This document shows, piece after piece, positions 1 to 64,000 of a DNA stretch of 64,000 bases. Numbering within the stretch: the stretch's first letter is position 1; each line of letters starts with the position of its first letter. The DNA lies in NCBI RefSeq assembly GCF_003999995.1, contig NZ_RJAD01000001.1, positions 992,001-1,056,000 on the forward strand. The letters run 5' to 3'. The translations under genes were made by a program, and so were the position numbers. Below the pieces are notes generated by a model. The model had not been told where the DNA came from. It searched no databases and saw only the letters and a program-made list of their open reading frames with translations. Origin of the DNA: Microbacterium sulfonylureivorans. Lineage in GTDB: Bacteria > Actinomycetota > Actinomycetes > Actinomycetales > Microbacteriaceae.

Positions 1-496
1 TCGCGCAGCCCGTCGCCGTCTGGAGCGTGAACGCCCCGCTCGTCGTGACGAGCGACCCGAGGATTCCGCCGATCGCCTTGCCGTTGAGCGTGGCCGCGAT
101 CCGGTAGGTCGAGCCGTCGCGCGTGACCGTCCAGTCGGCGCGGTCGCCGTAGCTCGATCCGGGCATGACGGTGCCCAGCACGCTGAGGTAGAGGACCGAG
201 CCCTTCGCGTCGATGAGCCGATAGCGCCCGAGGTCGGTGGCCTCGAAGCGGATGGGCACCGCCGACGACGACGAGCCCTTGGTGCCGTAGCCGACCGAGC
301 CCCTCGTGACGTAGTTCGAGGTTCCGCTGCCGACACGCAGCACCGCGCAGGTGCCGTCGAGGTCGCTCGCCGGCGCGGGCGCGGCCTGGGCGGCCGTCAG
401 CGGGATCGCGATCATCGCGAACGCCGCTGCGATCGCGATCGCAGCGCGCCGGAGGCGCGGCAGGCGGGACGGACGGGTAGGGACGGCAGGGGCCAC
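1..496 (-). CDS. Secreted protein, N-terminal part (cut by window start)
   Basis: About 165 codons are visible. Translation probably starts at a GTG (494-496) preceded by a GAGGAGG-type ribosome site; an ATG five bases upstream is out of frame and stops quickly. Residues 1-38 form a signal peptide: an arginine/proline-rich start, a hydrophobic stretch (AIAIAAAFAMIAIPL) and an AQA-A cleavage-like site. The mature part begins with one Cys and is rich in Gly/Ser/Thr and short beta strands, with a FEATDLGRYRL motif. No catalytic domain is reached before the window ends. Such beta modules can precede metal-hydrolase domains in secreted actinobacterial proteins, but I cannot confirm this from memory. 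Function is unknown; the coding call rests on signal peptide, ribosome site and codon-like composition. Confidence 0.7.
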   Translation of the reverse strand, partial: MAPAVPTRPSRLPRLRRAAIAIAAAFAMIAIPLTAAQAAPAPASDLDGTCAVLRVGSGTSNYVTRGSVGYGTKGSSSSAVPIRFEATDLGRYRLIDAKGSVLYLSVLGTVMPGSSYGDRADWTVTRDGSTYRIAATLNGKAIGGILGSLVTTSGAFTLQTATGCA

Positions 497-587
497 GACA
501 TCCTCCTCGAACGGCACTGTGCGAGACGGCCCCGATGCTATGGGCCACCCGTGGCACCGTCTACCCCCCTCTCGACGTGCCGCCACG

Positions 588-648
588 GCCGAGAGTGCGT
601 GTTCCACCACCCGCCGCGAGGCGGGGCGGCGAGTTGCGCACTCTCGGC
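588..648. repeat. Nested perfect hairpin in divergent intergenic region
   Basis: Outer arms 588-599 and 637-648 are perfect 12-base inverted repeats (GCCGAGAGTGCG / CGCACTCTCGGC). Inside them lies a second perfect hairpin, 610-615 with 620-625 (CCCGCC / GGCGGG, loop GCGA). It sits between the secreted protein gene (minus) and the LacI gene (plus), so it is not in a normal terminator position for either. It could be a repeated palindromic unit, a structured RNA or a regulator site. Confidence 0.6.
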
Positions 649-722
649 GAAGGGCGCGTTGTGCTCGGCGTGTCACACTGTCTACGGGTAATCGCTTGCT
701 GGGCGGCGGTCACGGAGGAAGC

Positions 723-1736
723 ATGAAACGAGCCGGGATACGCGACGTCGCGCAGCGCGCGGGCGTCTCGATCAGCACGGTCTCCAACGCTCTCAATCGC
801 CCGGGCACGGTGAGCGAGCAGCTCGCCCAACGCGTCCGCAAGGCCGCCGACGATCTCGGCTACGTCCCCCTCCAGGCGGCGCGCCAGCTGCGCGTGGGGC
901 GGAGCGGGCTCCTCGGGATGACCGTGATCAACATCGCCAACCCGTTCTTCGCCGAGCTGGTCAGCGGGGCGGAGGAAGCCGCGACGGCGGCCGGCTATCG
1001 CATCCTCGTCGGCAACAGCGACGACGACGTGCACAAAGAGGCCGGCCACCTCGAGCTCTTCGAGCGCGTGCAGGTCGAAGGGGTGCTGGTCTCGCCGTTC
1101 GGCGAGGCCGCGGCGCCGATCGCGCAGCTGCGGGCACGCGGCATCCCGGTGGTGCTCGTCGATGCGGTCGACGACGCCGGGGCCGTGCCGTCCGTATCGT
1201 TCGACGACGTCGCCGGCGGCCGGATGGCCGCCGAGCACCTGCTGCAGACCGGACGCCGGCGCCTCGCGTTCCTGGGCGCGCGGGAGGAGGTCCGGCAGGT
1301 GCGCGAACGGCTGCAGGGCGCACGCCTCGCCGTCGGCGCGCATCCGGACGCAACCCTCGAGGTCGTCTGGTCCGCACGCACCACGGCGCAGCTCGGCCGC
1401 ATGCTCGGCGCAGAGATCGCCGCTGCTCCGCCCGAGGCGCGCCCCGACGGCATCGTCGCGACGAACGACCACCTCGCGTGCGGCGTGGTCTACGGGCTGA
1501 TCAGCAACGGCATCCGCGTCCCCCAGGACGTCGCGGTCATCGGCTACGACGACATCGAGTTCGCGTCCGTCGCCGCGGTGCCGCTCACCTCGGTGCGCCA
1601 GCCCGCCCGGGCCATGGGCCGCCACGCCGGCGAGCTCCTGCTGCACCAGCTCGGCGGCGAGGCGTCGGAGCCGCTCGGATCGGTGATGTTCGAGCCCGAG
1701 CTCATCGTGCGGGCGTCGAGCGTCCTCGGAGCCTGA
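723..1736 (+). CDS. LacI-family transcriptional regulator
   Basis: This 337-residue protein has the usual LacI length. A LacI helix-turn-helix covers residues 5-25 (IRDVAQRAGVSISTVSNALN), followed by a hinge helix (LQAARQLR) and a type I periplasmic-binding-like sugar domain ending in IGYDDIEFASVAAVPLTSVRQP. The start is the ATG at 723, 8 bases after GGAGGA. It is a close relative of the LacI protein at 53982-54986: both share the LVGNSDDD/LLGNSDDD and RARGIPxVLVD stretches, suggesting a recent paralogue pair with related effectors. The gene precedes an ABC exporter and the DUF6807/Gfo/GH43 and sugar-importer operons, and probably controls one or more of them. The effector cannot be read from sequence. 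Confidence 0.93.
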   Translation: MKRAGIRDVAQRAGVSISTVSNALNRPGTVSEQLAQRVRKAADDLGYVPLQAARQLRVGRSGLLGMTVINIANPFFAELVSGAEEAATAAGYRILVGNSDDDVHKEAGHLELFERVQVEGVLVSPFGEAAAPIAQLRARGIPVVLVDAVDDAGAVPSVSFDDVAGGRMAAEHLLQTGRRRLAFLGAREEVRQVRERLQGARLAVGAHPDATLEVVWSARTTAQLGRMLGAEIAAAPPEARPDGIVATNDHLACGVVYGLISNGIRVPQDVAVIGYDDIEFASVAAVPLTSVRQPARAMGRHAGELLLHQLGGEASEPLGSVMFEPELIVRASSVLGA

Positions 1737-1807
1737 GCCCGCCTGCGCCAGCCTCGTGCTCCGCGGCCCGGTTCCGTCATCCCGGCCTCGGCTGCGGCAT
1801 CCGTCGG

Positions 1808-1840
1808 TATCATGGCCCCATGACTCAGAAAGCGTTTACC
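1808..1840 (+). promoter_or_regulatory. Leaderless -10 and operator-like site at ABC exporter start
   Basis: TATCAT (1808-1813) lies 6 bases before the ATG at 1820, the spacing seen for leaderless actinobacterial genes. Immediately inside the gene, 1827-1840 reads AGAAAGCGTTTACC, differing by one base from GGAAAGCGTTTACC inside the operator at 14734-14749. This is a plausible LacI-type operator overlapping the start. No clear -35 is visible. Confidence 0.45.
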
Positions 1841-3595
1841 CGCGTTCCCGAGCTCATCGACGGCGCCCACCCCGGGCGCTCGGTGCTGCGCCTGCTGGCG
1901 CGCCGGCCGGGACGCCTCTCGCTCGCACTCCTCGGCTTCTCCCTCAAGGAGATCCCGTTGTGGTTCCTGCCGGTCGTCACGGCGGCGATCATCGACATCG
2001 TCGCCGGCGGGGGCGAGGTCACCACGGTGCTGTGGTGGTTCGCGCTCGCGGTCGTGCTGCTGGTGCAGAACTACCCGAACCACATCCTGTACACCCGGCA
2101 GTTCATGACCGTCGTCCGCGACACCGGCGCCGACCTGCGCAACGCCCTCGCGGCACGACTGCAGAGCCTGTCGATCGGCTACCACACGCGGGTCAGCTCG
2201 TCGATCGTGCAGACGAAGGTCGTGCGCGACGTCGAGAACGTCGAGCTCATGCTGCAGCAGGTCACCCACCCGCTGCTGTCGTCGGTCATGGTGCTCATCG
2301 GGGCCATCGTGATGACGGCGATCATGGTGCCGCAGTTCCTCCCGGTCTATGCGCTCACGGTGCCGATCGCGCTCGTGCTGCGCTGGGCTCTCAGCCGACG
2401 CTCTCGGGTGCGCAACGAGACGTTCCGCCGCGAGATGGAGGGCTTCGCCGCACGCGTCGGCGAGATGGCCTCGCTCATCCCCGTCACCCGCGCACACGGT
2501 CTCGAAGACACCGCGGTCACCCGCGTCGCACACGGCGCCGAGGGCGTCCGGCGCGCGGGTCTGCACCTCGACATGCTCAACGGCCACGTCGCGTCGATCT
2601 CGTGGGTCGCGATGCAGCTGCTGGGGGTGGGATGCCTCGTCCTCGCGGCGATCTTCTCCCTGACGGGCATCCTGCCGATCACTCCCGGCGAGGTCGTGCT
2701 GCTGTCGACCTACTTCGCACTGCTCACTCAGGGCCTCACGCAGCTGCTCATGCTCATCCCGGTCGGCGCGCGCGGACTCGAGTCGGTTCGGTCGATCGCC
2801 GAGGTCATCCAGGAGCCCGACCTCGAGCAGAACGAGGGCAAGCGCTCCGTGGACGCGGTGACCGGACGCCTTCGACTCGACCGGGTGAGCCACCGCTACC
2901 CCGGCGCCGACGACGACGCGGTCCATCAGGTCGACCTCGAGGTCGCCGCCGGAGAGACCGTCGCATTCGTCGGGTCGTCCGGCTCCGGCAAATCGACGCT
3001 GCTCAACCTGGTGCTCGGCTTCGTGCGGCCCACGTCGGGGCGCATCCTGCTCGATGACGCCGACATGCAGGCGATGGACCTGCGTACGGTGCGGCGACAC
3101 GTCTCGGTCGTGCCGCAGGAGTCGGTGCTGTTCGAGGGCACGATCCGCGAGAACGTCTCCTACGGGATGCCTCACCTCGACGACGACCGGATCGTCGCCG
3201 CCCTGCGCGACGCCAACGCCCTCGAGTTCGTCGCGGCCCAGCCGCAGGGGTGGGACACCGTCGTCGGAGAGCGCGGGGCACGCCTGTCCGGCGGTCAGCG
3301 GCAGCGGCTCGCGATCGCCCGGGCGCTCGTGCGCGATCCCCGGATCCTGCTGCTCGACGAGGCCACCTCGGCGCTCGACCCCGAATCCGAGGAGCTGGTG
3401 AAGGAGGCGCTCGGACGCCTGATGCGCGGGCGCACGACGCTGGTCGTCGCGCACCGTCTGTCGACGATCCGTCAGGCCGACCGCATCGTGGTGCTCGAGC
3501 ACGGTCGTGTCGTCGAGCAGGGCGCGCACGACGAGCTCCTCTCGCGCTCCGGCCGCTACGCCCACCTCCACGCGACACAGTCGGGGAAGCCCTGA
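1820..3595 (+). CDS. ABC exporter-type transporter, fused permease and ATPase
   Basis: This 591-residue half-transporter has an N-terminal transmembrane domain (about residues 35-330, six hydrophobic segments) and a C-terminal nucleotide-binding domain. Walker A is GSSGSGKST (about 385-393), the signature LSGGQRQR (about 489-496), Walker B ILLLDEATSALD (about 509) and the H-loop VVAHRLST (about 542-549). It would act as a homodimer in the membrane. The substrate is unknown; family members move lipids, peptides or drugs, and sugar export is not typical. The gene lies 83 bases after the LacI gene and carries an operator-like sequence in its first codons, so it may belong to the sugar regulon. 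The ATG at 1812 stops after two codons, so 1820 is the start. Confidence 0.9.
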   Translation: MTQKAFTRVPELIDGAHPGRSVLRLLARRPGRLSLALLGFSLKEIPLWFLPVVTAAIIDIVAGGGEVTTVLWWFALAVVLLVQNYPNHILYTRQFMTVVRDTGADLRNALAARLQSLSIGYHTRVSSSIVQTKVVRDVENVELMLQQVTHPLLSSVMVLIGAIVMTAIMVPQFLPVYALTVPIALVLRWALSRRSRVRNETFRREMEGFAARVGEMASLIPVTRAHGLEDTAVTRVAHGAEGVRRAGLHLDMLNGHVASISWVAMQLLGVGCLVLAAIFSLTGILPITPGEVVLLSTYFALLTQGLTQLLMLIPVGARGLESVRSIAEVIQEPDLEQNEGKRSVDAVTGRLRLDRVSHRYPGADDDAVHQVDLEVAAGETVAFVGSSGSGKSTLLNLVLGFVRPTSGRILLDDADMQAMDLRTVRRHVSVVPQESVLFEGTIRENVSYGMPHLDDDRIVAALRDANALEFVAAQPQGWDTVVGERGARLSGGQRQRLAIARALVRDPRILLLDEATSALDPESEELVKEALGRLMRGRTTLVVAHRLSTIRQADRIVVLEHGRVVEQGAHDELLSRSGRYAHLHATQSGKP

Positions 3596-3654
3596 GCCGA
3601 AGCATCCGCTCGCCCTTTCCGGGAGGGGCGTGTCGATGTCGTGCGCAGGTCGGA

Positions 3655-3683
3655 TAGCGCTTTCCGGCGAAACGTTTTACGCT
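3655..3683 (+). promoter_or_regulatory. Two LacI-type operators and -10 upstream of the DUF6807 operon
   Basis: TAGCGCTTTCC (3655-3665) and GCGAAACGTTTTACGC (3667-3682) are adjacent LacI/GalR-type palindromes with a CG centre. A -10-like TACGCT (3678-3683) overlaps the second, so bound repressor would cover the promoter. The gene start follows at 3711 behind an ACGGAGG ribosome site. Confidence 0.6.
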
Positions 3684-3710
3684 GGAGGAGTTCACCACAC
3701 GGAGGTCTGC

Positions 3711-4667
3711 ATGCGGTTCGACGACGAGACGCCCGGTCGGCTCATCCTGCGCGACGAGGACGCCGTGCTGGCGGAATACGTCTACGAGCCCGAAGACGCG
3801 CAGCTCGAGTCGCCGCGGCCGTACGCCCTTCTGCGCACCCGCGCCGGACGCGAGGTCACGGCGTACCGTCCGGACGACCACGTGTGGCACAAGGGCCTGT
3901 CGCTCGCGCTCCCCCACGTCGGTCCGCACAACTTCTGGGGCGGGCCCACCTACGTCACGGGCCAGGGGTACGTGCAGCAGCCCAACAACGGCGCTCAGGT
4001 GCATCGCGGGTTCGCGGCATCCGAAACGCCCGTCGCCGACGCCGTCGCGCACCTCGCCCGCGTCGCCGAGCGCCTGGACTGGGTGACCCAGGACGGCCGC
4101 ACCGTGCTCACGGAGGAGCGCGCCCTCACCGCGACCGCGGTCGACGACGACACGTGGGCGCTCACCTGGAGCTCCCGTCTGCGCAACGTCTCGGGCGAGT
4201 CGCTCGCGTTCGGATCGCCCACCTCCCACGGACGGCCGGATGCCGGCTACGCCGGGATCTTCTGGCGGGGCCCCACCGAGTTCACCGGCGGCGCGATCGT
4301 CGGACCCGAGGGCGAAGCGGGCGACGCCGCGCGCGGCACCGACGGCCCGTGGCTCGCGTGCATCTCGCCGGACGGCCAAGCCGGCGTCGTGGTGCTCGAC
4401 GCCGGCCCGGACGGATCGCCGTGGTTCGCCCGCAGCGCCGAGTACGCCGGGCTCTGCCCTGCGCCGTTCTTCTACGAGGACACCGTGCTCGACCCCGGCG
4501 CGACGCTGCACCTCGGCGCGGTCGTCCTCATCGGCGGACCGGATGCCGCGTCCCACGCCGCGATCGCGGGCGCCAACCTGGTCGCAGCGATACAGGCGGA
4601 GGCGGCTGCCGCACCGCCCGAGACGGCTCCGCCCGTCGGTCCGCACTCCACCGGGCAGTCCTCGTGA
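3711..4667 (+). CDS. DUF6807 (PmoA-like) family protein
   Basis: This 318-residue cytoplasmic protein has the HNFWGGPTYV-containing beta-rich fold of the DUF6807 family, often annotated PmoA although its link to methane oxidation is doubtful. It starts at the ATG 5 bases after GGAGG. Its stop overlaps the GTG start of the Gfo/Idh/MocA gene (GTGA), and that gene overlaps a GH43-like glycosidase, so the three are translated as one unit. In other actinobacteria this family sits beside sugar dehydrogenases and LacI regulators, which suggests a role in sugar or glycoside catabolism; the biochemical activity is not established. The last 30 residues are Ala/Pro-rich and probably disordered. Confidence 0.8.
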   Translation: MRFDDETPGRLILRDEDAVLAEYVYEPEDAQLESPRPYALLRTRAGREVTAYRPDDHVWHKGLSLALPHVGPHNFWGGPTYVTGQGYVQQPNNGAQVHRGFAASETPVADAVAHLARVAERLDWVTQDGRTVLTEERALTATAVDDDTWALTWSSRLRNVSGESLAFGSPTSHGRPDAGYAGIFWRGPTEFTGGAIVGPEGEAGDAARGTDGPWLACISPDGQAGVVVLDAGPDGSPWFARSAEYAGLCPAPFFYEDTVLDPGATLHLGAVVLIGGPDAASHAAIAGANLVAAIQAEAAAAPPETAPPVGPHSTGQSS

Positions 4668-5851
4668 CCGCGCCCCGCACGCTGCGCTGCGTGCTCGTCG
4701 GAACGGGGGCCATCGCGAGTTCGCACGCCCGCGCGGTGGCCGCTCATCCTCGCGCCGCCATCGTGGCGGCGATGGACCGATCGCGCGGCAGCGCCGACGC
4801 GTTCGCCGAGCTCTTCGGAGTCCCCTCCGTCTACGACGATCTCGACTCCATGCTCGCCGCGGAGGAGCCCGACGTCGTGCTCATCTGCACGCCGCCCGGC
4901 GCCCACCGCGAGCAGACGATCGCCGCGTTCGCCGCCGGCGCGCACGTGGTGGTCGAGAAGCCCCCCGCCCCGTCCCTCGACGAGCTCGACGACATGCGCG
5001 CCGCCGCCCGCACGGCCGGGCGCGAACTCGCCGTCGTGTTCCAGCAGCGCACCGGGACCGCGCCCGCACACGTCCGGCGTCTCCTCCAGGACGGCGCGTT
5101 CGGACGCCCGCTGCTGGCGCAGTGCCAGACGCTGTGGTTCCGGGACGCCGCCTACTTCGAGGTTCCCTGGCGGGGGCGATGGGAGACCGAGGGCGGAGGC
5201 ACCACGCTGGGCCACGGCATCCATCAGCTGGATCTTCTGACCTTCCTCCTCGGCGACTGGTCGCGCGTCGAGGGACGGCTCTGGCGACTCGACCGCGAGA
5301 CCGAGACCGAGGACGTCTCGACGGCGACCGTCGTCTTCGAGAGCGGCGTGGTCGCACAGGTCGTGTCGAGCACGGTGTCGCCGCGGGAGACGAGCTCGAT
5401 CCGCATCGACACCCAGAAGGCCACGATCACCGTCGACCACCTGTACGGCCACGGGCACGAGAACTGGCGGATCACGCCGGCACCTCACATCAGCGCGCAG
5501 GAGGCCGCGTTGTGGGAGCTTCCCGCCGTAGAGGAGCGCAGCGACCACGCCCCGCTCCTGCGCGATGTGTTCGACGCGCTCCTCGACGGCACGCCGCTGC
5601 CGCCGACCGCCGACGCCCCTGCCCGCACATTCGAGCTCGTCGCCGCGATCTACGCGTCCGCCGCCGCGGACGGCGCGGTGATCACCCCCGCCGACCTCGT
5701 GGCCCATCCGACGCACCGCCGCGGCTTCGCGAGCCCCGTCACCGACCTCCGACGCGCCGGTGCGCCGGAGCGCGACGCTGCCGATCGCGCCGCATCGGGC
5801 GACGCCGTCTCCGGCGGTGCAGACGCGGCGGGCACCGTCGCTCCGCGATGA
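4664..5851 (+). CDS. Gfo/Idh/MocA family NAD(P)-dependent oxidoreductase
   Basis: This 395-residue protein begins with GTG overlapping the upstream stop. Residues 6-25 (VLVGTGAIASSHARAV) form the GxGxxA Rossmann motif, and VVVEKPPAPS gives the family EKP motif near residue 97. The C-terminal half is the alpha/beta substrate domain with HGIHQLDLLTFLLGDW. The final 35 residues are low complexity. The enzyme is expected to oxidise or reduce a sugar, inositol or glycoside ring carbon. It is encoded between a DUF6807 protein and a GH43-like glycosidase, so the substrate is likely released from a plant glycoside. Specificity cannot be read; one of three unrelated Gfo/Idh/MocA paralogues in the window. 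Confidence 0.88.
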   Translation: MTAPRTLRCVLVGTGAIASSHARAVAAHPRAAIVAAMDRSRGSADAFAELFGVPSVYDDLDSMLAAEEPDVVLICTPPGAHREQTIAAFAAGAHVVVEKPPAPSLDELDDMRAAARTAGRELAVVFQQRTGTAPAHVRRLLQDGAFGRPLLAQCQTLWFRDAAYFEVPWRGRWETEGGGTTLGHGIHQLDLLTFLLGDWSRVEGRLWRLDRETETEDVSTATVVFESGVVAQVVSSTVSPRETSSIRIDTQKATITVDHLYGHGHENWRITPAPHISAQEAALWELPAVEERSDHAPLLRDVFDALLDGTPLPPTADAPARTFELVAAIYASAAADGAVITPADLVAHPTHRRGFASPVTDLRRAGAPERDAADRAASGDAVSGGADAAGTVAPR

Positions 5852-6822
5852 CCGGGACGACTTCCGGGATCGACCCCGACGCCGCGGCTCCGCGAGAGCT
5901 CTACCGCGATCCGGTGTACGACGGCGCGACCGACCCGACCGTGGTGCGCGATGCCGAAGGCGGCTGGTGGATGTTCTACACGCAGCGCCGTGCGACGCAT
6001 CCTGATCCCGGCCCTGACGTGGCCTGGGTGCACGGCAGCCGCATCGGCGTCGCGCGCGGCGACGACGGCCTGCGCTGGACATACGCCGGCACGCTCGAAC
6101 CCACCGGGCACGGACTGGCCCTCGACGCCTCCGGCCCGCCTGGCGTGGTCGACGCCACCCACTGGGCGCCGGAGGTGATCCACGACGGCACGCGGTGGCG
6201 GATGTACCTCACCGTGATCGACGGCATCCCCACCCGCTGGGAGGGCCACCCTCGACGCATCGTCGAGTACGTCTCGGACGACCTGAGCACCTGGGCCCGC
6301 CGCGGCGCGCTCGCCCTGTCGAGCGACCGCGTCATCGACGCCGCCGTCGCCCGCTGCCCCGACGGCCGCTGGCGCCTCTGGTGCAAGGACGAGGCCGCCG
6401 ACTCGGTCACGGCCGTCGCGGTGTCGGACGACCTCGGAACGTGGCGCGCCGACGGAGTCGCGATCGGCGGCCGCCCGCACGAGGGACCCTTCGCGTTCGA
6501 ACTCGGCGGCTCCTGGTGGATGCTGACCGACGAGTGGCGCGGCATGGCCGTCCACCGCTCGGACGACGCCGTCTCGTGGCAACGCCAGGGCGGAGCGGAT
6601 GCCGTCATCCTCGGCGAGAGCGGACCGCCGCGCGAGGGCGTGCAGATCGGGCGGCGCGGCTCGGTCGTCGTCTGCGGGGACACAGCGCGGCTCTACTGCT
6701 TCACGCATCCGTGGTGGAACGGGAGCGACCTCGCCGATTCCGACGAGCGTGCACACCGCCGCAGCGCCGTGCACGTCGCGCGGCTGCGCGTCGAGGACGG
6801 CGTCCTCCGCTGCGAGCGCTGA
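5848..6822 (+). CDS. Five-bladed beta-propeller glycosidase, GH43-like
   Basis: This 324-residue protein shows propeller-glycosidase features: DPTVVRDAEGGWWMFYT (the catalytic-base Asp context of GH43/GH32/GH117), THWAPEVIHDGTRWRMYL (the WAPEV motif) and later EGPFAFELGGSWWML, where the Glu may be the acid. There is no signal peptide, so it acts inside the cell on imported oligosaccharides. The ATG overlaps the upstream stop (ATGA). Likely substrates are alpha-L-arabinosides or beta-xylosides, but GH117-like or other subfamilies are possible. It ends the operon that starts at 3711; a regulated promoter for the ABC importer follows. Confidence 0.75.
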   Translation: MTGTTSGIDPDAAAPRELYRDPVYDGATDPTVVRDAEGGWWMFYTQRRATHPDPGPDVAWVHGSRIGVARGDDGLRWTYAGTLEPTGHGLALDASGPPGVVDATHWAPEVIHDGTRWRMYLTVIDGIPTRWEGHPRRIVEYVSDDLSTWARRGALALSSDRVIDAAVARCPDGRWRLWCKDEAADSVTAVAVSDDLGTWRADGVAIGGRPHEGPFAFELGGSWWMLTDEWRGMAVHRSDDAVSWQRQGGADAVILGESGPPREGVQIGRRGSVVVCGDTARLYCFTHPWWNGSDLADSDERAHRRSAVHVARLRVEDGVLRCER

Positions 6823-6860
6823 CCCGTTACTGAATCGTTCTAATTTCTCCGCAACCCCTC

Positions 6861-6909
6861 TTGCGAAACGTTTTTTGCTGGGGTACCGTAACGGGCAAGC
6901 GCTTTCCGC
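6861..6909 (+). promoter_or_regulatory. Promoter with two LacI-type operators for the ABC importer operon
   Basis: TTGCGA (6861-6866) and TACCGT (6884-6889) are separated by 17 bases. GCGAAACGTTTTTT (6863-6876) overlaps the -35, and CAAGCGCTTTCC (6896-6907) lies just after the -10. This arrangement is typical of repression by a LacI-family protein. The leader to the ATG at 7011 is about 110 bases and contains GAGAGGA near the start codon. Confidence 0.7.
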
Positions 6910-7010
6910 AGCACCAAGCACCCAGCACCCAGGGATGCGCCGACACCGCGTCAACGGACAACGAACGTCTCGGCGGCACTTCGAACGCAGACGTTCAAGA
7001 GAGGACAAAG

Positions 7011-8303
7011 ATGTTCAGCAAGAAGCGGGCATTCGCCGGAGTCGCCCTCGCGACCGGCGCCGCCCTGGCCCTGGCAGGCTGCGCCGGTGGAGGCTCCGAG
7101 CCCGCCGCGACCTACGACCCCGACGAGAAGGTCACCCTCGACCTCGCCTTCTGGGGCAACGACGTGCGCGCCGAGCTCTACAACGAGGTGATCGCCGCGT
7201 TCAACGAGGAGTACCCGAACATCACGGTGAACTCGTCGTTCCTGGGCTTCCCCGAGTTCTGGGAGAAGCGCCAGACCGAAGCAGCCGGCGGCGGCCTTCC
7301 CGACGTCATGCAGTTCGACTACTCGTACCTGCGTCAGTACTCGCAGAACGGGCTCCTGCTCGACCTCGACCCGTACCTCGGCAACATCATCGAGACCGAC
7401 CCGCTGCCGCAGAACATCCTCGACATCGGCGTGGTCGACGGCGTGACGACCGGCATCCCGACCTCCACCAACGCATGGGGTCTGTTCACCAACCCGGTCC
7501 TGCTCGAGCAGGCGGGCGTCGGGAACTTCGCCGGCGGCTCGTGGGAGGACTACACGGACTGGATGGGCGAAGTCACCGAGGGCGCCGGCGGCGAGTTCTG
7601 GGGCGGCAGCGACTACACCGGCCGCATCCAGAACTTCGAGCTGCAGCTCCGCGCCGAAGGCGGCAACCTCTTCAACGAAGACGGCACGGCAGGCTTCGAC
7701 GAGGAGCGCCTCACCGAGTTCTGGGAGCAGGGCGCGGCGATCCGCGACGGCATCGGAGTGCCTCAGCAGCGCGTCGAGGAGGTCGTCCCGCTCGGCCCCT
7801 TCGACACCGCCAACACGGCCAGCGAGCTCACGTGGGACAACTTCGGCTCGGGCTACCTCGGCAACCTCGGCGAGAGCTACACCGAGCTCGGCCTGGTCGC
7901 TCCCCCCATCACGGAGGAGGGCGCGAAGGACCTGTACCTGAAGCCGTCGATGCTGCACACGATCTCGGCCGGCACGGAGCACCCCGAGGCGGCGGCCACC
8001 CTGGTCAACTTCCTCATCAACTCGCCGCAGTCGGGTGAGATCTTCGGCACCAACCGCGGCCTCCCGGCTTCGGAGACGGCCCTCGCCGCTGCCGAGCTCG
8101 ACCCGCTGAGCGCGCAGGTGAAGGAGTACGAGGAGTCGATCGCCGACCGCCTCGGCGACGCCCCGCCCGTGCCGATCGTGGGCTACGGCACGCTGGAGGA
8201 GAAGTTCCGCCAGCTCGGCGCCGAGCTCAACTTCGGCACCGTCACGGTCGACGAGGCCGTGAGCCAGTTCTTCGGCGAGATGGACGTGGTCCTCAACCAG
8301 TAG
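7011..8303 (+). CDS. Sugar ABC transporter substrate-binding lipoprotein
   Basis: This 430-residue family 1 extracellular solute-binding protein has a lipoprotein signal ending in LALAGC, with Cys24 as the lipidated residue. The mature protein has the fold motifs FWGNDVRAELYNEVIAAFN, LPDVMQFDYSYLRQY and KPSMLHTISAGTEHPEAAATLVNFLI. It captures an oligosaccharide at the cell surface for the two permeases encoded next. With GH42 and GH51 enzymes downstream, arabino- or galacto-oligosaccharides are the best guess. A strong hairpin after its stop probably lets the binding protein be made in excess over the permeases. Confidence 0.93.
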   Translation: MFSKKRAFAGVALATGAALALAGCAGGGSEPAATYDPDEKVTLDLAFWGNDVRAELYNEVIAAFNEEYPNITVNSSFLGFPEFWEKRQTEAAGGGLPDVMQFDYSYLRQYSQNGLLLDLDPYLGNIIETDPLPQNILDIGVVDGVTTGIPTSTNAWGLFTNPVLLEQAGVGNFAGGSWEDYTDWMGEVTEGAGGEFWGGSDYTGRIQNFELQLRAEGGNLFNEDGTAGFDEERLTEFWEQGAAIRDGIGVPQQRVEEVVPLGPFDTANTASELTWDNFGSGYLGNLGESYTELGLVAPPITEEGAKDLYLKPSMLHTISAGTEHPEAAATLVNFLINSPQSGEIFGTNRGLPASETALAAAELDPLSAQVKEYEESIADRLGDAPPVPIVGYGTLEEKFRQLGAELNFGTVTVDEAVSQFFGEMDVVLNQ

Positions 8304-8310
8304 TCCGCTT

Positions 8311-8343
8311 CCGGGGGCCGGCCGCACTGCGACCGGCCCCCGG
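8311..8343 (+). terminator. Hairpin between binding protein and permease genes (attenuator/mRNA stabiliser)
   Basis: Arms 8311-8321 and 8333-8343 pair perfectly over 11 bases (CCGGGGGCCGG / CCGGCCCCCGG) around an 11-base loop, with no U-tract after it. Position between the first and second genes of an importer operon fits partial termination or 3'-end protection of the binding-protein message. Confidence 0.7.
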
Positions 8344-8378
8344 ACACCACCTTCCAGACCAACCCGCGAGAGGTCGAC

Positions 8379-9374
8379 GTGAGCACCACAGCGACGAGAG
8401 TCATCGTGACCGGACAGAAGTCCTCACGGCGTTCCCTGTTCCGCCGGAGCAGCCCGGAGCACCTGGAGCGATCGGGAGCGCGCCGCCGCGCCCGCAAGGA
8501 GACCCTCGCCGGGTACGGGTTCCTCATCCCCTGGCTGATCGGGTTCTTCGGCCTGACGCTGATCCCGATGGCGTACTCGCTGTACCTGTCGTTCACGAAG
8601 TACAACATCTTCACCGCTCCGCAGTGGATCGGCCTCGACAACTACATCCGGCTGTTCACCAGCGACCCGGCGTTCGTGCAGTCGGCACAGATCACGCTGG
8701 TCTACGTGCTCGTCGGCACCCCGATCACCCTCGCCGCCGCGCTCGGCGTGGCGATGCTGCTGAACTACCGCGACAAGGCGGCCGGGTTCTTCCGCTCCTC
8801 CTTCTACGCCCCGTCGCTGATCGGCGGATCGGTCTCGGTCGCCATCGTGTGGAAGGCGATGTTCAACGAGGACGGCCCCGTCAACAGCATCCTGTCTTCG
8901 ATCGGCATCGATCTGGGCGGCTGGGTCGGCAACCCCGATCTCGTGCTGCCGATGATGATCCTGCTGTCGATCTGGCAGTTCGGCGCCACCATGGTCATCT
9001 TCCTCGCCGGGCTCAAGCAGATCCCCAAGGAGCTCTACGAAGCCGCCGAGGTCGACGGCGCCAATGCCTACCGCCGCTTCCGCGCCGTCACGATCCCGAT
9101 GCTCTCTCCGGTCATCTTCTTCAACCTGCTGCTCGGCCTGATCGGCGCCTTCCAGGTGTTCGCCTCGGCGTACATCATCTCCAACGGCTCCGGCGGTCCC
9201 GCCGGGATGACGAACTTCATCACCCTGTACCTCTACAAGCGGGGCTTCTCGGACGGGCAGATGGGCTACGCCGCCGCCATCGCCTGGGTGCTGCTCGTCG
9301 TCGTCGCCGTGATCGCCTTCATCCTGTTCCGCACCCAGAGGTCGTGGGTGCACTACTCGGGAGACAACCGATGA
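8379..9374 (+). CDS. Sugar ABC transporter permease (MalF-type)
   Basis: This 331-residue membrane protein starts at GTG behind GAGAGG. It has a 50-residue charged cytoplasmic N-terminus, six hydrophobic segments and the EAA loop ELYEAAEVDGANAYRRFRAVTIP, which contacts the ATPase. It pairs with the next gene product to form the import channel. No ATPase gene lies in the operon; such importers in actinobacteria are usually powered by a shared MsiK-type ATPase encoded elsewhere. Its stop overlaps the next start (ATGA). Confidence 0.93.
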   Translation: MSTTATRVIVTGQKSSRRSLFRRSSPEHLERSGARRRARKETLAGYGFLIPWLIGFFGLTLIPMAYSLYLSFTKYNIFTAPQWIGLDNYIRLFTSDPAFVQSAQITLVYVLVGTPITLAAALGVAMLLNYRDKAAGFFRSSFYAPSLIGGSVSVAIVWKAMFNEDGPVNSILSSIGIDLGGWVGNPDLVLPMMILLSIWQFGATMVIFLAGLKQIPKELYEAAEVDGANAYRRFRAVTIPMLSPVIFFNLLLGLIGAFQVFASAYIISNGSGGPAGMTNFITLYLYKRGFSDGQMGYAAAIAWVLLVVVAVIAFILFRTQRSWVHYSGDNR

Positions 9375-10294
9375 GCACCACATCCTTCGGCGAACCCGCC
9401 ATCGCCACCCTCGAGAACCAGGTCGACGCGACCCCGCAGACCCCGCGCCGCAAGGTCGCGCGCAAGACCTGGCAGACCGTCATCTGGCTCGTCGTGCTGC
9501 TCGCCATCACCGCCGTCGTGCTCTACCCGCTGGTGTGGCTGTTCCTGTCGACCTTCAAGCCGAACTCCGAGTTCGGCCAGAACCCCGGTCTCATCCCGCA
9601 GAACCCGACGCTCGACAACTACGCCAAGGTCGGCGAGGGGATCGCGGGCGTGCCGATGTGGCGGTTCTTCGCGAACTCGCTCATCATCGCGATCGGCTCG
9701 GTGATCGGAACGGTGCTCTCGTCGGCGCTGGCCGCCTACGCGTTCGCCCGCATCCAGTTCAGGGGCCTCGGCGTGCTGTTCGCCGCGATGATCGGCACGC
9801 TGCTGCTGCCGTTCCACGTGCTGATCATCCCGCAGTACATCCTGTTCCAGCGGCTCGACATGATCGACACCTTCATTCCGCTGCTGCTGCCGAAGTTCCT
9901 CGCCACCGAGGCGTTCTTCGTGTTCCTGCTCGTGCAGTTCATCCGCCAGATGCCCCGCGACATGGACGAAGCGGCCCGCATCGACGGGGCCGGGCACCTC
10001 AGGATCTTCTGGTCGATCATCCTTCCCCTCATCAAACCCGCCCTCATCACGTGCGCGATCTTCGCGTTCATCTGGTCGTGGAACGACTTCCTCGGGCCCC
10101 TGCTCTACCTGACCAGTCCCGAGAACTACCCGCTCCCGATCGCGCTGCGGCTGTACAACGACCAGTCCTCCACGAGCGACTACGGCGCCACGGTCACCGC
10201 CTCCTTCATCGCCCTCCTCCCCGTCCTGCTGTTCTTCCTCGTGTTCCAGCGGTTCCTCGTCGACGGCGTCGCCACCCAGGGCCTGAAGGGCTGA
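9371..10294 (+). CDS. Sugar ABC transporter permease (MalG-type)
   Basis: This 307-residue permease of the carbohydrate uptake (CUT1) class has a long N-terminal extension, six membrane segments and the EAA loop DEAARIDGAGHLRIFWSIILP, followed by WSWNDFLGPLLYL and the C-terminal FQRFLVDGVATQGLKG signature of MalG-like proteins. It forms a heterodimer with the MalF-type permease whose gene it overlaps by 4 bases. The following DUF624 gene starts 4 bases downstream, so it is part of the same transcript. Confidence 0.93.
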   Translation: MSTTSFGEPAIATLENQVDATPQTPRRKVARKTWQTVIWLVVLLAITAVVLYPLVWLFLSTFKPNSEFGQNPGLIPQNPTLDNYAKVGEGIAGVPMWRFFANSLIIAIGSVIGTVLSSALAAYAFARIQFRGLGVLFAAMIGTLLLPFHVLIIPQYILFQRLDMIDTFIPLLLPKFLATEAFFVFLLVQFIRQMPRDMDEAARIDGAGHLRIFWSIILPLIKPALITCAIFAFIWSWNDFLGPLLYLTSPENYPLPIALRLYNDQSSTSDYGATVTASFIALLPVLLFFLVFQRFLVDGVATQGLKG

Positions 10295-10298
10295 GGAC

Positions 10299-10955
10299 AT
10301 GGCCGAGATCACGACGAAGCGCGCGTACCGGGCGGCACGGCGAGCGGATGCCTCGGGCAGCGGCCCGACGCTCGAGGAGCGCCCCCCGGCCCGATACCCC
10401 GGCGCGACCGGCGCGTTCGCGCTGTTCGGCGAGGTGCTCCTGGTCGGCGTGCTCGTGACGGTCGCCGGGCTCGCGGTCATCACGCTCCCCGCGGCGCTGG
10501 CCGCGGGCATCCGTCATCTGCGTCGCTACCTGAACGCCGAGGCGTCGCACGCGCGGACCTTCTGGCAGGACTTCCGCCGGGCACTGCCCGGCGGGATCGT
10601 CGTGGGCGTGGCGGGCGTGGTGATCGCGGCGGTGCTCGTGCTCGACATCGGCCTGGCGAACTCCGGCGCCCTCCCCGGCGGAGCGGCCGTCTCGGTCATC
10701 GGCTGGGCAGGGCTCGTCGCAGGCGCCGTCGCGCTCCTCGCCGCGGCCGGGTCGTGGGCGCCCGACCTCGGGTGGCGCGCCGCGGTGCGGTCGGTGCCGG
10801 CATCCGTCACCGCCGACCCCCGCGGGGCGTTCTACCTCGCCGCGACCGCCGCCTTCGTCGGCATCGCGACCTGGATGCTCGTCCCCATGATCATCCCGGC
10901 CCTCGGCTGCGCGGCTCTCGCGGTCGTCGCGATCCCCACGCGCCGCGGCCGCTGA
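10299..10955 (+). CDS. DUF624-like membrane protein
   Basis: This 218-residue protein has about five hydrophobic segments. An N-terminal VAGLAVITLPAALAAGIRHLRRYL and a following FWQDFRRALPGG resemble the DUF624 (YesL) family, found next to CUT1 sugar importers. It starts at an ATG 3 bases after GAGG, only 4 bases from the permease stop. The biochemical role is unknown; a transporter-accessory or regulatory membrane function is inferred from gene order, as yesL sits in the rhamnogalacturonan cluster of Bacillus subtilis. Confidence 0.72.
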   Translation: MAEITTKRAYRAARRADASGSGPTLEERPPARYPGATGAFALFGEVLLVGVLVTVAGLAVITLPAALAAGIRHLRRYLNAEASHARTFWQDFRRALPGGIVVGVAGVVIAAVLVLDIGLANSGALPGGAAVSVIGWAGLVAGAVALLAAAGSWAPDLGWRAAVRSVPASVTADPRGAFYLAATAAFVGIATWMLVPMIIPALGCAALAVVAIPTRRGR

Positions 10956-10993
10956 ACCCGCCCAATCACGTCACCACCGAGGAGCGAACACCG

Positions 10994-13060
10994 TTGCTGT
11001 ACGGCGCCGACTACAACCCCGACCAGTGGCCGGAGGAGGTGTGGGACGAAGATGTGCGCCTCATGCGCGAGGCCGGCGTCAACGTCGTCAGCCTCGGCAT
11101 CTTCGCGTGGTCGCGCATCCAGCCGGCCGAGGGCGTGTGGGACTTCGCGTGGCTCGACACGGTGATCGGCAAGCTCCACGCGGGCGGCATCCGGGTGAAC
11201 CTCGCCACCGCGACGGCCTCGCCACCGCCGTGGGTGAGCGCGCAGTACCCCGAGACGCTCCCCGCCGACGAGAGCGGCGCGTCCTACTGGCCCGGCAGCC
11301 GGCAGCACTTCGCCCCCTCGTCGCCGACCTACCGGCGCCTCGCGGGCGAGCTCGTGCGGCGTCTGGCCGAGCGCTACGTCGACCACCCGGCGGTCGCGAT
11401 GTGGCATGTCGGCAACGAGTTCGGCTGCCACCTGTGGATGGACTTCTCGGATGCCGCCCGCGACGCCTACCGAGACTGGCTCGGCCGGCGCTACGGCACC
11501 GTCGAGGCACTGAACGCGGCGTGGGGAACCAGCTTCTGGTCGCAGCGCTACGCCCGCTTCGACGAGATCTTCCCGCCGCGCCTCGCCCCGTACAGCCACA
11601 ATCCGTCGTCGATGCTCGACTGGCGCCGGTTCACGTCGGACATGCTCCTCGAGTGCTACCTGATGGAGCGCGAGATCCTTCTCGCCGCCGGCGCGACGCA
11701 GCCGATCACGACGAACTTCATGGGCCCGTTCAAGCCCGCCGACTACGCCGCGTGGGCGCCGCACATGGACGTCATCGCCGACGACTGCTACCCCGACCCG
11801 ACGAACCCGCACCGCATCCGCGACGCCGCGTTCCAGCGCGACCTGGTGCGCTCGCTCAAGCCCGGGGTCCCCTGGATCCTCATGGAGCAGGCGACGGATG
11901 CCGTCAACTGGCGACCGTGGAACCCGGGCAAGCGCCCGGGCGTCCTCGCCGCCGAGACCGCGCAGTCGGTCGGCCGGGGCGCCGACGGCATCATGTTCTT
12001 CCAGTGGCGGCAGTCCCGCGCCGGCAGCGAGAAGTTCCACTCCGCGATGCTCCCCCACGCCGGCACCGGCACAGCGACGTGGCGGAGCGTCACCGACCTC
12101 GGCGAGCGCCTCGGCGCACTGCCCGAGCTGCCGCCGCCGGGGCGCGACGCTCGGGTGGCCCTCGTCTTCGACTGGGAGAACTGGTGGGCGGTCGAAGAGC
12201 GCGACCACCCGGTCGAGATCGACTACCTCGCACTCTGCCTGGAGTGGTACGGCGCCCTGCACTCCCGGGGGCTCATGGTCGACATCGTGCCTCCCGAGAA
12301 GGTCGACGACGGCTACGACCTCGCGATCGCACCCGCGCTGTACCTGCTGCGCGACGAAGGCGCGGCATCCCTCACCCGGTTCGTCGGCGACGGCGGCACG
12401 CTGCTCGCCGGGCCTTTCACCGACATCGTCGACGGTCACGACCAGTTCCGGTCCGGGGGATTCCTCACGCAGCTCGGGCCCGTGCTCGGCGTGAGGTTCG
12501 AGGACTTCGGCGCCCTCGGCGGCCCGACGACCGGTGGCACCGGCGTCGGCGCCCAGGCCGCCCGCGCGTCGGCGGACGGAGACCGCGCCCCGTTCCGCCT
12601 CGGACACGTCGAAGCCACGGGGTCCCTCGTGGCGGAGCTCGTCCACCCGGTCGAGGCGGACGTCGTCGCGTCGTTCACCGACGGTCGCGCCGCCGGAAGT
12701 CCGGCCGTCACGCGACACGCCTTCGGCGCGGGCGAGGGCTGGTACGTCGCGACGATGCCCGACCCCGTGGGGCTCGACGCGATCGTCGGCGCGGTGGTCG
12801 AGGCATCCGGCGTCCGCCCCGTCGTCGCGAACCTGCCCGCCGGCGTCGAGGCGGCGCGGCGCGGCGACCTCGTGACGGTGATCAACCACGGTGACGACGA
12901 GGTCGTGGTGACCCTCGCGGGGACGGATGCCGAGACCGGCGCACCGCTCGGTCGCACGACTCTCCCCGCACAGGGCGTACTGTTCGCGTGGGCTCCGATC
13001 GACTCCGGACCCTCGCCCATGCCGACATCCGTCGACGACTCCGTCGCGACCCCCGCCTGA
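10994..13060 (+). CDS. Glycoside hydrolase family 42 beta-galactosidase
   Basis: This 688-residue cytoplasmic enzyme begins LLYGADYNPDQWPEEVW, typical of GH42, without an upstream ATG; TTG at 10994 (GAGGAG 9 bases before) is the best start. The acid/base is Glu142 in HVGNEFG and the nucleophile Glu298 in ILMEQATDAVNW. A TIM-barrel catalytic domain (about 1-380) is followed by a trimerisation domain and a C-terminal beta domain ending in LPAQGVLFAW. It would remove terminal beta-galactose from galactan or arabinogalactan oligosaccharides, or alpha-L-arabinopyranose in some relatives. It lies between importer genes and the GH51 gene in one operon. Confidence 0.92.
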   Translation: MLYGADYNPDQWPEEVWDEDVRLMREAGVNVVSLGIFAWSRIQPAEGVWDFAWLDTVIGKLHAGGIRVNLATATASPPPWVSAQYPETLPADESGASYWPGSRQHFAPSSPTYRRLAGELVRRLAERYVDHPAVAMWHVGNEFGCHLWMDFSDAARDAYRDWLGRRYGTVEALNAAWGTSFWSQRYARFDEIFPPRLAPYSHNPSSMLDWRRFTSDMLLECYLMEREILLAAGATQPITTNFMGPFKPADYAAWAPHMDVIADDCYPDPTNPHRIRDAAFQRDLVRSLKPGVPWILMEQATDAVNWRPWNPGKRPGVLAAETAQSVGRGADGIMFFQWRQSRAGSEKFHSAMLPHAGTGTATWRSVTDLGERLGALPELPPPGRDARVALVFDWENWWAVEERDHPVEIDYLALCLEWYGALHSRGLMVDIVPPEKVDDGYDLAIAPALYLLRDEGAASLTRFVGDGGTLLAGPFTDIVDGHDQFRSGGFLTQLGPVLGVRFEDFGALGGPTTGGTGVGAQAARASADGDRAPFRLGHVEATGSLVAELVHPVEADVVASFTDGRAAGSPAVTRHAFGAGEGWYVATMPDPVGLDAIVGAVVEASGVRPVVANLPAGVEAARRGDLVTVINHGDDEVVVTLAGTDAETGAPLGRTTLPAQGVLFAWAPIDSGPSPMPTSVDDSVATPA

Positions 13061-13076
13061 AGACCCTGAGGAACCC

Positions 13077-14597
13077 ATGACCGACGCCTCCGCCCGCCTC
13101 GACCCCGCCCGCGTCATCGCCGACATCGACCGCCGGATCTTCGGCGGCTTCGTCGAGCATCTCGGCCGACACATCTACGACGGCATCTTCGAGCCGGGGC
13201 ATCCGTCCGCCGACGCCGACGGCTTCCGCGGCGACGTGGTCGATCTCGTCAAGGAGCTCGGCGTCTCGACCATCCGCTACCCGGGCGGCAACTTCGTGTC
13301 GGGGTACCGGTGGGAGGACGGCATCGGACCGGTCGACGGCCGACCGCGCCGTCTCGACCTCGCGTGGCACGCGACCGAGACGAACCAGGTCGGCCTGCAC
13401 GAGTTCCAGGACTGGCTCGACAAGGTCGGCTCCGACCTCATGCTCGCGGTCAACCTCGGCACGCGCGGCACCGAGGAGGCGCTCGACCTGCTCGAGTACG
13501 CCAACACCTCGGTCGAGACGACGCGCACGCGAGAGCGCGCCGCCAACGGCCGCGAGACGCCGTTCGCCGTGAAGATGTGGTGCCTCGGCAACGAGATGGA
13601 CGGACCGTGGCAGCTCGGCCACCGCAACGCCGACGACTACGGCAAGCTCGCGTCGCGCACGGCGAAGGGGATGCGCCAGCTCGACCCGTCGATCCAGCTC
13701 GTCGTGTGCGGATCGTCCAGCCGGACGATGCCGACCTTCGGCGCGTGGGAGCGCGAAGTGCTCGAGCACACGTTCGACGACGTCGACTTCATCTCCTGCC
13801 ACGCGTACTACGAGGAGAAGGACGGCGACGCCCAGGAATTCCTCGCGTCGGGCGTCGACATGGCGCTGTTCATCGAGTCCGTCGTCGCCACCGCCGACCA
13901 CGTCGCCGCGGTGAAGAAGAGCGACAAGCGCATCATGATCTCATTCGACGAGTGGAACGTGTGGTACCTCTCCCGCTTCAAGGACGAGGAGGAGACGTAC
14001 CGGCCGGATGAGTGGCCCATCGCTCCCCGTCAGCTCGAGGACCAGTACCACGCCCTCGACGCGGTCGTCTTCGGCGACCTGCTCATCACACTCCTGCAGC
14101 ACGCCGACCGCGTCCGGTCGGCGTCGCTCGCGCAGCTCGTGAACGTCATCGCGCCGATCATGACCGAACCGGGGGGCCCGGCTTGGCGGCAGACGACGTT
14201 CCACCCCTTCTCGCTGACCTCGCGGCTCGCGCGAGGACGCGCCGTACGCCTGCCCGTCGTGTCCGCGACGTTCGAGAGCGAGCGGTTCGGCACCGTGCCG
14301 GCGCTGAACGCCGTGGCGACGATCGACGACGCCGGGGCGAGTGTGTTCGTCGCGAACAGATCGACGACGGATGCCGCATCCCTCCGGCTCGACCTCACCC
14401 CGCTGGTCGCCGCCCTCGGCCGCGACCTGACCGTGGTCGAGTCGCACCTTCTCCACGAGGACGACCTCTACGCCGCGAACACGCTCGCCGACCCTGAGCG
14501 CGTGGGCGTCCGACCGCTGGACGGCGTGGAGGTCGAGGCATCCGTCCTCGCCGCCGACCTTCCGCCCGTGTCATGGACCGCGATCCGTCTCGCCTGA
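13077..14597 (+). CDS. Alpha-L-arabinofuranosidase, GH51
   Basis: This 506-residue intracellular enzyme has the GH51 catalytic pair: Glu173 in WCLGNEMDGPW (acid/base) and Glu292 in ISFDEWNVW (nucleophile), at nearly the same positions as in characterised GH51 enzymes. Other family stretches are FGGFVEHLGRHIYDGIF and IRYPGGNFVSGYRWEDGIGP. It releases L-arabinofuranose from arabino-oligosaccharides brought in by the ABC importer of the same operon. The ATG lies 6 bases after a GAGG ribosome site, 16 bases from the GH42 stop. The gene ends the importer operon; a strong hairpin follows. Confidence 0.95.
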   Translation: MTDASARLDPARVIADIDRRIFGGFVEHLGRHIYDGIFEPGHPSADADGFRGDVVDLVKELGVSTIRYPGGNFVSGYRWEDGIGPVDGRPRRLDLAWHATETNQVGLHEFQDWLDKVGSDLMLAVNLGTRGTEEALDLLEYANTSVETTRTRERAANGRETPFAVKMWCLGNEMDGPWQLGHRNADDYGKLASRTAKGMRQLDPSIQLVVCGSSSRTMPTFGAWEREVLEHTFDDVDFISCHAYYEEKDGDAQEFLASGVDMALFIESVVATADHVAAVKKSDKRIMISFDEWNVWYLSRFKDEEETYRPDEWPIAPRQLEDQYHALDAVVFGDLLITLLQHADRVRSASLAQLVNVIAPIMTEPGGPAWRQTTFHPFSLTSRLARGRAVRLPVVSATFESERFGTVPALNAVATIDDAGASVFVANRSTTDAASLRLDLTPLVAALGRDLTVVESHLLHEDDLYAANTLADPERVGVRPLDGVEVEASVLAADLPPVSWTAIRLA

Positions 14598-14621
14598 GTC
14601 ACCGCCCTTCCCTCTCCGTTC

Positions 14622-14673
14622 GTGTGGGCGAAGGCACGGCGTCATGCCGGCCGACGCGGGCCTTCCCCCACAC
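14622..14673 (+). terminator. Terminator hairpin after the GH51 gene
   Basis: Arms 14622-14635 and 14660-14673 pair over 13 of 14 positions (GTGTGGGCGAAGGC / GCCTTCCCCCACAC). It lies 25 bases past the operon's last stop and upstream of the next regulated promoter, as expected for a terminator. Confidence 0.7.
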
Positions 14674-14693
14674 AGCGCCGCCGAGTCCGGCCG

Positions 14694-14749
14694 GGAAAGC
14701 GCTTGCGCGTCATTCCATCCCGTGGCAGACTGTTGGAAAGCGTTTACCA
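14694..14749 (+). promoter_or_regulatory. Promoter with two LacI-type operators for the DUF993 operon
   Basis: TTGCGC (14703-14708) and CAGACT (14726-14731) are 17 bases apart. GGAAAGCGCTTGC (14694-14706) covers the -35, and TGGAAAGCGTTTACCA (14734-14749), a 16-base imperfect palindrome, lies just past the -10 near the expected transcription start. The LacI gene at the end of this cluster (18342) is the likely ligand-sensing partner. Confidence 0.7.
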
Positions 14750-14803
14750 GCCGATGTAGCCGTCGGCCGCGCCACTCGAACCATCTGAGGAAAGCAGCCC
14801 CGA

Positions 14804-16009
14804 ATGACTGACACGACTCTCGCCCCGGCCGCCGCCGCGGCACCGTCCCCTCGTCCCGCCGTGCGCGAGGTCGGGATCATCATGAACGGCGTCTCGGGGC
14901 GCATGGGCTACCGCCAGCACCTGGTCCGCTCGATCCTCGCCATCCGCGACCAGGGCGGGATCGAGCTTCCCGACGGGTCGAAGCTGACCGTCAAGCCGCT
15001 CCTCGTCGGCCGCAGCGAGGCCAAGCTCGCCGACCTCGCCGCCACGCACGGCATCGAGGACTACACGACCGACCTCGATGCCGCCCTCGCCGACCCGCGA
15101 TGGGAGATCTACGCCGACTTCCTCGTGACGAAGGCCCGGGCATCCGCTCTGCGCAAGGCGATCGCCGCGGGCAAGACGATCTACACCGAGAAGCCCACCG
15201 CCGAGACCGTCGACGAGGCCCTCGAGCTCGCCAGGCTCGCACAGGCGGCCGGCGTCAAGACGGGCGTCGTGCACGACAAGCTCTACCTGCCGGGCCTGCA
15301 GAAGCTCAAGCGCCTCATCGACTCCGGCTTCTTCGGCCGCATCCTGTCGGTGCGCGGCGAGTTCGGCTACTGGGTCTTCGAGGGCGACTGGCAGCCCGCC
15401 CAGCGGCCCAGCTGGAACTACCGCGCCGAGGACGGCGGCGGGATCATCGTCGACATGTTCCCGCACTGGAACTACGTGCTCGAGAACCTGTTCGGCGAGG
15501 TCAAGTCGGTCTACGCACAGGCCTCGATCCACATCGCCGACCGCTGGGACGAGAAGGGCGAGCACTACACCGCCACTGCAGAAGACGCCGCCTACGGCAT
15601 CTTCGAGCTCGAGGGCGACATCGTCGCGCAGATCAACTCGTCGTGGACCGTGCGCGTGAACCGCGACGAGCTCGTCGAGTTCCACGTCGACGGCACGCAC
15701 GGCTCGGCCGTCGTGGGGCTCTTCGGAGCGAAGATCCAGCACCGCAACTCCACCCCGAAGCCGGTGTGGAACCCCGACCTCGCCGACGACCACGACTACG
15801 ACGCCGACTGGGCCGAGGTTCCCACGAACGACGTGTTCCAGAACGGCTTCCGCCAGCAGTGGGAGGAGTTCCTCGTCTCGTACGCCGAAGGCACCGAGTA
15901 CGAGTTCGACCTGCTGTCGGGCGCGCGCGGCGTGCTCCTCGCCGAGGCCGGCCTGCAGTCGAGCCGCGAGGGCCGCAAGGTCGAGCTGCCCGCCCTCTCG
16001 CTGGACTGA
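14804..16009 (+). CDS. Gfo/Idh/MocA family oxidoreductase
   Basis: This 401-residue protein has an unusual long N-terminus, then VGIIMNGVSGRMGYRQHLVRS as its nucleotide-binding motif and IYTEKPTAETVDEA (EKP motif). The substrate domain carries GGGIIVDMFPHWNYVLENLFG. It is expected to be an NAD(P)-dependent dehydrogenase of a sugar or cyclitol. The next genes encode a DUF993 aldolase-like protein (5-base gap) and an IolE-like TIM barrel, so this is probably the entry oxidation step of a short catabolic route. It differs clearly from the other two Gfo/Idh/MocA proteins in the window. The substrate is unknown. Confidence 0.88.
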   Translation: MTDTTLAPAAAAAPSPRPAVREVGIIMNGVSGRMGYRQHLVRSILAIRDQGGIELPDGSKLTVKPLLVGRSEAKLADLAATHGIEDYTTDLDAALADPRWEIYADFLVTKARASALRKAIAAGKTIYTEKPTAETVDEALELARLAQAAGVKTGVVHDKLYLPGLQKLKRLIDSGFFGRILSVRGEFGYWVFEGDWQPAQRPSWNYRAEDGGGIIVDMFPHWNYVLENLFGEVKSVYAQASIHIADRWDEKGEHYTATAEDAAYGIFELEGDIVAQINSSWTVRVNRDELVEFHVDGTHGSAVVGLFGAKIQHRNSTPKPVWNPDLADDHDYDADWAEVPTNDVFQNGFRQQWEEFLVSYAEGTEYEFDLLSGARGVLLAEAGLQSSREGRKVELPALSLD

Positions 16010-16014
16010 GCGCG

Positions 16015-17217
16015 ATGACCGACCTGACCCTGCTCGCGGCCGACGGCACGACGACCGCCGCCGCGCTGAACGAGACGCCCGGCTACGCCAAGCCGACCGG
16101 GCCTCTCCGCAGCCGCGTGGCCTACGCCGCCGCGCACGTGGTGCCGAAGACCGCCGCCGACAACACCCCCGGGCAGCCTGCCGAAGTGGACTGGGACGCG
16201 ACGCTCGACTTCCGCCGTTCGGTGTACTCGTGGGGACTCGGCGTCGCCGACGCCATGGACACCGCGCAGCGCAACATGGGCCTCGACGCGGCGGCCACCC
16301 GCGAGCTCATCGCGCGCTCGGCCGAGGTCGCCCGCGAGGAGGGCGGGTCGGTCGTCGTCGGCGTCAACACCGACCACGTCGACGCCGAGCGCATCGCGGT
16401 CGATCAGGTGATCGACGCCTACAAGGAGCAGCTGCACTTCACCGAGGAGCAGGGTGCCGGTCCGGTGCTCATGGCCTCCCGCCATCTCGCGCGGGCCGCG
16501 GCATCCGCAGACGACTACCGCCGCGTGTACCGCGAGGTGCTCGCGTCGGCCACGACCCCGGTCGTTCTCCACTGGCTCGGCACGGCCTTCGACCCGTCGC
16601 TGGAGGGCTATTTCGGCTCGGGCGACTGGCGCGAGGCATCCGCCGTCCTCCTCGAGATCATCGAGGAGAACGTCGACAAGATCGCCGGCGTCAAGATGAG
16701 CCTGCTGGATGCCGCGTCCGAGGTCTCGGTGCGCGAGCGCCTCCCCGAGGGCGTGCGCATGTTCACCGGCGACGACTTCAACTACGTCGGGCTCATCGGA
16801 GGCGCCGACGTCCCCGACGCGGCGCAGCCCTCTCGTGATCCGGCGAGCCCCCGACAGCACTCCGACGCCCTGCTCGGCGCGTTCGCCGCGATCACCCCGG
16901 TCGCGTCGGCGGCGATCCAGGCGCTCGACGCCGGCGATCCGGCACTGTACCTCGAGATCCTGGGGCCGACCGAGGAGCTCAGCCGCCAGGTCTTCGCCGC
17001 GCCGACGTTCTACTACAAGACCGGCGTCGCGTTCCTGTCGTGGCTGAACGGCCATCAGTCCGCGTTCCAGATGGTGGGCGGCCTGCACTCGGCGCGGAGC
17101 CTGCCCCACCTGTCGCGCATCGTCGAGCTCGCCAACGCGTCGCTCGCCCTCGAGCAGCCCGGGCTCGCCGCCGAACGGTGGCACGGGATGCTCCGCCTGA
17201 ACGGAGTGGACGCATGA
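16015..17217 (+). CDS. DUF993 family, dihydrodipicolinate-synthase-like aldolase candidate
   Basis: This 400-residue TIM-barrel protein matches the DUF993 family by its VNTDHVDAERIAVDQVIDAYKEQ, VVLHWLGTAFDP and IAGVKMSLLDAASE stretches; the Lys in VKMSLLD is at the place where the Schiff-base Lys of DHDPS-like aldolases is expected. No reaction has been shown for the family that I know of. Lying between a Gfo/Idh/MocA dehydrogenase and an IolE-like isomerase/dehydratase, a C-C bond cleavage of an oxidised sugar is the natural guess. Its stop overlaps an ATG (17214) that opens a 43-codon micro-ORF in an inserted segment. Confidence 0.85.
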   Translation: MTDLTLLAADGTTTAAALNETPGYAKPTGPLRSRVAYAAAHVVPKTAADNTPGQPAEVDWDATLDFRRSVYSWGLGVADAMDTAQRNMGLDAAATRELIARSAEVAREEGGSVVVGVNTDHVDAERIAVDQVIDAYKEQLHFTEEQGAGPVLMASRHLARAAASADDYRRVYREVLASATTPVVLHWLGTAFDPSLEGYFGSGDWREASAVLLEIIEENVDKIAGVKMSLLDAASEVSVRERLPEGVRMFTGDDFNYVGLIGGADVPDAAQPSRDPASPRQHSDALLGAFAAITPVASAAIQALDAGDPALYLEILGPTEELSRQVFAAPTFYYKTGVAFLSWLNGHQSAFQMVGGLHSARSLPHLSRIVELANASLALEQPGLAAERWHGMLRLNGVDA

Positions 17218-17345
17218 CCCCGGCATCCTTCCCCACCTCCCCCGCATCCGTGTCCCAGTTCTTCCCGCTATGCGTTCTGCAGAGCAAGCCGAACCGGGAC
17301 ATGAACCGAACGAAGTGGGACACGAAGACCGGAGTGGACGCATGA
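17202..17345 (+). repeat. 128-bp insertion bounded by a 16-bp direct repeat
   Basis: CGGAGTGGACGCATGA occurs at 17202-17217 and again at 17330-17345, exactly 128 bases apart, at the end of the DUF993 gene and the start of the TIM-barrel gene. Removing one unit would restore a direct ATGA overlap between the two genes, as seen elsewhere in these operons. Inside, GTGTCCCA (17250-17257) and TGGGACAC (17316-17323) form a terminal inverted repeat around a 74-base core. This looks like a small inserted palindromic element or a slippage-derived duplication. Confidence 0.75.
17214..17345 (+). CDS. Candidate 43-residue micro-ORF inside the inserted segment
   Basis: The ATG at 17214 overlaps the DUF993 stop (ATGA) and the TGA at 17343-17345 overlaps the next gene's ATG (ATGA). 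The frame between stays open for 43 codons. Both starts share the same upstream GGAG, 8 bases away, because they lie in the two copies of the 16-bp repeat. The predicted peptide (starts MTPASFPTSP, ends KTGVDA) has no family I recognise; its last four residues repeat the end of DUF993. It may have no function beyond keeping translational coupling across the insertion. Confidence 0.4.
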   Translation: MTPASFPTSPASVSQFFPLCVLQSKPNRDMNRTKWDTKTGVDA

Positions 17346-18223
17346 ACGCCATCGACCCGCGCCTGTCGATCAACCAGGCCACCATCAAGCACGCGGACCT
17401 CGCCACCGCCCTGCGCGTCACCGCCGAGGCGGGAGTGCCGGCGATCGGCCTGTGGCGCGAGCCGGTGAACGAGGTCGGCCTCGACGTCGCGGCGAGCATG
17501 CTCGCCGACTCGGGGCTGCGCTTCTCGACCTACTGTCGCGGCGGGTTCTTCACGGTCCCCGAGGGCCCGGTCCGCCGCGCTGCCATCGACGACAACCGGC
17601 GCGCGATCGAGGAGACCGCGACGCTCGCGGCCGCAGGCGCACCCGGCTCGAAGGCCATCCTCGTGCTCGTCGCCGGCGGCCTGCCCGACGGGTCGCGCGA
17701 TCTGGCGGGTGCGCGTGGACGGGTCCGCGACGCGCTCGGCGAGCTGGCTCCGGATGCCGCGGCCGCCGGAGTGACGCTCGCGATCGAGCCGCTTCATCCG
17801 ATGTACGTGAGCGACCGCGCCGTGGTGTCGACGCTCGGGCAGGCGCTCGACATCGCCGCCGACTTCGACGCCTCGGTCGTCGGCGCGACCGTCGACACGT
17901 TCCACGTGTTCTGGGACCCGCAGGTGCTGGACCAGATCGAGCGGGCCGGTCGCGAGGGGCGCATCGCGACGTACCAGGTGTGCGACTGGAAGACTCCGCT
18001 CGCCGCAGACGTCCTGCTGAGCCGGCACTACCCCGGCGACGGAGTGATCGACTTCGCTTCGCTCACCCGCGCCGTCGAGGCGACCGGCTATGCGGGCGAC
18101 GTCGAGGTCGAGATCTTCAACGCCGACGTCTGGGCGACCGACCCGCGCGTCGCGGTGCAGCGGACGGCCGCCGGGTTCCAGGCCGCGGTGTCGCCCTACC
18201 TGCGCGTTCCGGTCGCAGGCTGA
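17342..18223 (+). CDS. Sugar phosphate isomerase/epimerase-like TIM barrel (IolE/xylose-isomerase-like)
   Basis: This 293-residue protein has the AP-endonuclease-2-like fold: LSINQATIKHADLATALRVTAEAGVPAIGLWRE, then AIEPLHPMY (metal-binding Glu and His), ATVDTFHVFWDP (Asp/His) and VEVEIFNADVW (Glu). These supply the usual divalent-metal site. Relatives include inosose dehydratase, 2-keto-inositol isomerase and sugar epimerases. I chose the ATG at 17342 because the protein aligns from there; an upstream in-frame ATG at 17270 would lie in inserted DNA. It probably acts with the Gfo/Idh/MocA and DUF993 proteins on one substrate. Confidence 0.85.
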   Translation: MNAIDPRLSINQATIKHADLATALRVTAEAGVPAIGLWREPVNEVGLDVAASMLADSGLRFSTYCRGGFFTVPEGPVRRAAIDDNRRAIEETATLAAAGAPGSKAILVLVAGGLPDGSRDLAGARGRVRDALGELAPDAAAAGVTLAIEPLHPMYVSDRAVVSTLGQALDIAADFDASVVGATVDTFHVFWDPQVLDQIERAGREGRIATYQVCDWKTPLAADVLLSRHYPGDGVIDFASLTRAVEATGYAGDVEVEIFNADVWATDPRVAVQRTAAGFQAAVSPYLRVPVAG

Positions 18224-18341
18224 CCGTGGCATCCGATCTCGGCCGCCCGGTTCCGCGGCGGTCGGCGCGGGCGACGCGCACCTCGGGAAGACGATTGCCT
18301 GGTCAGGCCTGGAACCGGACACAGGCCCTAGACTCAGCCTG

Positions 18342-19379
18342 ATGAGCGAGATGCACGCGCCTGCCCGAGGCGCCGCAACACTGCATGACGTCGCCCGCGA
18401 GGCCGGCGTGTCGCTGGCGACCGCTTCTCGCGTGCTCAACGGATCGACGCGCAAGGTGGCCGAGAGCTACCGCGAGCGCGTCGAGGCCGCCGCCGAGAAG
18501 CTCGGCTACACCGCCAACCTGTCGGCCCAGGCGACGGCGCGCGGAACCTCCGCGATCGTCGCGCTTCTGGTGGCCGACATCGCCGACCCGTACTTCGGCC
18601 AGCTCGCCTCGGGAGTCGCCCGCGGCGCGGACGAGGCCGGGCTCGTCGTGACGATCGCGATCACCGAGCGCGACCCGCAGCGCGAGGTGAAGCTGGTCCG
18701 GGCTCTGCGCGGCCAGCGTCCGCGCGGGCTGATCCTCGCGGCATCCCGCACCGAAGGCCCCGACGCCGCAGGACTGGAGTCCGAGCTCGAAGCATTCTCC
18801 GGCATGGGCGGCCGCGTGGTCGTGCTCGGCCAGGGCGCTGCCGGGCAGCGCTCGGTCGGCCTCGACAACCACGGCGGCGCCGTGGCGCTCGGCGCCCGGC
18901 TCGCCGGCCTCGGCTACCGCGACGCGGTCGTGATCGCGGCCGCCGAGGGCATCCGGACGTCGGACGACCGCGTCGCCGGGTTCACCTCGGGCTTCTCGGA
19001 CGGCGGCGGCACGGTCCGCGAGGTGCGCCGCGGCGGCTTCACACGCGACGCCGGCTACGCCACCGCGCAGGAGCTCATCGCCGACGGTCTCGCACCGGGC
19101 ACGGTCGTGTTCGGGATCAGCGACGTGGTCGCGATCGGCATCATGTCGGCCCTGCGCGACGCCGGGCTGCGGGTCGGCGACGACATCGCCGTCGCGGGCT
19201 TCGACGACATCGCGACGGGTCGCGACATCCGCCCCGGGCTCACCACGGTGCGCGTGCCCCTCGAAGACCTCGGCTACCGCGCGCTGCACGCGGCGATCGA
19301 GGCGGACTGGGACCCGGCGGCCGAGCCGCCGCTGCCGCTCGAGGTCGTCGTGCGCGGCAGCACCCCGCCCCGCGCCTGA
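18342..19379 (+). CDS. LacI-family transcriptional regulator
   Basis: This 345-residue regulator has a LacI helix-turn-helix at residues 13-33 (TLHDVAREAGVSLATASRVLNGSTRKV) and a sugar-binding domain with VALLVADIADPYFGQLASG and GFDDIATGRDIRPGLTTVR. TAGACT (18330-18335) lies 6 bases before the ATG, so the message is probably leaderless and the gene has its own promoter despite following the TIM-barrel gene. It is the likely repressor of the DUF993 operon through the paired sites at 14694-14749. No clear operator is seen at its own start, though GGCCTG/CAGGCC flank its promoter region. Confidence 0.92.
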   Translation: MSEMHAPARGAATLHDVAREAGVSLATASRVLNGSTRKVAESYRERVEAAAEKLGYTANLSAQATARGTSAIVALLVADIADPYFGQLASGVARGADEAGLVVTIAITERDPQREVKLVRALRGQRPRGLILAASRTEGPDAAGLESELEAFSGMGGRVVVLGQGAAGQRSVGLDNHGGAVALGARLAGLGYRDAVVIAAAEGIRTSDDRVAGFTSGFSDGGGTVREVRRGGFTRDAGYATAQELIADGLAPGTVVFGISDVVAIGIMSALRDAGLRVGDDIAVAGFDDIATGRDIRPGLTTVRVPLEDLGYRALHAAIEADWDPAAEPPLPLEVVVRGSTPPRA

Positions 19380-19672
19380 GGCGTCGCGGTCCCCGGTCCA
19401 GCTCCGGGAACGGGCTCCGCACCGCGCCCCGGTCGCCAGGCCCGGCCTCCGGGTCGTTCCGCCGACCGACCCGGCCGCCGATGCACCGCCCGGGCCCCGA
19501 TCCCGGCCGCCTGTGAAAGCGACGGGACGAGCGAGCTCGGCGACGGCGTGTCACCGGTCCGGGGCCGCGTTTCTCCCCGCCGGTCGACGGGACCCGCGAC
19601 CTACCCCGGCCCCCGACGACGAGGAAGCGTTTCCTGGCGCGCTAGGCTGACGCCGGATGTGAGGAGAAGCGG
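19380..19672. other. Intergenic region with LacI operator and -10 at its right end
   Basis: The first 230 bases are very GC-rich with no open frame I would support. GTGAAAGCGACGGGAC near 19513 matches 15 of 16 bases at the start of the 76-bp element at 44702, but the rest does not follow. AGGAAGCGTTTCCT (19622-19635) is a near-perfect palindrome of the LacI type, and TAGGCT (19643-19648) is a plausible -10 for the regulator at 19673, suggesting autoregulation. Confidence 0.5.
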
Positions 19673-20674
19673 ATGCCGCGACCGGCGAAGGGTGTGACCA
19701 TCGCGGACGTCGCCGCCAAGGCGGGCGTCTCGCTGTCGACGGTGTCGCGCGCGCTCAACGACAACCCGACGGTCGACCCGGTGCTCGCGGAGCGGGTGAG
19801 GGAGGCGGCGGCATCGCTGGACTACCGCGCCAGTCCGCTCGCGCGGAGCCTCGTGCTGGGACGCACCCAGACCGTCGCCGTCGTCGTGCCCGACCTCGGC
19901 AACCCCACGTTCCAGGAGGTGCTGCGCGGTCTCAGCCGCGCGGCGGCCGCCCACGACTACCACGTGCTCATCGCCGACTCGGCGGAGTCCGTCGACGAGG
20001 AGCGCGTGCTCGCGATCGAGACGCGCCGTCGCACCGACGGGGTGATCCTGTGCGCTCCGCGCCTCCCCCAGGACGAGCTCGACCGGCTCGTCGCCGGCCT
20101 CGGTCCCGTCGTGCTCGTGAACCGCTCCGCCGGCGGCGTCCCGTCGGTGGGGGCCGACTATCGCGCCGCCCTCGGCGACGAGCTGGCCCACCTCTACGGA
20201 CTCGGCCATCGGCGCCTCGTCTACCTGGCGGGCTCCGAGCGCAGCGTCGCCAACGCCGCACGCCTCGACGCCATCGCCGAGTTCGTCGCCGCCCGTTCCG
20301 ACGCCGAGGTCGTCGAGCTCGCCGGAGGGGTCGACTTCGACGCCGGTGCTGCCGCCGCGCCCGCGGTCCTCGGCTCCGGGGCGACAGCCGTCCTCGCCTT
20401 CAACGACCTCGTCGCGATGGGGCTGCAGAGCGCGGTGCAGGCGAGCGGATGCCGCGTCCCCGACGACCTGTCGATCGTCGGGTTCGACGACATCCCGTTC
20501 GCCCGCCACACCACTCCGCCGCTGACGACCGCCGCCGTCCCCGCGGCCGAGCTCGGGGCCAGGGCATGGGCGCAGATGCGGCTGCTGCTGGACGGCGAGG
20601 AGCCGAGCGATCCGGTGTCGCTCCGTCCTTCGCTCGCGGTGCGCGGCAGCACGGGTCCCGCGCCGGCCGCCTGA
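19673..20674 (+). CDS. LacI-family transcriptional regulator of the uronate operon
   Basis: This 333-residue protein has a LacI helix-turn-helix at residues 8-28 (VTIADVAAKAGVSLSTVSRALNDNPTV), hinge SPLARSLVLGRT and a ligand domain with IVGFDDIPFARHTTPPLTT. It starts at an ATG 7 bases after GGAGAA. A palindrome lies upstream (19622-19635) and two inverted sites lie between this gene and the operon at 20737, so it probably represses itself and the uronate/aldarate genes. An aldarate or uronate effector is inferred from the neighbours. Confidence 0.92.
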   Translation: MPRPAKGVTIADVAAKAGVSLSTVSRALNDNPTVDPVLAERVREAAASLDYRASPLARSLVLGRTQTVAVVVPDLGNPTFQEVLRGLSRAAAAHDYHVLIADSAESVDEERVLAIETRRRTDGVILCAPRLPQDELDRLVAGLGPVVLVNRSAGGVPSVGADYRAALGDELAHLYGLGHRRLVYLAGSERSVANAARLDAIAEFVAARSDAEVVELAGGVDFDAGAAAAPAVLGSGATAVLAFNDLVAMGLQSAVQASGCRVPDDLSIVGFDDIPFARHTTPPLTTAAVPAAELGARAWAQMRLLLDGEEPSDPVSLRPSLAVRGSTGPAPAA

Positions 20675-20680
20675 CTCGAG

Positions 20681-20724
20681 GGAACGTTTTCTCGCTGCCC
20701 GTGGTAATCTGAGAAAACGTTTCC
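20681..20724 (+). promoter_or_regulatory. Paired inverted LacI operators flanking a -10
   Basis: GGAACGTTTTCTC (20681-20693) and GAGAAAACGTTTCC (20711-20724) are almost exact inverted copies of each other, about 30 bases apart, with TAATCT (20705-20710) between them as the -10. GAAGGAG then precedes the ATG at 20737. This is a clear repressor-controlled promoter for the uronate operon. Confidence 0.75.
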
Positions 20725-20736
20725 TGAAGGAGTGAG

Positions 20737-22086
20737 ATGAGTCACCGCCGGTACGCCGTCGTCGGAGCGGGCCACCGATCGCAGATGTACATCGATGCGA
20801 TCACCGGCACGTACGCCGACCGCGCGCTGCTCGTTGCGATCTGCGAGCCCAACCCCGTCCGCGCGCAGTTCTACGTCGACCGCGTCGTGGCGTCCGGCGC
20901 GGCCGCGCCCGCCGTCTACGGACCCGACGATCTCGAGGCGATGATCCGCGCGGAGCGGGTCGACCGCGTGATCGTGGTCGCGCGCGACGACCTGCACGCC
21001 GAGCTCATCGTCCGTTCGCTGGATGCCGGTGCCGACGTCGTCGTCGAGAAGCCCCTCACGATCGACGGCCCTTCCGCAGCCGCCATCGAGGACGCCATCG
21101 AGCGCACCGGCCGTGAGGTCGTGATCACCTTCAACTACCGCTACTCGCCGCGCAACACCGCGCTGCGACAGCTCCTGCAGGACGGAACGATCGGCGAGAT
21201 CACGTCCATCGACTTCTCGTGGGTGCTCGACACCAAGCACGGGGCGGACTACTTCCGCCGCTGGCACCGCGAGAAGGAGCACTCGGGCGGTCTGCTCGTG
21301 CACAAGGCGAGCCACCACTTCGATCTCGTCAACTGGTGGATCCGCTCCAGCCCGCAGCGCGTGTTCGCCTCGGGCGGGCTGCGCTTCTACGGCGCCGAGA
21401 ACGCGGCGGCCCGGGGCATCCAAGGCCGTCCTGCCCGCGGCACGCACGACGGCGCCGACGCCTTCGAGCTCGACCTGCGCGAGGACGAGCGCCTCGCGGC
21501 GCTGTACCTCGAGGCCGAGCGGCACGACGGCTACCAGCGCGATCGCGACGTCTTCAGCGAGGGCATCACGATCGAGGACAACCTCGCCCTGATCGTGGAC
21601 TACGCCTCGGGAGCGACGCTGTCCTACTCGCTCAACGCCCATTCCCCCTGGGAGGGCTACCGCGTCGCCGTCAACGGCACCCTCGGGCGTGCCGAGCTCG
21701 AGGTCGTCGAGCGCGGTGCCGTGCTCGCGTCCGGAGGTCTCCACGCCGTGCTCGACCCGAGCGCGGTCGACGCGGGGGCGTCGGGATCGCTGCGTCCGGA
21801 AGGCGAGCGCCTGATCGTCCAGAAGCACTGGGAGGCGCCCTCCGAGGTGCCGATCGTGAACGGCGAGGGCGGCCACGGCGGAGGCGACGCGCTCCTGCTC
21901 GCCGACGTGTTCGAAGGACCGGGCGAGGACCCGCTCGGCCGCCCCGCGGACTGGCGCGACGGGGTGCGCTCGATCGCGGTGGGCATCGCGGGCAACCGAT
22001 CGCTCGAGACGGGCATGCCGGTGCGGATCGACGAGCTCGGCATCCGGTTCCTCGAGTCGGGCGCGTACGTCGCGAACCGGTCATGA
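20737..22086 (+). CDS. Gfo/Idh/MocA family oxidoreductase
   Basis: This 449-residue protein is longer than usual. It has YAVVGAGHRSQMYIDAI (Rossmann motif), DVVVEKPLTIDG (EKP) and VITFNYRYSPRNTALRQLL, followed by KASHHFDLVNWWI. It resembles the subgroup acting on complex sugars or glycosides. It heads an operon with a uronate-dehydrogenase-like protein, KdgD, an enolase-superfamily enzyme and 2,5-dioxovalerate dehydrogenase, so it may oxidise a uronate-containing oligosaccharide or a second sugar acid feeding that route. The stop overlaps the next ATG (ATGA). Confidence 0.88.
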   Translation: MSHRRYAVVGAGHRSQMYIDAITGTYADRALLVAICEPNPVRAQFYVDRVVASGAAAPAVYGPDDLEAMIRAERVDRVIVVARDDLHAELIVRSLDAGADVVVEKPLTIDGPSAAAIEDAIERTGREVVITFNYRYSPRNTALRQLLQDGTIGEITSIDFSWVLDTKHGADYFRRWHREKEHSGGLLVHKASHHFDLVNWWIRSSPQRVFASGGLRFYGAENAAARGIQGRPARGTHDGADAFELDLREDERLAALYLEAERHDGYQRDRDVFSEGITIEDNLALIVDYASGATLSYSLNAHSPWEGYRVAVNGTLGRAELEVVERGAVLASGGLHAVLDPSAVDAGASGSLRPEGERLIVQKHWEAPSEVPIVNGEGGHGGGDALLLADVFEGPGEDPLGRPADWRDGVRSIAVGIAGNRSLETGMPVRIDELGIRFLESGAYVANRS

Positions 22087-23015
22087 CCCGGATCGCCGTC
22101 ACCGGCGGTGCGGGGCGCCTCGGGCGCAGCCTGGTCGCAGGACTCGCCGCCCGCGGGCACGAGCTGATCTCGATCGACCGCGCCGCCTCCGACGCGGCGG
22201 AGCTGGCCGGGGTCGCACAGATCACCGCGGACCTGACCGACGCGGATGCCGCGGCCCGCGCGATCGCGGATGCGCGAGCCGACGCGCTGGTGCACCTCGC
22301 GGCGATCGCCGTGCCTTTCAGCGCGCCCGAGGACGTCATCCTCCGCACCAATGCCGGCCTCGCCCTCAACGTGCTGTCGGCGGGCGTCGCGGCCGGCATC
22401 CCGAAGATCGTGACCGCGTCGAGCCCGACCGTGATCGGCTACGGCGCTCCGGCCGGGTGGCTGCCCGACCGCTTCCCGCTCGACGAGGAGACGGCTCCGC
22501 GACCGTGGAACGCGTACGGGCTCTCGAAGCACCTCGCAGAGCAGACGATCGCGATGCTCGCGCGCCAGACGGGAGACTCGACGCGCTTCGCCGCGTTCCG
22601 TCCGTGCTTCGTGATCGCCCCTGAGGAGTGGGCGGGCGCCCCGACGCAGCAGGGCCACACCGTGCGCGAGCGGCTCGACGATCCGGCTCTCGCGGCGCCG
22701 TCGCTGTTCAACTACGTCGACGCGCGGGATGTCGCGACCTTCGTCGACGTGCTGCTGGACGCGCTCCCGGCGATCCCGAACGCCGAGGTGTTCTTCGTCG
22801 GCGCCGACGACGCCCTCGCCCGCGAGCCCCTCGCCGAGCTGCTCCCCCGGTTCGTGCCGGGCTCCGGCGAGCTCGCCGCCGCGCTGACCGGCACCGCCCC
22901 CGCCTTCTCCAACGCCAAGGCCCGCCGCGTGCTGGGATGGCGTCCCGACCACTCGTGGCGAGAGGACCTCGCCGCCGCAGACTCCCCCGACCCCCGAAAG
23001 GACGTGCTGGCGTGA
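22083..23015 (+). CDS. NAD-dependent epimerase/dehydratase family protein, candidate uronate dehydrogenase
   Basis: This 310-residue extended short-chain dehydrogenase has VTGGAGRLGRSLVAGLA (NAD-binding GxxGxxG), VHLAAIAVPFSAPEDVILRTN, a TASSP Ser and the catalytic pair in WNAYGLSKHLAEQ (YxxxK). Uronate dehydrogenases (EC 1.1.1.203) have this fold and oxidise galacturonate or glucuronate to aldarolactones; at 310 residues this one is somewhat longer. The next three genes encode exactly the following steps to 2-oxoglutarate, which supports the assignment. Alternatives are other sugar dehydrogenases or epimerases. Confidence 0.75.
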   Translation: MTRIAVTGGAGRLGRSLVAGLAARGHELISIDRAASDAAELAGVAQITADLTDADAAARAIADARADALVHLAAIAVPFSAPEDVILRTNAGLALNVLSAGVAAGIPKIVTASSPTVIGYGAPAGWLPDRFPLDEETAPRPWNAYGLSKHLAEQTIAMLARQTGDSTRFAAFRPCFVIAPEEWAGAPTQQGHTVRERLDDPALAAPSLFNYVDARDVATFVDVLLDALPAIPNAEVFFVGADDALAREPLAELLPRFVPGSGELAAALTGTAPAFSNAKARRVLGWRPDHSWREDLAAADSPDPRKDVLA

Positions 23016-23911
23016 ACTTCGACGGCATCCTCTTCTTCCCGGTGACGCCGTTCGACTCGGACGGGCGGGTCGACGACGACCTCCTGCGCGAGCACGTCTC
23101 CACGACCCTCGCGCACGCCCCCGGCGGCGTCTTCCCCGCGTGCGGCACCGGCGAGTTCCACGCCCTCTCGGCCGAGGAGGCCGCGCACGTCGTGACCGTC
23201 GCCACCGAGATCGTGGCGGGCCGCGTCCCGGTCGTCGCGGGCACCGGCGGCCCGCTCGGCCACGCGACGGCGCTGGCACGCGCGGCGGCGGATGCCGGGG
23301 CCGACGCCCTGCTCGTCCTCCCGCCCTACCTCGTGGGCGGCCCCCAGGCAGGGCTCGCCGCCTATGTCGAAGCGGTGGCAGAGGCATCCCCCCTCCCCGT
23401 CGTCATCTACCACCGCGGCACCGCGCAGTACTCCGTCGACACCGTGAGGCGCCTCGCGTCGAACCCGAAGGTCGTCGGCTTCAAGGACGGCGTCGGCGAC
23501 GTCGGACTCGCCCAGCAGATCGTTCGCGCGGTCGCCGAGACCGGGCGCGACGACTTCGCGTTCTTCAACGGCCTGCTCACCGCCGAGCTCACCCAGGGCG
23601 CGTACCGGGGCATCGGCATCCCGCTGTACTCCTCCGCCGCCTTCGCGATGGTCCCCGAGGTCGCGAACGCCTACTACCGCGCCTATGTCGACGGCGACGA
23701 GGTTCGACGCAACGCCCTGCTCGACGGCTTCTACTCGCCCCTCGTGAGGCTGCGCGACGAGACGCCCGGCTTCGGCGTCTCGCTGATCAAGGCCGGCCTC
23801 CGGCTCGGCGGGCTGCCTGTCGGCTCGGTGCGGGCGCCGCTCGTCGACCCGACGCCTGCGCAGGAGGAGCGCCTCGCCGAGATCCTCGAGGCCGGACGAG
23901 CTCTGCGGTGA
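23012..23911 (+). CDS. kdgD: 5-dehydro-4-deoxyglucarate dehydratase (KdgD)
   Basis: This 299-residue DHDPS-family enzyme starts at GTG overlapping the previous stop. It has LFFPVTPFDSDGRVD, PACGTGEFHALSAEEAAHVV, IYHRGTAQYSVDTVRRLA and VVGFKDGVGDVG with the Schiff-base Lys158. These features match KdgD (EC 4.2.1.41), which dehydrates and decarboxylates 5-dehydro-4-deoxy-D-glucarate to 2,5-dioxopentanoate. Neighbours supply its substrate (enolase-superfamily enzyme) and consume its product (aldehyde dehydrogenase). It overlaps the next gene by 4 bases. Confidence 0.9.
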   Translation: MNFDGILFFPVTPFDSDGRVDDDLLREHVSTTLAHAPGGVFPACGTGEFHALSAEEAAHVVTVATEIVAGRVPVVAGTGGPLGHATALARAAADAGADALLVLPPYLVGGPQAGLAAYVEAVAEASPLPVVIYHRGTAQYSVDTVRRLASNPKVVGFKDGVGDVGLAQQIVRAVAETGRDDFAFFNGLLTAELTQGAYRGIGIPLYSSAAFAMVPEVANAYYRAYVDGDEVRRNALLDGFYSPLVRLRDETPGFGVSLIKAGLRLGGLPVGSVRAPLVDPTPAQEERLAEILEAGRALR

Positions 23912-24984
23912 CCACGATCGCCTCGCTCGGCGCGCGCCTGCTGCGCGTGCCGCTGACGCGCCCGTGGGCGGCCGACGTCACGTCGGTCGGAGTGATCGCG
24001 ACGCACGTCGTGCGCTCCGACGGGTCGGAGGGCTGGGGCTTCTCGTGGACGCCCCAGATCGGCGCCGAGGCGGTCCTCGCGCTCATCGAGCACGACATCG
24101 CCCCGGCCGCGCTCGGGCGTGACGCCGACGCCGCGACGACGTGGCGGCCGCTGTGGCAGCACCTGCACGAGGCCGGAGGCGGCGGGATCACGACGATCGC
24201 GCTCGCCGGACTCGACCTCGCACTGTGGGATGCCGCGGCCCGCGCCCGCGATCTGCCGGTGTCTGCCCTCATCGGGCGGCGCCGCGAATCCGTGCGCGCG
24301 TACGGCAGCGGCGTGAACCTGCACTACCCCCTCGACGAGCTCATCGCCCAGGTCCGGCGCTGGGTGGACGCCGGCTTCGACGCGGTGAAGATCAAGGTCG
24401 GCAAGCCCGACATGCGCGAGGACGCCGACCGCGTGGCGGCCGTGCGGGATGTGCTCGGCCCCGACCGCGCGCTCATGATCGACGCGAACCAGCGGTGGGA
24501 CCTCGATCGGGCGACCTCGTCGATGGAGGTGCTCGCGGCGTTCGACCCCGCCTGGATCGAAGAGCCGCTGCGCGCCGACGACCTCACCGGGCACGCCGAG
24601 CTCGCGCGTCGCATCGCGACACCGATCGCCCTCGGCGAGAACCTGCACACGGTGTACCGGTTCGCCGAGTTCCTGCGAGCGGGGGCCGTGCAGATCGTGC
24701 AGCCCAACGTCGTGCGGGTCGGCGGCGTCACTCCGTTCCTCCGCATCGCCCAGGTTGCCGTCGACCACGGCGCGACGCTGCACCCGCACCTTCTTCCCGA
24801 GCTCTCCGGCCAGCTCGCCCTCACGCTCGCCACGGCCCCGGGTGCGGCGGAGCCCATGGCCGAGGACGTCGAGGACGCCGGCTTCGGCGCGCTCGGCGCG
24901 CTCGCAGACCCGTCGCCCGTCGCCCTGTCGGACGGATCGCTCACCGAGACCCCGCACGTCGGTCTCGGCATCCGCTTCGCGTGA
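23908..24984 (+). CDS. Enolase-superfamily enzyme: aldarolactone cycloisomerase or aldarate dehydratase candidate
   Basis: This 358-residue member of the mandelate racemase/muconate-lactonizing group has Lys161 and Lys163 (VKIKVGK), metal ligands Asp192 (MIDANQRW), Glu218 (IEEPL) and Glu244 (LGENLH), and a His pair near 292-294 (LHPHLLPE). In Agrobacterium the galactarolactone cycloisomerase Gci opens the lactone made by uronate dehydrogenase to the KdgD substrate; the same step fits here. Glucarate/galactarate or sugar-acid dehydratase activity is the alternative. The GTG start overlaps the kdgD stop. Confidence 0.8.
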   Translation: MTTIASLGARLLRVPLTRPWAADVTSVGVIATHVVRSDGSEGWGFSWTPQIGAEAVLALIEHDIAPAALGRDADAATTWRPLWQHLHEAGGGGITTIALAGLDLALWDAAARARDLPVSALIGRRRESVRAYGSGVNLHYPLDELIAQVRRWVDAGFDAVKIKVGKPDMREDADRVAAVRDVLGPDRALMIDANQRWDLDRATSSMEVLAAFDPAWIEEPLRADDLTGHAELARRIATPIALGENLHTVYRFAEFLRAGAVQIVQPNVVRVGGVTPFLRIAQVAVDHGATLHPHLLPELSGQLALTLATAPGAAEPMAEDVEDAGFGALGALADPSPVALSDGSLTETPHVGLGIRFA

Positions 24985-24995
24985 AAGGACACCCC

Positions 24996-26441
24996 ATGAC
25001 CACCACCACCGCAGAGCTCGACGTCCTCGCCGCCGCCGCGGCCGCCGCCGCCCCCGTGTGGCGTGCGTCTTCCGCGGCCGATCGGGCCGCATGGCTCCGG
25101 GCCGCCGCCGACGCCCTCGACGGCCGCATCGACGAGCTCGTCGCGATCGCCGACGAGGAGACGCGCCTGGGCGAGACCCGACTGCGCGGCGAGGTCGGGC
25201 GCACCACCGGCCAGCTGCGCCTGTTCGCGACCGTGGTCGAGGAGGGCTCCTACCTCGAGCTGACGGTCGACGACGCCGACGCATCCGCGACCCCGCCGCG
25301 GCCCGAGCTGCGTCGCACGCTCACGGGAGTCGGACCGGTCGCCGTGTTCTCGGCCTCGAACTTCCCCTTCGCGTTCTCGGTCGCCGGCGGCGACACGGCG
25401 TCGGCTCTGGCCGCCGGCAACCCCGTGATCGTGAAGGCGCATTCCGGGCACCCGCGGCTGTCGGAGCGCACCGCGGAGATCGTCGCGGCCGCCCTCGTCG
25501 ACGCGGGCGCCCCGCAGGGCTCGCTCTCGCTCGTCGAGGGCCGCGAGGCCGGCAACGCGCTGGTGCGGCATCCGGTGATCCAGGCGGCCGGCTTCACGGG
25601 ATCGCTCGGCGGCGGCCGCGCCCTCTTCGACCTCGCGTCGGGACGACCCGACCCGATCCCGTTCTACGGCGAGCTCGGCTCGGTCAACCCCGTCGTGATC
25701 TCGCCGTCGGCGCTGACCGTGCGCGGCGAGGCCCTCGCGCAGGGTCTTGTCGGATCGTTCACGCTCGGCGCCGGCCAGTTCTGCACCAAGCCCGGCGTCG
25801 TGTTCGTCCCCGCGGACGGCGGCTTCGAGGAGCTCGTGGCCGCCCACGTGGCCGGCGCCTCGGGCGGGCCGCTCCTCACCGACCGCATCACGGCCGCGTT
25901 CCCCGAGGGCATCGCCCACCTCGAAGCCGATCCGTCGGTGACCGTCGTCGCGCACGGGCAGGACGGGGCATCCGATTCCGCCCGCCCGGTGGTGCTGTCG
26001 ACGGATGCCGCGGCCGTCGCCGCGCGCCCCGAGACCCTCCTCGAGGAGTGCTTCGGCCCGGTCACCCTCCTCGTGCGGTACTCGTCCGACACCGAGCTGC
26101 TCGCGGCACTCGAGGCCGTACCGGGATCGCTCACCGCCACGCTCCACAGCGAGCCCGGCGACGAGGTCGCCGACGTGCTCGAGGTGCTCCAGCGCAAGGC
26201 CGGCCGGGTGCTCTTCGCCGGATGGCCGACCGGTGTCGCGGTGACGTGGTCGCAGCAGCATGGGGGACCGTGGCCCGCCACCACATCACTGCACACGTCG
26301 GTCGGCGCGACCGCGATCCGACGGTTCCTGCGGCCGCTCGTGTTCCAGGATGCCCCGCAGCACCTGCTTCCTCCACACCTGCACGACGACGCCCTCGCAA
26401 CGCTGCCTCACCGCCGCAACGGCGTACTGCGGGTTCCCTAG
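24996..26441 (+). CDS. 2,5-dioxovalerate (alpha-ketoglutarate semialdehyde) dehydrogenase
   Basis: This 481-residue aldehyde dehydrogenase has GPVAVFSASNFPFAFSVAGGDTASALAAG, Glu226 in FYGELGSVNP and the catalytic Cys263 in GAGQFCTKPGV. These stretches are characteristic of 2,5-dioxovalerate dehydrogenase (EC 1.2.1.26), which finishes the oxidative uronate/aldarate route to 2-oxoglutarate. The ATG follows an AAAGGA site and lies 11 bases after the upstream stop. It is the last gene of the operon and converges with the glycerate kinase gene, leaving only 5 bases between stops. Confidence 0.9.
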   Translation: MTTTTAELDVLAAAAAAAAPVWRASSAADRAAWLRAAADALDGRIDELVAIADEETRLGETRLRGEVGRTTGQLRLFATVVEEGSYLELTVDDADASATPPRPELRRTLTGVGPVAVFSASNFPFAFSVAGGDTASALAAGNPVIVKAHSGHPRLSERTAEIVAAALVDAGAPQGSLSLVEGREAGNALVRHPVIQAAGFTGSLGGGRALFDLASGRPDPIPFYGELGSVNPVVISPSALTVRGEALAQGLVGSFTLGAGQFCTKPGVVFVPADGGFEELVAAHVAGASGGPLLTDRITAAFPEGIAHLEADPSVTVVAHGQDGASDSARPVVLSTDAAAVAARPETLLEECFGPVTLLVRYSSDTELLAALEAVPGSLTATLHSEPGDEVADVLEVLQRKAGRVLFAGWPTGVAVTWSQQHGGPWPATTSLHTSVGATAIRRFLRPLVFQDAPQHLLPPHLHDDALATLPHRRNGVLRVP

Positions 26442-26446
26442 CGCGG

Positions 26447-27565
26447 TCAGCCGAGCGCGGCGGCGATGCCGGCGCCGGCCTCGACGAGCCAGCGGGCGGG
26501 GTCGGCCATCGCGGCGTCCGCCGACCCGGCGAGCTCCGTCAGCGACGCCGTCGCAGCGAATCGCGAGACGTCGGCGTCGCCCGTGATCCGCCCGGCCACG
26601 AGGGCGACGGCGACCTCGGCCGCAGCGGCGACGGCGCCGACGTGCGCCGGCACCTTGCCGGCGGCAGACTGGCCGTCGTAGGAGCCCTCGCCGGTGACGA
26701 CGACGGATGCTCCGCTCACCGCGCCGGCGAGACCCACGAGGTCGGCCACGGCGACAGAGCCCGGCACCAGCGTCGCCCCCCACGCCAGGAGTCCGAAGCC
26801 CGCGCCTCCCGCAGCGCCGGCGCCCGGGGTGGCCGGGTCGGCGGGGAGCAGGTCGGCGAGGCGTCCGAGGCCGGCGTCGAGCACGAGGACCTGCTCCGGC
26901 GATGTCCCCTTCTGCGGGCCGAACACGGCGGCCGCGCCCCACGCGCCGAGCAGCGGGTTGGTCACGTCGCTGAGCACGACCGCGCCGCCGCGCGGAAGCG
27001 GCGGGAGTCCCGACAGGTCGGCGGTCGCGATGTGGGCGAGCCCCCGCCCGCCCTCGGCGATCGGCTGGCCCGCGGCATCCGTGAATCTCGCGCCCAGGGC
27101 GGTGAGCATGCCGGTCCCGCCGTCGGTCGACGCGCTCGAGCCGATCCCCAGCACGAGTTGCGAGACGCCGTGCGCGAGGGCCGCGGCGATCGCCTCGCCG
27201 AAGCCGCGCGTGCCGGCGTCGAGGGGCCGCAGCCGCGCCGGCGTGCCGAGCAGCTCGATGCCGCTCGTGCCGGCGAGCTCGACCACGCCGATCCCGTCCG
27301 GGGCGTCGGCGGTCGCGGGGAGAAGGAGCCAGGATGCGTCGACCGCGTCGCCCGCGGGACCGGTGACGCTGATCGGCATCCGCCGCGCCTGCGGCACCGC
27401 CGTCGCGAACGCCTCGAGCGTGCCCTCGCCGCCGTCCGCCATCGGCAGCAGCCGGATCTCGTCATGCGGTCGCGCGCGGTGCCAGCCCTCGCCGATCGCG
27501 GCCGCGACGTCGGCCGCTCCGATGGTCCCCTTGAACGAGTCTGGGGCGATCACCACGGTGTGCAT
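26447..27565 (-). CDS. Glycerate kinase
   Basis: This 372-residue protein has the glycerate 2-kinase (GK I) hallmarks: IAPDSFKGTIGAADVAAAI, LPMADGGEGTLEAF, LVLGIGSSASTDGGTGML, LSDVTNPLLG and GVNxxx-like FGPQKGTSPEQV. It phosphorylates D-glycerate from sugar-acid or glyoxylate metabolism. The ATG at 27565 follows GAGGAG. A LacI-type palindrome (27600-27613) lies 35 bases upstream in the region shared with the divergent ThuA-like gene. It complements the neighbouring aldarate pathway only if an aldolase branch making tartronate semialdehyde exists; none is seen here. Confidence 0.92.
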   Translation of the reverse strand: MHTVVIAPDSFKGTIGAADVAAAIGEGWHRARPHDEIRLLPMADGGEGTLEAFATAVPQARRMPISVTGPAGDAVDASWLLLPATADAPDGIGVVELAGTSGIELLGTPARLRPLDAGTRGFGEAIAAALAHGVSQLVLGIGSSASTDGGTGMLTALGARFTDAAGQPIAEGGRGLAHIATADLSGLPPLPRGGAVVLSDVTNPLLGAWGAAAVFGPQKGTSPEQVLVLDAGLGRLADLLPADPATPGAGAAGGAGFGLLAWGATLVPGSVAVADLVGLAGAVSGASVVVTGEGSYDGQSAAGKVPAHVGAVAAAAEVAVALVAGRITGDADVSRFAATASLTELAGSADAAMADPARWLVEAGAGIAAALG

Positions 27566-27599
27566 GGGGCCATTCTCCTCGTTCGGGGCGATCCGCGCG

Positions 27600-27613
27600 G
27601 GAAAGCGTTGTCC
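27600..27613. promoter_or_regulatory. LacI-type operator between glycerate kinase and ThuA-like genes
   Basis: GGAAAGCGTTGTCC is a degenerate form of the GGAAAGCGTTTACC site seen at 14736-14749. It lies in the 57-base divergent gap, so one bound regulator could affect both genes. No convincing -35/-10 pair was found here. Confidence 0.4.
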
Positions 27614-27622
27614 TGCGAGACC

Positions 27623-28345
27623 ATGGTAGCGATGGACGATCCCTCCGCGAGCGACCCCGGCCTGCGGCCCCGCGCCGTGCTCGCCAGCGGCGCCGGCAGA
27701 TACGCCGATCCGTGGCATCCGTTCGCCGAGACGTCCGCGCGGGTCGCGTCGGTGCTGCGCGAGGCAGGCTGGGAGGTCGACCTCGTCGACGACCCGGCGA
27801 TCGCGCTCACCCGGCTCGACGGCGCCCGGCTCCTCGTGGTGAACGCCGGCGACCCATGGGGCGAGGACGGCGCCGATCGCCTCGTCGAGCCGGACGCGGC
27901 GGCGGGGCTCGCCGCTGCACTCGCGCGGGGGATCGGCGTACTCGCGATCCACAGCGCACTGTCGACGCTGCGCGACCATCCGAGTTGGCGCGCGGCGATC
28001 GGCGGATCGTGGCAGCAGGGAAGGTCGTGGCATCCCGAGATCGGCGAGGCATCGGTTCGCATCGTCGACCGCGGCCACGCGATCACCGAGGGCATCGGCG
28101 ACTTCACGCTCTTCGACGAGCGCTACACGGCCCTGGAGGTGGACTCCGATGTGCGCGTGCTGGCGGCGCACGACCTCGACGGCGTCGCGCACCCGCTGGT
28201 GTGGGTGCGAGAGCGGCCGGCGCGAGCCGTGGTGTGCGCGCTCGGCCACGAGCCCCGCGCCTACGACAGCCCCGAGCTGCGCACGCTCGTCGCCCGCGCG
28301 GCACGGTGGGCGGGCCGACCCGAGCCTGGCCGGCTCGGAGCCTGA
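27623..28345 (+). CDS. ThuA-like domain protein
   Basis: This 240-residue protein has the type 1 glutamine-amidotransferase-like fold of the ThuA (trehalose utilisation) family: AVLASGAGRYADPWHPF, IGVLAIHSALSTLRDHPSWRAAIGGSW, GRSWHPEIGEASVRIVDRGHAITEGIGDFTLFDERYTALEV and VVCALGHEPRAYDSPELRTLVARAARW. Family members occur in sugar-oxidation clusters with Gfo/Idh/MocA proteins; no firm reaction is known. Two in-frame ATGs (27623 and 27632) are possible, giving 240 or 237 residues. It converges with the LacI gene at 28392. Confidence 0.85.
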   Translation: MVAMDDPSASDPGLRPRAVLASGAGRYADPWHPFAETSARVASVLREAGWEVDLVDDPAIALTRLDGARLLVVNAGDPWGEDGADRLVEPDAAAGLAAALARGIGVLAIHSALSTLRDHPSWRAAIGGSWQQGRSWHPEIGEASVRIVDRGHAITEGIGDFTLFDERYTALEVDSDVRVLAAHDLDGVAHPLVWVRERPARAVVCALGHEPRAYDSPELRTLVARAARWAGRPEPGRLGA

Positions 28346-28356
28346 GTCCGGACGGT

Positions 28357-28382
28357 CCGGGCCGCGCGCGTACCGGGCCCGG
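28357..28382. terminator. Hairpin between convergent ThuA-like and LacI genes
   Basis: CCGGGCC (28357-28363) pairs with GGCCCGG (28376-28382) in the 46-base gap between two stops. It could end transcription from both sides; there is no U-tract, as is common in high-GC actinobacteria. Confidence 0.5.
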
Positions 28383-28391
28383 TCGCCGGGC

Positions 28392-29390
28392 TCAGGAGGG
28401 CGGGGCGGTGCTCGCACGCACCCGGAGCTCGGTGGGCACGATCTCGAACCCCGGCTCGCCGTCCTCGATGCCGGCGACGAGCGCTGCGACGGCGAGCTCG
28501 CCGAGCCGGTCGAAGTCCTGCCGCACGGTGGTCAGCGGCGGGCGGTAGTCCGCGGCGTCGGCGACGTCGTCGAAGCCGACGACGCTGACCGAATCCGGCA
28601 CGTCGCGTCCGGCGTCGGCGAAGGCCCGGATCACGCCGAGCGCGGTCTGGTCGTTGGCCGCGAACACCGCGGTGACACCGGGGTCCGCGACGAGAGGCGC
28701 CGTGACGGCGTAGGCGGACGCCGCCGTCCAGTCGCCGCGCACGAGCGGAGGCTGCTCGGCCCCGGCTGCGGCGAGCGCCTCACGCCAGCCCCGTTCGCGC
28801 TCGGAGGCGGCGAACGACCCCGCCGGTCCTGCGACGTGGTGCACGGTGCCGTGCCCGAGCGAGAGCAGGTGCGTCGTCGCGGCGCGGGCTCCCCCCGCGT
28901 GGTCGGACTGCACGATCCCGAACCTCCGGCGCGACTCGGCATCGGGCGGCGCATCGACCACGACGAGCCCGAGTCCGCGCGGGGCCGGGGTCTCCGTCGC
29001 GGCGGCGGTGACCTCGTTCAGCACGACGACCCCGTCGACACCCTGGTCGCTCAGCCGTTCGAAGGCGGCCGCCACGTCGGGGTGGGCGCCGAGCGTCACG
29101 ACCGTGAGCGCGTAGCCGCGGGCGGCCGCGGCATCCGCCACCGCCTGCAGCATGCGGGAGTTGCCGACGGTCGCGAGCGTCGACACCAGGAGCCCGATGG
29201 TCTGGGTGCGGCCGGTGCGCAGCGCCCGGGCCGCGCGGTGCGGGCGATAGCCCAGCTGCGACATCGCCTCCTCGACGCGGGCACGGGTGCCGGGGTCGAC
29301 GCGCGGACTGTCGTTGACGACGCGGGAGACGGTCTGACCCGAGACGCCGGCCCGTGCGGCCACGTCCGCCATCGACACCCGTCGCTCCAC
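28392..29390 (-). CDS. LacI-family regulator, probable repressor of galTK
   Basis: This 332-residue protein starts at GTG (29390) 3 bases after GGAGAG. The helix-turn-helix is VSMADVAARAGVSGQTVSRVVNDSPRV, and the ligand domain ends with VGFDDVADAADYRPPLTTVRQDFDRLG. It is divergent from galT, 76 bases away, with a palindrome over the galT start. A GalR-like role with galactose as inducer is inferred from this arrangement. Its helix differs from the other LacI proteins in the window (SGQTVSRVV versus STVSNAL/STVSRAL), matching the different operator sequence. Confidence 0.9.
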   Translation of the reverse strand: MERRVSMADVAARAGVSGQTVSRVVNDSPRVDPGTRARVEEAMSQLGYRPHRAARALRTGRTQTIGLLVSTLATVGNSRMLQAVADAAAARGYALTVVTLGAHPDVAAAFERLSDQGVDGVVVLNEVTAAATETPAPRGLGLVVVDAPPDAESRRRFGIVQSDHAGGARAATTHLLSLGHGTVHHVAGPAGSFAASERERGWREALAAAGAEQPPLVRGDWTAASAYAVTAPLVADPGVTAVFAANDQTALGVIRAFADAGRDVPDSVSVVGFDDVADAADYRPPLTTVRQDFDRLGELAVAALVAGIEDGEPGFEIVPTELRVRASTAPPS

Positions 29391-29425
29391 GACTCTCCTT
29401 CGCGCCGAGACGCCGCCGTCTCGAT

Positions 29426-29474
29426 CCGTGTTGACGTTATCATGGTCCGCTTGCTACCGTGTTGACGTGAACAC
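29426..29474 (+). promoter_or_regulatory. galT promoter with overlapping operator, leaderless
   Basis: TTGACG (29431-29436) and TACCGT (29455-29460) are 18 bases apart, and TACCGT ends 6 bases before the GTG start, so the message is leaderless. CCGTGTTGACGT occurs twice (29426-29437 and 29457-29468), 31 bases apart. The second copy extends to GTGTTGACGTGAACAC (29459-29474), a 16-base palindrome with two mismatched positions covering the start codon. The divergent LacI protein is the obvious ligand. Confidence 0.75.
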
Positions 29475-30638
29475 AGCGGAGTTGCACACCACCGAACTCG
29501 GCGCCGGCGTCGTGAAGCGGTCCACTCGCCTCGCCGACGGGCGAGAGCTGATCTACTACGACGACCCCGGCAGCCGCCTGGGCGACGAGCGGGCCGTCGA
29601 CGCCCGCGATGCCGCTCCGCGCCCCGACACCGCGACGATGCGCCGCGACGTCCTCACGGGCGACTGGGTCTCGGTCGCCGCCGCGCGGCAGAACCGGGCG
29701 TTCCTGCCGCCCGCCGAGCTCGACCCGCTCGCCCCCCAGACCCCGGCGAACCCGTCCGAGATCCCGTCGCTGTACGACGTCGCGGTGTTCGAGAACAAGT
29801 CGCCCTCCTTCGGCCCGGCCCTCTCCGTTGCCCACGGCGACGCGCCGGCCGGAGCGGACGCGCCCCGCGACCTCGCCGACCTCGAAGCTCCCGGGCTCGG
29901 TCGCACCCGCACCTCGGTCGGGCGCTGCGAGGTCGTGTGCTTCAGCCCCGAGCACGCCGGCTCGTTCGGCACGCAGACCGTGACGCGCGCACGCACCGTG
30001 ATCGAGGCGTGGGCCGACCGCACCGCCGCGCTGTCCGCGCTCCCCGGCGTGGAGCAGGTGTTCCCGTTCGAGAACCGCGGCGAGGCCATCGGCGTCACGC
30101 TCCCCCACCCGCACGGACAGATCTACGCGTACCCCTACGTGACGCCGCGCACATCGAGTCTCCTCGCGTCGATCGAGCGGGAGGGGTCGGACCTGTTCGA
30201 CCGCATCCTCGCGTTCGAGCGCGCCTCCGAGCGCGTCATCTTCGCGGGCGAGCACTGGACGGCGTTCGTGCCGTTCGCCGCACGGTGGCCGCTCGAGGTG
30301 CACGTGCTCCCCCACCGTCACGTTGCCGACTTCGCCGAGACGACGGATGCCGAGCGCGACGAGCTCGCACCGCTCTACCTGCGCCTGCTGCGCGGCGTCG
30401 ACGCGCTGTACGACAGCCCCACCCCGTACATCGCGGCGTGGCATCAGGCGCCCGTGAGCCGCGGCCGCGACACCGTCCGGCTGCACCTGCAGCTCACGTC
30501 GCCGCGCCGCGCCGCCGACAAGCTCAAGTTCCTGGCCGGATCCGAGGCCGCCATGGGCGCCTGGATCGGCGATGTGCCCCCCGAGACCGCCGCCGCGCGC
30601 CTGCGCGAGGCCGTCGCATCCATCCCCGAGGAGACCCC

Positions 30639-30642
<4 letters not shown>
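29467..30642 (+). CDS. galT: Galactose-1-phosphate uridylyltransferase
   Basis: This 391-residue HIT-superfamily enzyme has MRRDVLTGDWVSVAAARQNR at the start, the VFENKSPSFG motif and LPHPHGQIYAYPY with the uridylylated His at position 216. C-terminal HVLPHRHVADF and AWHQAPVSRGRD also fit GalT. It converts galactose-1-phosphate and UDP-glucose to glucose-1-phosphate and UDP-galactose in the Leloir pathway. The GTG start is set by the leaderless promoter; its stop overlaps the galK start (GTGA). Galactose would come from the GH42 enzyme encoded upstream. Confidence 0.95.
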
Positions 30643-32778
<2,136 letters not shown>

Positions 32779-33052
32779 CCCTGCCGCGCACGGCGGTCCC
32801 GGTGCGCGTGCGGCCGGCACCTCCGTCGTGCGCGTGAGCCGGGCGGCCGCCGCCGACAGAATGGTCGGGTGACGTCTGCGCAGCCCAACGGCAGCGCACG
32901 GACCTCGTGGACCTGCTCATCGATCCGGTGGCTCTGCGGTTCGCCGTCGAGCGCCCGGCGGGCCGCCGCGATCCCGTGACGATCGCATCGGACCGGAACT
33001 GTCGGGTCCGGACGCAGCGCACGGCGCAGGCTGGAATCCGAAGGGGGAGACC
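32779..33052. other. Intergenic gap with a leaderless-like start and a broken or tiny frame
   Basis: CAGAAT (32857-32862) lies 6 bases before a GTG at 32869, as at leaderless genes, but that frame ends after 36 codons. In the next frame a GTG at 32907 opens a 49-codon stretch (DLLIDPVALRFAVERPAGRR...) that stops over the start of the AraC-type gene (GTGA). This may be a frameshifted small gene, or chance. I do not call it a gene. Confidence 0.3.
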
Positions 33053-33922
33053 GTGATCGCCGAACTCAACCGCCTCGTGGACGACATCGAGGCGCACCTG
33101 TCGGAAGACATCGACATCGCCGCCCTCGCGACGCGCCTCGGGACGACCGAGTACCACCTCCGGCGGATGTTCTCGTCGCTGGCGGGGATGCCGCTGTCGG
33201 AGTACACCCGGCGACGGCGCATGACCGTCGCCGCGGCCGACGTCGTCGACGGCGGCGATCGGCTGCTGGATGTCGCGGTGCGCTACGGATACGGCTCGAC
33301 CGAGGCGTTCGGCCGGGCGTTCCGAGCGGTGCACGGCGTCAGTCCGGGCGACGTCCGCCGCGACGGCGGCCCCCTTCGCGCACAACCGAAACTCAGGTTC
33401 CGCCTGACCGTCGAAGGGAACGTCCCCATGGACACTCGCATCACCGACCGACCCGCCTTCCGCCTCGTCGGCCACGCCGCGCGCGTGCCGCTCATCCACG
33501 AGGGAGTCAATCCGCACATCCAGGCGCACATCGCCGGGCTGCCGTCCACCGAGCACGCGCGCCTGAAGGCGCTCAGCGACACGGAGCCCGCCGGGCTCCT
33601 GCAGGTCAGCGCCGCGATCGACCCCGACTACGCGGAGGGCAGCGAGCTGACATATCTGCACGGCGTCGCGCTCGACGCGGCCGCGGTGGTCCCCGCCGAC
33701 CTGGACGTGATCGACGTCCCGGCGGGCGCGTGGGCCGTGTTCCGCACCTCGGGACCGTACCCGTCGGCGCTCCAGTCGACGTGGGCGGCGACCGCGGCCG
33801 AGTGGTTCCCCTCGAACCCGTGGCGCCTGCGCCCGGGCCCCTCGATCGTGGCCGTTCTCGACCGTGCCGACGACTTCAGCACCGCGACCACCGAGCTCTG
33901 GATGCCCGTCGAGCGCGCGTAG
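33053..33922 (+). CDS. AraC-family regulator with GyrI-like effector domain
   Basis: This 289-residue protein has two helix-turn-helix units of the AraC/XylS type in residues 1-105 (IDIAALATRLGTTEYHLRRMFSSLAGMPLSEYTRRRRM and LLDVAVRYGYGSTEAFGRAFRAVHGVSP). Residues 125-289 form a GyrI-like/SOUL-like small-molecule domain. Such Rob/BmrR-type proteins bind drugs or other hydrophobic compounds and activate efflux or detoxification genes. The GTG at 33053 follows GGGGGAG. No target gene is adjacent; the following gene converges. Confidence 0.88.
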   Translation: MIAELNRLVDDIEAHLSEDIDIAALATRLGTTEYHLRRMFSSLAGMPLSEYTRRRRMTVAAADVVDGGDRLLDVAVRYGYGSTEAFGRAFRAVHGVSPGDVRRDGGPLRAQPKLRFRLTVEGNVPMDTRITDRPAFRLVGHAARVPLIHEGVNPHIQAHIAGLPSTEHARLKALSDTEPAGLLQVSAAIDPDYAEGSELTYLHGVALDAAAVVPADLDVIDVPAGAWAVFRTSGPYPSALQSTWAATAAEWFPSNPWRLRPGPSIVAVLDRADDFSTATTELWMPVERA

Positions 33923-33926
33923 CGCG

Positions 33927-34139
33927 TCAGACCCCGGCCTCGACCCAGCTGACCGGGAGGAACGGGCTGTACACGTAGACGGTCCGGTCGCCCTTGCGCT
34001 CGATCTCGATCGTTCCCCTGCCGGCATCCATCGCCGTGATGATCTGCGCGCGGACGCCCTCCCACACGTTCAGATCGCTGAAGCGGTACTTGGCGTGGTA
34101 CGGGGCGAGTCCGATGTAAAGGGTGACGTCCGTGGTCAT
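33927..34139 (-). CDS. Small protein of unknown function, 70 residues
   Basis: It begins MTTDVTLYIG and has a compact, mixed composition with a predicted beta-rich pattern (IEIERKGDRTVYVYSPFLPVSW). I do not recognise the family. The coding call is supported by third-position GC bias and by its position: its stop is 4 bases from that of the AraC-type gene, and the LTD gene terminator lies just upstream. No strong ribosome site precedes the ATG. Confidence 0.6.
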   Translation of the reverse strand: MTTDVTLYIGLAPYHAKYRFSDLNVWEGVRAQIITAMDAGRGTIEIERKGDRTVYVYSPFLPVSWVEAGV

Positions 34140-34177
34140 GTCTCGAACTCTATCGAGCAGCCTCCGGGACGGACGAC

Positions 34178-34210
34178 GGATGCCCCGGCACACCGCGTGC
34201 CGGGGCATCC
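34178..34210 (-). terminator. Terminator hairpin after the lamin-tail protein gene
   Basis: GGATGCCCCGGCAC (34178-34191) and GTGCCGGGGCATCC (34197-34210) pair perfectly over 14 bases around loop ACCGC. It lies 13 bases past the stop of the minus-strand gene at 34223. Confidence 0.88.
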
Positions 34211-34222
34211 GCTCATCCGCGA

Positions 34223-36595
34223 CTACACGCGGGACGCACGGCGTCGCAGCAAGAGGAGCGCAGCGCCCGCGATGAGCAGCGCGAGCGCGCCGCCGACCGT
34301 GAGCGCGACCGCCGAGCCGTCCGCGCCGGTCACGGCGAGCGCGTCGGTGACGGTGACCTCGGTCCAGCCGATGACCTCACCCCCGGCATCCAGCACGACG
34401 ATCCGGTGCGTGCCGGGTTCGACGCCCGCCGGGAGCGTCACCGTGACGGTGCCGTCCGCGGCCACGAGCTGCGCGCCGAGCGGGATCGGCGTCGAGTGCA
34501 GCCAGACCCAGACCGTCTGGCCGGCGTACTGCGTGCCGACGTAGACGGTGACGGTCTGACCGGCCGCGACCGAGTCCGGACCGTCCACCGCACCGCGCGT
34601 GGCATCGGTGAGCTCGTCGTCGCCCGCCGGGCCGGGAGCCCCGGTCGAGGACGGGGTCGGAGAGGACGTCGGCGCGGCGGTCGGCGTCACGCTCGGCGAC
34701 GCGGAGGGCGTCGCCGAGGGTGTCGGCGTGACGGACGGCGTGGGGGTGGGCTCGCCCGGACCGCCGGTCGCCTCGCACGGCAGCGTGCCCTGCCGCAGCG
34801 AGAAGCCGTCGGTGTCGGCGTCATCCGCGTAGAACGTGGGCTTCGCGCCGTCGGCGCACACGGCGTCGTCGGCGACCGCGAATCCCTCGTTGGCGTAGTT
34901 CGCCGCGCCAGACGGACGCTCGAAGACGTGCGTCGACGCGAAGACGCCGGTCCCGGGATCGAGCTCGGAGAACGCGATACGTCCGTCGCAGGCCTCGTCG
35001 CACACGACCCACAGCCCGCCGCGGTCGGCGTCGTACTGCACGTCGGCGACGAGCGCGAAGGCGGTGGCGATGGTCGCGATGCGAGCGAAGGCGCCGTCGG
35101 CCATCAGCGCGTAGGCGTAGACGGATGCCGTCCCCTCGACACCGACGAAGAACAGGCCGCCGCCGTGGCCGGGGTAGTCGGCCGGGTCGTACGCGCCGCC
35201 GGTGACGCCGTCGAGGAAGCCGCCGGCCGTCAGGGCCCCGTCGGGTACCCACGTGATGCCCTCGAGCCCCGCGTTGGCGCCGAGGCCCGGGAAGTCGGGC
35301 GCGAGGTTCCACTCGTGCGTCGCGGTGAGCTCGCTGCCGGCGGCGCTCACGTCGTAGCGCAGCACCGCGGGCCGGCTGATCGAGCTCGCGTCGTTGTTGC
35401 GCTCGGTGGAGACGTAGACGCCGCCCGCCGAGTCGTCGCCGGTCACCGTCACGCCCTCGGCGTCGACCGCGCCGGCGCCGTCCGGGTAGCGCAGCGTCTT
35501 GCCTGCTCCCCAGTCGCCGGCGGTGTCCGGCGCCCAGTCGCCCGTCGCGCCGGCGACGAGCCTGTAGAGCAGTCCGTCGCCGTTCTGCACCGCCCACAGG
35601 GTGCCGAGCGGCGCCGAGCCGGAAGGCTCCCAGTCGAGGCCGCTGAGATCACCGGCGAAGGTGTCCTCCGCGTCGAGCACGCGCACGTCGGCACCGCCCG
35701 GCCAGGCCTCGTCGATCACGACACCCGCACACAGGTTCTGCGCACCCCGGGTCGCGCCGGTCGTCGCGGCGAAGTCGCCGCGCGGATCGGGGCAGCGCCC
35801 GTAGGTGTGCGCGGCGTGCGCGGTCCAGGAGTACGCGTCGAGGAGAGTCGACCCGTCGAACAGGCGCACCGAGTCGCCACCCCCGAGGCCGTAGCCGAGC
35901 GTGTCAACGACGAGGTACGCGCCGGGTGCGATCGTCGTGCCCGCGGGCACGGTGAAGGTGTGGTCGTCCTCGCTGTCGCGGATCATCAGGCCCGAGGCGT
36001 CCACCTCCGCACTGCCGACGTTGACGAGCTCGACCCAGTCCTCGCCGGACTCCGGCTGGCTCTCGACCTCGTTGAGGACGACAGGCAGGTCGCAGTCGTT
36101 CGCCGCCCCCTTCGTCGAGACGGTGGTCGTCGCGAAGTCGCCGGTGCCGTCGGGGCAGCGGCCGTACGAGACCGCGGAGTGGATGCTCCAGCCGTAGGTC
36201 GCGATCTCGGTCACGCCGTCCGGCAGGTACAGGTGCACCTCGTCGGCGTTGCCCAGGCCGAAGTCGAAGCCGACCGGGTTCGAACCGCTCGCCTGGTCGA
36301 TGACGAGGAAGCCACCGGGCGCCACGACGGAGCCCGCCGGGAGCGTCCACGGCTCCCGCGTCGCGTCGTTGTCACGGAACCGCGCGCCCGAGAGGTCGAC
36401 GGGCGCTGATCCGACGTTGTAGACCTCGACCCAGTCGGTGTCGTCGCCGTTGCTTTCGACCTCGTTGATGACGATGGTCGGGTCTGCGGCGCTGGCCGGC
36501 GCCGCGACCAGGGCTGGGGCGACCACGACCGCGAGCGCGGCCAGGACAGCGGGAAGCGCGCGCAGGCGCGCGCGGACAGGCGAGGGAGAAGGCAT
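34223..36595 (-). CDS. Secreted, wall-anchored protein with two lamin-tail domains and a beta-propeller
   Basis: This 790-residue protein has a signal peptide (cleavage near APASAA-DPT), then two lamin-tail domains (about 38-160 and 165-290, each with INEVES.../LNEVESQP... and WVEVYNVGSAPVDLSG), a six-bladed propeller-like region (about 295-610) resembling the esterase-like activity of phytase family, and a Pro/Thr/Ser linker. An Ig-like domain (about 665-750) follows. It ends with LAVTG, a hydrophobic segment and RRRASRV, the pattern recognised by class E sortases. The protein should stand on the cell surface; phosphate-ester or polymer binding is possible. A strong hairpin precedes its ribosome site. 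Confidence 0.85.
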   Translation of the reverse strand: MPSPSPVRARLRALPAVLAALAVVVAPALVAAPASAADPTIVINEVESNGDDTDWVEVYNVGSAPVDLSGARFRDNDATREPWTLPAGSVVAPGGFLVIDQASGSNPVGFDFGLGNADEVHLYLPDGVTEIATYGWSIHSAVSYGRCPDGTGDFATTTVSTKGAANDCDLPVVLNEVESQPESGEDWVELVNVGSAEVDASGLMIRDSEDDHTFTVPAGTTIAPGAYLVVDTLGYGLGGGDSVRLFDGSTLLDAYSWTAHAAHTYGRCPDPRGDFAATTGATRGAQNLCAGVVIDEAWPGGADVRVLDAEDTFAGDLSGLDWEPSGSAPLGTLWAVQNGDGLLYRLVAGATGDWAPDTAGDWGAGKTLRYPDGAGAVDAEGVTVTGDDSAGGVYVSTERNNDASSISRPAVLRYDVSAAGSELTATHEWNLAPDFPGLGANAGLEGITWVPDGALTAGGFLDGVTGGAYDPADYPGHGGGLFFVGVEGTASVYAYALMADGAFARIATIATAFALVADVQYDADRGGLWVVCDEACDGRIAFSELDPGTGVFASTHVFERPSGAANYANEGFAVADDAVCADGAKPTFYADDADTDGFSLRQGTLPCEATGGPGEPTPTPSVTPTPSATPSASPSVTPTAAPTSSPTPSSTGAPGPAGDDELTDATRGAVDGPDSVAAGQTVTVYVGTQYAGQTVWVWLHSTPIPLGAQLVAADGTVTVTLPAGVEPGTHRIVVLDAGGEVIGWTEVTVTDALAVTGADGSAVALTVGGALALLIAGAALLLLRRRASRV

Positions 36596-36609
36596 CGGGT
36601 GTGCACCTT

Positions 36610-36638
36610 GCTGTGGGGGGCGGACGATCCCCCACAGC
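36610..36638 (-). other. Hairpin in the 5' leader of the lamin-tail protein gene
   Basis: GCTGTGGGGG (36610-36619) and CCCCCACAGC (36629-36638) pair perfectly over 10 bases. On the minus strand the stem ends just before CAAGGTG, the likely ribosome site, and 14 bases before the ATG. It may control translation or protect the message. The rest of the 36596-36847 gap holds nothing else I can support. Confidence 0.55.
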
Positions 36639-36847
36639 GTCCTGGCAGCCGGCGACGAGCAGGTGAACGGCGGATGACCGTTCCGCAGTCGCGCGGTTGC
36701 CGGAAGGGGCGCCGTCCGGCCCCGGTGCGTCGCGCCCCGAGGTGGGCGCCCGGGAGGGCCCCGCCACTCAGGCGGAGCCCTCGCCTCTGGTCGTGCGACG
36801 CGATCGGAGCCTGGCCGACGGGCCGGGGCATCCGATCTCCGCGATGC

Positions 36848-39139
36848 TCAGCCCTGCTGCGGGGCGTTCGCCATCGCGATGAGACCGTCGATCATCTCGG
36901 GGTTGATCGCGCCGTTCGAGTCGCCCGCGGCGAACATGCCCGCGCGACCGATCGGGAACGACTCCATCATCTTCGACGCATCGACGCCCTCGGGCATGAT
37001 CGCCTCGACGCCCTCCATGCCGCCCATCATCTGCGCGATGGCCGCCTGGACCATCTCGCCGACGACGGGATGCGCCATGACCTCGCCGATCGACGACGTG
37101 CGCGACAGCGGCAGCGAGACGGGGTCGCCGTCGACGGTCACCGAGACGGACGAGCGGATGTCGCGGCTCGACGCGGCGACGTCGACGGCGTACTCGCCGC
37201 CCTCCACGACCCAGCCGTCGAGCCGGATGTCCCAGTACGCGAGGTCCTTGCGACGGACGGTGAGTGCGACCTCGCGGCTCTCGCCCGCCGTCAGCGCGAC
37301 CGACGCGAAGGCCTTGAGCTCGCGGACCGGGCGCTGGACCTTGCCGCCGGGCAGCGACGTGTAGACCTGCACGACCTCGCGGCCGTCGCGGTCGCCGGTG
37401 TTGGTCACCGTGACCCGCACGTCGATGTCGCCGGCGGCATTCACCGAGGCCGCGGCATCCCCATAGGAGAAGGTCGTGTACGACAGACCGTGGCCGAACG
37501 GGAACGCGACGCCCATGCGACGCGAGTCGTACCAGCGGTACCCGACGAACAGGCCCTCGCCGTAGCGGACGTGCGAGAACTCGCCCGGGAAGTCGAGGAA
37601 CGCGGGGGTGTCCTCGAGGCGGAGCGGGATCGTCTCGGTGAGCTTCGCCGAGGGGTTCACCACGCCGTACAGCACGTCGGCGATCGCACCGCCGCCGGCC
37701 TGGCCGAGCAGCCAGCCCTCGAGGATCGCCGGCACGCGATCGGCGAACGGGAGCGCAACGACGCCGCCGTTGGAGAGCACGACGACCGTGTTCGGGTTGA
37801 CCTCGAGCACGGCGTCGAGCAGCTCGAGCTGCACGGCCGGCAGGTCGATGTGCTCGCGGTCGTAGCCCTCCGACTCGGCGGCCGCGGGGAGGCCGAGGAA
37901 GACGACGGCGACCTCGTTCTTCGCCGCCAGCGCGACGGCGTCGGCACGCAGCTGAGCGGCGTCGCCCGTGCCGTTGAGCGTGAAGCCCTGGGCCTGGAAG
38001 ACGTAGTCCTCGGTCGCCTGCGAGACGATCTCGAGGGCGACGTCGTCGACGCGCGTCGGATTGATCATCGACGACCCGGCGCCCTGGAAGCGGGGCTTGT
38101 CGATGAAGCCGCCGATGAGCGCGACCGAGGTCTGCGCCTTGAGCGGCAGCAGTCCGTCGTTCTTGAGCAGCACGATCGAGCGACCGGCGGCCTCGCGGGC
38201 CAGCGCGTGGTGCGCGTCGACGTCGAGCGGGCCCTCGATCGCGCCCGCGCCGGCCTCGACCTTGCGCACGAGGTCGAGCACACGGCCGGCCGCGACATCC
38301 ACCACCGACTCGTCGAGCGAGCCGTCCTGCACCGCGGCGACGATCTGCGCGTCGGTGACTCCGTTCGTCGTCGGCATCTCGAGGTCCATGCCGGCGGCGA
38401 GGCCCGGGACGCGCTCGTTCACGGCGCCCCAGTCGGAGACGACGAGCCCTTCGAAGCCCCACTCGTCGCGCAGGACCTTCGTGAGCAGCCACGGGTCCTC
38501 CGACGCGTAGACGCCGTTGATGCGGTTGTACGAGCACATGACGGTCCACGGCTGCGCGTCCTCGACCACGCGCTGGAAGCCGCGCAGGTAGATCTCGCGC
38601 AGCGGCCGCGGGTCGACGTCGCTGGACGCCCGCATGCGGTCGTCCTCCTGGTTGTTCGCGGCGAAGTGCTTGAGCGACGTGCCCACGCCCTTCGACTGGA
38701 TGCCGTTCACGATCGCGGCTCCGAGCACGCCCGAGACGATCGGGTCCTCCGAGAGGTACTCGAAGTTGCGGCCGCACAGCGGCGAGCGCTTGATGTTGAT
38801 GCCGGGGCCGAGCAGCACGCCGACGTTCTCGATCGCGGTCTCGGTGCCGAGCGCCTCGCCGACGCGGCGCACGAGGTCGACGTCCCAGGACGAGCCGAGG
38901 CCGACCGCGGGCGGGAAGCACGTGGCGGGCACGCTGTCGCCCAGACCCAGGTGGTCGCCGCCCTCGCGCTGCTTGCGCAGCCCGTGCGGGCCGTCCGTGA
39001 CCATGATGCTCGGGATGCCGAGACGCTCGACGGGCTTGGTGTACCAGAAGCTCGCGCCGCTCGTGAGCGATGCCTTCTCCTCGAGCGTGAGGTCGGCGAC
39101 GGATGCCGAGGGTACGGCTGCGGTCGTGGTGTCGGTCAT
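36848..39139 (-). CDS. Glycoside hydrolase family 3 enzyme (beta-glucosidase-like)
   Basis: This 763-residue protein lacks a signal peptide and is intracellular. It has the GH3 N-terminal barrel (TDGPHGLRKQ, GPGINIKRSPLCGRNFEYLSEDP, LKHFAANNQEDDR, VSDWGAVNER with the nucleophile Asp), the C-terminal alpha/beta sandwich (SIVLLKNDGLLPL, NPSAKLTETIP, FPFGHGLSYTTF) and a fibronectin-III-like domain. The last 90 residues are Met-rich (QMMGGMEGVEAIMPEG) and unlike typical GH3 tails. I start at 39139 because the ribosome site GAAAGG lies 9 bases ahead; an ATG at 39148 is too close to it. It is the last gene of an MFS-PAP2-GH3 operon. Confidence 0.9.
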   Translation of the reverse strand: MTDTTTAAVPSASVADLTLEEKASLTSGASFWYTKPVERLGIPSIMVTDGPHGLRKQREGGDHLGLGDSVPATCFPPAVGLGSSWDVDLVRRVGEALGTETAIENVGVLLGPGINIKRSPLCGRNFEYLSEDPIVSGVLGAAIVNGIQSKGVGTSLKHFAANNQEDDRMRASSDVDPRPLREIYLRGFQRVVEDAQPWTVMCSYNRINGVYASEDPWLLTKVLRDEWGFEGLVVSDWGAVNERVPGLAAGMDLEMPTTNGVTDAQIVAAVQDGSLDESVVDVAAGRVLDLVRKVEAGAGAIEGPLDVDAHHALAREAAGRSIVLLKNDGLLPLKAQTSVALIGGFIDKPRFQGAGSSMINPTRVDDVALEIVSQATEDYVFQAQGFTLNGTGDAAQLRADAVALAAKNEVAVVFLGLPAAAESEGYDREHIDLPAVQLELLDAVLEVNPNTVVVLSNGGVVALPFADRVPAILEGWLLGQAGGGAIADVLYGVVNPSAKLTETIPLRLEDTPAFLDFPGEFSHVRYGEGLFVGYRWYDSRRMGVAFPFGHGLSYTTFSYGDAAASVNAAGDIDVRVTVTNTGDRDGREVVQVYTSLPGGKVQRPVRELKAFASVALTAGESREVALTVRRKDLAYWDIRLDGWVVEGGEYAVDVAASSRDIRSSVSVTVDGDPVSLPLSRTSSIGEVMAHPVVGEMVQAAIAQMMGGMEGVEAIMPEGVDASKMMESFPIGRAGMFAAGDSNGAINPEMIDGLIAMANAPQQG

Positions 39140-39173
39140 GGTGACCATCCTTTCGTGGATGAAGGGTCGGGTG

Positions 39174-39944
39174 TCAGGCGTCGGCCGCGGGTCGGCGCCC
39201 GAAGCGGAGGAACCACACCGGCCGGCCGTAGTCGCGCTGCAGCCAGGGCCAGAAGGCCCACCACATGAGCAGCACGCCTGCGACGCCGGCGACGATGCCG
39301 AAGAACGTGTCGGAGAGCCAGTGGGCGTTGATGAGCGTTCGCTGCCACATCATGCCCACCGCGATCAGGGTGCCGACGACCCACCACGCGAGGCGGAGCG
39401 TCCGGCGATCGCCCGGAACGAGCGCGGCGACGATCGCGACGAGCGCGCCCGCTGCGACGGCGTGGCCCGAAGGGAACGATCCGTGGTCGACCGTGAACAG
39501 CGGGCCGAAGAGCGACAGCACATCGTCGGCGGCCGGACGCGGCCGGTCGACCAGGTTCTTCATGCCCTGCGAGTACAGGCCGAGCGAGACGAGGCACGAC
39601 GCGAAGACGAACAGAGCAGATCGCCACCGACCGACCACGGCGAGGCCGACGGGGAGCAGGATCACCATGAACAGCGCGCCCGGCGCCTCGCCCAGATACT
39701 GGAAGAACATCGGCAGGAACCACGTGTGGCTGCCGCCGTCCGGCGCCGCGCCGACGAGGCGCCGCCACCAGTCGTCGATCGGCTGTGCGAACGGACCCTC
39801 CGCATTGAGCGAGACGACCAGCCCCATGAGGCCGAATGCGCCCAGCAGCACGAGCGCCCACACCAGCAGCGCGAGCGGGCGCCCGGTGCGGAGAGCGGAT
39901 GCCGCGGCATCCGTCCTCTGGACCGTGTCGGTGCGCGCCGCCAT
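39174..39944 (-). CDS. PAP2-family membrane phosphatase
   Basis: This 256-residue protein has about six membrane segments and the three PAP2 motifs: KNLVDRPRP, PSGHAVAAG (His general acid) and RTLINAHWLSD. It would dephosphorylate a lipid phosphate or undecaprenyl-diphosphate-like substrate at the membrane surface. The ATG overlaps the MFS stop (ATGA), so it is translated with a transporter and a GH3 glycosidase; why a lipid phosphatase is needed there is not clear. The stop is 34 bases before the GH3 start. Confidence 0.88.
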   Translation of the reverse strand: MAARTDTVQRTDAAASALRTGRPLALLVWALVLLGAFGLMGLVVSLNAEGPFAQPIDDWWRRLVGAAPDGGSHTWFLPMFFQYLGEAPGALFMVILLPVGLAVVGRWRSALFVFASCLVSLGLYSQGMKNLVDRPRPAADDVLSLFGPLFTVDHGSFPSGHAVAAGALVAIVAALVPGDRRTLRLAWWVVGTLIAVGMMWQRTLINAHWLSDTFFGIVAGVAGVLLMWWAFWPWLQRDYGRPVWFLRFGRRPAADA

Positions 39945-41263
39945 CAGCGGCTCGCCTTGATCGGCCACACGGCGAAGGCGCCGAGGATGCTCAGCACGAT
40001 GCCGACGGGGAAGAGCCCGATGAATCCGACCGAGAGGACGATCCCGCCTGCGACGGCCGGGGCGAGCGTCTGCGGCAGGGTCGCGGCGATGTTGACGACG
40101 CCGAGGTCCTTCGCGAACGACTTGGCCGACGGCAGCACCTGGCTCATCAGTGCGGTGTCGACGGCCTGGAACATGCCGAAGCCGAAGCCCGAGATGAAGG
40201 TCATCAGCATCCACGCCTCGATGGTCGGCGAGACCATCGGGATGATCATCGCGAGACCGACGAACACCGACGAGCCGAAGATGAACGGCTTGCGACGGCC
40301 GATCCTGTCGGAGAGGGGACCGGAGATGATCGTCGAGATGAGGATGCCGACGAGGCTCAGCACGCCGAGGATCGGGATGACCGTCGCGGGGTCTTCGATG
40401 CCCAGGTAGTCCGTGAGGATGAAGAACTGGTAGCCGGTGACGGCGAAGTAGCCGGTGTAGAGGAGCAGCCGGCCGGTGAACGCCCAGAAGAAGTCGGGGT
40501 GCTTGACGGGGTTGACCCAGAAGGTGCGCAGGAAGTCGACGAGCCTGAAGGGCTCCGGCACGATCTCTCTGCTCGAGTAGTCCGGGTTGAAGATGACGAA
40601 CAGCGTCAGCGTCACGAGCGAGATGACCGCGAAGATGACGTATCCGGCGGCGATGCTGTGCAGGAACATCGAGCCCACGATCGAGCCGCCGAGGGCGCCG
40701 ACCATCAGGCCGATGCCCGACAGCGCGGCGAACGTTCCTCGGCGCGCGAGGGGCACACGGTCGGGCATGACGGCACTCAGGGGGCCCTGCGCGAAGTTGT
40801 AGCAGATCTGGACGAGGGTCCAGGCGATCACCAGACCGACGAGCGAGTCCGCGAAGGCGAGACCCGTCAGGGCGAGGCCGCCGGCGAGGGAGCCGATGAT
40901 GATCCAGGGGGCGCGGCGTCCGAAGCGCGAGCGCGTCCGGTCGGAGATCTGTCCGGCGATCGGCTGGGCGAGGATCGAGGCGAACGAGCCGATCGTCGTG
41001 ATGATCAGAAGGTTCACGTACTTGTTCGCCGAATCGAACTCGGTGACCTGGGCGGGGAGCAGGATGCCGGGCACGGCTCCCCAGATGAGGAAGATCCCGA
41101 GGTTGGCGGGGATGATCCACCACAGGAGGCGGCGGAGGCCGCGGATCGGGGCGGGCGGGTCGTCGTTCCCGGCGGCGGTCGCGACGAAGGTGTTCTCGGT
41201 CATCGGGGCGCTCGAGATCGCCTCGGGCTCGGGGGCGAGAGCGGAGTCAGACGGCGTTGTCAT
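39944..41263 (-). CDS. MFS transporter, probable glycoside or sugar uptake
   Basis: This 439-residue protein has twelve membrane segments with the loop motifs GQISDRTRSRFGRRAPWIIIG after TM2 and GPLSDRIGRRKPFIFG in the second half. Such repeated DR..GRR motifs resemble sugar transporters of the glycoside-pentoside or SLC45 type. It is the first gene of the operon with PAP2 and GH3 genes, so import of a beta-glucoside followed by intracellular hydrolysis is likely. The ATG at 41263 follows an AGGA site. It is divergent from the TetR gene around a palindrome. Confidence 0.85.
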   Translation of the reverse strand: MTTPSDSALAPEPEAISSAPMTENTFVATAAGNDDPPAPIRGLRRLLWWIIPANLGIFLIWGAVPGILLPAQVTEFDSANKYVNLLIITTIGSFASILAQPIAGQISDRTRSRFGRRAPWIIIGSLAGGLALTGLAFADSLVGLVIAWTLVQICYNFAQGPLSAVMPDRVPLARRGTFAALSGIGLMVGALGGSIVGSMFLHSIAAGYVIFAVISLVTLTLFVIFNPDYSSREIVPEPFRLVDFLRTFWVNPVKHPDFFWAFTGRLLLYTGYFAVTGYQFFILTDYLGIEDPATVIPILGVLSLVGILISTIISGPLSDRIGRRKPFIFGSSVFVGLAMIIPMVSPTIEAWMLMTFISGFGFGMFQAVDTALMSQVLPSAKSFAKDLGVVNIAATLPQTLAPAVAGGIVLSVGFIGLFPVGIVLSILGAFAVWPIKASR

Positions 41264-41308
41264 TGTGCGGTCCTGTTCGGGTGGAGAGCGCTCCTCGTCG
41301 AGCGCCAG

Positions 41309-41359
41309 CAAAACCATATGTCATTTGGTTTTGAGAAATCAAGCATCGTTCGGTTTACT
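41309..41359 (+). promoter_or_regulatory. TetR-type operator and leaderless promoter
   Basis: CAAAACCA (41309-41316) and TGGTTTTG (41326-41333) form a perfect 8-base inverted repeat with a 9-base spacer. TTGAGA (41331-41336) and TTTACT (41354-41359), 17 bases apart, form the TetR gene promoter, and the ATG at 41366 follows 6 bases later. The operator overlaps the -35, so autorepression and control of the divergent MFS operon are expected. Confidence 0.78.
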
Positions 41360-41365
41360 GTCCCC

Positions 41366-42007
41366 ATGGTCGAAAGCGGGAAAGAACGCAGGGGTTCTTA
41401 CGCGAAGGGCGTCGCGAAGCGCGAGGAGATCCTCGAGCGCGCACTCGACGTGATCGCGCGAGAGGGCTACCGAGGCGCCTCGGTGAAGGAGCTCGCGGAT
41501 GCCGTCGGCCTCAGTCAGGCAGGTCTCCTCCACTACTTCGACAGCAAGGAGGAGCTCTTCACGGCGATCCTGCGCAAGCGCGACGAGGTCGACTCGGTCG
41601 GATTCGGGCTCTACGAGGCGGACGGCTCGATCGCGATGGGCAGCATCCGCGACGGCTACCTCGGAGTGATCCGGCACAACGCCGACGTCCCCGGCCTGGT
41701 GCAGCTGTTCGCCCGGCTCTCGGTCGATGCGGCCGATCCCGAGCACGCGGCCCACGACTTCTTCGTCGGGCGCGGCGAGAACATCCGCGGCGTCTTCGCG
41801 CAGGCGCTCGCGGCCAGGCAGGCCGCGGGCGAGATCACCGACCGGATCGACCCGACGACGCTCGCGCGCATCTTCCAGGCCGTCGCGGACGGCCTCCAGG
41901 TGCAGTGGATGCTCGAACCCGACGTCGACATGGCGGCCACCGTCGACGCCCTCTTCGAAGCCCTCGACCCGCGCCGCAGCGAGCCGTCGGGTGCGGCCGA
42001 TGAGTGA
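41366..42007 (+). CDS. TetR-family regulator
   Basis: This 213-residue protein has an N-terminal TetR helix-turn-helix (KREEILERALDVIAREGYRGASVKELADAVGLSQAGLLHYFDSKEELFTAIL) and an alpha-helical ligand domain. It is divergent from the MFS-PAP2-GH3 operon and probably represses both directions through the palindrome at 41309-41333. The effector is likely a glycoside or a product of the GH3 or carboxylesterase enzymes. Its stop overlaps the esterase start region. Confidence 0.92.
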   Translation: MVESGKERRGSYAKGVAKREEILERALDVIAREGYRGASVKELADAVGLSQAGLLHYFDSKEELFTAILRKRDEVDSVGFGLYEADGSIAMGSIRDGYLGVIRHNADVPGLVQLFARLSVDAADPEHAAHDFFVGRGENIRGVFAQALAARQAAGEITDRIDPTTLARIFQAVADGLQVQWMLEPDVDMAATVDALFEALDPRRSEPSGAADE

Positions 42008-43616
42008 GCCGACCGGCACCCCCGCTCCCTTCCCTGCGCCGACCCCGGCGCCGGCGACACACCGATCGCGCCCGGCATCGACGCCGGCGGGGACGAACGA
42101 AAGGCGGCCCTCTGTGGCGCAGCATCCCGACAGCCCGATCGTCACGATCGCGCCCGGCGACGTCCGCGGTGTCTGGCGCGGCGAGCCCGGCGCGCCCGGA
42201 TCCTCGGCGGCGTTCCTCGGCATCCCGTTCGCCAAGGCCCCCGTGGGCGAGCTGCGCTTCGGCGCGCCCGTGCCGCCCGACCCGTGGACCGGAGTGCTCG
42301 ACGCCACCCGCTACGCCGCGACGGCGCAGCGCGGAGACCCGGGCATCACTCTCATCCCCGAGCCGTCCATCCCCGGAGATGCGACGCTGAATGTGAACGT
42401 CTTCACCCCTGTGCCGGGAGAGGCGGATGCCGCGCTCCCGGTGCTCGTGTGGATCCACGGCGGCGGATTCATCAGCGGCTCCCCCGCGAGCCCCTGGTAC
42501 GACGGGCGCGCCTTCAACCGCGACGGCGTCGTGACCGTCACCCTCTCGTACCGACTCGGCTTCGACGGGTTCGGGCACATCCCGGGCGCCCCGTCGAACC
42601 GCGGCGTCCGAGACTGGCTCGCCGCCCTCGAGTGGGTCCAGGAGAACGTCGCCGCATTCGGCGGCGACCCGTCCCGCGTGACCATCGCGGGGCAGTCCGC
42701 CGGCGGCGGCGCGGTGCTGACACTGCTCGGGATGCCCGCCGCACAGCACCTGTTCCACTCCGCGTGGGCGCTCTCCTCCGCCATCGCGGACGTCAGCCCC
42801 GAGCGCGCCCGCACGCTGTCGGCCAAGCTCGCCAACCTGGCCGGAGTCGCGCCGACGCGCGAAGGCTTCGCGTCCGTCCCCGAGGAGCGGCTCCACGAGC
42901 TGCAGGAGCAGGCTTCGTCGCCCGACGACCCCAACCCCCTGGCGGGCATCCTCATGCTCCTGCAGGACGGCCTGTCCCTGGGCCCGGCCATCGACGGCGA
43001 CCTGATCGCGCAGCCGACCCTCGAGTCGCTGCGCTCCGGAGTCGGGGCGGACAAGCCGCTCGTGCTCGGCGCCACCGACGACGAGTTCACGATGGTCACC
43101 GACTCCGCGAAGGGCAAGCTCCGCTTCGTCCCGGCGAGCGTGGCACTGACGAAGCTGCAGCCGACGAAGGCGATCCGCCGGGCCTACCTCGCGGCCAACG
43201 CAGCGCAGCGCAGGAAGGGCACCGCCGCCGTCCTCGGCCGGTATGTCACCGACGTGGTGTTCCGGTCGGCCGTCGTCCGCATCGCCGAGGTGCGCGGCGA
43301 CGCGACCACGTGGGTCTACCGCTTCGCCTGGTCGTCGCCGAAGCAGGGCTGGGCGATGCACTGCCTCGACGTGCCGTTCTGGTTCGACTGCCTCGACGCG
43401 GAGGGCGTGCCCGAGATCGCCGGAGACGCTCCGCCGCGCCGGCTCGCCGCCGCCGTGCACGGCGCCGTCGTCGGACTCATCCGCGACGGCGACCCGGGCT
43501 GGCCGGCGTGGGCGATTCAGCCGGGCGCGACGCGCGTGTTCGGGGGCGAGGCATCCCGCCCCGACGTCGACGCCGACGGCTACGCGTCCGTGCGCCCGCT
43601 GCTCCAGCCCACTTGA
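42000..43616 (+). CDS. Type B carboxylesterase
   Basis: This 538-residue protein has the family motifs FLGIPFAKAPVGELRFGAP, LNVNVFTP, VLVWIHGGGFISGS, FGGDPSRVTIAGQSAGGGAV (nucleophile Ser) and a C-terminal MHCLDVPFWF with the likely catalytic His. The ATG at 42000 overlaps the TetR stop (ATGAGTGA) and gives a Pro/Ala-rich 38-residue lead; a GTG at 42114 would give a 500-residue enzyme starting just before the conserved region, and is possible. It would hydrolyse esters such as acylated glycosides, which fits its pairing with the GH3 operon. Confidence 0.88.
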   Translation: MSEPTGTPAPFPAPTPAPATHRSRPASTPAGTNERRPSVAQHPDSPIVTIAPGDVRGVWRGEPGAPGSSAAFLGIPFAKAPVGELRFGAPVPPDPWTGVLDATRYAATAQRGDPGITLIPEPSIPGDATLNVNVFTPVPGEADAALPVLVWIHGGGFISGSPASPWYDGRAFNRDGVVTVTLSYRLGFDGFGHIPGAPSNRGVRDWLAALEWVQENVAAFGGDPSRVTIAGQSAGGGAVLTLLGMPAAQHLFHSAWALSSAIADVSPERARTLSAKLANLAGVAPTREGFASVPEERLHELQEQASSPDDPNPLAGILMLLQDGLSLGPAIDGDLIAQPTLESLRSGVGADKPLVLGATDDEFTMVTDSAKGKLRFVPASVALTKLQPTKAIRRAYLAANAAQRRKGTAAVLGRYVTDVVFRSAVVRIAEVRGDATTWVYRFAWSSPKQGWAMHCLDVPFWFDCLDAEGVPEIAGDAPPRRLAAAVHGAVVGLIRDGDPGWPAWAIQPGATRVFGGEASRPDVDADGYASVRPLLQPT

Positions 43617-43670
43617 GGGTCGCGTCTCCGACACCGTGATACGGACGGGCTGGATGCTCCCTGTCGCGTC

Positions 43671-43710
43671 TGAAACGCCGCCTTCCGGTCACTCCGGCCC
43701 CGCCGTTTCA
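43671..43710. terminator. Hairpin between convergent genes
   Basis: TGAAACGCCG (43671-43680) and CGCCGTTTCA (43701-43710) pair over 9 of 10 bases with a 20-base loop. It sits between the esterase gene and the minus-strand DUF559-type gene, overlapping the latter's stop. Confidence 0.6.
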
Positions 43711-44601
43711 CGGGGTCGGGCGGCGCGGAACAGGAGGATGCGAGACGGAGCCCGCCGACGCGCCACGCCGCAGACGCCCTGTCCTCAGCAGGCCGACGAT
43801 CGCCGCGCGCACGTCGCCTGCGTGCCACATGATGTCTTCGGCGATCGGTCGATAGGTTGCGAATCCGCGTGCGGCGGCGGCCTGGTCGCGGCGCCGATCA
43901 CGCCGTTGCTCCTCCCACGAGGAGTGGAACGCGTGGCTGTCGCACTCGATGATGAGCCACCCATCGACGACGAAGTCGACCCGCCCGACACCGTCGATCT
44001 CGACCTGCACCTCGAACGACGCGCCGAGCGACCGCAGGATGAGCCGCACCAGTGTCTCCGGCCCGGACTCTGCACGCTCGTCTATGAGTCGTCGGAGGAC
44101 TCTGTGCCGGACGGGCAGGGATTCGAACAGTGCGTCGAGGTCGTCGGGATGGAGGAGGCCGAGACGGAGCGCAGAGTCGAGCGTCGCCACTGCCGCCCTC
44201 GGCGGCTGGCAGCGGACGGCCTGGACGACGGCGTCGAACACCTCGACAGCCGCCGAATCCGGGTGGGGCCTCCGCCTCAGCCTCCCCCAGTGGCGACGCA
44301 ACCGTCGGTTCGTCTTCAGCGAGCGGGCTCGGTTCTGATGCAGGTGAACGTGGAGAGCGTCGCCTTCCAGGACGAACACACCGAGCCGTGCCAGTTCCGA
44401 GACGCAGGCGAGCCGGCCGCCGGCCGCACACGCGTCTACGAGATCGCGGTGCACGCCCGGTGTGACGTACGCATTGGCGCGCGGCTTGAGCAGACGCCCG
44501 TCGGCGACGGCCTCGGCGAGGGCTCGGTCGGTCCATCCAAGGGCGCGGAGTTCCCTCCGCCGATGGCGAGTAACGGTGGAGGACGACATCGGCAGCAGCA
44601 T
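43708..44601 (-). CDS. AbiEi-like N-terminus with DUF559 (VSR-like) nuclease domain
   Basis: The 297-residue protein begins with a winged-helix-like segment of the AbiEi antitoxin N-terminal type (RRELRALGWTDRALAEAVADGRLLKPRANAYV) and ends with a DUF559 domain: VEIDGVGRVDFVVDGWLIIECDSHAFHSSWEEQRRDRRRDQAAAARGFATYRP. The Asp and Glu-x-Asp residues fit a PD-(D/E)XK nuclease site. Proteins of this kind are common in Microbacteriaceae and have no proven function; no AbiEii toxin gene is near. The start is uncertain (44601, 44589 or 44640), as none has a ribosome site. A tandem repeat lies directly upstream. Confidence 0.75.
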   Translation of the reverse strand: MLLPMSSSTVTRHRRRELRALGWTDRALAEAVADGRLLKPRANAYVTPGVHRDLVDACAAGGRLACVSELARLGVFVLEGDALHVHLHQNRARSLKTNRRLRRHWGRLRRRPHPDSAAVEVFDAVVQAVRCQPPRAAVATLDSALRLGLLHPDDLDALFESLPVRHRVLRRLIDERAESGPETLVRLILRSLGASFEVQVEIDGVGRVDFVVDGWLIIECDSHAFHSSWEEQRRDRRRDQAAAARGFATYRPIAEDIMWHAGDVRAAIVGLLRTGRLRRGASAGSVSHPPVPRRPTP

Positions 44602-44701
44602 GGGTCGACCGTGACGGCTCGTCGAGAGTCGCGGCGGCACCTTCGCGCGGACGGTGGAGAGTCAGGCGTCAGCGGCGCCTGGGGAGACACCGCCCCTCCA
44701 C

Positions 44702-44777
44702 GTGAAAGCGGCGGGACAAACCACGCCATCCCGACTCGCTTGCGGCGGTCATCCGCATAATCTCCCGCACGCTTCAC
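44702..44777. repeat. 76-bp element with imperfect terminal inverted repeats, copy A
   Basis: It begins GTGAAAGCGGCGGGACAAAC and ends TCTCCCGCACGCTTCAC. The ends pair as GTGAA-4N-GCGGGA with TCCCGC-4N-TTCAC. It is the core of the first 185-bp unit. Size and ends resemble a small palindromic repeat or MITE-like element. Confidence 0.6.
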
Positions 44778-44886
44778 GCGGAGCTGCGCGCAAGCGCGCC
44801 ACCCGGCGTCAAGCCGCGGCGACGGCATCGCGCGGACCGTGGAAGTCCAGGCGTCAGCAGCAGCTCATGAGACAGCGCCCATCGCC

Positions 44887-44962
44887 GTGAAGGCGGCGGG
44901 ACAAACCAAGCCATCTCGGTCCGTTCGAGCCAGCTCCCCGCAGAATCTCCCGCGCGTTTCAC
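44887..44962. repeat. 76-bp element with imperfect terminal inverted repeats, copy B
   Basis: It begins GTGAAGGCGGCGGGACAAAC and ends TCTCCCGCGCGTTTCAC, exactly 76 bases, with the same GTGAA-4N-GCGGGA / TCCCGC-4N-TTCAC pairing as copy A. The middle differs at many positions while length and end pairing are kept, which suggests selection or mechanism acting on the ends. Confidence 0.6.
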
Positions 44963-45085
44963 ACGGAGCCGTGCGACCGCGCCGCCCGGGCGCCGGGCGC
45001 GGCAGCGGCACGCCACGGCAGGGCCGTCCACCGCCACCCCACCCCGCCACCCGGCCGCTCGCTTGCTCGGGCGACCCAGGCGTGC

Positions 45086-46072
45086 CTAGCCGAGCGAGCC
45101 GACGACCTCGCGCTCGAAGAGCTGCACGCCCGAGCGGTCGTACGCAGCCTCGGGGAAGTAGTGGATCGCGTAGCCCAGGCCGTGGCGCTCGCGCTCGGCG
45201 AGGCGCTCGGCGACCTGCTCGACCGATCCGAATGCGGGAGAGGTGAGGTACTCCTGCTCCATGGCGTCGGCGCGCTCCTGGCCGACGAAGGGCAGCACGC
45301 GCGCCTTGACGGCCGCGAGGCGATCGGATGCCTCGGCCTCGGTCTCGCCGACGATGGTGTTGAAGTTGCCCGACCTGGTGATCGTCGCGAAGTCCCTGCC
45401 GAGGGCGTCGCAGTGCCCTCGGAGGATCGCGCTCTTGCGGTCCCACACCTCGAGCGAGCCGTTGAAGTTCGTGTATGCGGCGTACTGCGCGGCGATCTTC
45501 AGCGTGACCTTCTCGCCGCCGCCGGCGATCCACAGCGGGATGCCGCCCTCCTGCAGCGGCTGCGGCCGGACGATCGCGCCGTCGACCTGGTAGTGCTTCC
45601 CGTGGAGGGTCGCCGTGCCGGTCGTCCAGGCCTGGGTCATGATCTCGACGCCTTCGCGGAGCATCCCGAGTCGGTCGCGCACCTCGGGGAATCCGTAGCC
45701 GTAGGCACGCCACTCGTGCTCGTACCATCCGCCGCCGATGCCCATCTCGGTGCGACCGCCCGAGACGGCGTCGACGGTCGCGGCGACCTTGGCGAGGTAC
45801 GCGGGGTTGCGGTAGGCCATGCAGGTGCACATCTGCCCGAGGCGGATCCGACCGGTGGATGCCGCGAACGCGGCCATCAGCGTCCAGGCCTCGTGGGTCG
45901 CCTCCTCGGAGGCCACCGGGGTGGTGTGGAAGTGGTCGTAGACCCACAGCGACTCCCACGGGCCTTCGTCGGCGAGCTGGGCGAGCGTGGCCATGACGCG
46001 CCACTGGTCGGCGGGCTCGATGCCGACGAGGTCGAATCGCCAGCCCTGGGGGATGAAGGTTCCGAAGCGCAT
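45086..46072 (-). CDS. LLM-class F420-dependent oxidoreductase
   Basis: This 328-residue luciferase-like monooxygenase-fold protein starts MRFGTFIPQGWRFD and has DHFHTTPVASEEATHEAWTLMAAFAASTGRIRLGQMCTCMAYRNPAYLAKVAATVDAVSGGR, VEIMTQAW and IPLWIAGGGEKVTLKIAAQYA, typical of F420-using actinobacterial members (FMN is possible). It would catalyse hydride transfer on an unknown substrate. It lies 9 bases after the methyltransferase gene in the same direction, so the two may share a transcript, probably without functional link. Confidence 0.9.
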   Translation of the reverse strand: MRFGTFIPQGWRFDLVGIEPADQWRVMATLAQLADEGPWESLWVYDHFHTTPVASEEATHEAWTLMAAFAASTGRIRLGQMCTCMAYRNPAYLAKVAATVDAVSGGRTEMGIGGGWYEHEWRAYGYGFPEVRDRLGMLREGVEIMTQAWTTGTATLHGKHYQVDGAIVRPQPLQEGGIPLWIAGGGEKVTLKIAAQYAAYTNFNGSLEVWDRKSAILRGHCDALGRDFATITRSGNFNTIVGETEAEASDRLAAVKARVLPFVGQERADAMEQEYLTSPAFGSVEQVAERLAERERHGLGYAIHYFPEAAYDRSGVQLFEREVVGSLG

Positions 46073-46081
46073 CGCCCCAGC

Positions 46082-46978
46082 CTACGAGGGCGACGGGCCG
46101 TCGTGGCCGATGACGCGGGCATGCGGCATCCGCTCTCGCATGACCGCGATCGCGGCGGGGTTGTCGTCGACGAGCACCGCGTCGCGTCCGAGCGCCGATG
46201 CGACGGCTCCGGTCGTGCCGCTGCCGGCGAAGAAGTCGAGGACGCGGTCGCCGGGGCGACTCGACGCCTGCACGATGCGTCGCAGGATCCCTTCGGGCTT
46301 CTGCGTCGGGTATCCGGTCTTCTCCCGGCCGGTCGTCGGCACGATGGTGTGCCACCACACATCGGTGGGCAGCTTGCCGCGGGCCGCCTTCTCGGGAGTG
46401 ACCAGACCCGGCGCCATGTATGGCTCGCGGTCGACGGCCTCGGAGTCGAACCAGTACCGATCCGGGTCCTTGACGTAGACGAGGATCGTGTCGTGCTTCG
46501 TCGGCCAGCGCTTGCGTGTCTTGGCGCCGTAGTCGTAGGCCCAGATCAGCTCGTTGAGGAACCGGTCGCGGCCGACGAGCGCGTCGAGGAGCACCTTGGC
46601 GTAGTGCGCCTCGCGGTAGTCGAGGTGCAGGTAGAGCGTGCCGTCGTCGGCGAGCAGCCGCCACGCCTCGACGAGGCGAGGCTCGAGGAAGCCCCAGTAG
46701 TCGTCGAACCGGTCGCCGTACGCCCGGAGGTCGCCGCGCAGTCGCTCGTACTCGCGGCCGTGGAACCCCTTGCGGACGACCGCGTCGACGGCCCGATCTT
46801 CACCGGGCGTGCGAGCGGTCTCTAGCGCCCGTTCCTGGGTGCGCCCGGTGTTGAACGGCGGGTCGAGGTAGATGAGGGTGAACGACGCGTCGGCGAATCC
46901 GCGGAGCACCGCGAGGTTGTCCCCTTTGTGGATCTCGACGGAACCGGATGCCGCGCCCTCGGCAGGGGGAGGGTTCAC
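46082..46978 (-). CDS. Orphan beta-class N4/N6 DNA methyltransferase
   Basis: This 298-residue protein has motif IV LIYLDPPFNTGRTQ near residue 38 and motif I VLDFFAGSGTTGAVASAL near residue 250, the order of beta-class adenine-N6 or cytosine-N4 methyltransferases. Between them TQKPEGILRRIVQASS is motif X-like. No restriction endonuclease or specificity subunit is adjacent, so it is probably a solitary, regulatory methyltransferase. The GTG at 46978 is the start. Target sequence is unknown. It lies 28 bases after the lplA-like gene. Confidence 0.9.
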   Translation of the reverse strand: MNPPPAEGAASGSVEIHKGDNLAVLRGFADASFTLIYLDPPFNTGRTQERALETARTPGEDRAVDAVVRKGFHGREYERLRGDLRAYGDRFDDYWGFLEPRLVEAWRLLADDGTLYLHLDYREAHYAKVLLDALVGRDRFLNELIWAYDYGAKTRKRWPTKHDTILVYVKDPDRYWFDSEAVDREPYMAPGLVTPEKAARGKLPTDVWWHTIVPTTGREKTGYPTQKPEGILRRIVQASSRPGDRVLDFFAGSGTTGAVASALGRDAVLVDDNPAAIAVMRERMPHARVIGHDGPSPS

Positions 46979-47006
46979 CGTCGGCCGGTCTTCACGGGAA
47001 CGCGCG

Positions 47007-48056
47007 TCACGGCACTCGGCGCAGCCATGCGTCGGTGGCGAACTTCGACTCGACGAGCGCCTCGGCTTCGGCGTATTCCTCTTCGGTGATATGCCCCGGC
47101 ACGGCGCCGTACAGCTTCGCGAACGTCTCCTTGAACCGGTCGATGACGGCTTCGCGCGGCAGTCCGGTCTGACGTCGCAGCGGGTCGACGCGCTTGGCGG
47201 CCGACGTCGTGCCCTTGTCGCTGAGCTTCTCGCGACCGATGCGAAGCACCTCGGTCATCATCTGGCCGTCCATGTCGTAGCTGAGGGTCGCGTGGTGCAG
47301 CACCCCGCCGTTCGCGAGCCGCTTCTGCGCGGCTCCGCCGATCTTGCCCTGGGGCGACGCGATGTCGTTGAGGGGCTGGTAGGTCGCCTCGATCCCGAGC
47401 GAGCGCAGCGCCTGCAGCACCCAGTCGTCGAGGAACGCGTAGGAGTCGGCGAAGGTGAGACCCGCGACGAGGGATGCCGGCACGTACAGCGAGTACGTCA
47501 CGATCGAGTTCGCGGCCATGAGCATCGCTCCTCCGCCCGAGATGCGTCGCACGACGTCGAACCCGTGCCGGGCGGCGCCGTCCGGATCGACCTCGTTGCG
47601 CAGTGACTGGAAGGAGCCGATCACCACGGCGGACTCGTTCCACTCCCAGAGCCGCAGCGTCGGCCGGCGCCGGCCGTCTCCGACCCTCCCCGTGAGGACC
47701 TCGTCGAGCGCGAGGTTCATGCGCGGCGAGACCGGCTTCTCGTGGACGATCTCCCAGTCGAAGTCGCGCCAGCCGGGTGCGGTGACGAGGGCGCGCCGGA
47801 CCGCCGTGCCGACGGCCTCCGGCGTGAAGCCGAGCAGCTGTGCGCCGTCGGGCAGCGCGGAGCGCACGGCCGTCGCGATGGCCGTCACGTCGGCCTCGAT
47901 CGGCAGGCCGTTCACGGCTGCGTCGATGTCGTCGAGCGCCGAGTCGGGCTCGAGGAAGAAGTCGCCCGCGAGGTGGAAGTCCGCGATGCGGCCGTCGCGC
48001 TCCTCGAGGTCGACGACGACCAGCTTTCCTCCGGGCACCTTGTATTCGCCGTGCAT
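47007..48056 (-). CDS. Lipoate-protein ligase A-like protein with N-terminal accessory domain
   Basis: This 349-residue protein has an N-terminal 90-residue domain (MHGEYKVPGGKLVVVDLEE...) that resembles the small C-terminal domain of LplA, followed by a biotin/lipoate ligase domain with NLALDEVLTG, VVIGSFQSLRNEVD, VVRRISGGGAMLM and GKIGGAAQKRLANG, whose Lys binds the acyl-adenylate. The order is thus permuted relative to E. coli LplA. It should attach lipoate to 2-oxoacid dehydrogenase or GcvH proteins. It starts at the first ATG and heads a possible three-gene run. Confidence 0.88.
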   Translation of the reverse strand: MHGEYKVPGGKLVVVDLEERDGRIADFHLAGDFFLEPDSALDDIDAAVNGLPIEADVTAIATAVRSALPDGAQLLGFTPEAVGTAVRRALVTAPGWRDFDWEIVHEKPVSPRMNLALDEVLTGRVGDGRRRPTLRLWEWNESAVVIGSFQSLRNEVDPDGAARHGFDVVRRISGGGAMLMAANSIVTYSLYVPASLVAGLTFADSYAFLDDWVLQALRSLGIEATYQPLNDIASPQGKIGGAAQKRLANGGVLHHATLSYDMDGQMMTEVLRIGREKLSDKGTTSAAKRVDPLRRQTGLPREAVIDRFKETFAKLYGAVPGHITEEEYAEAEALVESKFATDAWLRRVP

Positions 48057-48110
48057 GTGTTCAGCCTATTGCCGCGGCGCCGCAAGCCGTCCGGGACGAA
48101 GGTGCGGACG

Positions 48111-48145
48111 CGGCGGCGCCGAGAGGAAGCATCCCGGCGCCGCCG
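48111..48145 (-). terminator. Terminator hairpin after the GH6 gene
   Basis: CGGCGGCGCCG (48111-48121) pairs perfectly with CGGCGCCGCCG (48135-48145), 8 bases past the cellulase stop on the minus strand and before the lplA-like gene. Confidence 0.8.
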
Positions 48146-48152
48146 CCGCCCG

Positions 48153-49760
48153 TCAGGAGGTGCAGGCCCTCCCGTTGAGGTGGAACTGCCAGGGTTCGAC
48201 GGCCGCTCCTGTGCCGGTGAGGACGAGCGCGGCGGTCTTGCCCGGGCGGAGCGCGGGGTGGACGCGCGGAGCCGTCACGGTGACGTCGGCGCCGTCCTGA
48301 ACCGCCGAGCCGCCGACGACCTTGACGACCTTCTGGTTCGAGTCGAACGTCCACGACAGGGTCCACGGGGCCAGGGTGGTCGTGCCGTCGTTGCGCACGG
48401 TCAGCGCGGCGACGAAGCCCTTGCCGATCTTCTTGCCGACGACCTTCACGTGGCAGTCGAGAGGGGCGATCGGGGGGTTCGCGAGGACGATCAGCTCGCG
48501 CGCCTGCTCGACGAACCACTGTCCGGCCGCGGGATCCTCGATACCCCGCTCGGGGTCGAGCGGACCTGCCGTGCCTCGGTAGCACTTGCCGTCGGACTCG
48601 CCGGGGACCTTGATCCACAGGTACGCGTCGACGAGCGCAGCGCCGGTCTCGGTGGAAGGACGCAGCCCCAGTCCGCGGTCCGGCGGGTTGCACCAGTCCT
48701 CGTGCGCCGAGTAGACGCCGTCCGGGTAGTCCCAGGGCCCGAGCCCGTTGCGGCTCGTGTCGATCACGAAGCGCGTGGTCGGCTCGACGGCGCCCAGGAT
48801 CGAGGCGTACCTCGAATCGACCCCGTCGGTGTTCAGCGCGAGGTCGGCATTGCCGGGGCTCCACTCGCCGTACTGCGACATCGCCGTGCCGTTCCAATCC
48901 GTCGCCGGACCTCCGTTCCAGTACTGGTTGCCGCACGCGCCGAAGCCTCCCGGGGCGACCTCGGTGACGTACGCGATGCACGACGAGACCCACGTGCCGA
49001 AGTACGTCGAGTTCGTCGTGAACTGGTAGTTCGAGGCGTTGAGGAAGAAGCCGTCGGCGCGCTGCACGCCGCCCTTGAGGAGCCTGTCGGAGATCTCGCC
49101 GACATTGAGCCAGCTCGCGCCGGTTCCGTCCAGATACACCGAGGTGGTCGCCAGCGCACCGAGCGCGTCGACCGCATAGTTCAGCTGCGTGTAGCGGTCG
49201 CTCGCGGCAGTCGCCGCCGGCACCTCCGCGGGCTGGCACCATTCGAGGTTGCCGTCGAGGGTGGTGTAGTGCGGGATGATCCCGAGACCGTCCGGCTCGA
49301 GGATGACGGTGGCGGCACGGTCGCCGATGCCCGCCGCAAACCCGTCGATCCACGCCTGGTACGCCGCGGTGTCCAGGGCCCCGCCGGCCGAGTACTGGGC
49401 GCAGTCGCGGAACGGGAGGTTGTAGGCGACGAGCACCGGCATCTCACCGCGGGCGTCGGCGGCGCTGACCACGGCGTCGACGGCCGCCTCGACCTCATCG
49501 GGCGTGCCCTCGGTGAACCAGTCGGCGGAGGGAATGGAGCCGAGCAGCTGGGCATCGGCGCGGGCCTGGCCACTGAGCGACTGCGCCGCTTCGAGGGTCG
49601 TGCTCCACGGGTTCAGATAGAGGTCCGAGCCGGCGAGGCCGTCGTCCGCGGCGCTCGCAGGCATAGCCGCCAGCGGCACGGCCAGCCCTGCGGCGAGGGC
49701 CGCGACCGCGCCGAGCGCGACGACCCGCCGTCGGGACGAATGGGGGGATGAGTGGGACAT
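48153..49760 (-). CDS. Secreted GH6 cellulase with C-terminal CBM2-like domain
   Basis: This 535-residue protein has a signal peptide (RRR, hydrophobic core, cleavage near MPASAA-DDG). The GH6 domain (about 40-430) contains VLVAYNLPFRDCAQYSAGG, VILEPDGLGIIPHY (catalytic Asp region), SVYLDGTGASWL, NASNYQFT, FVIDTSRNGLGPW and VDAYLWIKVPGESDG. A short linker leads to a CBM2-like domain (CHVKVVGKKIGKGFVAALTVRNDGTTTLAPWTLSWTF). It cuts cellulose outside the cell as endoglucanase or cellobiohydrolase. GAGGAG lies 8 bases before the ATG. Upstream is a perfect CebR-type palindrome. Confidence 0.95.
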   Translation of the reverse strand: MSHSSPHSSRRRVVALGAVAALAAGLAVPLAAMPASAADDGLAGSDLYLNPWSTTLEAAQSLSGQARADAQLLGSIPSADWFTEGTPDEVEAAVDAVVSAADARGEMPVLVAYNLPFRDCAQYSAGGALDTAAYQAWIDGFAAGIGDRAATVILEPDGLGIIPHYTTLDGNLEWCQPAEVPAATAASDRYTQLNYAVDALGALATTSVYLDGTGASWLNVGEISDRLLKGGVQRADGFFLNASNYQFTTNSTYFGTWVSSCIAYVTEVAPGGFGACGNQYWNGGPATDWNGTAMSQYGEWSPGNADLALNTDGVDSRYASILGAVEPTTRFVIDTSRNGLGPWDYPDGVYSAHEDWCNPPDRGLGLRPSTETGAALVDAYLWIKVPGESDGKCYRGTAGPLDPERGIEDPAAGQWFVEQARELIVLANPPIAPLDCHVKVVGKKIGKGFVAALTVRNDGTTTLAPWTLSWTFDSNQKVVKVVGGSAVQDGADVTVTAPRVHPALRPGKTAALVLTGTGAAVEPWQFHLNGRACTS

Positions 49761-49818
49761 AAGGGGTTCTCCTCGGGTCTTCGTCGACCGGTACCCGCGA
49801 CATCGTTGCCGGGGCCGA

Positions 49819-49844
49819 CCGTCGTGGGAGCGCTCCCACGACGG
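49819..49844 (-). promoter_or_regulatory. Perfect 26-bp palindrome, CebR-type operator of the cellulase gene
   Basis: CCGTCGTGGGAGC / GCTCCCACGACGG is palindromic over all 26 bases and contains TGGGAGCGCTCCCA, the known CebR consensus of Streptomyces and Thermobifida cellulase genes. It lies 59 bases upstream of the cellulase ATG. Confidence 0.92.
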
Positions 49845-49855
49845 TCACTGGTGTC

Positions 49856-49885
49856 AGGATGTCGCACCGAGCATTGGAACGTCAA
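49856..49885 (-). promoter_or_regulatory. Promoter of the GH6 cellulase gene
   Basis: On the minus strand TTGACG (49885-49880) and CATCCT (49861-49856) are 18 bases apart. The expected transcription start near 49849 lies directly before the CebR palindrome, so repressor binding would block initiation or early elongation. Confidence 0.55.
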
Positions 49886-49976
49886 CGGGGGGCGCGGCAT
49901 CCGCCCCTCAGCCGGACGGGAGAGCCGGCCGGTCCGCCTGGGCGCTCAGCCGCCGATGCGTCGGCGCAAGCCGGCT

Positions 49977-50828
49977 TCAGTCACGCGCCGGAAACCGCTG
50001 ATCCAACCAGGCGAGCAGGTCGCCCCGCACATCCTGCTGTGTGACGTCGTTGAAGATCTCGTGCCGCGCACCTGGGTACACCAGCGTCGTCACGTCGGTG
50101 AGGCCCGATCGGGTGCGGTAGGCGTCGGCGAGCTTGTGCACGCTGACGGGGCCGCCGACGGTGTCGTCGCGTCCCACCATGAGCAGGACCGGGATGTCGA
50201 AGCCGAGGTTCCTGCGCGGCTTGCCCACCAGGCGCACCGTGTCGATCGGGCCGAAGAGCTTCGCGAGCGGCTCCGAGGTCGTGAGCGGATCGTCGAGGAA
50301 TGCGCGGCCCACATCGGGGTCCGACGCGAGCCACTCCATTCCATTCGCGTCGGGGCCCTTCCACGGGGCGTTGAGGTCGCCCGAATTGAGGGAGCCTGGC
50401 CAGCGCAGCGCGCTCCCGCTGAGCACGACGGCGTCGTACGCCTCGGGGTGATCGTTCACGAGGATCTGCGTGAGGAACGAGCCCCACGAGTGTCCGAGGA
50501 TCACGAGCGGCAGGCCGGGGTTCTCGTCGCGGATGAGCTCGGTGAACTGCCAGACCGCGGCCACCGCTGCCCGATGCCCGCCCGGGCCGAGGCGTCCGAG
50601 CCTCGAGGCGTCCCCGTCGTGGTGGCCCATCCCGGTGCGGCCGTGACCACGGCGGTCGTCGGCGTAGACCGTGTAGCCGTCGGCGGTGAGCGCGTCGATC
50701 AGTGCCGCGTAGCGGCCGGCGTGCTCTCCGACGCCGTGCAGCAGCTGGACGACCGCCCGAGGCCCGGTCTTCGCGGGATGGACGTCGTAGAAGATCGCGA
50801 TGCCGTGCGCATCGATGAACTCGGGCAT
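49977..50828 (-). CDS. Alpha/beta hydrolase, monoacylglycerol-lipase-like
   Basis: This 283-residue serine hydrolase has VVQLLHGVGEHAGRYAALIDAL, YADDRRGHGRTG, the nucleophile motif VILGHSWGSFL, Asp in LLMVGRDDTVGGP and His in YPGARHEIFND. The pattern matches lysophospholipase/monoacylglycerol lipases. The start at 50828 is chosen because TAGACT (50841-50836) lies 7 bases ahead, a leaderless promoter; an upstream in-frame ATG at 50849 lies before that -10. It is divergent from the MarR gene. Confidence 0.88.
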   Translation of the reverse strand: MPEFIDAHGIAIFYDVHPAKTGPRAVVQLLHGVGEHAGRYAALIDALTADGYTVYADDRRGHGRTGMGHHDGDASRLGRLGPGGHRAAVAAVWQFTELIRDENPGLPLVILGHSWGSFLTQILVNDHPEAYDAVVLSGSALRWPGSLNSGDLNAPWKGPDANGMEWLASDPDVGRAFLDDPLTTSEPLAKLFGPIDTVRLVGKPRRNLGFDIPVLLMVGRDDTVGGPVSVHKLADAYRTRSGLTDVTTLVYPGARHEIFNDVTQQDVRGDLLAWLDQRFPARD

Positions 50829-50850
50829 GCGCAGAAGTCTAGGCGTCACG

Positions 50851-50879
50851 GGATGCCGCGACCCGGCTCCGCGGCATCC
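50851..50879. other. Hairpin between divergent hydrolase and MarR genes
   Basis: GGATGCCGCG (50851-50860) pairs with CGCGGCATCC (50870-50879), loop 9 bases. It has the form of the local terminators but lies between divergent promoters, where it could only stop upstream-directed transcripts. Confidence 0.55.
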
Positions 50880-50889
50880 GGGAATTCCT

Positions 50890-50915
50890 TTAGCAAGACT
50901 AATGAGCTATGCTAA
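50890..50915 (+). promoter_or_regulatory. MarR operator over the -10
   Basis: TTAGCA (50890-50895) and TGCTAA (50910-50915) form an inverted repeat with a 14-base spacer, in a notably AT-rich patch. TATGCT (50908-50913), the likely -10 of the MarR gene, lies within the right arm. This fits autorepression. Confidence 0.65.
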
Positions 50916-50923
50916 CTAATCGG

Positions 50924-51388
50924 ATGAGCAGCGATACGAAACCCACGACGACATCGGCAGACCACCTCGACGACCTTTCCGAGGCGGCGTCGCAGCTGCG
51001 CATCTCGACCTTCCGCCTCGCACGACGCATGCGCACGCAGCGCGCGGTCGACTCGATGAGCGACGGGCAGTTCGCCGTCCTCGCGGCGCTGTGGGTGCAC
51101 GGCTCGCACACGCTCGGCGAACTCGCCGACCGCGAGCGGGTATCGGCTCCGTCGATGAACCGCACCGTCAACTGCCTCCAGGATTCGGGGTACGTGAGCC
51201 GCGCCGCGGATGAGACGGACGGCCGCAAGGTGCAGATCTCACTCACCGACGAGGGCCGCGCGGTGGTCGACGAGACCGCGCGACGCCGCGATGCCTGGGT
51301 CGAGGCGGCACTCGCCGACCTCACCGACGACGAGCGCGCGACGCTCGCGAAAGCGGCCGACCTCATGCAGCGGATGGTCGCCCGATGA
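50924..51388 (+). CDS. MarR-family regulator
   Basis: This 154-residue winged-helix protein has MSDGQFAVLAALWVHGSHTLGELADRERVSAPSMNRTVNCLQDSGYVSRAADETDGRKVQISLTDEGRAVV, the MarR DNA-binding core with the Asp/Arg wing. It starts at the ATG at 50924 rather than the ATG at 50909, which lies in the -10. It precedes and overlaps an MFS efflux-type gene by 4 bases, so it probably controls that pump and itself through the repeat at 50890-50915. The inducer is unknown. Confidence 0.92.
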   Translation: MSSDTKPTTTSADHLDDLSEAASQLRISTFRLARRMRTQRAVDSMSDGQFAVLAALWVHGSHTLGELADRERVSAPSMNRTVNCLQDSGYVSRAADETDGRKVQISLTDEGRAVVDETARRRDAWVEAALADLTDDERATLAKAADLMQRMVAR

Positions 51389-52737
51389 CCCCCATGTTCC
51401 GCTCCTTCTCCGTCTTCAACTACCGGGTCTGGTTCATCGGCGCTCTGGTCTCGAACGTGGGTGCCTGGATGCAGGCAACCGCACTGAGCTGGGTGGTGCT
51501 GACCGAGCTCACCGACAACGACGCCGCCGCCATGGGCGTCACCATGGCGCTGCAGTTCGCTCCCCCGCTGCTCCTGGTCGGCGTCACCGGCTATGTGGCC
51601 GACCGGTTCGATCGGCGCAAGCTGCTCGTGGTGACGCAGAGCCTCCTGCTCGTGGTCGGGGTCGTGATCGGCATCCTGCTCCTGCTCGGCGTGATGACGC
51701 TGCCGATCATGTACGCGTTCGCGCTCGGCCTCGGGGTGATCGCCGCGTTCGACAACCCGGCGCGTCAGGCATTCGTATCCGACCTGGTCTCGCGCGAGAT
51801 CGCATCGAACGCCGTCGCCCTCAACGCCGCCTCCTTCAACGGCGCCCGCATGATCGGCCCCGCGGTCGCCGGCGTCGTGATCGTGGCGGTCGGCACCGGG
51901 TGGGTGTTCCTCGTGAACGGGATCACATTCCTCGGCATGATCGTGGCGCTGCTCGTCATTCGCACCGACGAGCTCGTGCCGCGCGTCAAGGCGCCGGGCG
52001 CGTCCCGGCTCGCCGACGGATTCCGCTACGTCGCCCGACGGCCCGACCTCATCGTCACGTTCGCGATGGTCTTCATCGTCGGCGCGTTCGGCATGAACTT
52101 CCCGATCTTCGCGTCGACGATGGCTCTGGAGTTCGGCCAGGAGGCCGACGGCTACGGCCTCCTCAGCTCCATCCTCGCGATCGGCTCTCTCGCCGGCGCG
52201 CTCATGGCCGCGCGCCGTGATCGCGCCCGGATCCGCGTCGTGATCGGCGGCACCCTGCTGTTCGCCGGCGCCGCCGCCGTCTCCGCCTTCATGCCGACGT
52301 ACTGGGCATATGCCGTCACGCTCATGTTCACCGGCTTCGCCGTCGTGACGATGCTCACGACCGCCAACGGATACGTCCAGACGACCACCGACCCGGCCCT
52401 GCGCGGCCGCGTGCTGGCGCTCTACATGGCGATCCTCATGGGCGGCACGCCCATCGGCGCACCGATCGTCGGGTGGGTCGCCGCCGAATTCGGACCCCGG
52501 CAGGCGATCCTGCTCGGTGCCGGCGCAGCGCTCGTGGCGTTCGCGATCGGCGCGACCTGGCTGATCGTGTCGGGCCGACTGCATCGCAGCGAGGAGCGCC
52601 GGTTCCTCCTCACGATCGACGAGACCCGACCGCTGTCGGTGGTGCCGGTGCCCGAGGAGTTCAGCGACGAGGTCGCGGCGACGACGCCGGTCAGGGTGCC
52701 GTCAGAGGACGCGCTCAGCGCGCGCCGCGCGGGCTGA
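51385..52737 (+). CDS. MFS exporter (enterobactin/multidrug-type)
   Basis: This 450-residue protein has about twelve membrane segments and features of the MFS_3 group: SVFNYRVWFIGALVSNVGAWMQATALSWVVLTELTDND, GYVADRFDRRKLLV, FDNPARQAFVSDLV and TDPALRGRVLALYM. Members export siderophores or drugs. Its ATG overlaps the MarR stop (ATGA), so it is the regulator's likely target. The C-terminal 60 residues are cytoplasmic and charged. It converges with the alditol-oxidase-like gene, 6 bases between stops. Confidence 0.9.
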   Translation: MTPMFRSFSVFNYRVWFIGALVSNVGAWMQATALSWVVLTELTDNDAAAMGVTMALQFAPPLLLVGVTGYVADRFDRRKLLVVTQSLLLVVGVVIGILLLLGVMTLPIMYAFALGLGVIAAFDNPARQAFVSDLVSREIASNAVALNAASFNGARMIGPAVAGVVIVAVGTGWVFLVNGITFLGMIVALLVIRTDELVPRVKAPGASRLADGFRYVARRPDLIVTFAMVFIVGAFGMNFPIFASTMALEFGQEADGYGLLSSILAIGSLAGALMAARRDRARIRVVIGGTLLFAGAAAVSAFMPTYWAYAVTLMFTGFAVVTMLTTANGYVQTTTDPALRGRVLALYMAILMGGTPIGAPIVGWVAAEFGPRQAILLGAGAALVAFAIGATWLIVSGRLHRSEERRFLLTIDETRPLSVVPVPEEFSDEVAATTPVRVPSEDALSARRAG

Positions 52738-52743
52738 GTCGGC

Positions 52744-53985
52744 TCAGCGGGCCTCGCGCACGCCGACCCGCTCGAGGTGGGCGTTGCCGAATCGCCCGTC
52801 GGGGTCGAGCCGCCCGAACACGGCCCGCGCCTGGGCGAGCCGAGGGTGGACCCGCTCGAGGGCCATCCGCTCGAAACCGTGTCGCTTGCCCCAGTGCGGC
52901 CGTGCGCCGAAGGGGGCGAGCGCGCTCTCCACGCGCGGCAGCACGGCAGCCACGCCGACGGGGTCGTTGCGCCACGTGAAGTGGATCGCGACGACATCCT
53001 GCCCGTAGGCGGGGCTCAGCCACAGGTCGTCGGCCGCTGCCGTGCGCAGCTCGCTGACGAACAGCAGCGGACGGATGAGGTCGCCGAGCTCGAGCATCGC
53101 CCGCAGCGCGGCGGGGGCGTGCTCGCGCGAGACGAAGTACTCGCTCTGGATCTCGTCGCCGAACGACGGCGTGCCGTCCAGCCGGAAATGCGGGAGCCGC
53201 AGCATCCACGGCCCCGGCGCGCCGCGCAGCTCGGTGACGTCCGCGAGCCCGCCGAGCGGCTCGGCGTCGATGTCGAGCACGCCGTCGAGCAGCGTGCCCG
53301 GCACGGGGTCGTCGTCCGCGTCGAGCCGGGACTTCACCCAGACCCATCCCACCGACGACGCCTCCCAGCGCGTGAACACCGAGACGCTGTAGCCCGAGCC
53401 GGTGACCGCGTCGAGGTCGGTGAGAGCGGCATCCCACGACACTCCCCGGTAGACGTCCTGCCGCATGCGGTACGCCGGCCGGGTCTCGATGTCGAGCGAC
53501 ACCACGACCCCGTACGCGCCGAGACCGACCGCGAGGGCGGCGAAGTCCGGGTCGCCGCGGCGCACCTCGCGCACCTCGGCGCCGGCATCGACGAAGCGGA
53601 TGCCGCGCACCGCCGTCGTGAGCACGCCCTGGGCATCGCCCGATCCATGCGTGCCGGTCGCCGTCGCCCCCGCGACTGAGATGTGCGGCAGCGACCCGAG
53701 GTTGTGCAGTGCGAGACCGCGTTCGTCGAGCCACGCGGCCAGCACGCCGTAACGGGTGCCGGCGGCGACGCGCACCTCGCCCTCGCGCAGTTCGAAGCCT
53801 CCCTCGAGACCGGACAGATCCAGGAGCGTGCCGGTGGTGTCGGGCAGGTCGGTGAACGAGTGGCGTGTGCCCAGCGCGTGCACCGGTCCGTCGCCGGCCA
53901 TGGCCCGCACGACGTCGGCCTCGCTCCACACCGGCACGATGCGCGGTGCGGTGTAGTCGTAGGTCCCGGCCCAGTTGCGCGTCAT
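52744..53985 (-). CDS. FAD-linked alditol/xylitol oxidase-like oxidoreductase
   Basis: This 413-residue protein has a PCMH-type FAD domain: VHALGTRHSFTD, in which His42 matches the covalent FAD-binding His of alditol oxidase, and HISVAGATATGTHGSGD. The C-terminal half is the arabinono-1,4-lactone-oxidase-type domain (HFTWRNDPVGVAAVLPRVE, PRPHWGK-like FGARPHWGKRH, GNAHLERVGV). Length is near the 418 residues of Streptomyces AldO. It would oxidise a polyol or aldonolactone with oxygen. The ATG overlaps the LacI stop (ATGA), placing it under the same control as the regulator of the rhamnose operon. Confidence 0.85.
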   Translation of the reverse strand: MTRNWAGTYDYTAPRIVPVWSEADVVRAMAGDGPVHALGTRHSFTDLPDTTGTLLDLSGLEGGFELREGEVRVAAGTRYGVLAAWLDERGLALHNLGSLPHISVAGATATGTHGSGDAQGVLTTAVRGIRFVDAGAEVREVRRGDPDFAALAVGLGAYGVVVSLDIETRPAYRMRQDVYRGVSWDAALTDLDAVTGSGYSVSVFTRWEASSVGWVWVKSRLDADDDPVPGTLLDGVLDIDAEPLGGLADVTELRGAPGPWMLRLPHFRLDGTPSFGDEIQSEYFVSREHAPAALRAMLELGDLIRPLLFVSELRTAAADDLWLSPAYGQDVVAIHFTWRNDPVGVAAVLPRVESALAPFGARPHWGKRHGFERMALERVHPRLAQARAVFGRLDPDGRFGNAHLERVGVREAR

Positions 53986-54986
53986 CGCGGCCTCGTGGAG
54001 TCGCGCACGACGAGCTCGGGCTGGAACACGACCTGCTCGCGCTCGGCCGCGTTCTCGACCTCGGCCAGCAGCAGCTCGACCGCCCGGCGTCCGATGAGCT
54101 CGCTCGGCTGGCGGATGGACGAGAGCGGCACGACGGCCGCGGCCGAGAAGTCGATGTCGTCGTAGCCGATGATCGCGATGTCGTCGGGCACGGCGACCGA
54201 CCCGAGCATCACGAGGGCCTGCAGGACGCCGACGGCGAGCAGGTCGTTGGCGGCGAACACGGCGTCGGGCCGAGAGCCGGGTGCGCGGTCGCGCAGGCGC
54301 CCGCCGGCGGCGCGACCCTCGAGGACGGTGAGCGCTGTGGTCTCGACCACTTCGAGCGAGGCATCCGGATGCTCCGCCACCGCGCGGCGGGCCCCCTCGA
54401 GGCGATCCGCGACCTGGCGCACCGCAGCCGGACCCCCGACGAACGCGATGCGGCGGCGGCCGGTGTCGATGAGGTGGCTGACCGCGAGGTAGCCGCCTGA
54501 CACGTCGTCGACCGAGACCGACGAGAAGTCGCTGCCGTCGCTCGGCCGATCGACGAGGACCGCCGGGATGCCTCGCGCACGGAGCCCCTCGAGCCGCGCC
54601 GAGACGTCGTCGACGGGGGTGATCAGGACCCCGTGCACACGCTGCTGCTCGAACAGATCGAGGTAGCCCGACTCGCGGGCGGGATCGTCGTCGCTGTTGC
54701 CGAGAAGGATCGACAGATCGTTCGCCGCGGCCGCGCGCTCGGCGCCGCGGGCCACGTCGGTGAAGAAGGGGTTGCGGACGTCGAGCACGACCAGGCCGAT
54801 GCTGCGGCTGCGGCCGGCGCGAAGCTGCCGGGCGGCGTCGTTGCGCACGAACCCCAGCTCGTCGATCGCCGCCTGCACCCGCTCCACGGTCGCGGGCGCG
54901 ACCTTGTCGGGGCGGTTGAGCACGTTCGAGACGGTGCCGACCGACACCTGCGCGAGCGCGGCGACGTCTTTGACACTGATCGTCAC
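53982..54986 (-). CDS. LacI-family regulator, probable rhamnose-operon repressor
   Basis: This 334-residue protein starts at GTG (54986) 6 bases after GGAAGGGG. Its helix-turn-helix is ISVKDVAALAQVSVGTVSNVLNRPDKV, with ligand-domain stretches LVVLDVRNPFFTDVARGAERAAAANDLSILLGNSDDD and IGYDDIDFSAAAVVPLSSIRQP. It is divergent from rhaM-rhaI-rhaD-rhaB and 195 bases from rhaM, so it is likely the local RhaR-like repressor with L-rhamnose as inducer. It is closely similar to the LacI protein at 723-1736. Confidence 0.92.
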   Translation of the reverse strand: MTISVKDVAALAQVSVGTVSNVLNRPDKVAPATVERVQAAIDELGFVRNDAARQLRAGRSRSIGLVVLDVRNPFFTDVARGAERAAAANDLSILLGNSDDDPARESGYLDLFEQQRVHGVLITPVDDVSARLEGLRARGIPAVLVDRPSDGSDFSSVSVDDVSGGYLAVSHLIDTGRRRIAFVGGPAAVRQVADRLEGARRAVAEHPDASLEVVETTALTVLEGRAAGGRLRDRAPGSRPDAVFAANDLLAVGVLQALVMLGSVAVPDDIAIIGYDDIDFSAAAVVPLSSIRQPSELIGRRAVELLLAEVENAAEREQVVFQPELVVRDSTRPR

Positions 54987-55081
54987 CGCGAGCCCCTTCC
55001 GGACCGCCCGGCGCAGGGCGGCGAATGGCACGACTGTACACCGGCCGACCGAGACCGGGCCGTCGCCGGCCGACCGCCGCC

Positions 55082-55135
55082 TTGACAACCGCACGGTGCT
55101 CCGCCTACCTTGGACGCAGGAAGTGAAACGATTCA
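55082..55135 (+). promoter_or_regulatory. Rhamnose operon promoter and LacI-type operator
   Basis: TTGACA (55082-55087), a consensus -35, and TACCTT (55106-55111) are 18 bases apart. TGAAACGATTCA (55124-55135), palindromic except at two positions, lies just downstream of the -10, well placed for repression by the divergent LacI protein. Confidence 0.75.
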
Positions 55136-55181
55136 TTCCCTCGAAACCTCCTCGACGCCGAGGACTCCGAACCAGAGAACC

Positions 55182-55550
55182 ATGCCACGCATCGCCTTCC
55201 AGCTTCAGGTCGAGCCAGAGCTGCTCGACGAGTACCTCCGCCGCCACTCCCCGGTGTGGCCGGAGATGCTCGCAGAGATCGCCGCCGCCGGCCGCCGCAA
55301 CTACACGCTCTTCCTCGCGGACGGCGGCCGCCTCGTCGGCTACTACGAGACCGACGACGACGACGCCGCGCAGGCCTACCTCGCGAAGTCGGCGGTCGCC
55401 GCGCGCTGGGAGGCCGAGATGGGCCGCTTCTTCGTCGGCCTCGACGGTCGGCCCGACCAGGCCGCCGTGCCCCTCACCGAGATCTTCCACCTCGAAGACC
55501 AGCTCGCGGATGCCGAGGCATCCGCCATCGCAGAAAGCGACGCATCGTGA
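55182..55550 (+). CDS. rhaM: L-rhamnose mutarotase
   Basis: This 122-residue protein has the RhaM features: RIAFQLQVEPELLDEYLRRHSPVWPEMLAEIAAAGRRNYTLFL (with the His and Tyr region used for anomer interconversion), GYYETDDDDAAQAYLAKSAVAARWEAEMGRFF and a conserved MGRFF end. It converts alpha- and beta-L-rhamnose before isomerisation. It is the first gene of the rhamnose operon and overlaps rhaI by 4 bases (GTGA). Confidence 0.93.
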   Translation: MPRIAFQLQVEPELLDEYLRRHSPVWPEMLAEIAAAGRRNYTLFLADGGRLVGYYETDDDDAAQAYLAKSAVAARWEAEMGRFFVGLDGRPDQAAVPLTEIFHLEDQLADAEASAIAESDAS

Positions 55551-56713
55551 CCACCCTCTCCCCCGACACCCTCGCCCAGCTCGAAGGCCAGGGCATCGAG
55601 CTGCCCTCGTGGGCCTTCGGCAACTCCGGGACCCGGTTCCGCGTCTTCACGACCGAGGGCACACCCCGCGACCCCTACGAGAAGATCGCCGACGCGGCGA
55701 AGGTCAACGAGTTCACGGCGCTCGCGCCGAGTGTCGCGCTGCACATCCCGTGGGACAAGGTCGACTCGTACGACGATCTGCGCAACCACGCCGAGGGCCT
55801 CGGCGTCGCCCTGGGCACGATCAACTCGAACACGTTCCAGGACGAGGACTACAAGTTCGGCGCCCTGACCCACCACGACGACCGGATCCGCCGCAAGGCG
55901 ATCGACCACCACTTCGAGTGCATCGACGTCATGCACGCGACCGGGTCGCGCGACCTGAAGATCTGGCTCGCGGAGGGCTCGAACTACCCGGGTCAGGCCG
56001 ACATGCGCGCCCGCCAGGACCGCCTTCAGGACTCGCTCCAGCAGATCTACGCCCGCCTCGGCGACGACCAGCGGCTCGTGCTCGAGTACAAGTTCTTCGA
56101 GCCGTCGTTCTACCACACCGACGTTCCCGACTGGGGAACCTCGTACGCCCAGGTCGCCTCGCTCGGCGACAGGGCCATGGTGTGCCTCGACACCGGTCAC
56201 CACGCACCCGGCACGAACATCGAGTTCATCGTCATGCAGCTGCTGCGCCTCGGAAAGCTCGGCTCGTTCGACTTCAACTCGCGCTTCTACGCCGACGACG
56301 ACCTCATCGTGGGCGCGGCCGACCCGTTCCAGCTGTTCCGGATCCTGTTCGAGGTCATCCGCGGCGGCGGGCTCAACAACCCCGACGTCGCGTTCATGCT
56401 CGACCAGTGCCACAACATCGAGGACAAGGTCCCCGGCCAGATCCGGTCGGTGCTCAACGTCCAGGAGATGACGGCACGGGCGCTTCTCGTCGACGCCGCT
56501 GCGCTCGACGCCGCGCAGAGTGCGAACGACGTGCTCGCCGCCAACGCCGTGTTCATGGACGCCTTCTACACCGACGTGCGTCCTGCCCTCGCCGAGTGGC
56601 GCGAGTCCCGCGGTCTTCCGGCCGACCCCATGGCCGCCTACGCCGCCTCCGGGTACCAGCAGCAGATCGCCGCCGACCGCGTCGGCGGGACTCAGGCCGG
56701 CTGGGGCGCGTAG
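55547..56713 (+). CDS. rhaI: L-rhamnose isomerase (RhaI type)
   Basis: This 388-residue TIM-barrel isomerase carries WAFGNSGTRFRVF, VALHIPWDKVDSYDDL, DLKIWLAEGSNYPGQ (Glu ligand), LEYKFFEPSFYHTDVPDWGTSYAQV (Glu and His), CLDTGHHAPGTNIE (Asp, His) and SFDFNSRFYADDDL (Asp). These match the Pseudomonas stutzeri-type L-rhamnose isomerase rather than E. coli RhaA. It makes L-rhamnulose; related enzymes also act on D-allose. The gap of 126 bases to the next gene contains no promoter I can identify. Confidence 0.93.
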   Translation: MTTLSPDTLAQLEGQGIELPSWAFGNSGTRFRVFTTEGTPRDPYEKIADAAKVNEFTALAPSVALHIPWDKVDSYDDLRNHAEGLGVALGTINSNTFQDEDYKFGALTHHDDRIRRKAIDHHFECIDVMHATGSRDLKIWLAEGSNYPGQADMRARQDRLQDSLQQIYARLGDDQRLVLEYKFFEPSFYHTDVPDWGTSYAQVASLGDRAMVCLDTGHHAPGTNIEFIVMQLLRLGKLGSFDFNSRFYADDDLIVGAADPFQLFRILFEVIRGGGLNNPDVAFMLDQCHNIEDKVPGQIRSVLNVQEMTARALLVDAAALDAAQSANDVLAANAVFMDAFYTDVRPALAEWRESRGLPADPMAAYAASGYQQQIAADRVGGTQAGWGA

Positions 56714-56839
56714 CCGCCGGGGCGGACCGGACCTCGGACCCCCGGTTCGACCGCGGCAACACGCCGGGACCCGCCCCCTCCACTCGCACATCGCCGCGAG
56801 CGAACACCACTTCCCCACCACGACGCAAGGAACCCCCTC

Positions 56840-58876
56840 ATGACCAACCAGGCAGCAGCCGACCTGATCGCACGGTCGAACCGCCTCGGCGCCGACCCGA
56901 AGAACACCAACTACGCCGGCGGCAACACGTCGGCGAAGGGCACCGACACCGACCCGGTGACCGGCGAGCCCGTCGAGCTGCTGTGGGTCAAGGGCTCCGG
57001 CGGCGACCTCGGCACGCTGACCGAGTCGGGGCTCGCCGTGCTGCGGCTCGACCGCATGCGCGCGCTCGTCGACGTCTACCCCGGTCTCGAGCGCGAGGAC
57101 GAGATGGTCGCCGCGTTCGACTACTGCCTGCACGGCAAGGGCGGGGCGGCGCCGTCGATCGACACCGCGATGCACGGCCTCGTCGACGCCGCGCACGTCG
57201 ACCACCTGCATCCCGACTCGGGCATCGCGATCGCGACGGCGGCCGACGGCGAGGCCCTCACCCCGACGATCTTCGGCGAGAAGGTCGTGTGGGTGCCGTG
57301 GCGTCGCCCGGGCTTCCAGCTCGGACTCGACATCGCCGAGATCAAGGCGCAGAACCCGTCCGCCATCGGCTGCATCCTCGGCGGCCACGGCATCACGGCA
57401 TGGGGCGACACATCCGACGAGGCCGAGGCGAACTCGCTGTGGATCATCGAGACCGCGCAGGCCCACCTCGACGCCCACGGATCGGCGGAGCCGTTCGGCC
57501 CAGCGCGCGCCGGGTTCGAGGCTCTGCCGGAGGCCGCGCGCCGCGCGAAGGCCGCCGCGCTCGCCCCGACGATCCGCGGACTCGCGTCGACCGACAAGCC
57601 CATGGTCGGCCACTTCACGGACTCCGCCGAGGTTCTCGACTTCCTCGCCGCGGAGAACGCGCCCCGCCTGGCGGACCTCGGCACGAGCTGCCCCGACCAC
57701 TTCCTGCGCACAAAGGTCAAGCCGATGCTGCTCGACCTGCCGGCGGACGCGACGGTCGAGGCATCCCTCGCCCGCCTCGGCGAGCTGCACGAGGCGTACC
57801 GCGCGGACTACCAGTCGTACTACGACGCCCACGCCACCGCCGAATCGCCCGCGATCCGCGGCGCGGACCCGCTCATCGTGCTCGTGCCCGGCGTCGGCAT
57901 GTTCTCGTTCGGCGCGAACAAGCAGACGGCCCGCGTCGCCGGCGAGTTCTACGTCAACGCGATCAATGTGATGCGCGGCGCCGAGTCGATCTCGACCTAC
58001 AGCCCGATCTCCGACGCGGAGAAGTTCCGCATCGAGTACTGGGCGCTCGAGGAGGCCAAGCTGCAGCGGATGCCGAAGCCGAAGACCCATCAGGGGCGCA
58101 TCGCGTTCGTCACCGGCGCCGCCTCCGGCATCGGCAAGGCCATCGCCACACGCCTCGCCGCCGAGGGCGCGTGCGTCGTCGTCGCCGACCTCGACCTCGA
58201 GAAGGCGCAGGCCGCTGCGGCGGAGCTCGGCGGGACGGATGTCGCGATCGGCGTCGCCGCGAACGTCGCGGACGCCGAGGGCGTGCAGGCGGCGATCGAT
58301 GCCACGGTGCTCGCGTTCGGCGGCATCGACCTCGTCGTCAACAACGCCGGCCTGTCGCTGTCGAAGCCGCTGCTCGAGACCACCGAGAAGGACTGGGACC
58401 TGCAGCACGACGTCATGGCGAAGGGCTCGTTCCTCGTCGCGAAGGCAGCGGCGAAGGCGCTCATCGAGCAGAAGATGGGCGGCGACGTGATCTACATCTC
58501 GTCGAAGAACTCCGTCTTCGCCGGCCCGAACAACATCGCGTACTCGGCGACCAAGGCCGACCAGGCCCACCAGGTACGCCTCCTCGCGGTCGAGCTCGGC
58601 GAGCACGGCGTGCGCGTCAACGGCATCAACCCCGACGGCGTCGTGCGCGGCTCGGGCATCTTCGCCGCCGGCTGGGGCGCCAATCGCGCCGCGACCTATG
58701 GCGTGAAGGAAGAGGACCTCGGCCAGTATTACGCCAACCGCACGATCCTCAAGCGCGAGGTCGTGCCCGAGAACGTCGCCGACGCGGTCTACGTGCTGAC
58801 CGGTCCCGAGCTCTCGCGCACGACGGGCCTGCACATCCCGGTGGACTCCGGGGTGGCGGCGGCGTTCCTGCGATGA
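56840..58876 (+). CDS. Bifunctional rhamnulose-1-phosphate aldolase / short-chain dehydrogenase
   Basis: This 678-residue fusion has a class II aldolase domain (1 to about 410) with YAGGNTSAKG, HGLVDAAHVDHLHPDSG (zinc His residues) and LGGHGITAWG, and a short-chain dehydrogenase domain (about 420-678) with VTGAASGIGKAIATRL, NNAGLSLSKPL, ISSKNSVFAGPNNIAYSATK (Ser, Tyr, Lys) and NPDGVVRGSGIF. The pair matches RhaEW of Bacillus: cleavage of L-rhamnulose-1-phosphate, then oxidation of L-lactaldehyde to L-lactate. AAGGAA lies 7 bases before the ATG. It overlaps rhaB by 4 bases. Confidence 0.93.
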   Translation: MTNQAAADLIARSNRLGADPKNTNYAGGNTSAKGTDTDPVTGEPVELLWVKGSGGDLGTLTESGLAVLRLDRMRALVDVYPGLEREDEMVAAFDYCLHGKGGAAPSIDTAMHGLVDAAHVDHLHPDSGIAIATAADGEALTPTIFGEKVVWVPWRRPGFQLGLDIAEIKAQNPSAIGCILGGHGITAWGDTSDEAEANSLWIIETAQAHLDAHGSAEPFGPARAGFEALPEAARRAKAAALAPTIRGLASTDKPMVGHFTDSAEVLDFLAAENAPRLADLGTSCPDHFLRTKVKPMLLDLPADATVEASLARLGELHEAYRADYQSYYDAHATAESPAIRGADPLIVLVPGVGMFSFGANKQTARVAGEFYVNAINVMRGAESISTYSPISDAEKFRIEYWALEEAKLQRMPKPKTHQGRIAFVTGAASGIGKAIATRLAAEGACVVVADLDLEKAQAAAAELGGTDVAIGVAANVADAEGVQAAIDATVLAFGGIDLVVNNAGLSLSKPLLETTEKDWDLQHDVMAKGSFLVAKAAAKALIEQKMGGDVIYISSKNSVFAGPNNIAYSATKADQAHQVRLLAVELGEHGVRVNGINPDGVVRGSGIFAAGWGANRAATYGVKEEDLGQYYANRTILKREVVPENVADAVYVLTGPELSRTTGLHIPVDSGVAAAFLR

Positions 58877-60303
58877 CCGGAGAAGCCGCCGGCGGGGCGG
58901 TCGCGGCGGTCGACCTGGGCGCCACGAGCGGCCGGGTCATGATCGGGCGCGTGAGCGACGGGATGCTTCAGCTCGAGTCCGTCGCACGGTTCCCGAACGG
59001 TCCGGTGCCCGGCCCCGACGGCCTGCACTGGGACTTCACGGCGCTGTACCGGCACATCCTCGACGGCCTCCACGAGGCTGTCGAGCGGGAGCCGGGTCTC
59101 GCGAGCGTCGGCATCGACTCATGGGCGGTGGACTACGGTCTCGTCGAAGGCGGCGAGCTCGTGGCCGAGCCGTTCCACTACCGCGACGAGCGCACGCTGC
59201 GCGGCGTCGCGCAGGTCCACGACGTGGTCCCCTTCGCCGAGCTCTACCGACGCAACGGCCTGCAGTTCCTCGCGTTCAACACGCTCTACCAGTACGTGAC
59301 GGAGCGTGGTCTCGCCGACGCCGACGTGGCGCTCCTCGTGCCCGACCTCGTCGCGTTCCTGCTGACGGGAGCCCGCGTCGCCGAGCGCACCAATGCCTCG
59401 ACCACGGGTCTCGTCGACGTCCGCACCGGGCAGTGGGATCTGGAACTCGCCGAGCGCCTCGGGATCCCGGCATCCGTCCTCCCGGCCCTCGTCGACCCCG
59501 GCGCTCGCCTCGGCACGCTCACGGGCGCGGCGCGCGAGCGCGTCGGCGCTCCGCTCGAGGTCGTCGCGGTCGGCTCGCACGACACCGCCTCGGCGATCGT
59601 CGCGGTGCCGCTGAGCACGCCGAGCGCCGCATACATCTCGTGCGGCACGTGGGGACTCGTCGGCGTCGAGCTCGACGAGCCCGTCGTGACCGACGCCGCA
59701 CGTGAGGCGAACTTCACGAACGAGGGCGGCGTAGACGGGCGCGTCCGGTTCCTGCACAACGTCACCGGGCTCTGGCTGCTGAGCGAGTCGGTGCGGGCGT
59801 GGGAGGCCGAGGACGGCGCCGCGATCGACCTTCCGGGACTGCTGGATGCCGCGGCATCCGTCGCCGGCGACATCCCGCTCTTCGACGCGAACGATCCGCG
59901 CCTGTCGGCTCCGGGCGACATGCCCGCGCGCATCGCCGCCGTGCTCGACGAGGCCGGACACGCCGTGCCCGCCTCGCGCGCCGCATTCGCCCGGACGATC
60001 GTGGAGAGCATCGCGGAGGCGTTCGCGGGGGCCGTGCGCACCGCCGGCCGACTGACCGATCGCGAGGTAGACGTCGTGCACGTCGTGGGCGGCGGGGCCC
60101 TCAATCGCCTGCTCTGCCAGGCGACGGCCGACCGGTCCGGCCTGCCCGTGCTCGCCGGACCCGTCGAGGCGACCGCGCTCGGCAACGTGCTCGTGCAGGC
60201 GCGCGCCCACGGCTGGTTCGGGGCGGATGCCTCGCTCGAGACCCTCCGCGCCGCCGTGGTCGCCGCCTTCCCGCCTGAGCGTTTCGAGCCTCACGCAGAA
60301 TAG
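58873..60303 (+). CDS. rhaB: Rhamnulokinase
   Basis: This 476-residue FGGY-family kinase has AAVDLGATSGRVMIG, IDSWAVDYGLVEGGEL (substrate-binding), VGSHDTASAIVAVPL (catalytic Asp), SCGTWGLVGVEL and VHVVGGGALNRLLCQATAD. It phosphorylates L-rhamnulose on O1, giving the substrate for the upstream aldolase. The order mutarotase-isomerase-aldolase/dehydrogenase-kinase is a complete L-rhamnose pathway. The ATG overlaps the previous stop. A serine hydrolase gene follows after 41 bases. Confidence 0.95.
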   Translation: MTGEAAGGAVAAVDLGATSGRVMIGRVSDGMLQLESVARFPNGPVPGPDGLHWDFTALYRHILDGLHEAVEREPGLASVGIDSWAVDYGLVEGGELVAEPFHYRDERTLRGVAQVHDVVPFAELYRRNGLQFLAFNTLYQYVTERGLADADVALLVPDLVAFLLTGARVAERTNASTTGLVDVRTGQWDLELAERLGIPASVLPALVDPGARLGTLTGAARERVGAPLEVVAVGSHDTASAIVAVPLSTPSAAYISCGTWGLVGVELDEPVVTDAAREANFTNEGGVDGRVRFLHNVTGLWLLSESVRAWEAEDGAAIDLPGLLDAAASVAGDIPLFDANDPRLSAPGDMPARIAAVLDEAGHAVPASRAAFARTIVESIAEAFAGAVRTAGRLTDREVDVVHVVGGGALNRLLCQATADRSGLPVLAGPVEATALGNVLVQARAHGWFGADASLETLRAAVVAAFPPERFEPHAE

Positions 60304-60344
60304 GACGGCGACGGCGCCCCCATCGCCGTCACGAGAGGAGCGAG

Positions 60345-61322
60345 ATGACCACGTACGCCGCGGCATTCGACTGGACCCGACGCCACGTCGACGACGGACG
60401 CCTGCCCACGGCGGTGCTCGGCATCGCGAACGCCGACGGCGTGATCGCTCTCGACGCTTTCGGGGCGACGGGCAGGCGGCGAGCCGCCGTCGACGACCAC
60501 TACCGGCTGTTCTCGATCACGAAGCCGCTCGTCGGACTCGTCGCCGCGCGAGCGGTCGAGCGCGGGCTGCTGACACCCGACACCCCGCTGTCGACGGCCC
60601 TGCCCGAGTTCGGCGCCGACCGGGACGACCTCGTCCGGCTCCGGCATCTCGTCAGCCATACGTCGGGCATCGTCGAGCCGCCGATGGACACCGCGGCGGG
60701 CCTGCGCCCCGCGCTCCTGGCGCCCGGGCGCGACTTCGCCGCGGGCACTGCGTCGCGCTATTCCACGATCGCCTTCGAGGGCGTCGCTGCGCTCATCGAG
60801 CACGCCACCGGTGAGTCGTGGGACGCCGGAGTGACGACCTGGGCGGCCGGCATCGGCGCCGACGGGCTGACGCTCGACGAGGCATCCGACCCGCATGAGG
60901 TGGTGGATGCCGCAGCCGCCGGTCTCGACATGGCGGCGTTCGTGCGGCTCCGCCACCCAGGAGCCGGCACGCTCGGCCGCGCGGCGGACCTCCTGGCCCT
61001 CGGCTCGGCCCTGCTGCGCGATCGCGGCGAGGTCGTCCAGCCCTCCACGCACGCCATGATGCTCCGTCCGCTGACCGGCGACATCCCGCGCCTCGAGCCC
61101 TACCCCGCCGAGCGCGGCCAGGACTTCGGGTTCACGTGGAATCTCCGCACGCGTGCCCCGGGCCTCATCGACCGCGACGTCTACGGGCACGCGGGCTGGG
61201 CCGGGACGCAGTTCTGGGTGCATCCCACCGCCGGGATCGCGTGGGTGCTGCTGACCAACGTCGCCCTCCGGCCGGACGTCGACGTCGACGCGCTCGACAA
61301 CGCCGTGATCAGCGGGGTCTGA
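60345..61322 (+). CDS. Serine hydrolase of the beta-lactamase/esterase (class C-like) family
   Basis: This 325-residue cytoplasmic protein has FSITKPLVGL (SxxK, nucleophile Ser), SRYSTIAFEG (Tyr-Ser motif) and YGHAGWAGTQFWVHP (HxG). These mark the penicillin-binding/beta-lactamase-like esterases such as EstB, and a true lactamase role is unlikely without a signal peptide. GAGAGGAG precedes the ATG. As the last gene of the rhamnose operon it may remove acyl groups from rhamnosides; this is inference from position. Confidence 0.85.
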   Translation: MTTYAAAFDWTRRHVDDGRLPTAVLGIANADGVIALDAFGATGRRRAAVDDHYRLFSITKPLVGLVAARAVERGLLTPDTPLSTALPEFGADRDDLVRLRHLVSHTSGIVEPPMDTAAGLRPALLAPGRDFAAGTASRYSTIAFEGVAALIEHATGESWDAGVTTWAAGIGADGLTLDEASDPHEVVDAAAAGLDMAAFVRLRHPGAGTLGRAADLLALGSALLRDRGEVVQPSTHAMMLRPLTGDIPRLEPYPAERGQDFGFTWNLRTRAPGLIDRDVYGHAGWAGTQFWVHPTAGIAWVLLTNVALRPDVDVDALDNAVISGV

Positions 61323-61328
61323 CCGGCG

Positions 61329-61356
61329 GGGGCGGATGCTGCGGCATCCGCCCCCT
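61329..61356 (+). terminator. Terminator of the rhamnose operon
   Basis: GGGGGCGGATGC (61329-61340) and GCATCCGCCCCC (61345-61356) pair perfectly over 12 bases with loop TGCG, 6 bases past the last stop and followed by TCTTCG. Confidence 0.9.
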
Positions 61357-61401
61357 CTTCGCTTCGCTCGTCAAGCCCCTGTCCTGCCGCCGTCGGCCGC
61401 C

Positions 61402-61407
61402 TAGCGT
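61402..61407 (+). promoter_or_regulatory. Leaderless -10 of the small acidic protein gene
   Basis: TAGCGT ends 6 bases before the ATG at 61414, with the spacing of the other leaderless genes here. No strong -35 is visible. Confidence 0.5.
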
Positions 61408-61413
61408 GGAGCC

Positions 61414-61563
61414 ATGGACGACGAACGCCGCATGGAGAACGAGCCCCTCGAGCAGGACGCCCCCCTCGGCGGCGACGAGACCACCGAGGAGCAGCTCGAG
61501 GCCGACAACCCGGCCGAAGAGGACACGCTCAAGACCCTCGACCCCGACGCGCCTCCGGCCTGA
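61414..61563 (+). CDS. Small acidic protein, 49 residues
   Basis: The frame reads MDDERRMENEPLEQD at the start and ends TLDPDAPPA. Roughly one third of residues are Asp or Glu, there is no hydrophobic core, and the protein is probably disordered. Its leaderless-type promoter and position between a terminator and a convergent gene support a real gene. Similar short acidic proteins are common in Microbacteriaceae, but no function is known to me. The 105 bases after it, up to 61668, hold nothing I can identify. Confidence 0.6.
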   Translation: MDDERRMENEPLEQDAPLGGDETTEEQLEADNPAEEDTLKTLDPDAPPA

Positions 61564-61668
61564 CCGCCCGCTCCCTCCGCGAGAGCTCAGAATTGGGCTC
61601 CGGGGCGCGGGATCCGGCGCGAGAAGCCTGCACCCTCGGCGGAAAGTCCGCGCCCTGGGCGACGCGGC

Positions 61669-62514
61669 TCACGCCTCGCGGGTGATCGTCACCTTCACGT
61701 GCAGGTGGCTCTTGAACGGACCGGCGTAGACACCGCGAAGGGGCGGCACATCGCCGTAGTCGCGGCCTCGGCCGACGAGCACATGGCGGTCGCCGATCTC
61801 GATGTTGTTGGTCGGATCGAAGCCCTGCCATTCGCCGGCGAACCACTCGATCCACGCGTGCGACTCGCCGGTCACCGCCACCCCCACCTCGGCGGAAGGG
61901 CGCGGGTGAAGGTAGCCCGACACGTAGCGTGCCGGGATGCCGACCTCGCGCAGCGCGCCGAGGGTGACGTGGGCGATGTCCTGACAGACGCCCTTGCGGG
62001 CCTCCCAGGCCTCGTGCGCGGTCGAGTGCACGCCGGTGATGCCGTGCATGTACTCGACAGCGTCGCCGACGCCCGTGGCGATGGCGTGCGCGGCCCGTCC
62101 GGGGTGGTCGTGCTTCGCCGCGATCGTGCGGGCCATGTCGGCGACCTCGGGGTGAGGTCGCGTGCGCCCGGTCTGCACGAGCTGCTCGACGGTCTCGATC
62201 GATCGGTTGGAATCGCGTGCGAGGCCGTGCCACGTCACGTCGACGTGCTCGAGCGGACGCGGGCGCACCTCGACGAGCGACCGCGCGGTGATCGTCAGCG
62301 CGGCGTGCGGCGACAGGACGTCGAACGCGGCGACACGCGTGCCGAAGTAGTCGACGTACTGGTTCACCGACGTCGAGGGCTCGATGTCGAGCGACGAGTT
62401 CAGCACGAACTGGCTGTCGGTCGAGCCCGGCAGCATGCGCGCCTCGTTGTACGACGCCGACACGTCGCCCTGGTAGCTGAATCCGGTCTGGTGCTCGATG
62501 CGGAGGCGCTTCAC
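61669..62514 (-). CDS. Transglutaminase-like protein with bacterial N-terminal domain
   Basis: This 281-residue protein has the bacterial transglutaminase-like N-terminal domain (RLRIEHQTGFSYQGDVSASYNEARMLP) and a papain-like core with Cys in ARKGVCQDIAHVTLGALREVGIPARYVSGYL, His in ESHAWIEWFAGEWQGFDPTNN and Asp in the same stretch. It is the last gene of an ATP-grasp / alpha-E / transglutaminase operon and overlaps the alpha-E stop. These operons are predicted to make or process short peptides; the product is not known. The GTG at 62514 is the start. Confidence 0.92.
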   Translation of the reverse strand: MKRLRIEHQTGFSYQGDVSASYNEARMLPGSTDSQFVLNSSLDIEPSTSVNQYVDYFGTRVAAFDVLSPHAALTITARSLVEVRPRPLEHVDVTWHGLARDSNRSIETVEQLVQTGRTRPHPEVADMARTIAAKHDHPGRAAHAIATGVGDAVEYMHGITGVHSTAHEAWEARKGVCQDIAHVTLGALREVGIPARYVSGYLHPRPSAEVGVAVTGESHAWIEWFAGEWQGFDPTNNIEIGDRHVLVGRGRDYGDVPPLRGVYAGPFKSHLHVKVTITREA

Positions 62515-63443
62515 GAGATCTCTCCGATCCAGCTCGGCTCCGCCTGGGTCGGGAAGAAGCGTCCGCGGATCGCCTCCGACGCCTCCCGCGTGACCGTCTG
62601 CACGCGATGCATGTGCTGCGGCAGCTCGCTCAGGATCTCGCCGATCGGACGGTACTCGAGATCGTTGCGGATCTGCCCGAGCGCCCGCAGCACGGTGTTC
62701 GAGTGGCCGACGCGGTCGGCACGGGGGTCGATGGCGCTCATGCACTCCTCGGCGAGCTGGATGGAGTAGATGATCGACCGCGGGAACAGGCGGTCGAGCA
62801 GCAGGAACTCGGCCGCGTTGCGCGCGCTCGGCATTCCGCGGTAGGTGCGCAGGTACGCCTCGTAGGCGCCGCACGACCGCAGAATGGTTGTCCACGAGGG
62901 ACCGGATGCCTCGGTCAGCGACCTCGTCGCGAGCAGGCGCGCCGTCATGTCGGTGCGCTCGATGCTCCGGCCGAGGGTGAAGAACTGCCAGGCCTCGTCG
63001 CGGCTGGTCGACGAGTCGACGATGCCCACGGCGAGCGCGGCGCGCTCGCGCACCCACTGGAAGAACTCGTGCACCTTGTCGGTCTGCAGGCGGCGCGGCA
63101 TCCGGGCGTTCGTCGTGTTGAGGGTCTCCCACAGCTCGGTCGACACGATCTCGCGCGCCCGCCGGGCGTTCTCGCGCGACGCGGTGAGGGCGTAGGCGAT
63201 GCTCGACGGGTTCATGCGGTCCACCGCGAGCCGTGCGAGGACGTCCTCGCGGCGGACGTGCGTGACCCCCTCGGGCGGGAAGGAGCCCATGACGCTCAGC
63301 AGGGAGCGGCATGCGGTGTCCTCGTCGATCCACGGGTCCTCGAGGAGCAGCTGCAGGTGCACGTCGAGGATGCGCGCGGTGCCGTCGCTGCGCTCGATGT
63401 AGCGACCGATCCAGAAGAGCGACTCGGCGATGCGGCTCAGCAC
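62511..63443 (-). CDS. Alpha-E domain protein
   Basis: This 310-residue, almost fully alpha-helical protein starts at GTG (VLSRIAESLFWIGRYIERSDGTARILDVHLQLLLED), the signature of the alpha-E family. Further stretches WETLNTTNARMP, WQFFTLGRSIERTDMTARLLATR and LLLDRLFPRSIIYSI are conserved. The role is unknown; it is always near circularly permuted ATP-grasp and transglutaminase-like proteins and may be a partner or scaffold in peptide formation. It overlaps the ATP-grasp gene by 7 bases and the transglutaminase gene by 4. Confidence 0.92.
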   Translation of the reverse strand: MLSRIAESLFWIGRYIERSDGTARILDVHLQLLLEDPWIDEDTACRSLLSVMGSFPPEGVTHVRREDVLARLAVDRMNPSSIAYALTASRENARRAREIVSTELWETLNTTNARMPRRLQTDKVHEFFQWVRERAALAVGIVDSSTSRDEAWQFFTLGRSIERTDMTARLLATRSLTEASGPSWTTILRSCGAYEAYLRTYRGMPSARNAAEFLLLDRLFPRSIIYSIQLAEECMSAIDPRADRVGHSNTVLRALGQIRNDLEYRPIGEILSELPQHMHRVQTVTREASEAIRGRFFPTQAEPSWIGEIS

Positions 63444-64000
63444 GTCGCACCGCCGTCGTCGTCGGCCGACTGCTGCTGCTGCTCCTGCTGCTCGGTGCGC
63501 GTACGGGGACGGTCCTGCGGCGAGTGCGTCGGCTCGGGCTGGCCGTCGTAGATGATCGGGATCGAGGCCGTGATGGTGGCCGCCTGGTCGGCGACGAGAC
63601 CGGACACGCCGTAGCCCTGGCCGTACTCGACGTGCGAGGGCGCGGCGCCGCCGATGACCCAGGTGTCCTTCGACCCGCCGCCCTGGCTCGAGTTGACGAC
63701 GAGCTGACCCTCGGGCAGCGCGACGCGCGTGAGCCCGCCGGGGAGGACCCAGACGTCCTCTCCGTCGTTGACGGCGAAGGGGCGCAGATCGGCGTGTCGC
63801 GGGCGCATCCCGTCCTCGACGAGCGTCGGGATGGTCGACAGCATGACGACCGGCTGCGCGATCCACCCGCGAGGATCGGCGAGGAGACGCTGGCGGAGCT
63901 TCTCGAGCTCGGAGGGCGAGGCATCCGGCCCCACGACAAGTCCCTTGCCGCCCGACCCGTCGACCGGCTTGACCACGAGCTCGTCGAGGCGGTCGAGCAC
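63437..64000 (-). CDS. Circularly permuted ATP-grasp protein, C-terminal part (cut by window end)
   Basis: The visible 187 residues are the C-terminal end of a circularly permuted type 2 ATP-grasp protein: LVVKPVDGSGGKGLVVGP (nucleotide-binding loop), WIAQPVVMLSTIPTLVEDGMRPRHADLRPFAVNDGEDVWVLPGGLTRVAL and NSSQGGGSKDTWVI. The 5' end lies beyond the window. The tail is unusual, with a Gln-rich run (EQQEQQQQS) and acidic residues. The enzyme should form an amide bond using ATP, upstream of the alpha-E and transglutaminase partners. Confidence 0.92.
   Translation of the reverse strand: MLDRLDELVVKPVDGSGGKGLVVGPDASPSELEKLRQRLLADPRGWIAQPVVMLSTIPTLVEDGMRPRHADLRPFAVNDGEDVWVLPGGLTRVALPEGQLVVNSSQGGGSKDTWVIGGAAPSHVEYGQGYGVSGLVADQAATITASIPIIYDGQPEPTHSPQDRPRTRTEQQEQQQQSADDDGGATC

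Follow-up and report, generated by a model that had tools for sequence, protein, structure and literature searches.

A Gfo/Idh/MocA dehydrogenase, a DUF993 protein and a xylose-isomerase-like TIM barrel, encoded in a row in the 64,000-nucleotide stretch of Microbacterium sulfonylureivorans DNA analyzed here (the window), form a real, conserved orphan pathway that is common to many bacteria. That the three make up a conserved functional unit is close to certain. Their role can be stated less firmly: we give about an even chance to the reading that the operon encodes the core of a pathway breaking down an unphosphorylated sugar, or derivative of one, of plant origin, with an exit at glycerate. 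The operon has the following features.

14694-14707: LacI-type operator 1, GGAAAGCGCTTGCG (predicted, motif match)
14735-14748: LacI-type operator 2, GGAAAGCGTTTACC (predicted, motif match)
14804-16009, + strand: Gfo/Idh/MocA dehydrogenase, 401 aa (ORF, Pfam)
16015-17217, + strand: DUF993 (PF06187), 400 aa, DHDPS-fold enzyme (ORF, Pfam, fold model)
17218-17341: gap of 124 bp, an inserted dispersed repeat (sequence comparison)
17342-18223, + strand: xylose-isomerase-like TIM barrel, 293 aa (ORF, Pfam AP_endonuc_2)
18342-19379, + strand: LacI-family regulator, probable operon repressor (ORF, Pfam)

The placement of these four genes by an earlier sequence-only reading is borne out by the ORFs and by Pfam, with E = 4.7e-161 for DUF993, 1.1e-24 for the Gfo C-terminal domain, 1.8e-34 for AP_endonuc_2 and 1.8e-17 for LacI. 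Its description of the operon as compact holds only in part, because a 128-bp insertion splits DUF993 from the TIM gene. The insertion is bounded by a 16-bp direct repeat with copies at 17202 and 17330 (spacing 128), and in all 7 of the relatives used for comparison the DUF993 stop is overlapped by the TIM start (ATGA or GTGA).

ORFs were called by a simple script in GC-rich DNA, and because some of the calls are in the wrong frame, tblastn was used to count genes in the comparison loci. By that count, Gfo and TIM homologues adjoin DUF993 in 79 of 80 loci, mostly actinobacterial, these being the best-scoring of at least 594 and biased to close relatives. The co-occurrence of the three enzymes that had been expected is thus conserved, and DUF993 genes scattered without these partners, the pattern named beforehand as contrary, were not seen in the best 80 of the at least 594 loci. 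On plasmids, the partners are looser. Among 24 plasmid loci, hand-picked from 60 listed of 147 records, tblastn finds TIM orthologues in 16 and Gfo orthologues belonging to the window's subfamily in 8, and 7 have no TIM gene close to DUF993. Read from annotation, an SDR lies near DUF993 in 10 of the 24, and genes for a CoA-transferase, CaiB, enoyl-CoA hydratase or acyl-CoA dehydrogenase stand beside it in 15. These CoA-type genes are unexplained by the route proposed below and, like the 7 plasmid loci without a nearby TIM gene, are counted against it. The DUF993 family has at least 7516 matches (8000 candidates scored), with relatives in actinobacteria and in alpha-, beta- and gammaproteobacteria, and single records in Gemmatirosa and Thermosporothrix, which we take to be two further phyla.

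The DUF993 protein is matched by the DUF993 Pfam model only, with 536.4 bits against a cut-off of 24 over model positions 2-382 of 382. Its predicted structure has a model pLDDT of 91.8, and comparison with solved structures places 4dnh first at TM = 0.91, followed by DHDPS/NAL structures, giving an overall fold of the DHDPS/NAL type. With the enzymes of that superfamily (PF00701) it shares the (beta/alpha)8 fold and a lysine at the Schiff-base place, but it is ~100 residues longer. A profile alignment with DHDPS lays K227 on the DHDPS lysine of strand 6. This is the Lys of VKMSLLD that the earlier reading had nominated, and from its aligned position and invariance it is very likely the Schiff-base lysine. 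H186 is aligned on the strand-5 catalytic tyrosine of DHDPS and T83-A84-Q85-R86 on the TTGE / GxxGE carboxylate-binding loop, both assignments coming from a single profile alignment between distant families, and model residues 83-87 having pLDDT <50. K227, H186, W187, T83, Q85 and R86 are present in 105 of 105 aligned DUF993 sequences, and A84 in 102 of 105, so where DHDPS/NAL enzymes have the strand-5 tyrosine and TTGE, DUF993 has an invariant His-Trp and T-A-Q-R.

Because His186 replaces the DHDPS tyrosine and T-A-Q-R replaces TTGE, a ketone other than a 2-oxo acid is suggested as the substrate, and on these residues we lean slightly toward that reading. Plain DHDPS-type or KDG aldolase chemistry, the former implied by the earlier reading, is not supported, the alpha-keto-acid signature of the superfamily being lost. 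The superfamily includes dehydratases as well, and therefore the fold alone is not proof of C-C cleavage; with moderate confidence, we favor cleavage over dehydration. Tentatively, and at somewhat below even chances, DUF993 might be the first DHDPS-fold group to use its Schiff-base lysine on a ketone that is not a 2-oxo acid, acting as a class I aldolase on keto-sugars that carry no phosphate. The earlier statement that DUF993 has no shown reaction agrees with the literature searched, in which we found no described reaction for DUF993 or PF06187, and NCBIfam also has no match. Nothing relevant to Schiff-base keto-sugar cleavage in a DHDPS-type fold was found there either, nor did literature on related PDB codes, on the genes in combination or on xylose use by pAO1 yield anything bearing on DUF993.

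The Gfo protein has the Pfam N- and C-terminal Gfo/Idh/MocA domains and the EKP motif, its conserved residues being the EKP lysine K130, D217 and H221. The nearest solved structure is 3oqb (E = 4.9e-141), listed only as 'Oxidoreductase'. In the TIM barrel, residues E149, D185, H188, D215, E255 and E257 are invariant, with Q or H at 212; of these, E149, D185 and E255 of the metal site are found in 96 of 96 sequences, and position 212 is Q in 81 and H in 15. By family, we take E149, D185, Q/H212 and E255 to be Glu-Asp-His/Gln-Glu metal ligands. A profile search of solved structures finds 3ju2, 3qc0 (SMc04130-type) and 7vpf nearest, and then IolI, the first named function in the list (E = 5.2e-23) and a closer match than the other named functions checked. 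IolE is absent among the best 60 of 61 solved chains, and the label 'IolE-like' given to this protein earlier is not supported, which leaves an IolE-like dehydratase as a less favored reading. The TIM protein falls below the NCBIfam cut-offs for 5-keto-L-gluconate epimerase (39.5 of 300 bits), hydroxypyruvate isomerase (26.9 of 353) and QuiC (35.5 of 1200).

The two LacI-type sites that had been noticed ahead of the operon are present, starting at 14694 and 14735, and their 41-bp spacing is also found in loci L031 and L051. Allowing up to 1 mismatch, the window contains the pattern GGAAAGCGNTTNC 8 times, against an expectation of 0.44; these matches fall at 6 places, two of which are read on both strands. 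At the same tolerance, GGAAAGCGYTTACC has 3 matches in the whole 3.79-Mb genome, all inside the window, and the reversed control has 0; only two of the 3 are promoter sites, because the match at 1827 falls in a coding start. With a loose pattern, 58 of 79 sequences (the window and 78 loci) show an operator-like candidate site close to the Gfo start or upstream of it. Of the 80 loci, 68 have a LacI homologue no more than 5 kb from DUF993. Repression of the operon through the two sites 41 bp apart is the probable role of the LacI protein. The rest of the locus is as follows.

6894-6907: rare operator, third copy, ~100 bp ahead of the importer SBP gene (motif match)
7011-8303, + strand: importer SBP (Pfam or NCBIfam)
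8379-9374, + strand: first importer permease (Pfam or NCBIfam)
9371-10294, + strand: second importer permease (place in row)
10299-10955, + strand: presumably a DUF624-like protein
10970-13060, + strand: GH42 (Pfam or NCBIfam)
13077-14597, + strand: GH51 (Pfam or NCBIfam)
23012-23911: PF00701 gene, which we take to be KdgD-like (Pfam)
26447-27565, - strand: glycerate kinase (PF02595), putative displaced member of the system (Pfam, gene association)
27632-28345, + strand: ThuA-domain protein, possible accessory (gene position in relatives)

Possibly the rare operator also puts the adjoining importer and GH42/GH51 genes under this LacI protein, in which case the substrate would come from arabinogalactan or pectin side chains. 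Three other LacI-type genes in the window, at 723-1736 (putative), 19673-20674 and 28392-29390, are counted against such shared control. A further operator-like site at 27600, between the glycerate kinase and ThuA, is imperfect in its second half and was given no weight. The surroundings of the operon, with a CUT1 importer, GH42, GH51, uronate oxidation and a galactokinase, likewise point to arabinogalactan or pectin side chains, and the setting among plant-glycan genes supports the earlier suggestion of a non-phosphorylated route. Parts of the importer/glycosidase row recur in the 20-kb loci L028, L034, L037 and L052, and the ThuA gene stands directly after LacI in L038 and L039 and near it in L051.

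The earlier reading had treated the lack of a kinase as a feature of the pathway, which is misleading, as a glycerate kinase is encoded in the window, 9 kb downstream of the DUF993 end, and near DUF993 in many Microbacterium genomes. Its Pfam match is full-length (26450-27565, E = 6.1e-103). Among 66 Microbacterium genomes with DUF993, the PF02595 match is within 6 kb in 36, at 6-40 kb in 16 and farther on the same contig in 3, distances being measured between match starts; 14 have none within 40 kb, 11 of them none on the same contig. In several Microbacterium relatives the kinase comes right after LacI. PF02595 is also matched in 49 of 53 Microbacterium genomes without DUF993, and therefore the kinase has other uses; this, and the 14 genomes with no nearby kinase, weigh against the proposed route. 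A homologue occurs by tblastn in 17 of the 80 loci, 14 of them with at least 45% identity to the kinase of the window, and annotation places a glycerate kinase in 11 of the 24 plasmid loci. Five glycerate kinases from DUF993 loci were typed, three as PF02595 and two as DUF4147/MOFRL. Since glycerate kinases of two unrelated families accompany DUF993 in different bacteria, the product with the best support is glycerate, and it is likely that the route yields it.

Other exits were considered. No hydroxypyruvate or tartronate-semialdehyde reductase was found among the window genes scanned. A linked hydroxypyruvate-type reductase is not supported, a 139-aa partial query having matched only 3 of 80 loci, and a route by way of tartronate semialdehyde was set aside, its reductase being annotated in none of the 24 plasmid stretches viewed. 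In locus L114, a 'hydroxyacid dehydrogenase' is annotated at the edge of the stretch. Dihydroxyacetone as a second product was set aside, a DhaK gene in L119 and matches in 3 of 80 loci being too few.

From family membership, Gfo would use NAD(P)+ to turn one hydroxyl into a ketone, a step for which an SDR dehydrogenase seems to replace Gfo in several other bacteria. The metal-dependent, IolI-like TIM barrel would then isomerize or epimerize the keto-sugar. DUF993, judging from its fold and conserved residues, would form a Schiff base between Lys227 and the ketone and cleave a C-C bond by a retro-aldol reaction. Gene association suggests that the three-carbon fragment may reach glycerate via a clustered aldehyde dehydrogenase, or else a housekeeping enzyme; in the window, the operon contains no aldehyde dehydrogenase, which, like the absence of the two reductases among the window genes scanned, counts against the route. 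Glycerate kinase would feed the glycerate into lower glycolysis.

DUF993 could instead be a Schiff-base dehydratase or hydratase, the three enzymes running oxidation, elimination and hydration of a glycoside or cyclitol, much as levoglucosan or 3-keto-glycosides are degraded, and glycerate coming from the aglycone or a neighboring pathway. The superfamily includes dehydratases, a line that the PF00701 gene of the window resembles, ThuA and glycosidase genes are nearby, and the TIM profile also finds 3-keto-D-glucoside 4-epimerase (E = 3.6e-8). Gfo has weak similarity to levoglucosan dehydrogenase in NCBIfam at 63.1 bits, but misses the 650-bit cut-off by far, and the linkage to two unrelated glycerate-kinase families better fits a cleavage product; we consider the dehydratase reading rather unlikely. 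An inositol-like route, with Gfo making an inosose, the TIM barrel isomerizing it and DUF993 opening or cleaving the ring in IolD's place, would draw on the rank of IolI in the TIM search, after three close structures, and on scyllo-inositol dehydrogenases among the better PDB matches of Gfo. The best NCBIfam match of Gfo is also inositol 2-dehydrogenase (IolG), at 65.7 bits, but this is short of the equivalog cut-off of 355. In the annotation of the 24 plasmid stretches viewed, no kinase or aldolase carries an iol name, the importer at the locus accompanies glycosidases for galactose and arabinose polymers, and to our knowledge glycerate is not among the products of the known iol route. We judge an inositol-like route improbable.

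More improbable still is an oxidative pentose route of the type proposed for pAO1 (Weimberg or Dahms), with Gfo as D-xylose 1-dehydrogenase and DUF993 acting on a 2-keto-3-deoxy acid. In its favor, the pAO1 row has a 62% identical Gfo, DUF993, glycerate kinase and an AldH that is annotated to D-xylose catabolism, and the title of a 2013 paper concerns an oxidative xylose pathway on pAO1; against it, DUF993 is missing the 2-oxo-acid signature, and the annotation of the pAO1 stretch viewed includes no dehydratase of the pentonate type.

Levoglucosan / 3-keto-glycoside and iol pathways share with the operon the pairing of a Gfo dehydrogenase and a xylose-isomerase-like TIM barrel, but we know of neither DUF993 nor a linked glycerate kinase in them, and the window Gfo is below the equivalog cut-offs of both levoglucosan dehydrogenase and IolG. 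The pAO1 sugar cluster of Paenarthrobacter nicotinovorans resembles the operon in its Gfo-DUF993 order and glycerate kinase, and differs in having no annotated TIM gene and its own importer, GMC oxidoreductase and aldehyde dehydrogenase, all in a single row (importer, GMC, aldehyde dehydrogenase, Gfo, DUF993, glycerate kinase). The nearest solved structure to DUF993 is Sinorhizobium meliloti SMc04132 (PDB ID: 4dnh, 44% identity), public since 2012, and SMc04130 (3ju2) is a relative of the window TIM barrel. Both structures are titled hypothetical or uncharacterized, and the literature searched gave no reaction for either. SMc04132 and SMc04133 are tabulated in a section on PhaR regulation of one paper (PMC12542648).

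If DUF993 is indeed a class I aldolase acting on such keto-sugars, it would define a pathway, present in many bacteria, that oxidizes and isomerizes a plant sugar and splits it directly, without a sugar kinase, to three-carbon pieces entering at glycerate. A sugar-cleaving class I aldolase that needs no phosphate would then be available, which would be of use in synthesis, and the DUF993 relatives in rhizobia, in marine bacteria and on a well-known catabolic plasmid would have a suggested function.

The four genes that the sequence-only reading had joined into a catabolic operon are found in the window with strong family matches, and lie among the following features.

1827: match to a tighter operator motif, within the start of an ABC gene
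3636-6822: DUF6807-like, second Gfo/Idh/MocA-like and GH43-like genes in a row (labels by eye)
14694 and 14735: starts of two operator-like sites, 41 bp apart
14804-16009, + strand: Gfo/Idh/MocA dehydrogenase (Gfo)
16015-17217, + strand: DUF993 protein (PF06187), 400 aa
17202-17345: 128-bp insertion with 16-bp direct repeats, between DUF993 and TIM
17342-18223, + strand: xylose-isomerase-like TIM barrel (TIM)
18342-19379, + strand: LacI regulator
22083-26441, downstream: four-gene row of epimerase-family, PF00701, enolase-superfamily and aldehyde dehydrogenase genes
26447-27565, - strand: glycerate kinase

The AlphaFold2 model of the DUF993 protein is confident (mean pLDDT 91.8), and its best structural match is PDB ID: 4dnh (S. 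meliloti SMc04132), followed by structures of DHDPS, MosA, YagE and N-acetylneuraminate lyase. Against 29 sequences of the DHDPS family, profile comparison gives a probability of 95.7 and E = 9.8 × 10−9, and places K227 on the Schiff-base lysine of DHDPS, in agreement with the Schiff-base lysine proposed earlier. In the DHDPS superfamily, a tyrosine and a TTGE loop act on pyruvate or another 2-oxo acid. Where DHDPS has the strand 5 tyrosine, DUF993 has H186, and where DHDPS has TTGE, it has T83-A84-Q85-R86, in a stretch (residues 83-87) modeled at pLDDT below 50. K227, H186, W187, T83, Q85 and R86 are invariant in 105 aligned DUF993 sequences, with A84 replaced by serine in 3. Because the tyrosine and TTGE are exchanged for an equally strict residue set, the alignment suggests a substrate class other than 2-oxo acids. 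In 5 genomes (G339, G343, G361, G373 and G420), the DUF993 match is broken at model position ~262, with 90-189 bp of stop-free sequence between the pieces; this is a variable insertion in the loop at ~264-281, and the window protein has a long version of this same loop. In genome G386, the 2 DUF993 pieces are on 2 contigs.

Gfo retains the EKP lysine, one aspartate and one histidine, as is usual for its family; it reaches the cut-off of no named NCBIfam equivalog, and its nearest structure, 3oqb, is described only as an oxidoreductase. The TIM barrel retains its metal site by alignment. Its profile search puts 3ju2 and 3qc0 ("sugar isomerase" or uncharacterized) and 7vpf, by its label presumably a xylose isomerase, far in front, followed by IolI, 5hmq (which we take to be QuiC), TM_0416 (presumably IolO) and ketose 3-epimerases. 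With these matches, keto-sugar isomerization or epimerization is the likelier role, and dehydration a possible one.

A genome-collection profile scan found at least 594 DUF993 relatives, and in the best 80, fetched as loci, Gfo and TIM homologs are both found no more than 3 kb from DUF993 in all except L093, so that the co-occurrence expected from the sequence alone is indeed conserved (79/80); a LacI homolog lies within 5 kb in 68. DUF993 occurs in 24/296 genomes sampled across the phylum and in 66 of the 119 of the genus. It also has a relative on 147 plasmid records. Among 24 plasmid neighborhoods, hand-picked from 60 listed of these records, 16 have TIM orthologs and 8 have Gfo orthologs of the window's subfamily. 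By annotation, 10 have an SDR dehydrogenase near DUF993, 11 a glycerate kinase and 15 genes of the CoA type. A second version, seen in many plasmid loci that with few exceptions are proteobacterial, places DUF993 beside changing combinations of CoA-transferase, enoyl-CoA hydratase, acyl-CoA dehydrogenase, ETF, GMC and Dabb genes (L108, L109, L113, L115, L119, L121, L122, L124, L126, L128, L129 and L131). One locus, L053, has the contig title Vibrio cholerae strain 35D, with DUF993 and Gfo at 66% and 76% identity to the Microbacterium genes; that assembly is probably mislabeled or contaminated.

The absence of a kinase, first read for the operon, does not extend to the window. In locus L029 a glycerate kinase follows the operon, and its one match in the window's own genome is the glycerate kinase at 26447-27565. 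Across the 66 DUF993-bearing genomes of the genus, a PF02595 match is within 6 kb of DUF993 in 36, at 6-40 kb in 16 (M. sulfonylureivorans itself among them), farther along the same contig in 3, and absent from that contig in 11. Since glycerate kinase is common in the genus (114/119 genomes, and 49 of the 53 that are free of DUF993), it is proximity, not presence, that counts as evidence. Of 5 kinases typed, 3 from actinobacteria are PF02595 and 2 from proteobacteria are DUF4147/MOFRL. Common descent of the gene block would be a rival account of the linkage, but two unrelated kinase families in the same place argue instead for glycerate as a product.

The four-gene row, which we take to be a uronate oxidation pathway, reappears in part in DUF993 loci L031, L051, L086, L096 and others; beyond it follow in order the glycerate kinase, ThuA, a LacI gene and 2 genes presumed to be GalT and GalK. 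Upstream of the operon are a CUT1-type importer, GH42 and GH51, the last meeting the NCBIfam ArfA cut-off. Across the 80 loci (20 kb each, at least 45% identity), glycerate kinase recurs in 14, the first permease in 8, Gfo2 in 7, ThuA in 5, GalT and GalK in 4 each, and GH42 and GH51 in 2 each. The setting is consistent with a source in arabinogalactan or pectin side chains, with no particular sugar singled out. Other neighbors include a protein cluster in 10/80 loci, represented in L079 by a Gfo-DUF6807 fusion right behind TIM; DUF2264 homologs in 7/80; and a large gene directly upstream of Gfo, with a presumably GH95-like start, in L027 (6287-8671) and L029 (6286-8670).

Gfo and DUF993 are 5 bp apart, with gaps of 124 bp from DUF993 to TIM and 118 bp from TIM to LacI; in 7/7 relatives compared (L027, L028, L029, L030, L033, L035 and L051), the stop of DUF993 and the start of TIM overlap. 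The insertion here contains inverted GTGTCCCA-type motifs, resembles 5 other partial genomic copies, and has a core motif, GTGTCCCANTTCNNCC, with 9 occurrences against 0 for the reversed control; it is possibly a small mobile repeat. The pair of LacI-type sites read earlier is recovered as operator-like sites, and their 41-bp spacing recurs in L031 and L051. With a loose operator pattern, 58/79 sequences have a match close to the Gfo start or ahead of it, a raw count that includes any chance matches. The tighter motif has 3 matches genome-wide, all inside the window (reversed control 0): the operon's second operator, a site ~100 bp ahead of the gene for the importer's binding protein, and the one at 1827, which is probably chance.

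A 2013 article among the references of PMC6305408 bears a title on an oxidative xylose pathway of pAO1. The open literature searched, with subscription papers and preprints outside its scope, has no mention of DUF993 or PF06187 and nothing related under the PDB codes. One paper (PMC12542648) tabulates SMc04132 and SMc04133 where it treats PhaR regulation.

The genes first read are thus confirmed, and the interpretation placed on them is supported in part, though not for a pathway that lacks a kinase. To that reading the analysis adds a glycerate kinase linked to the operon, a changed signature in the active site and an operator specific to the locus. The enzyme kind and the catabolic operon kind are both already known. 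The route would oxidize, then isomerize, then split its substrate, with glycerate as the end point, and DUF993 would be a class I aldolase with unusual specificity.
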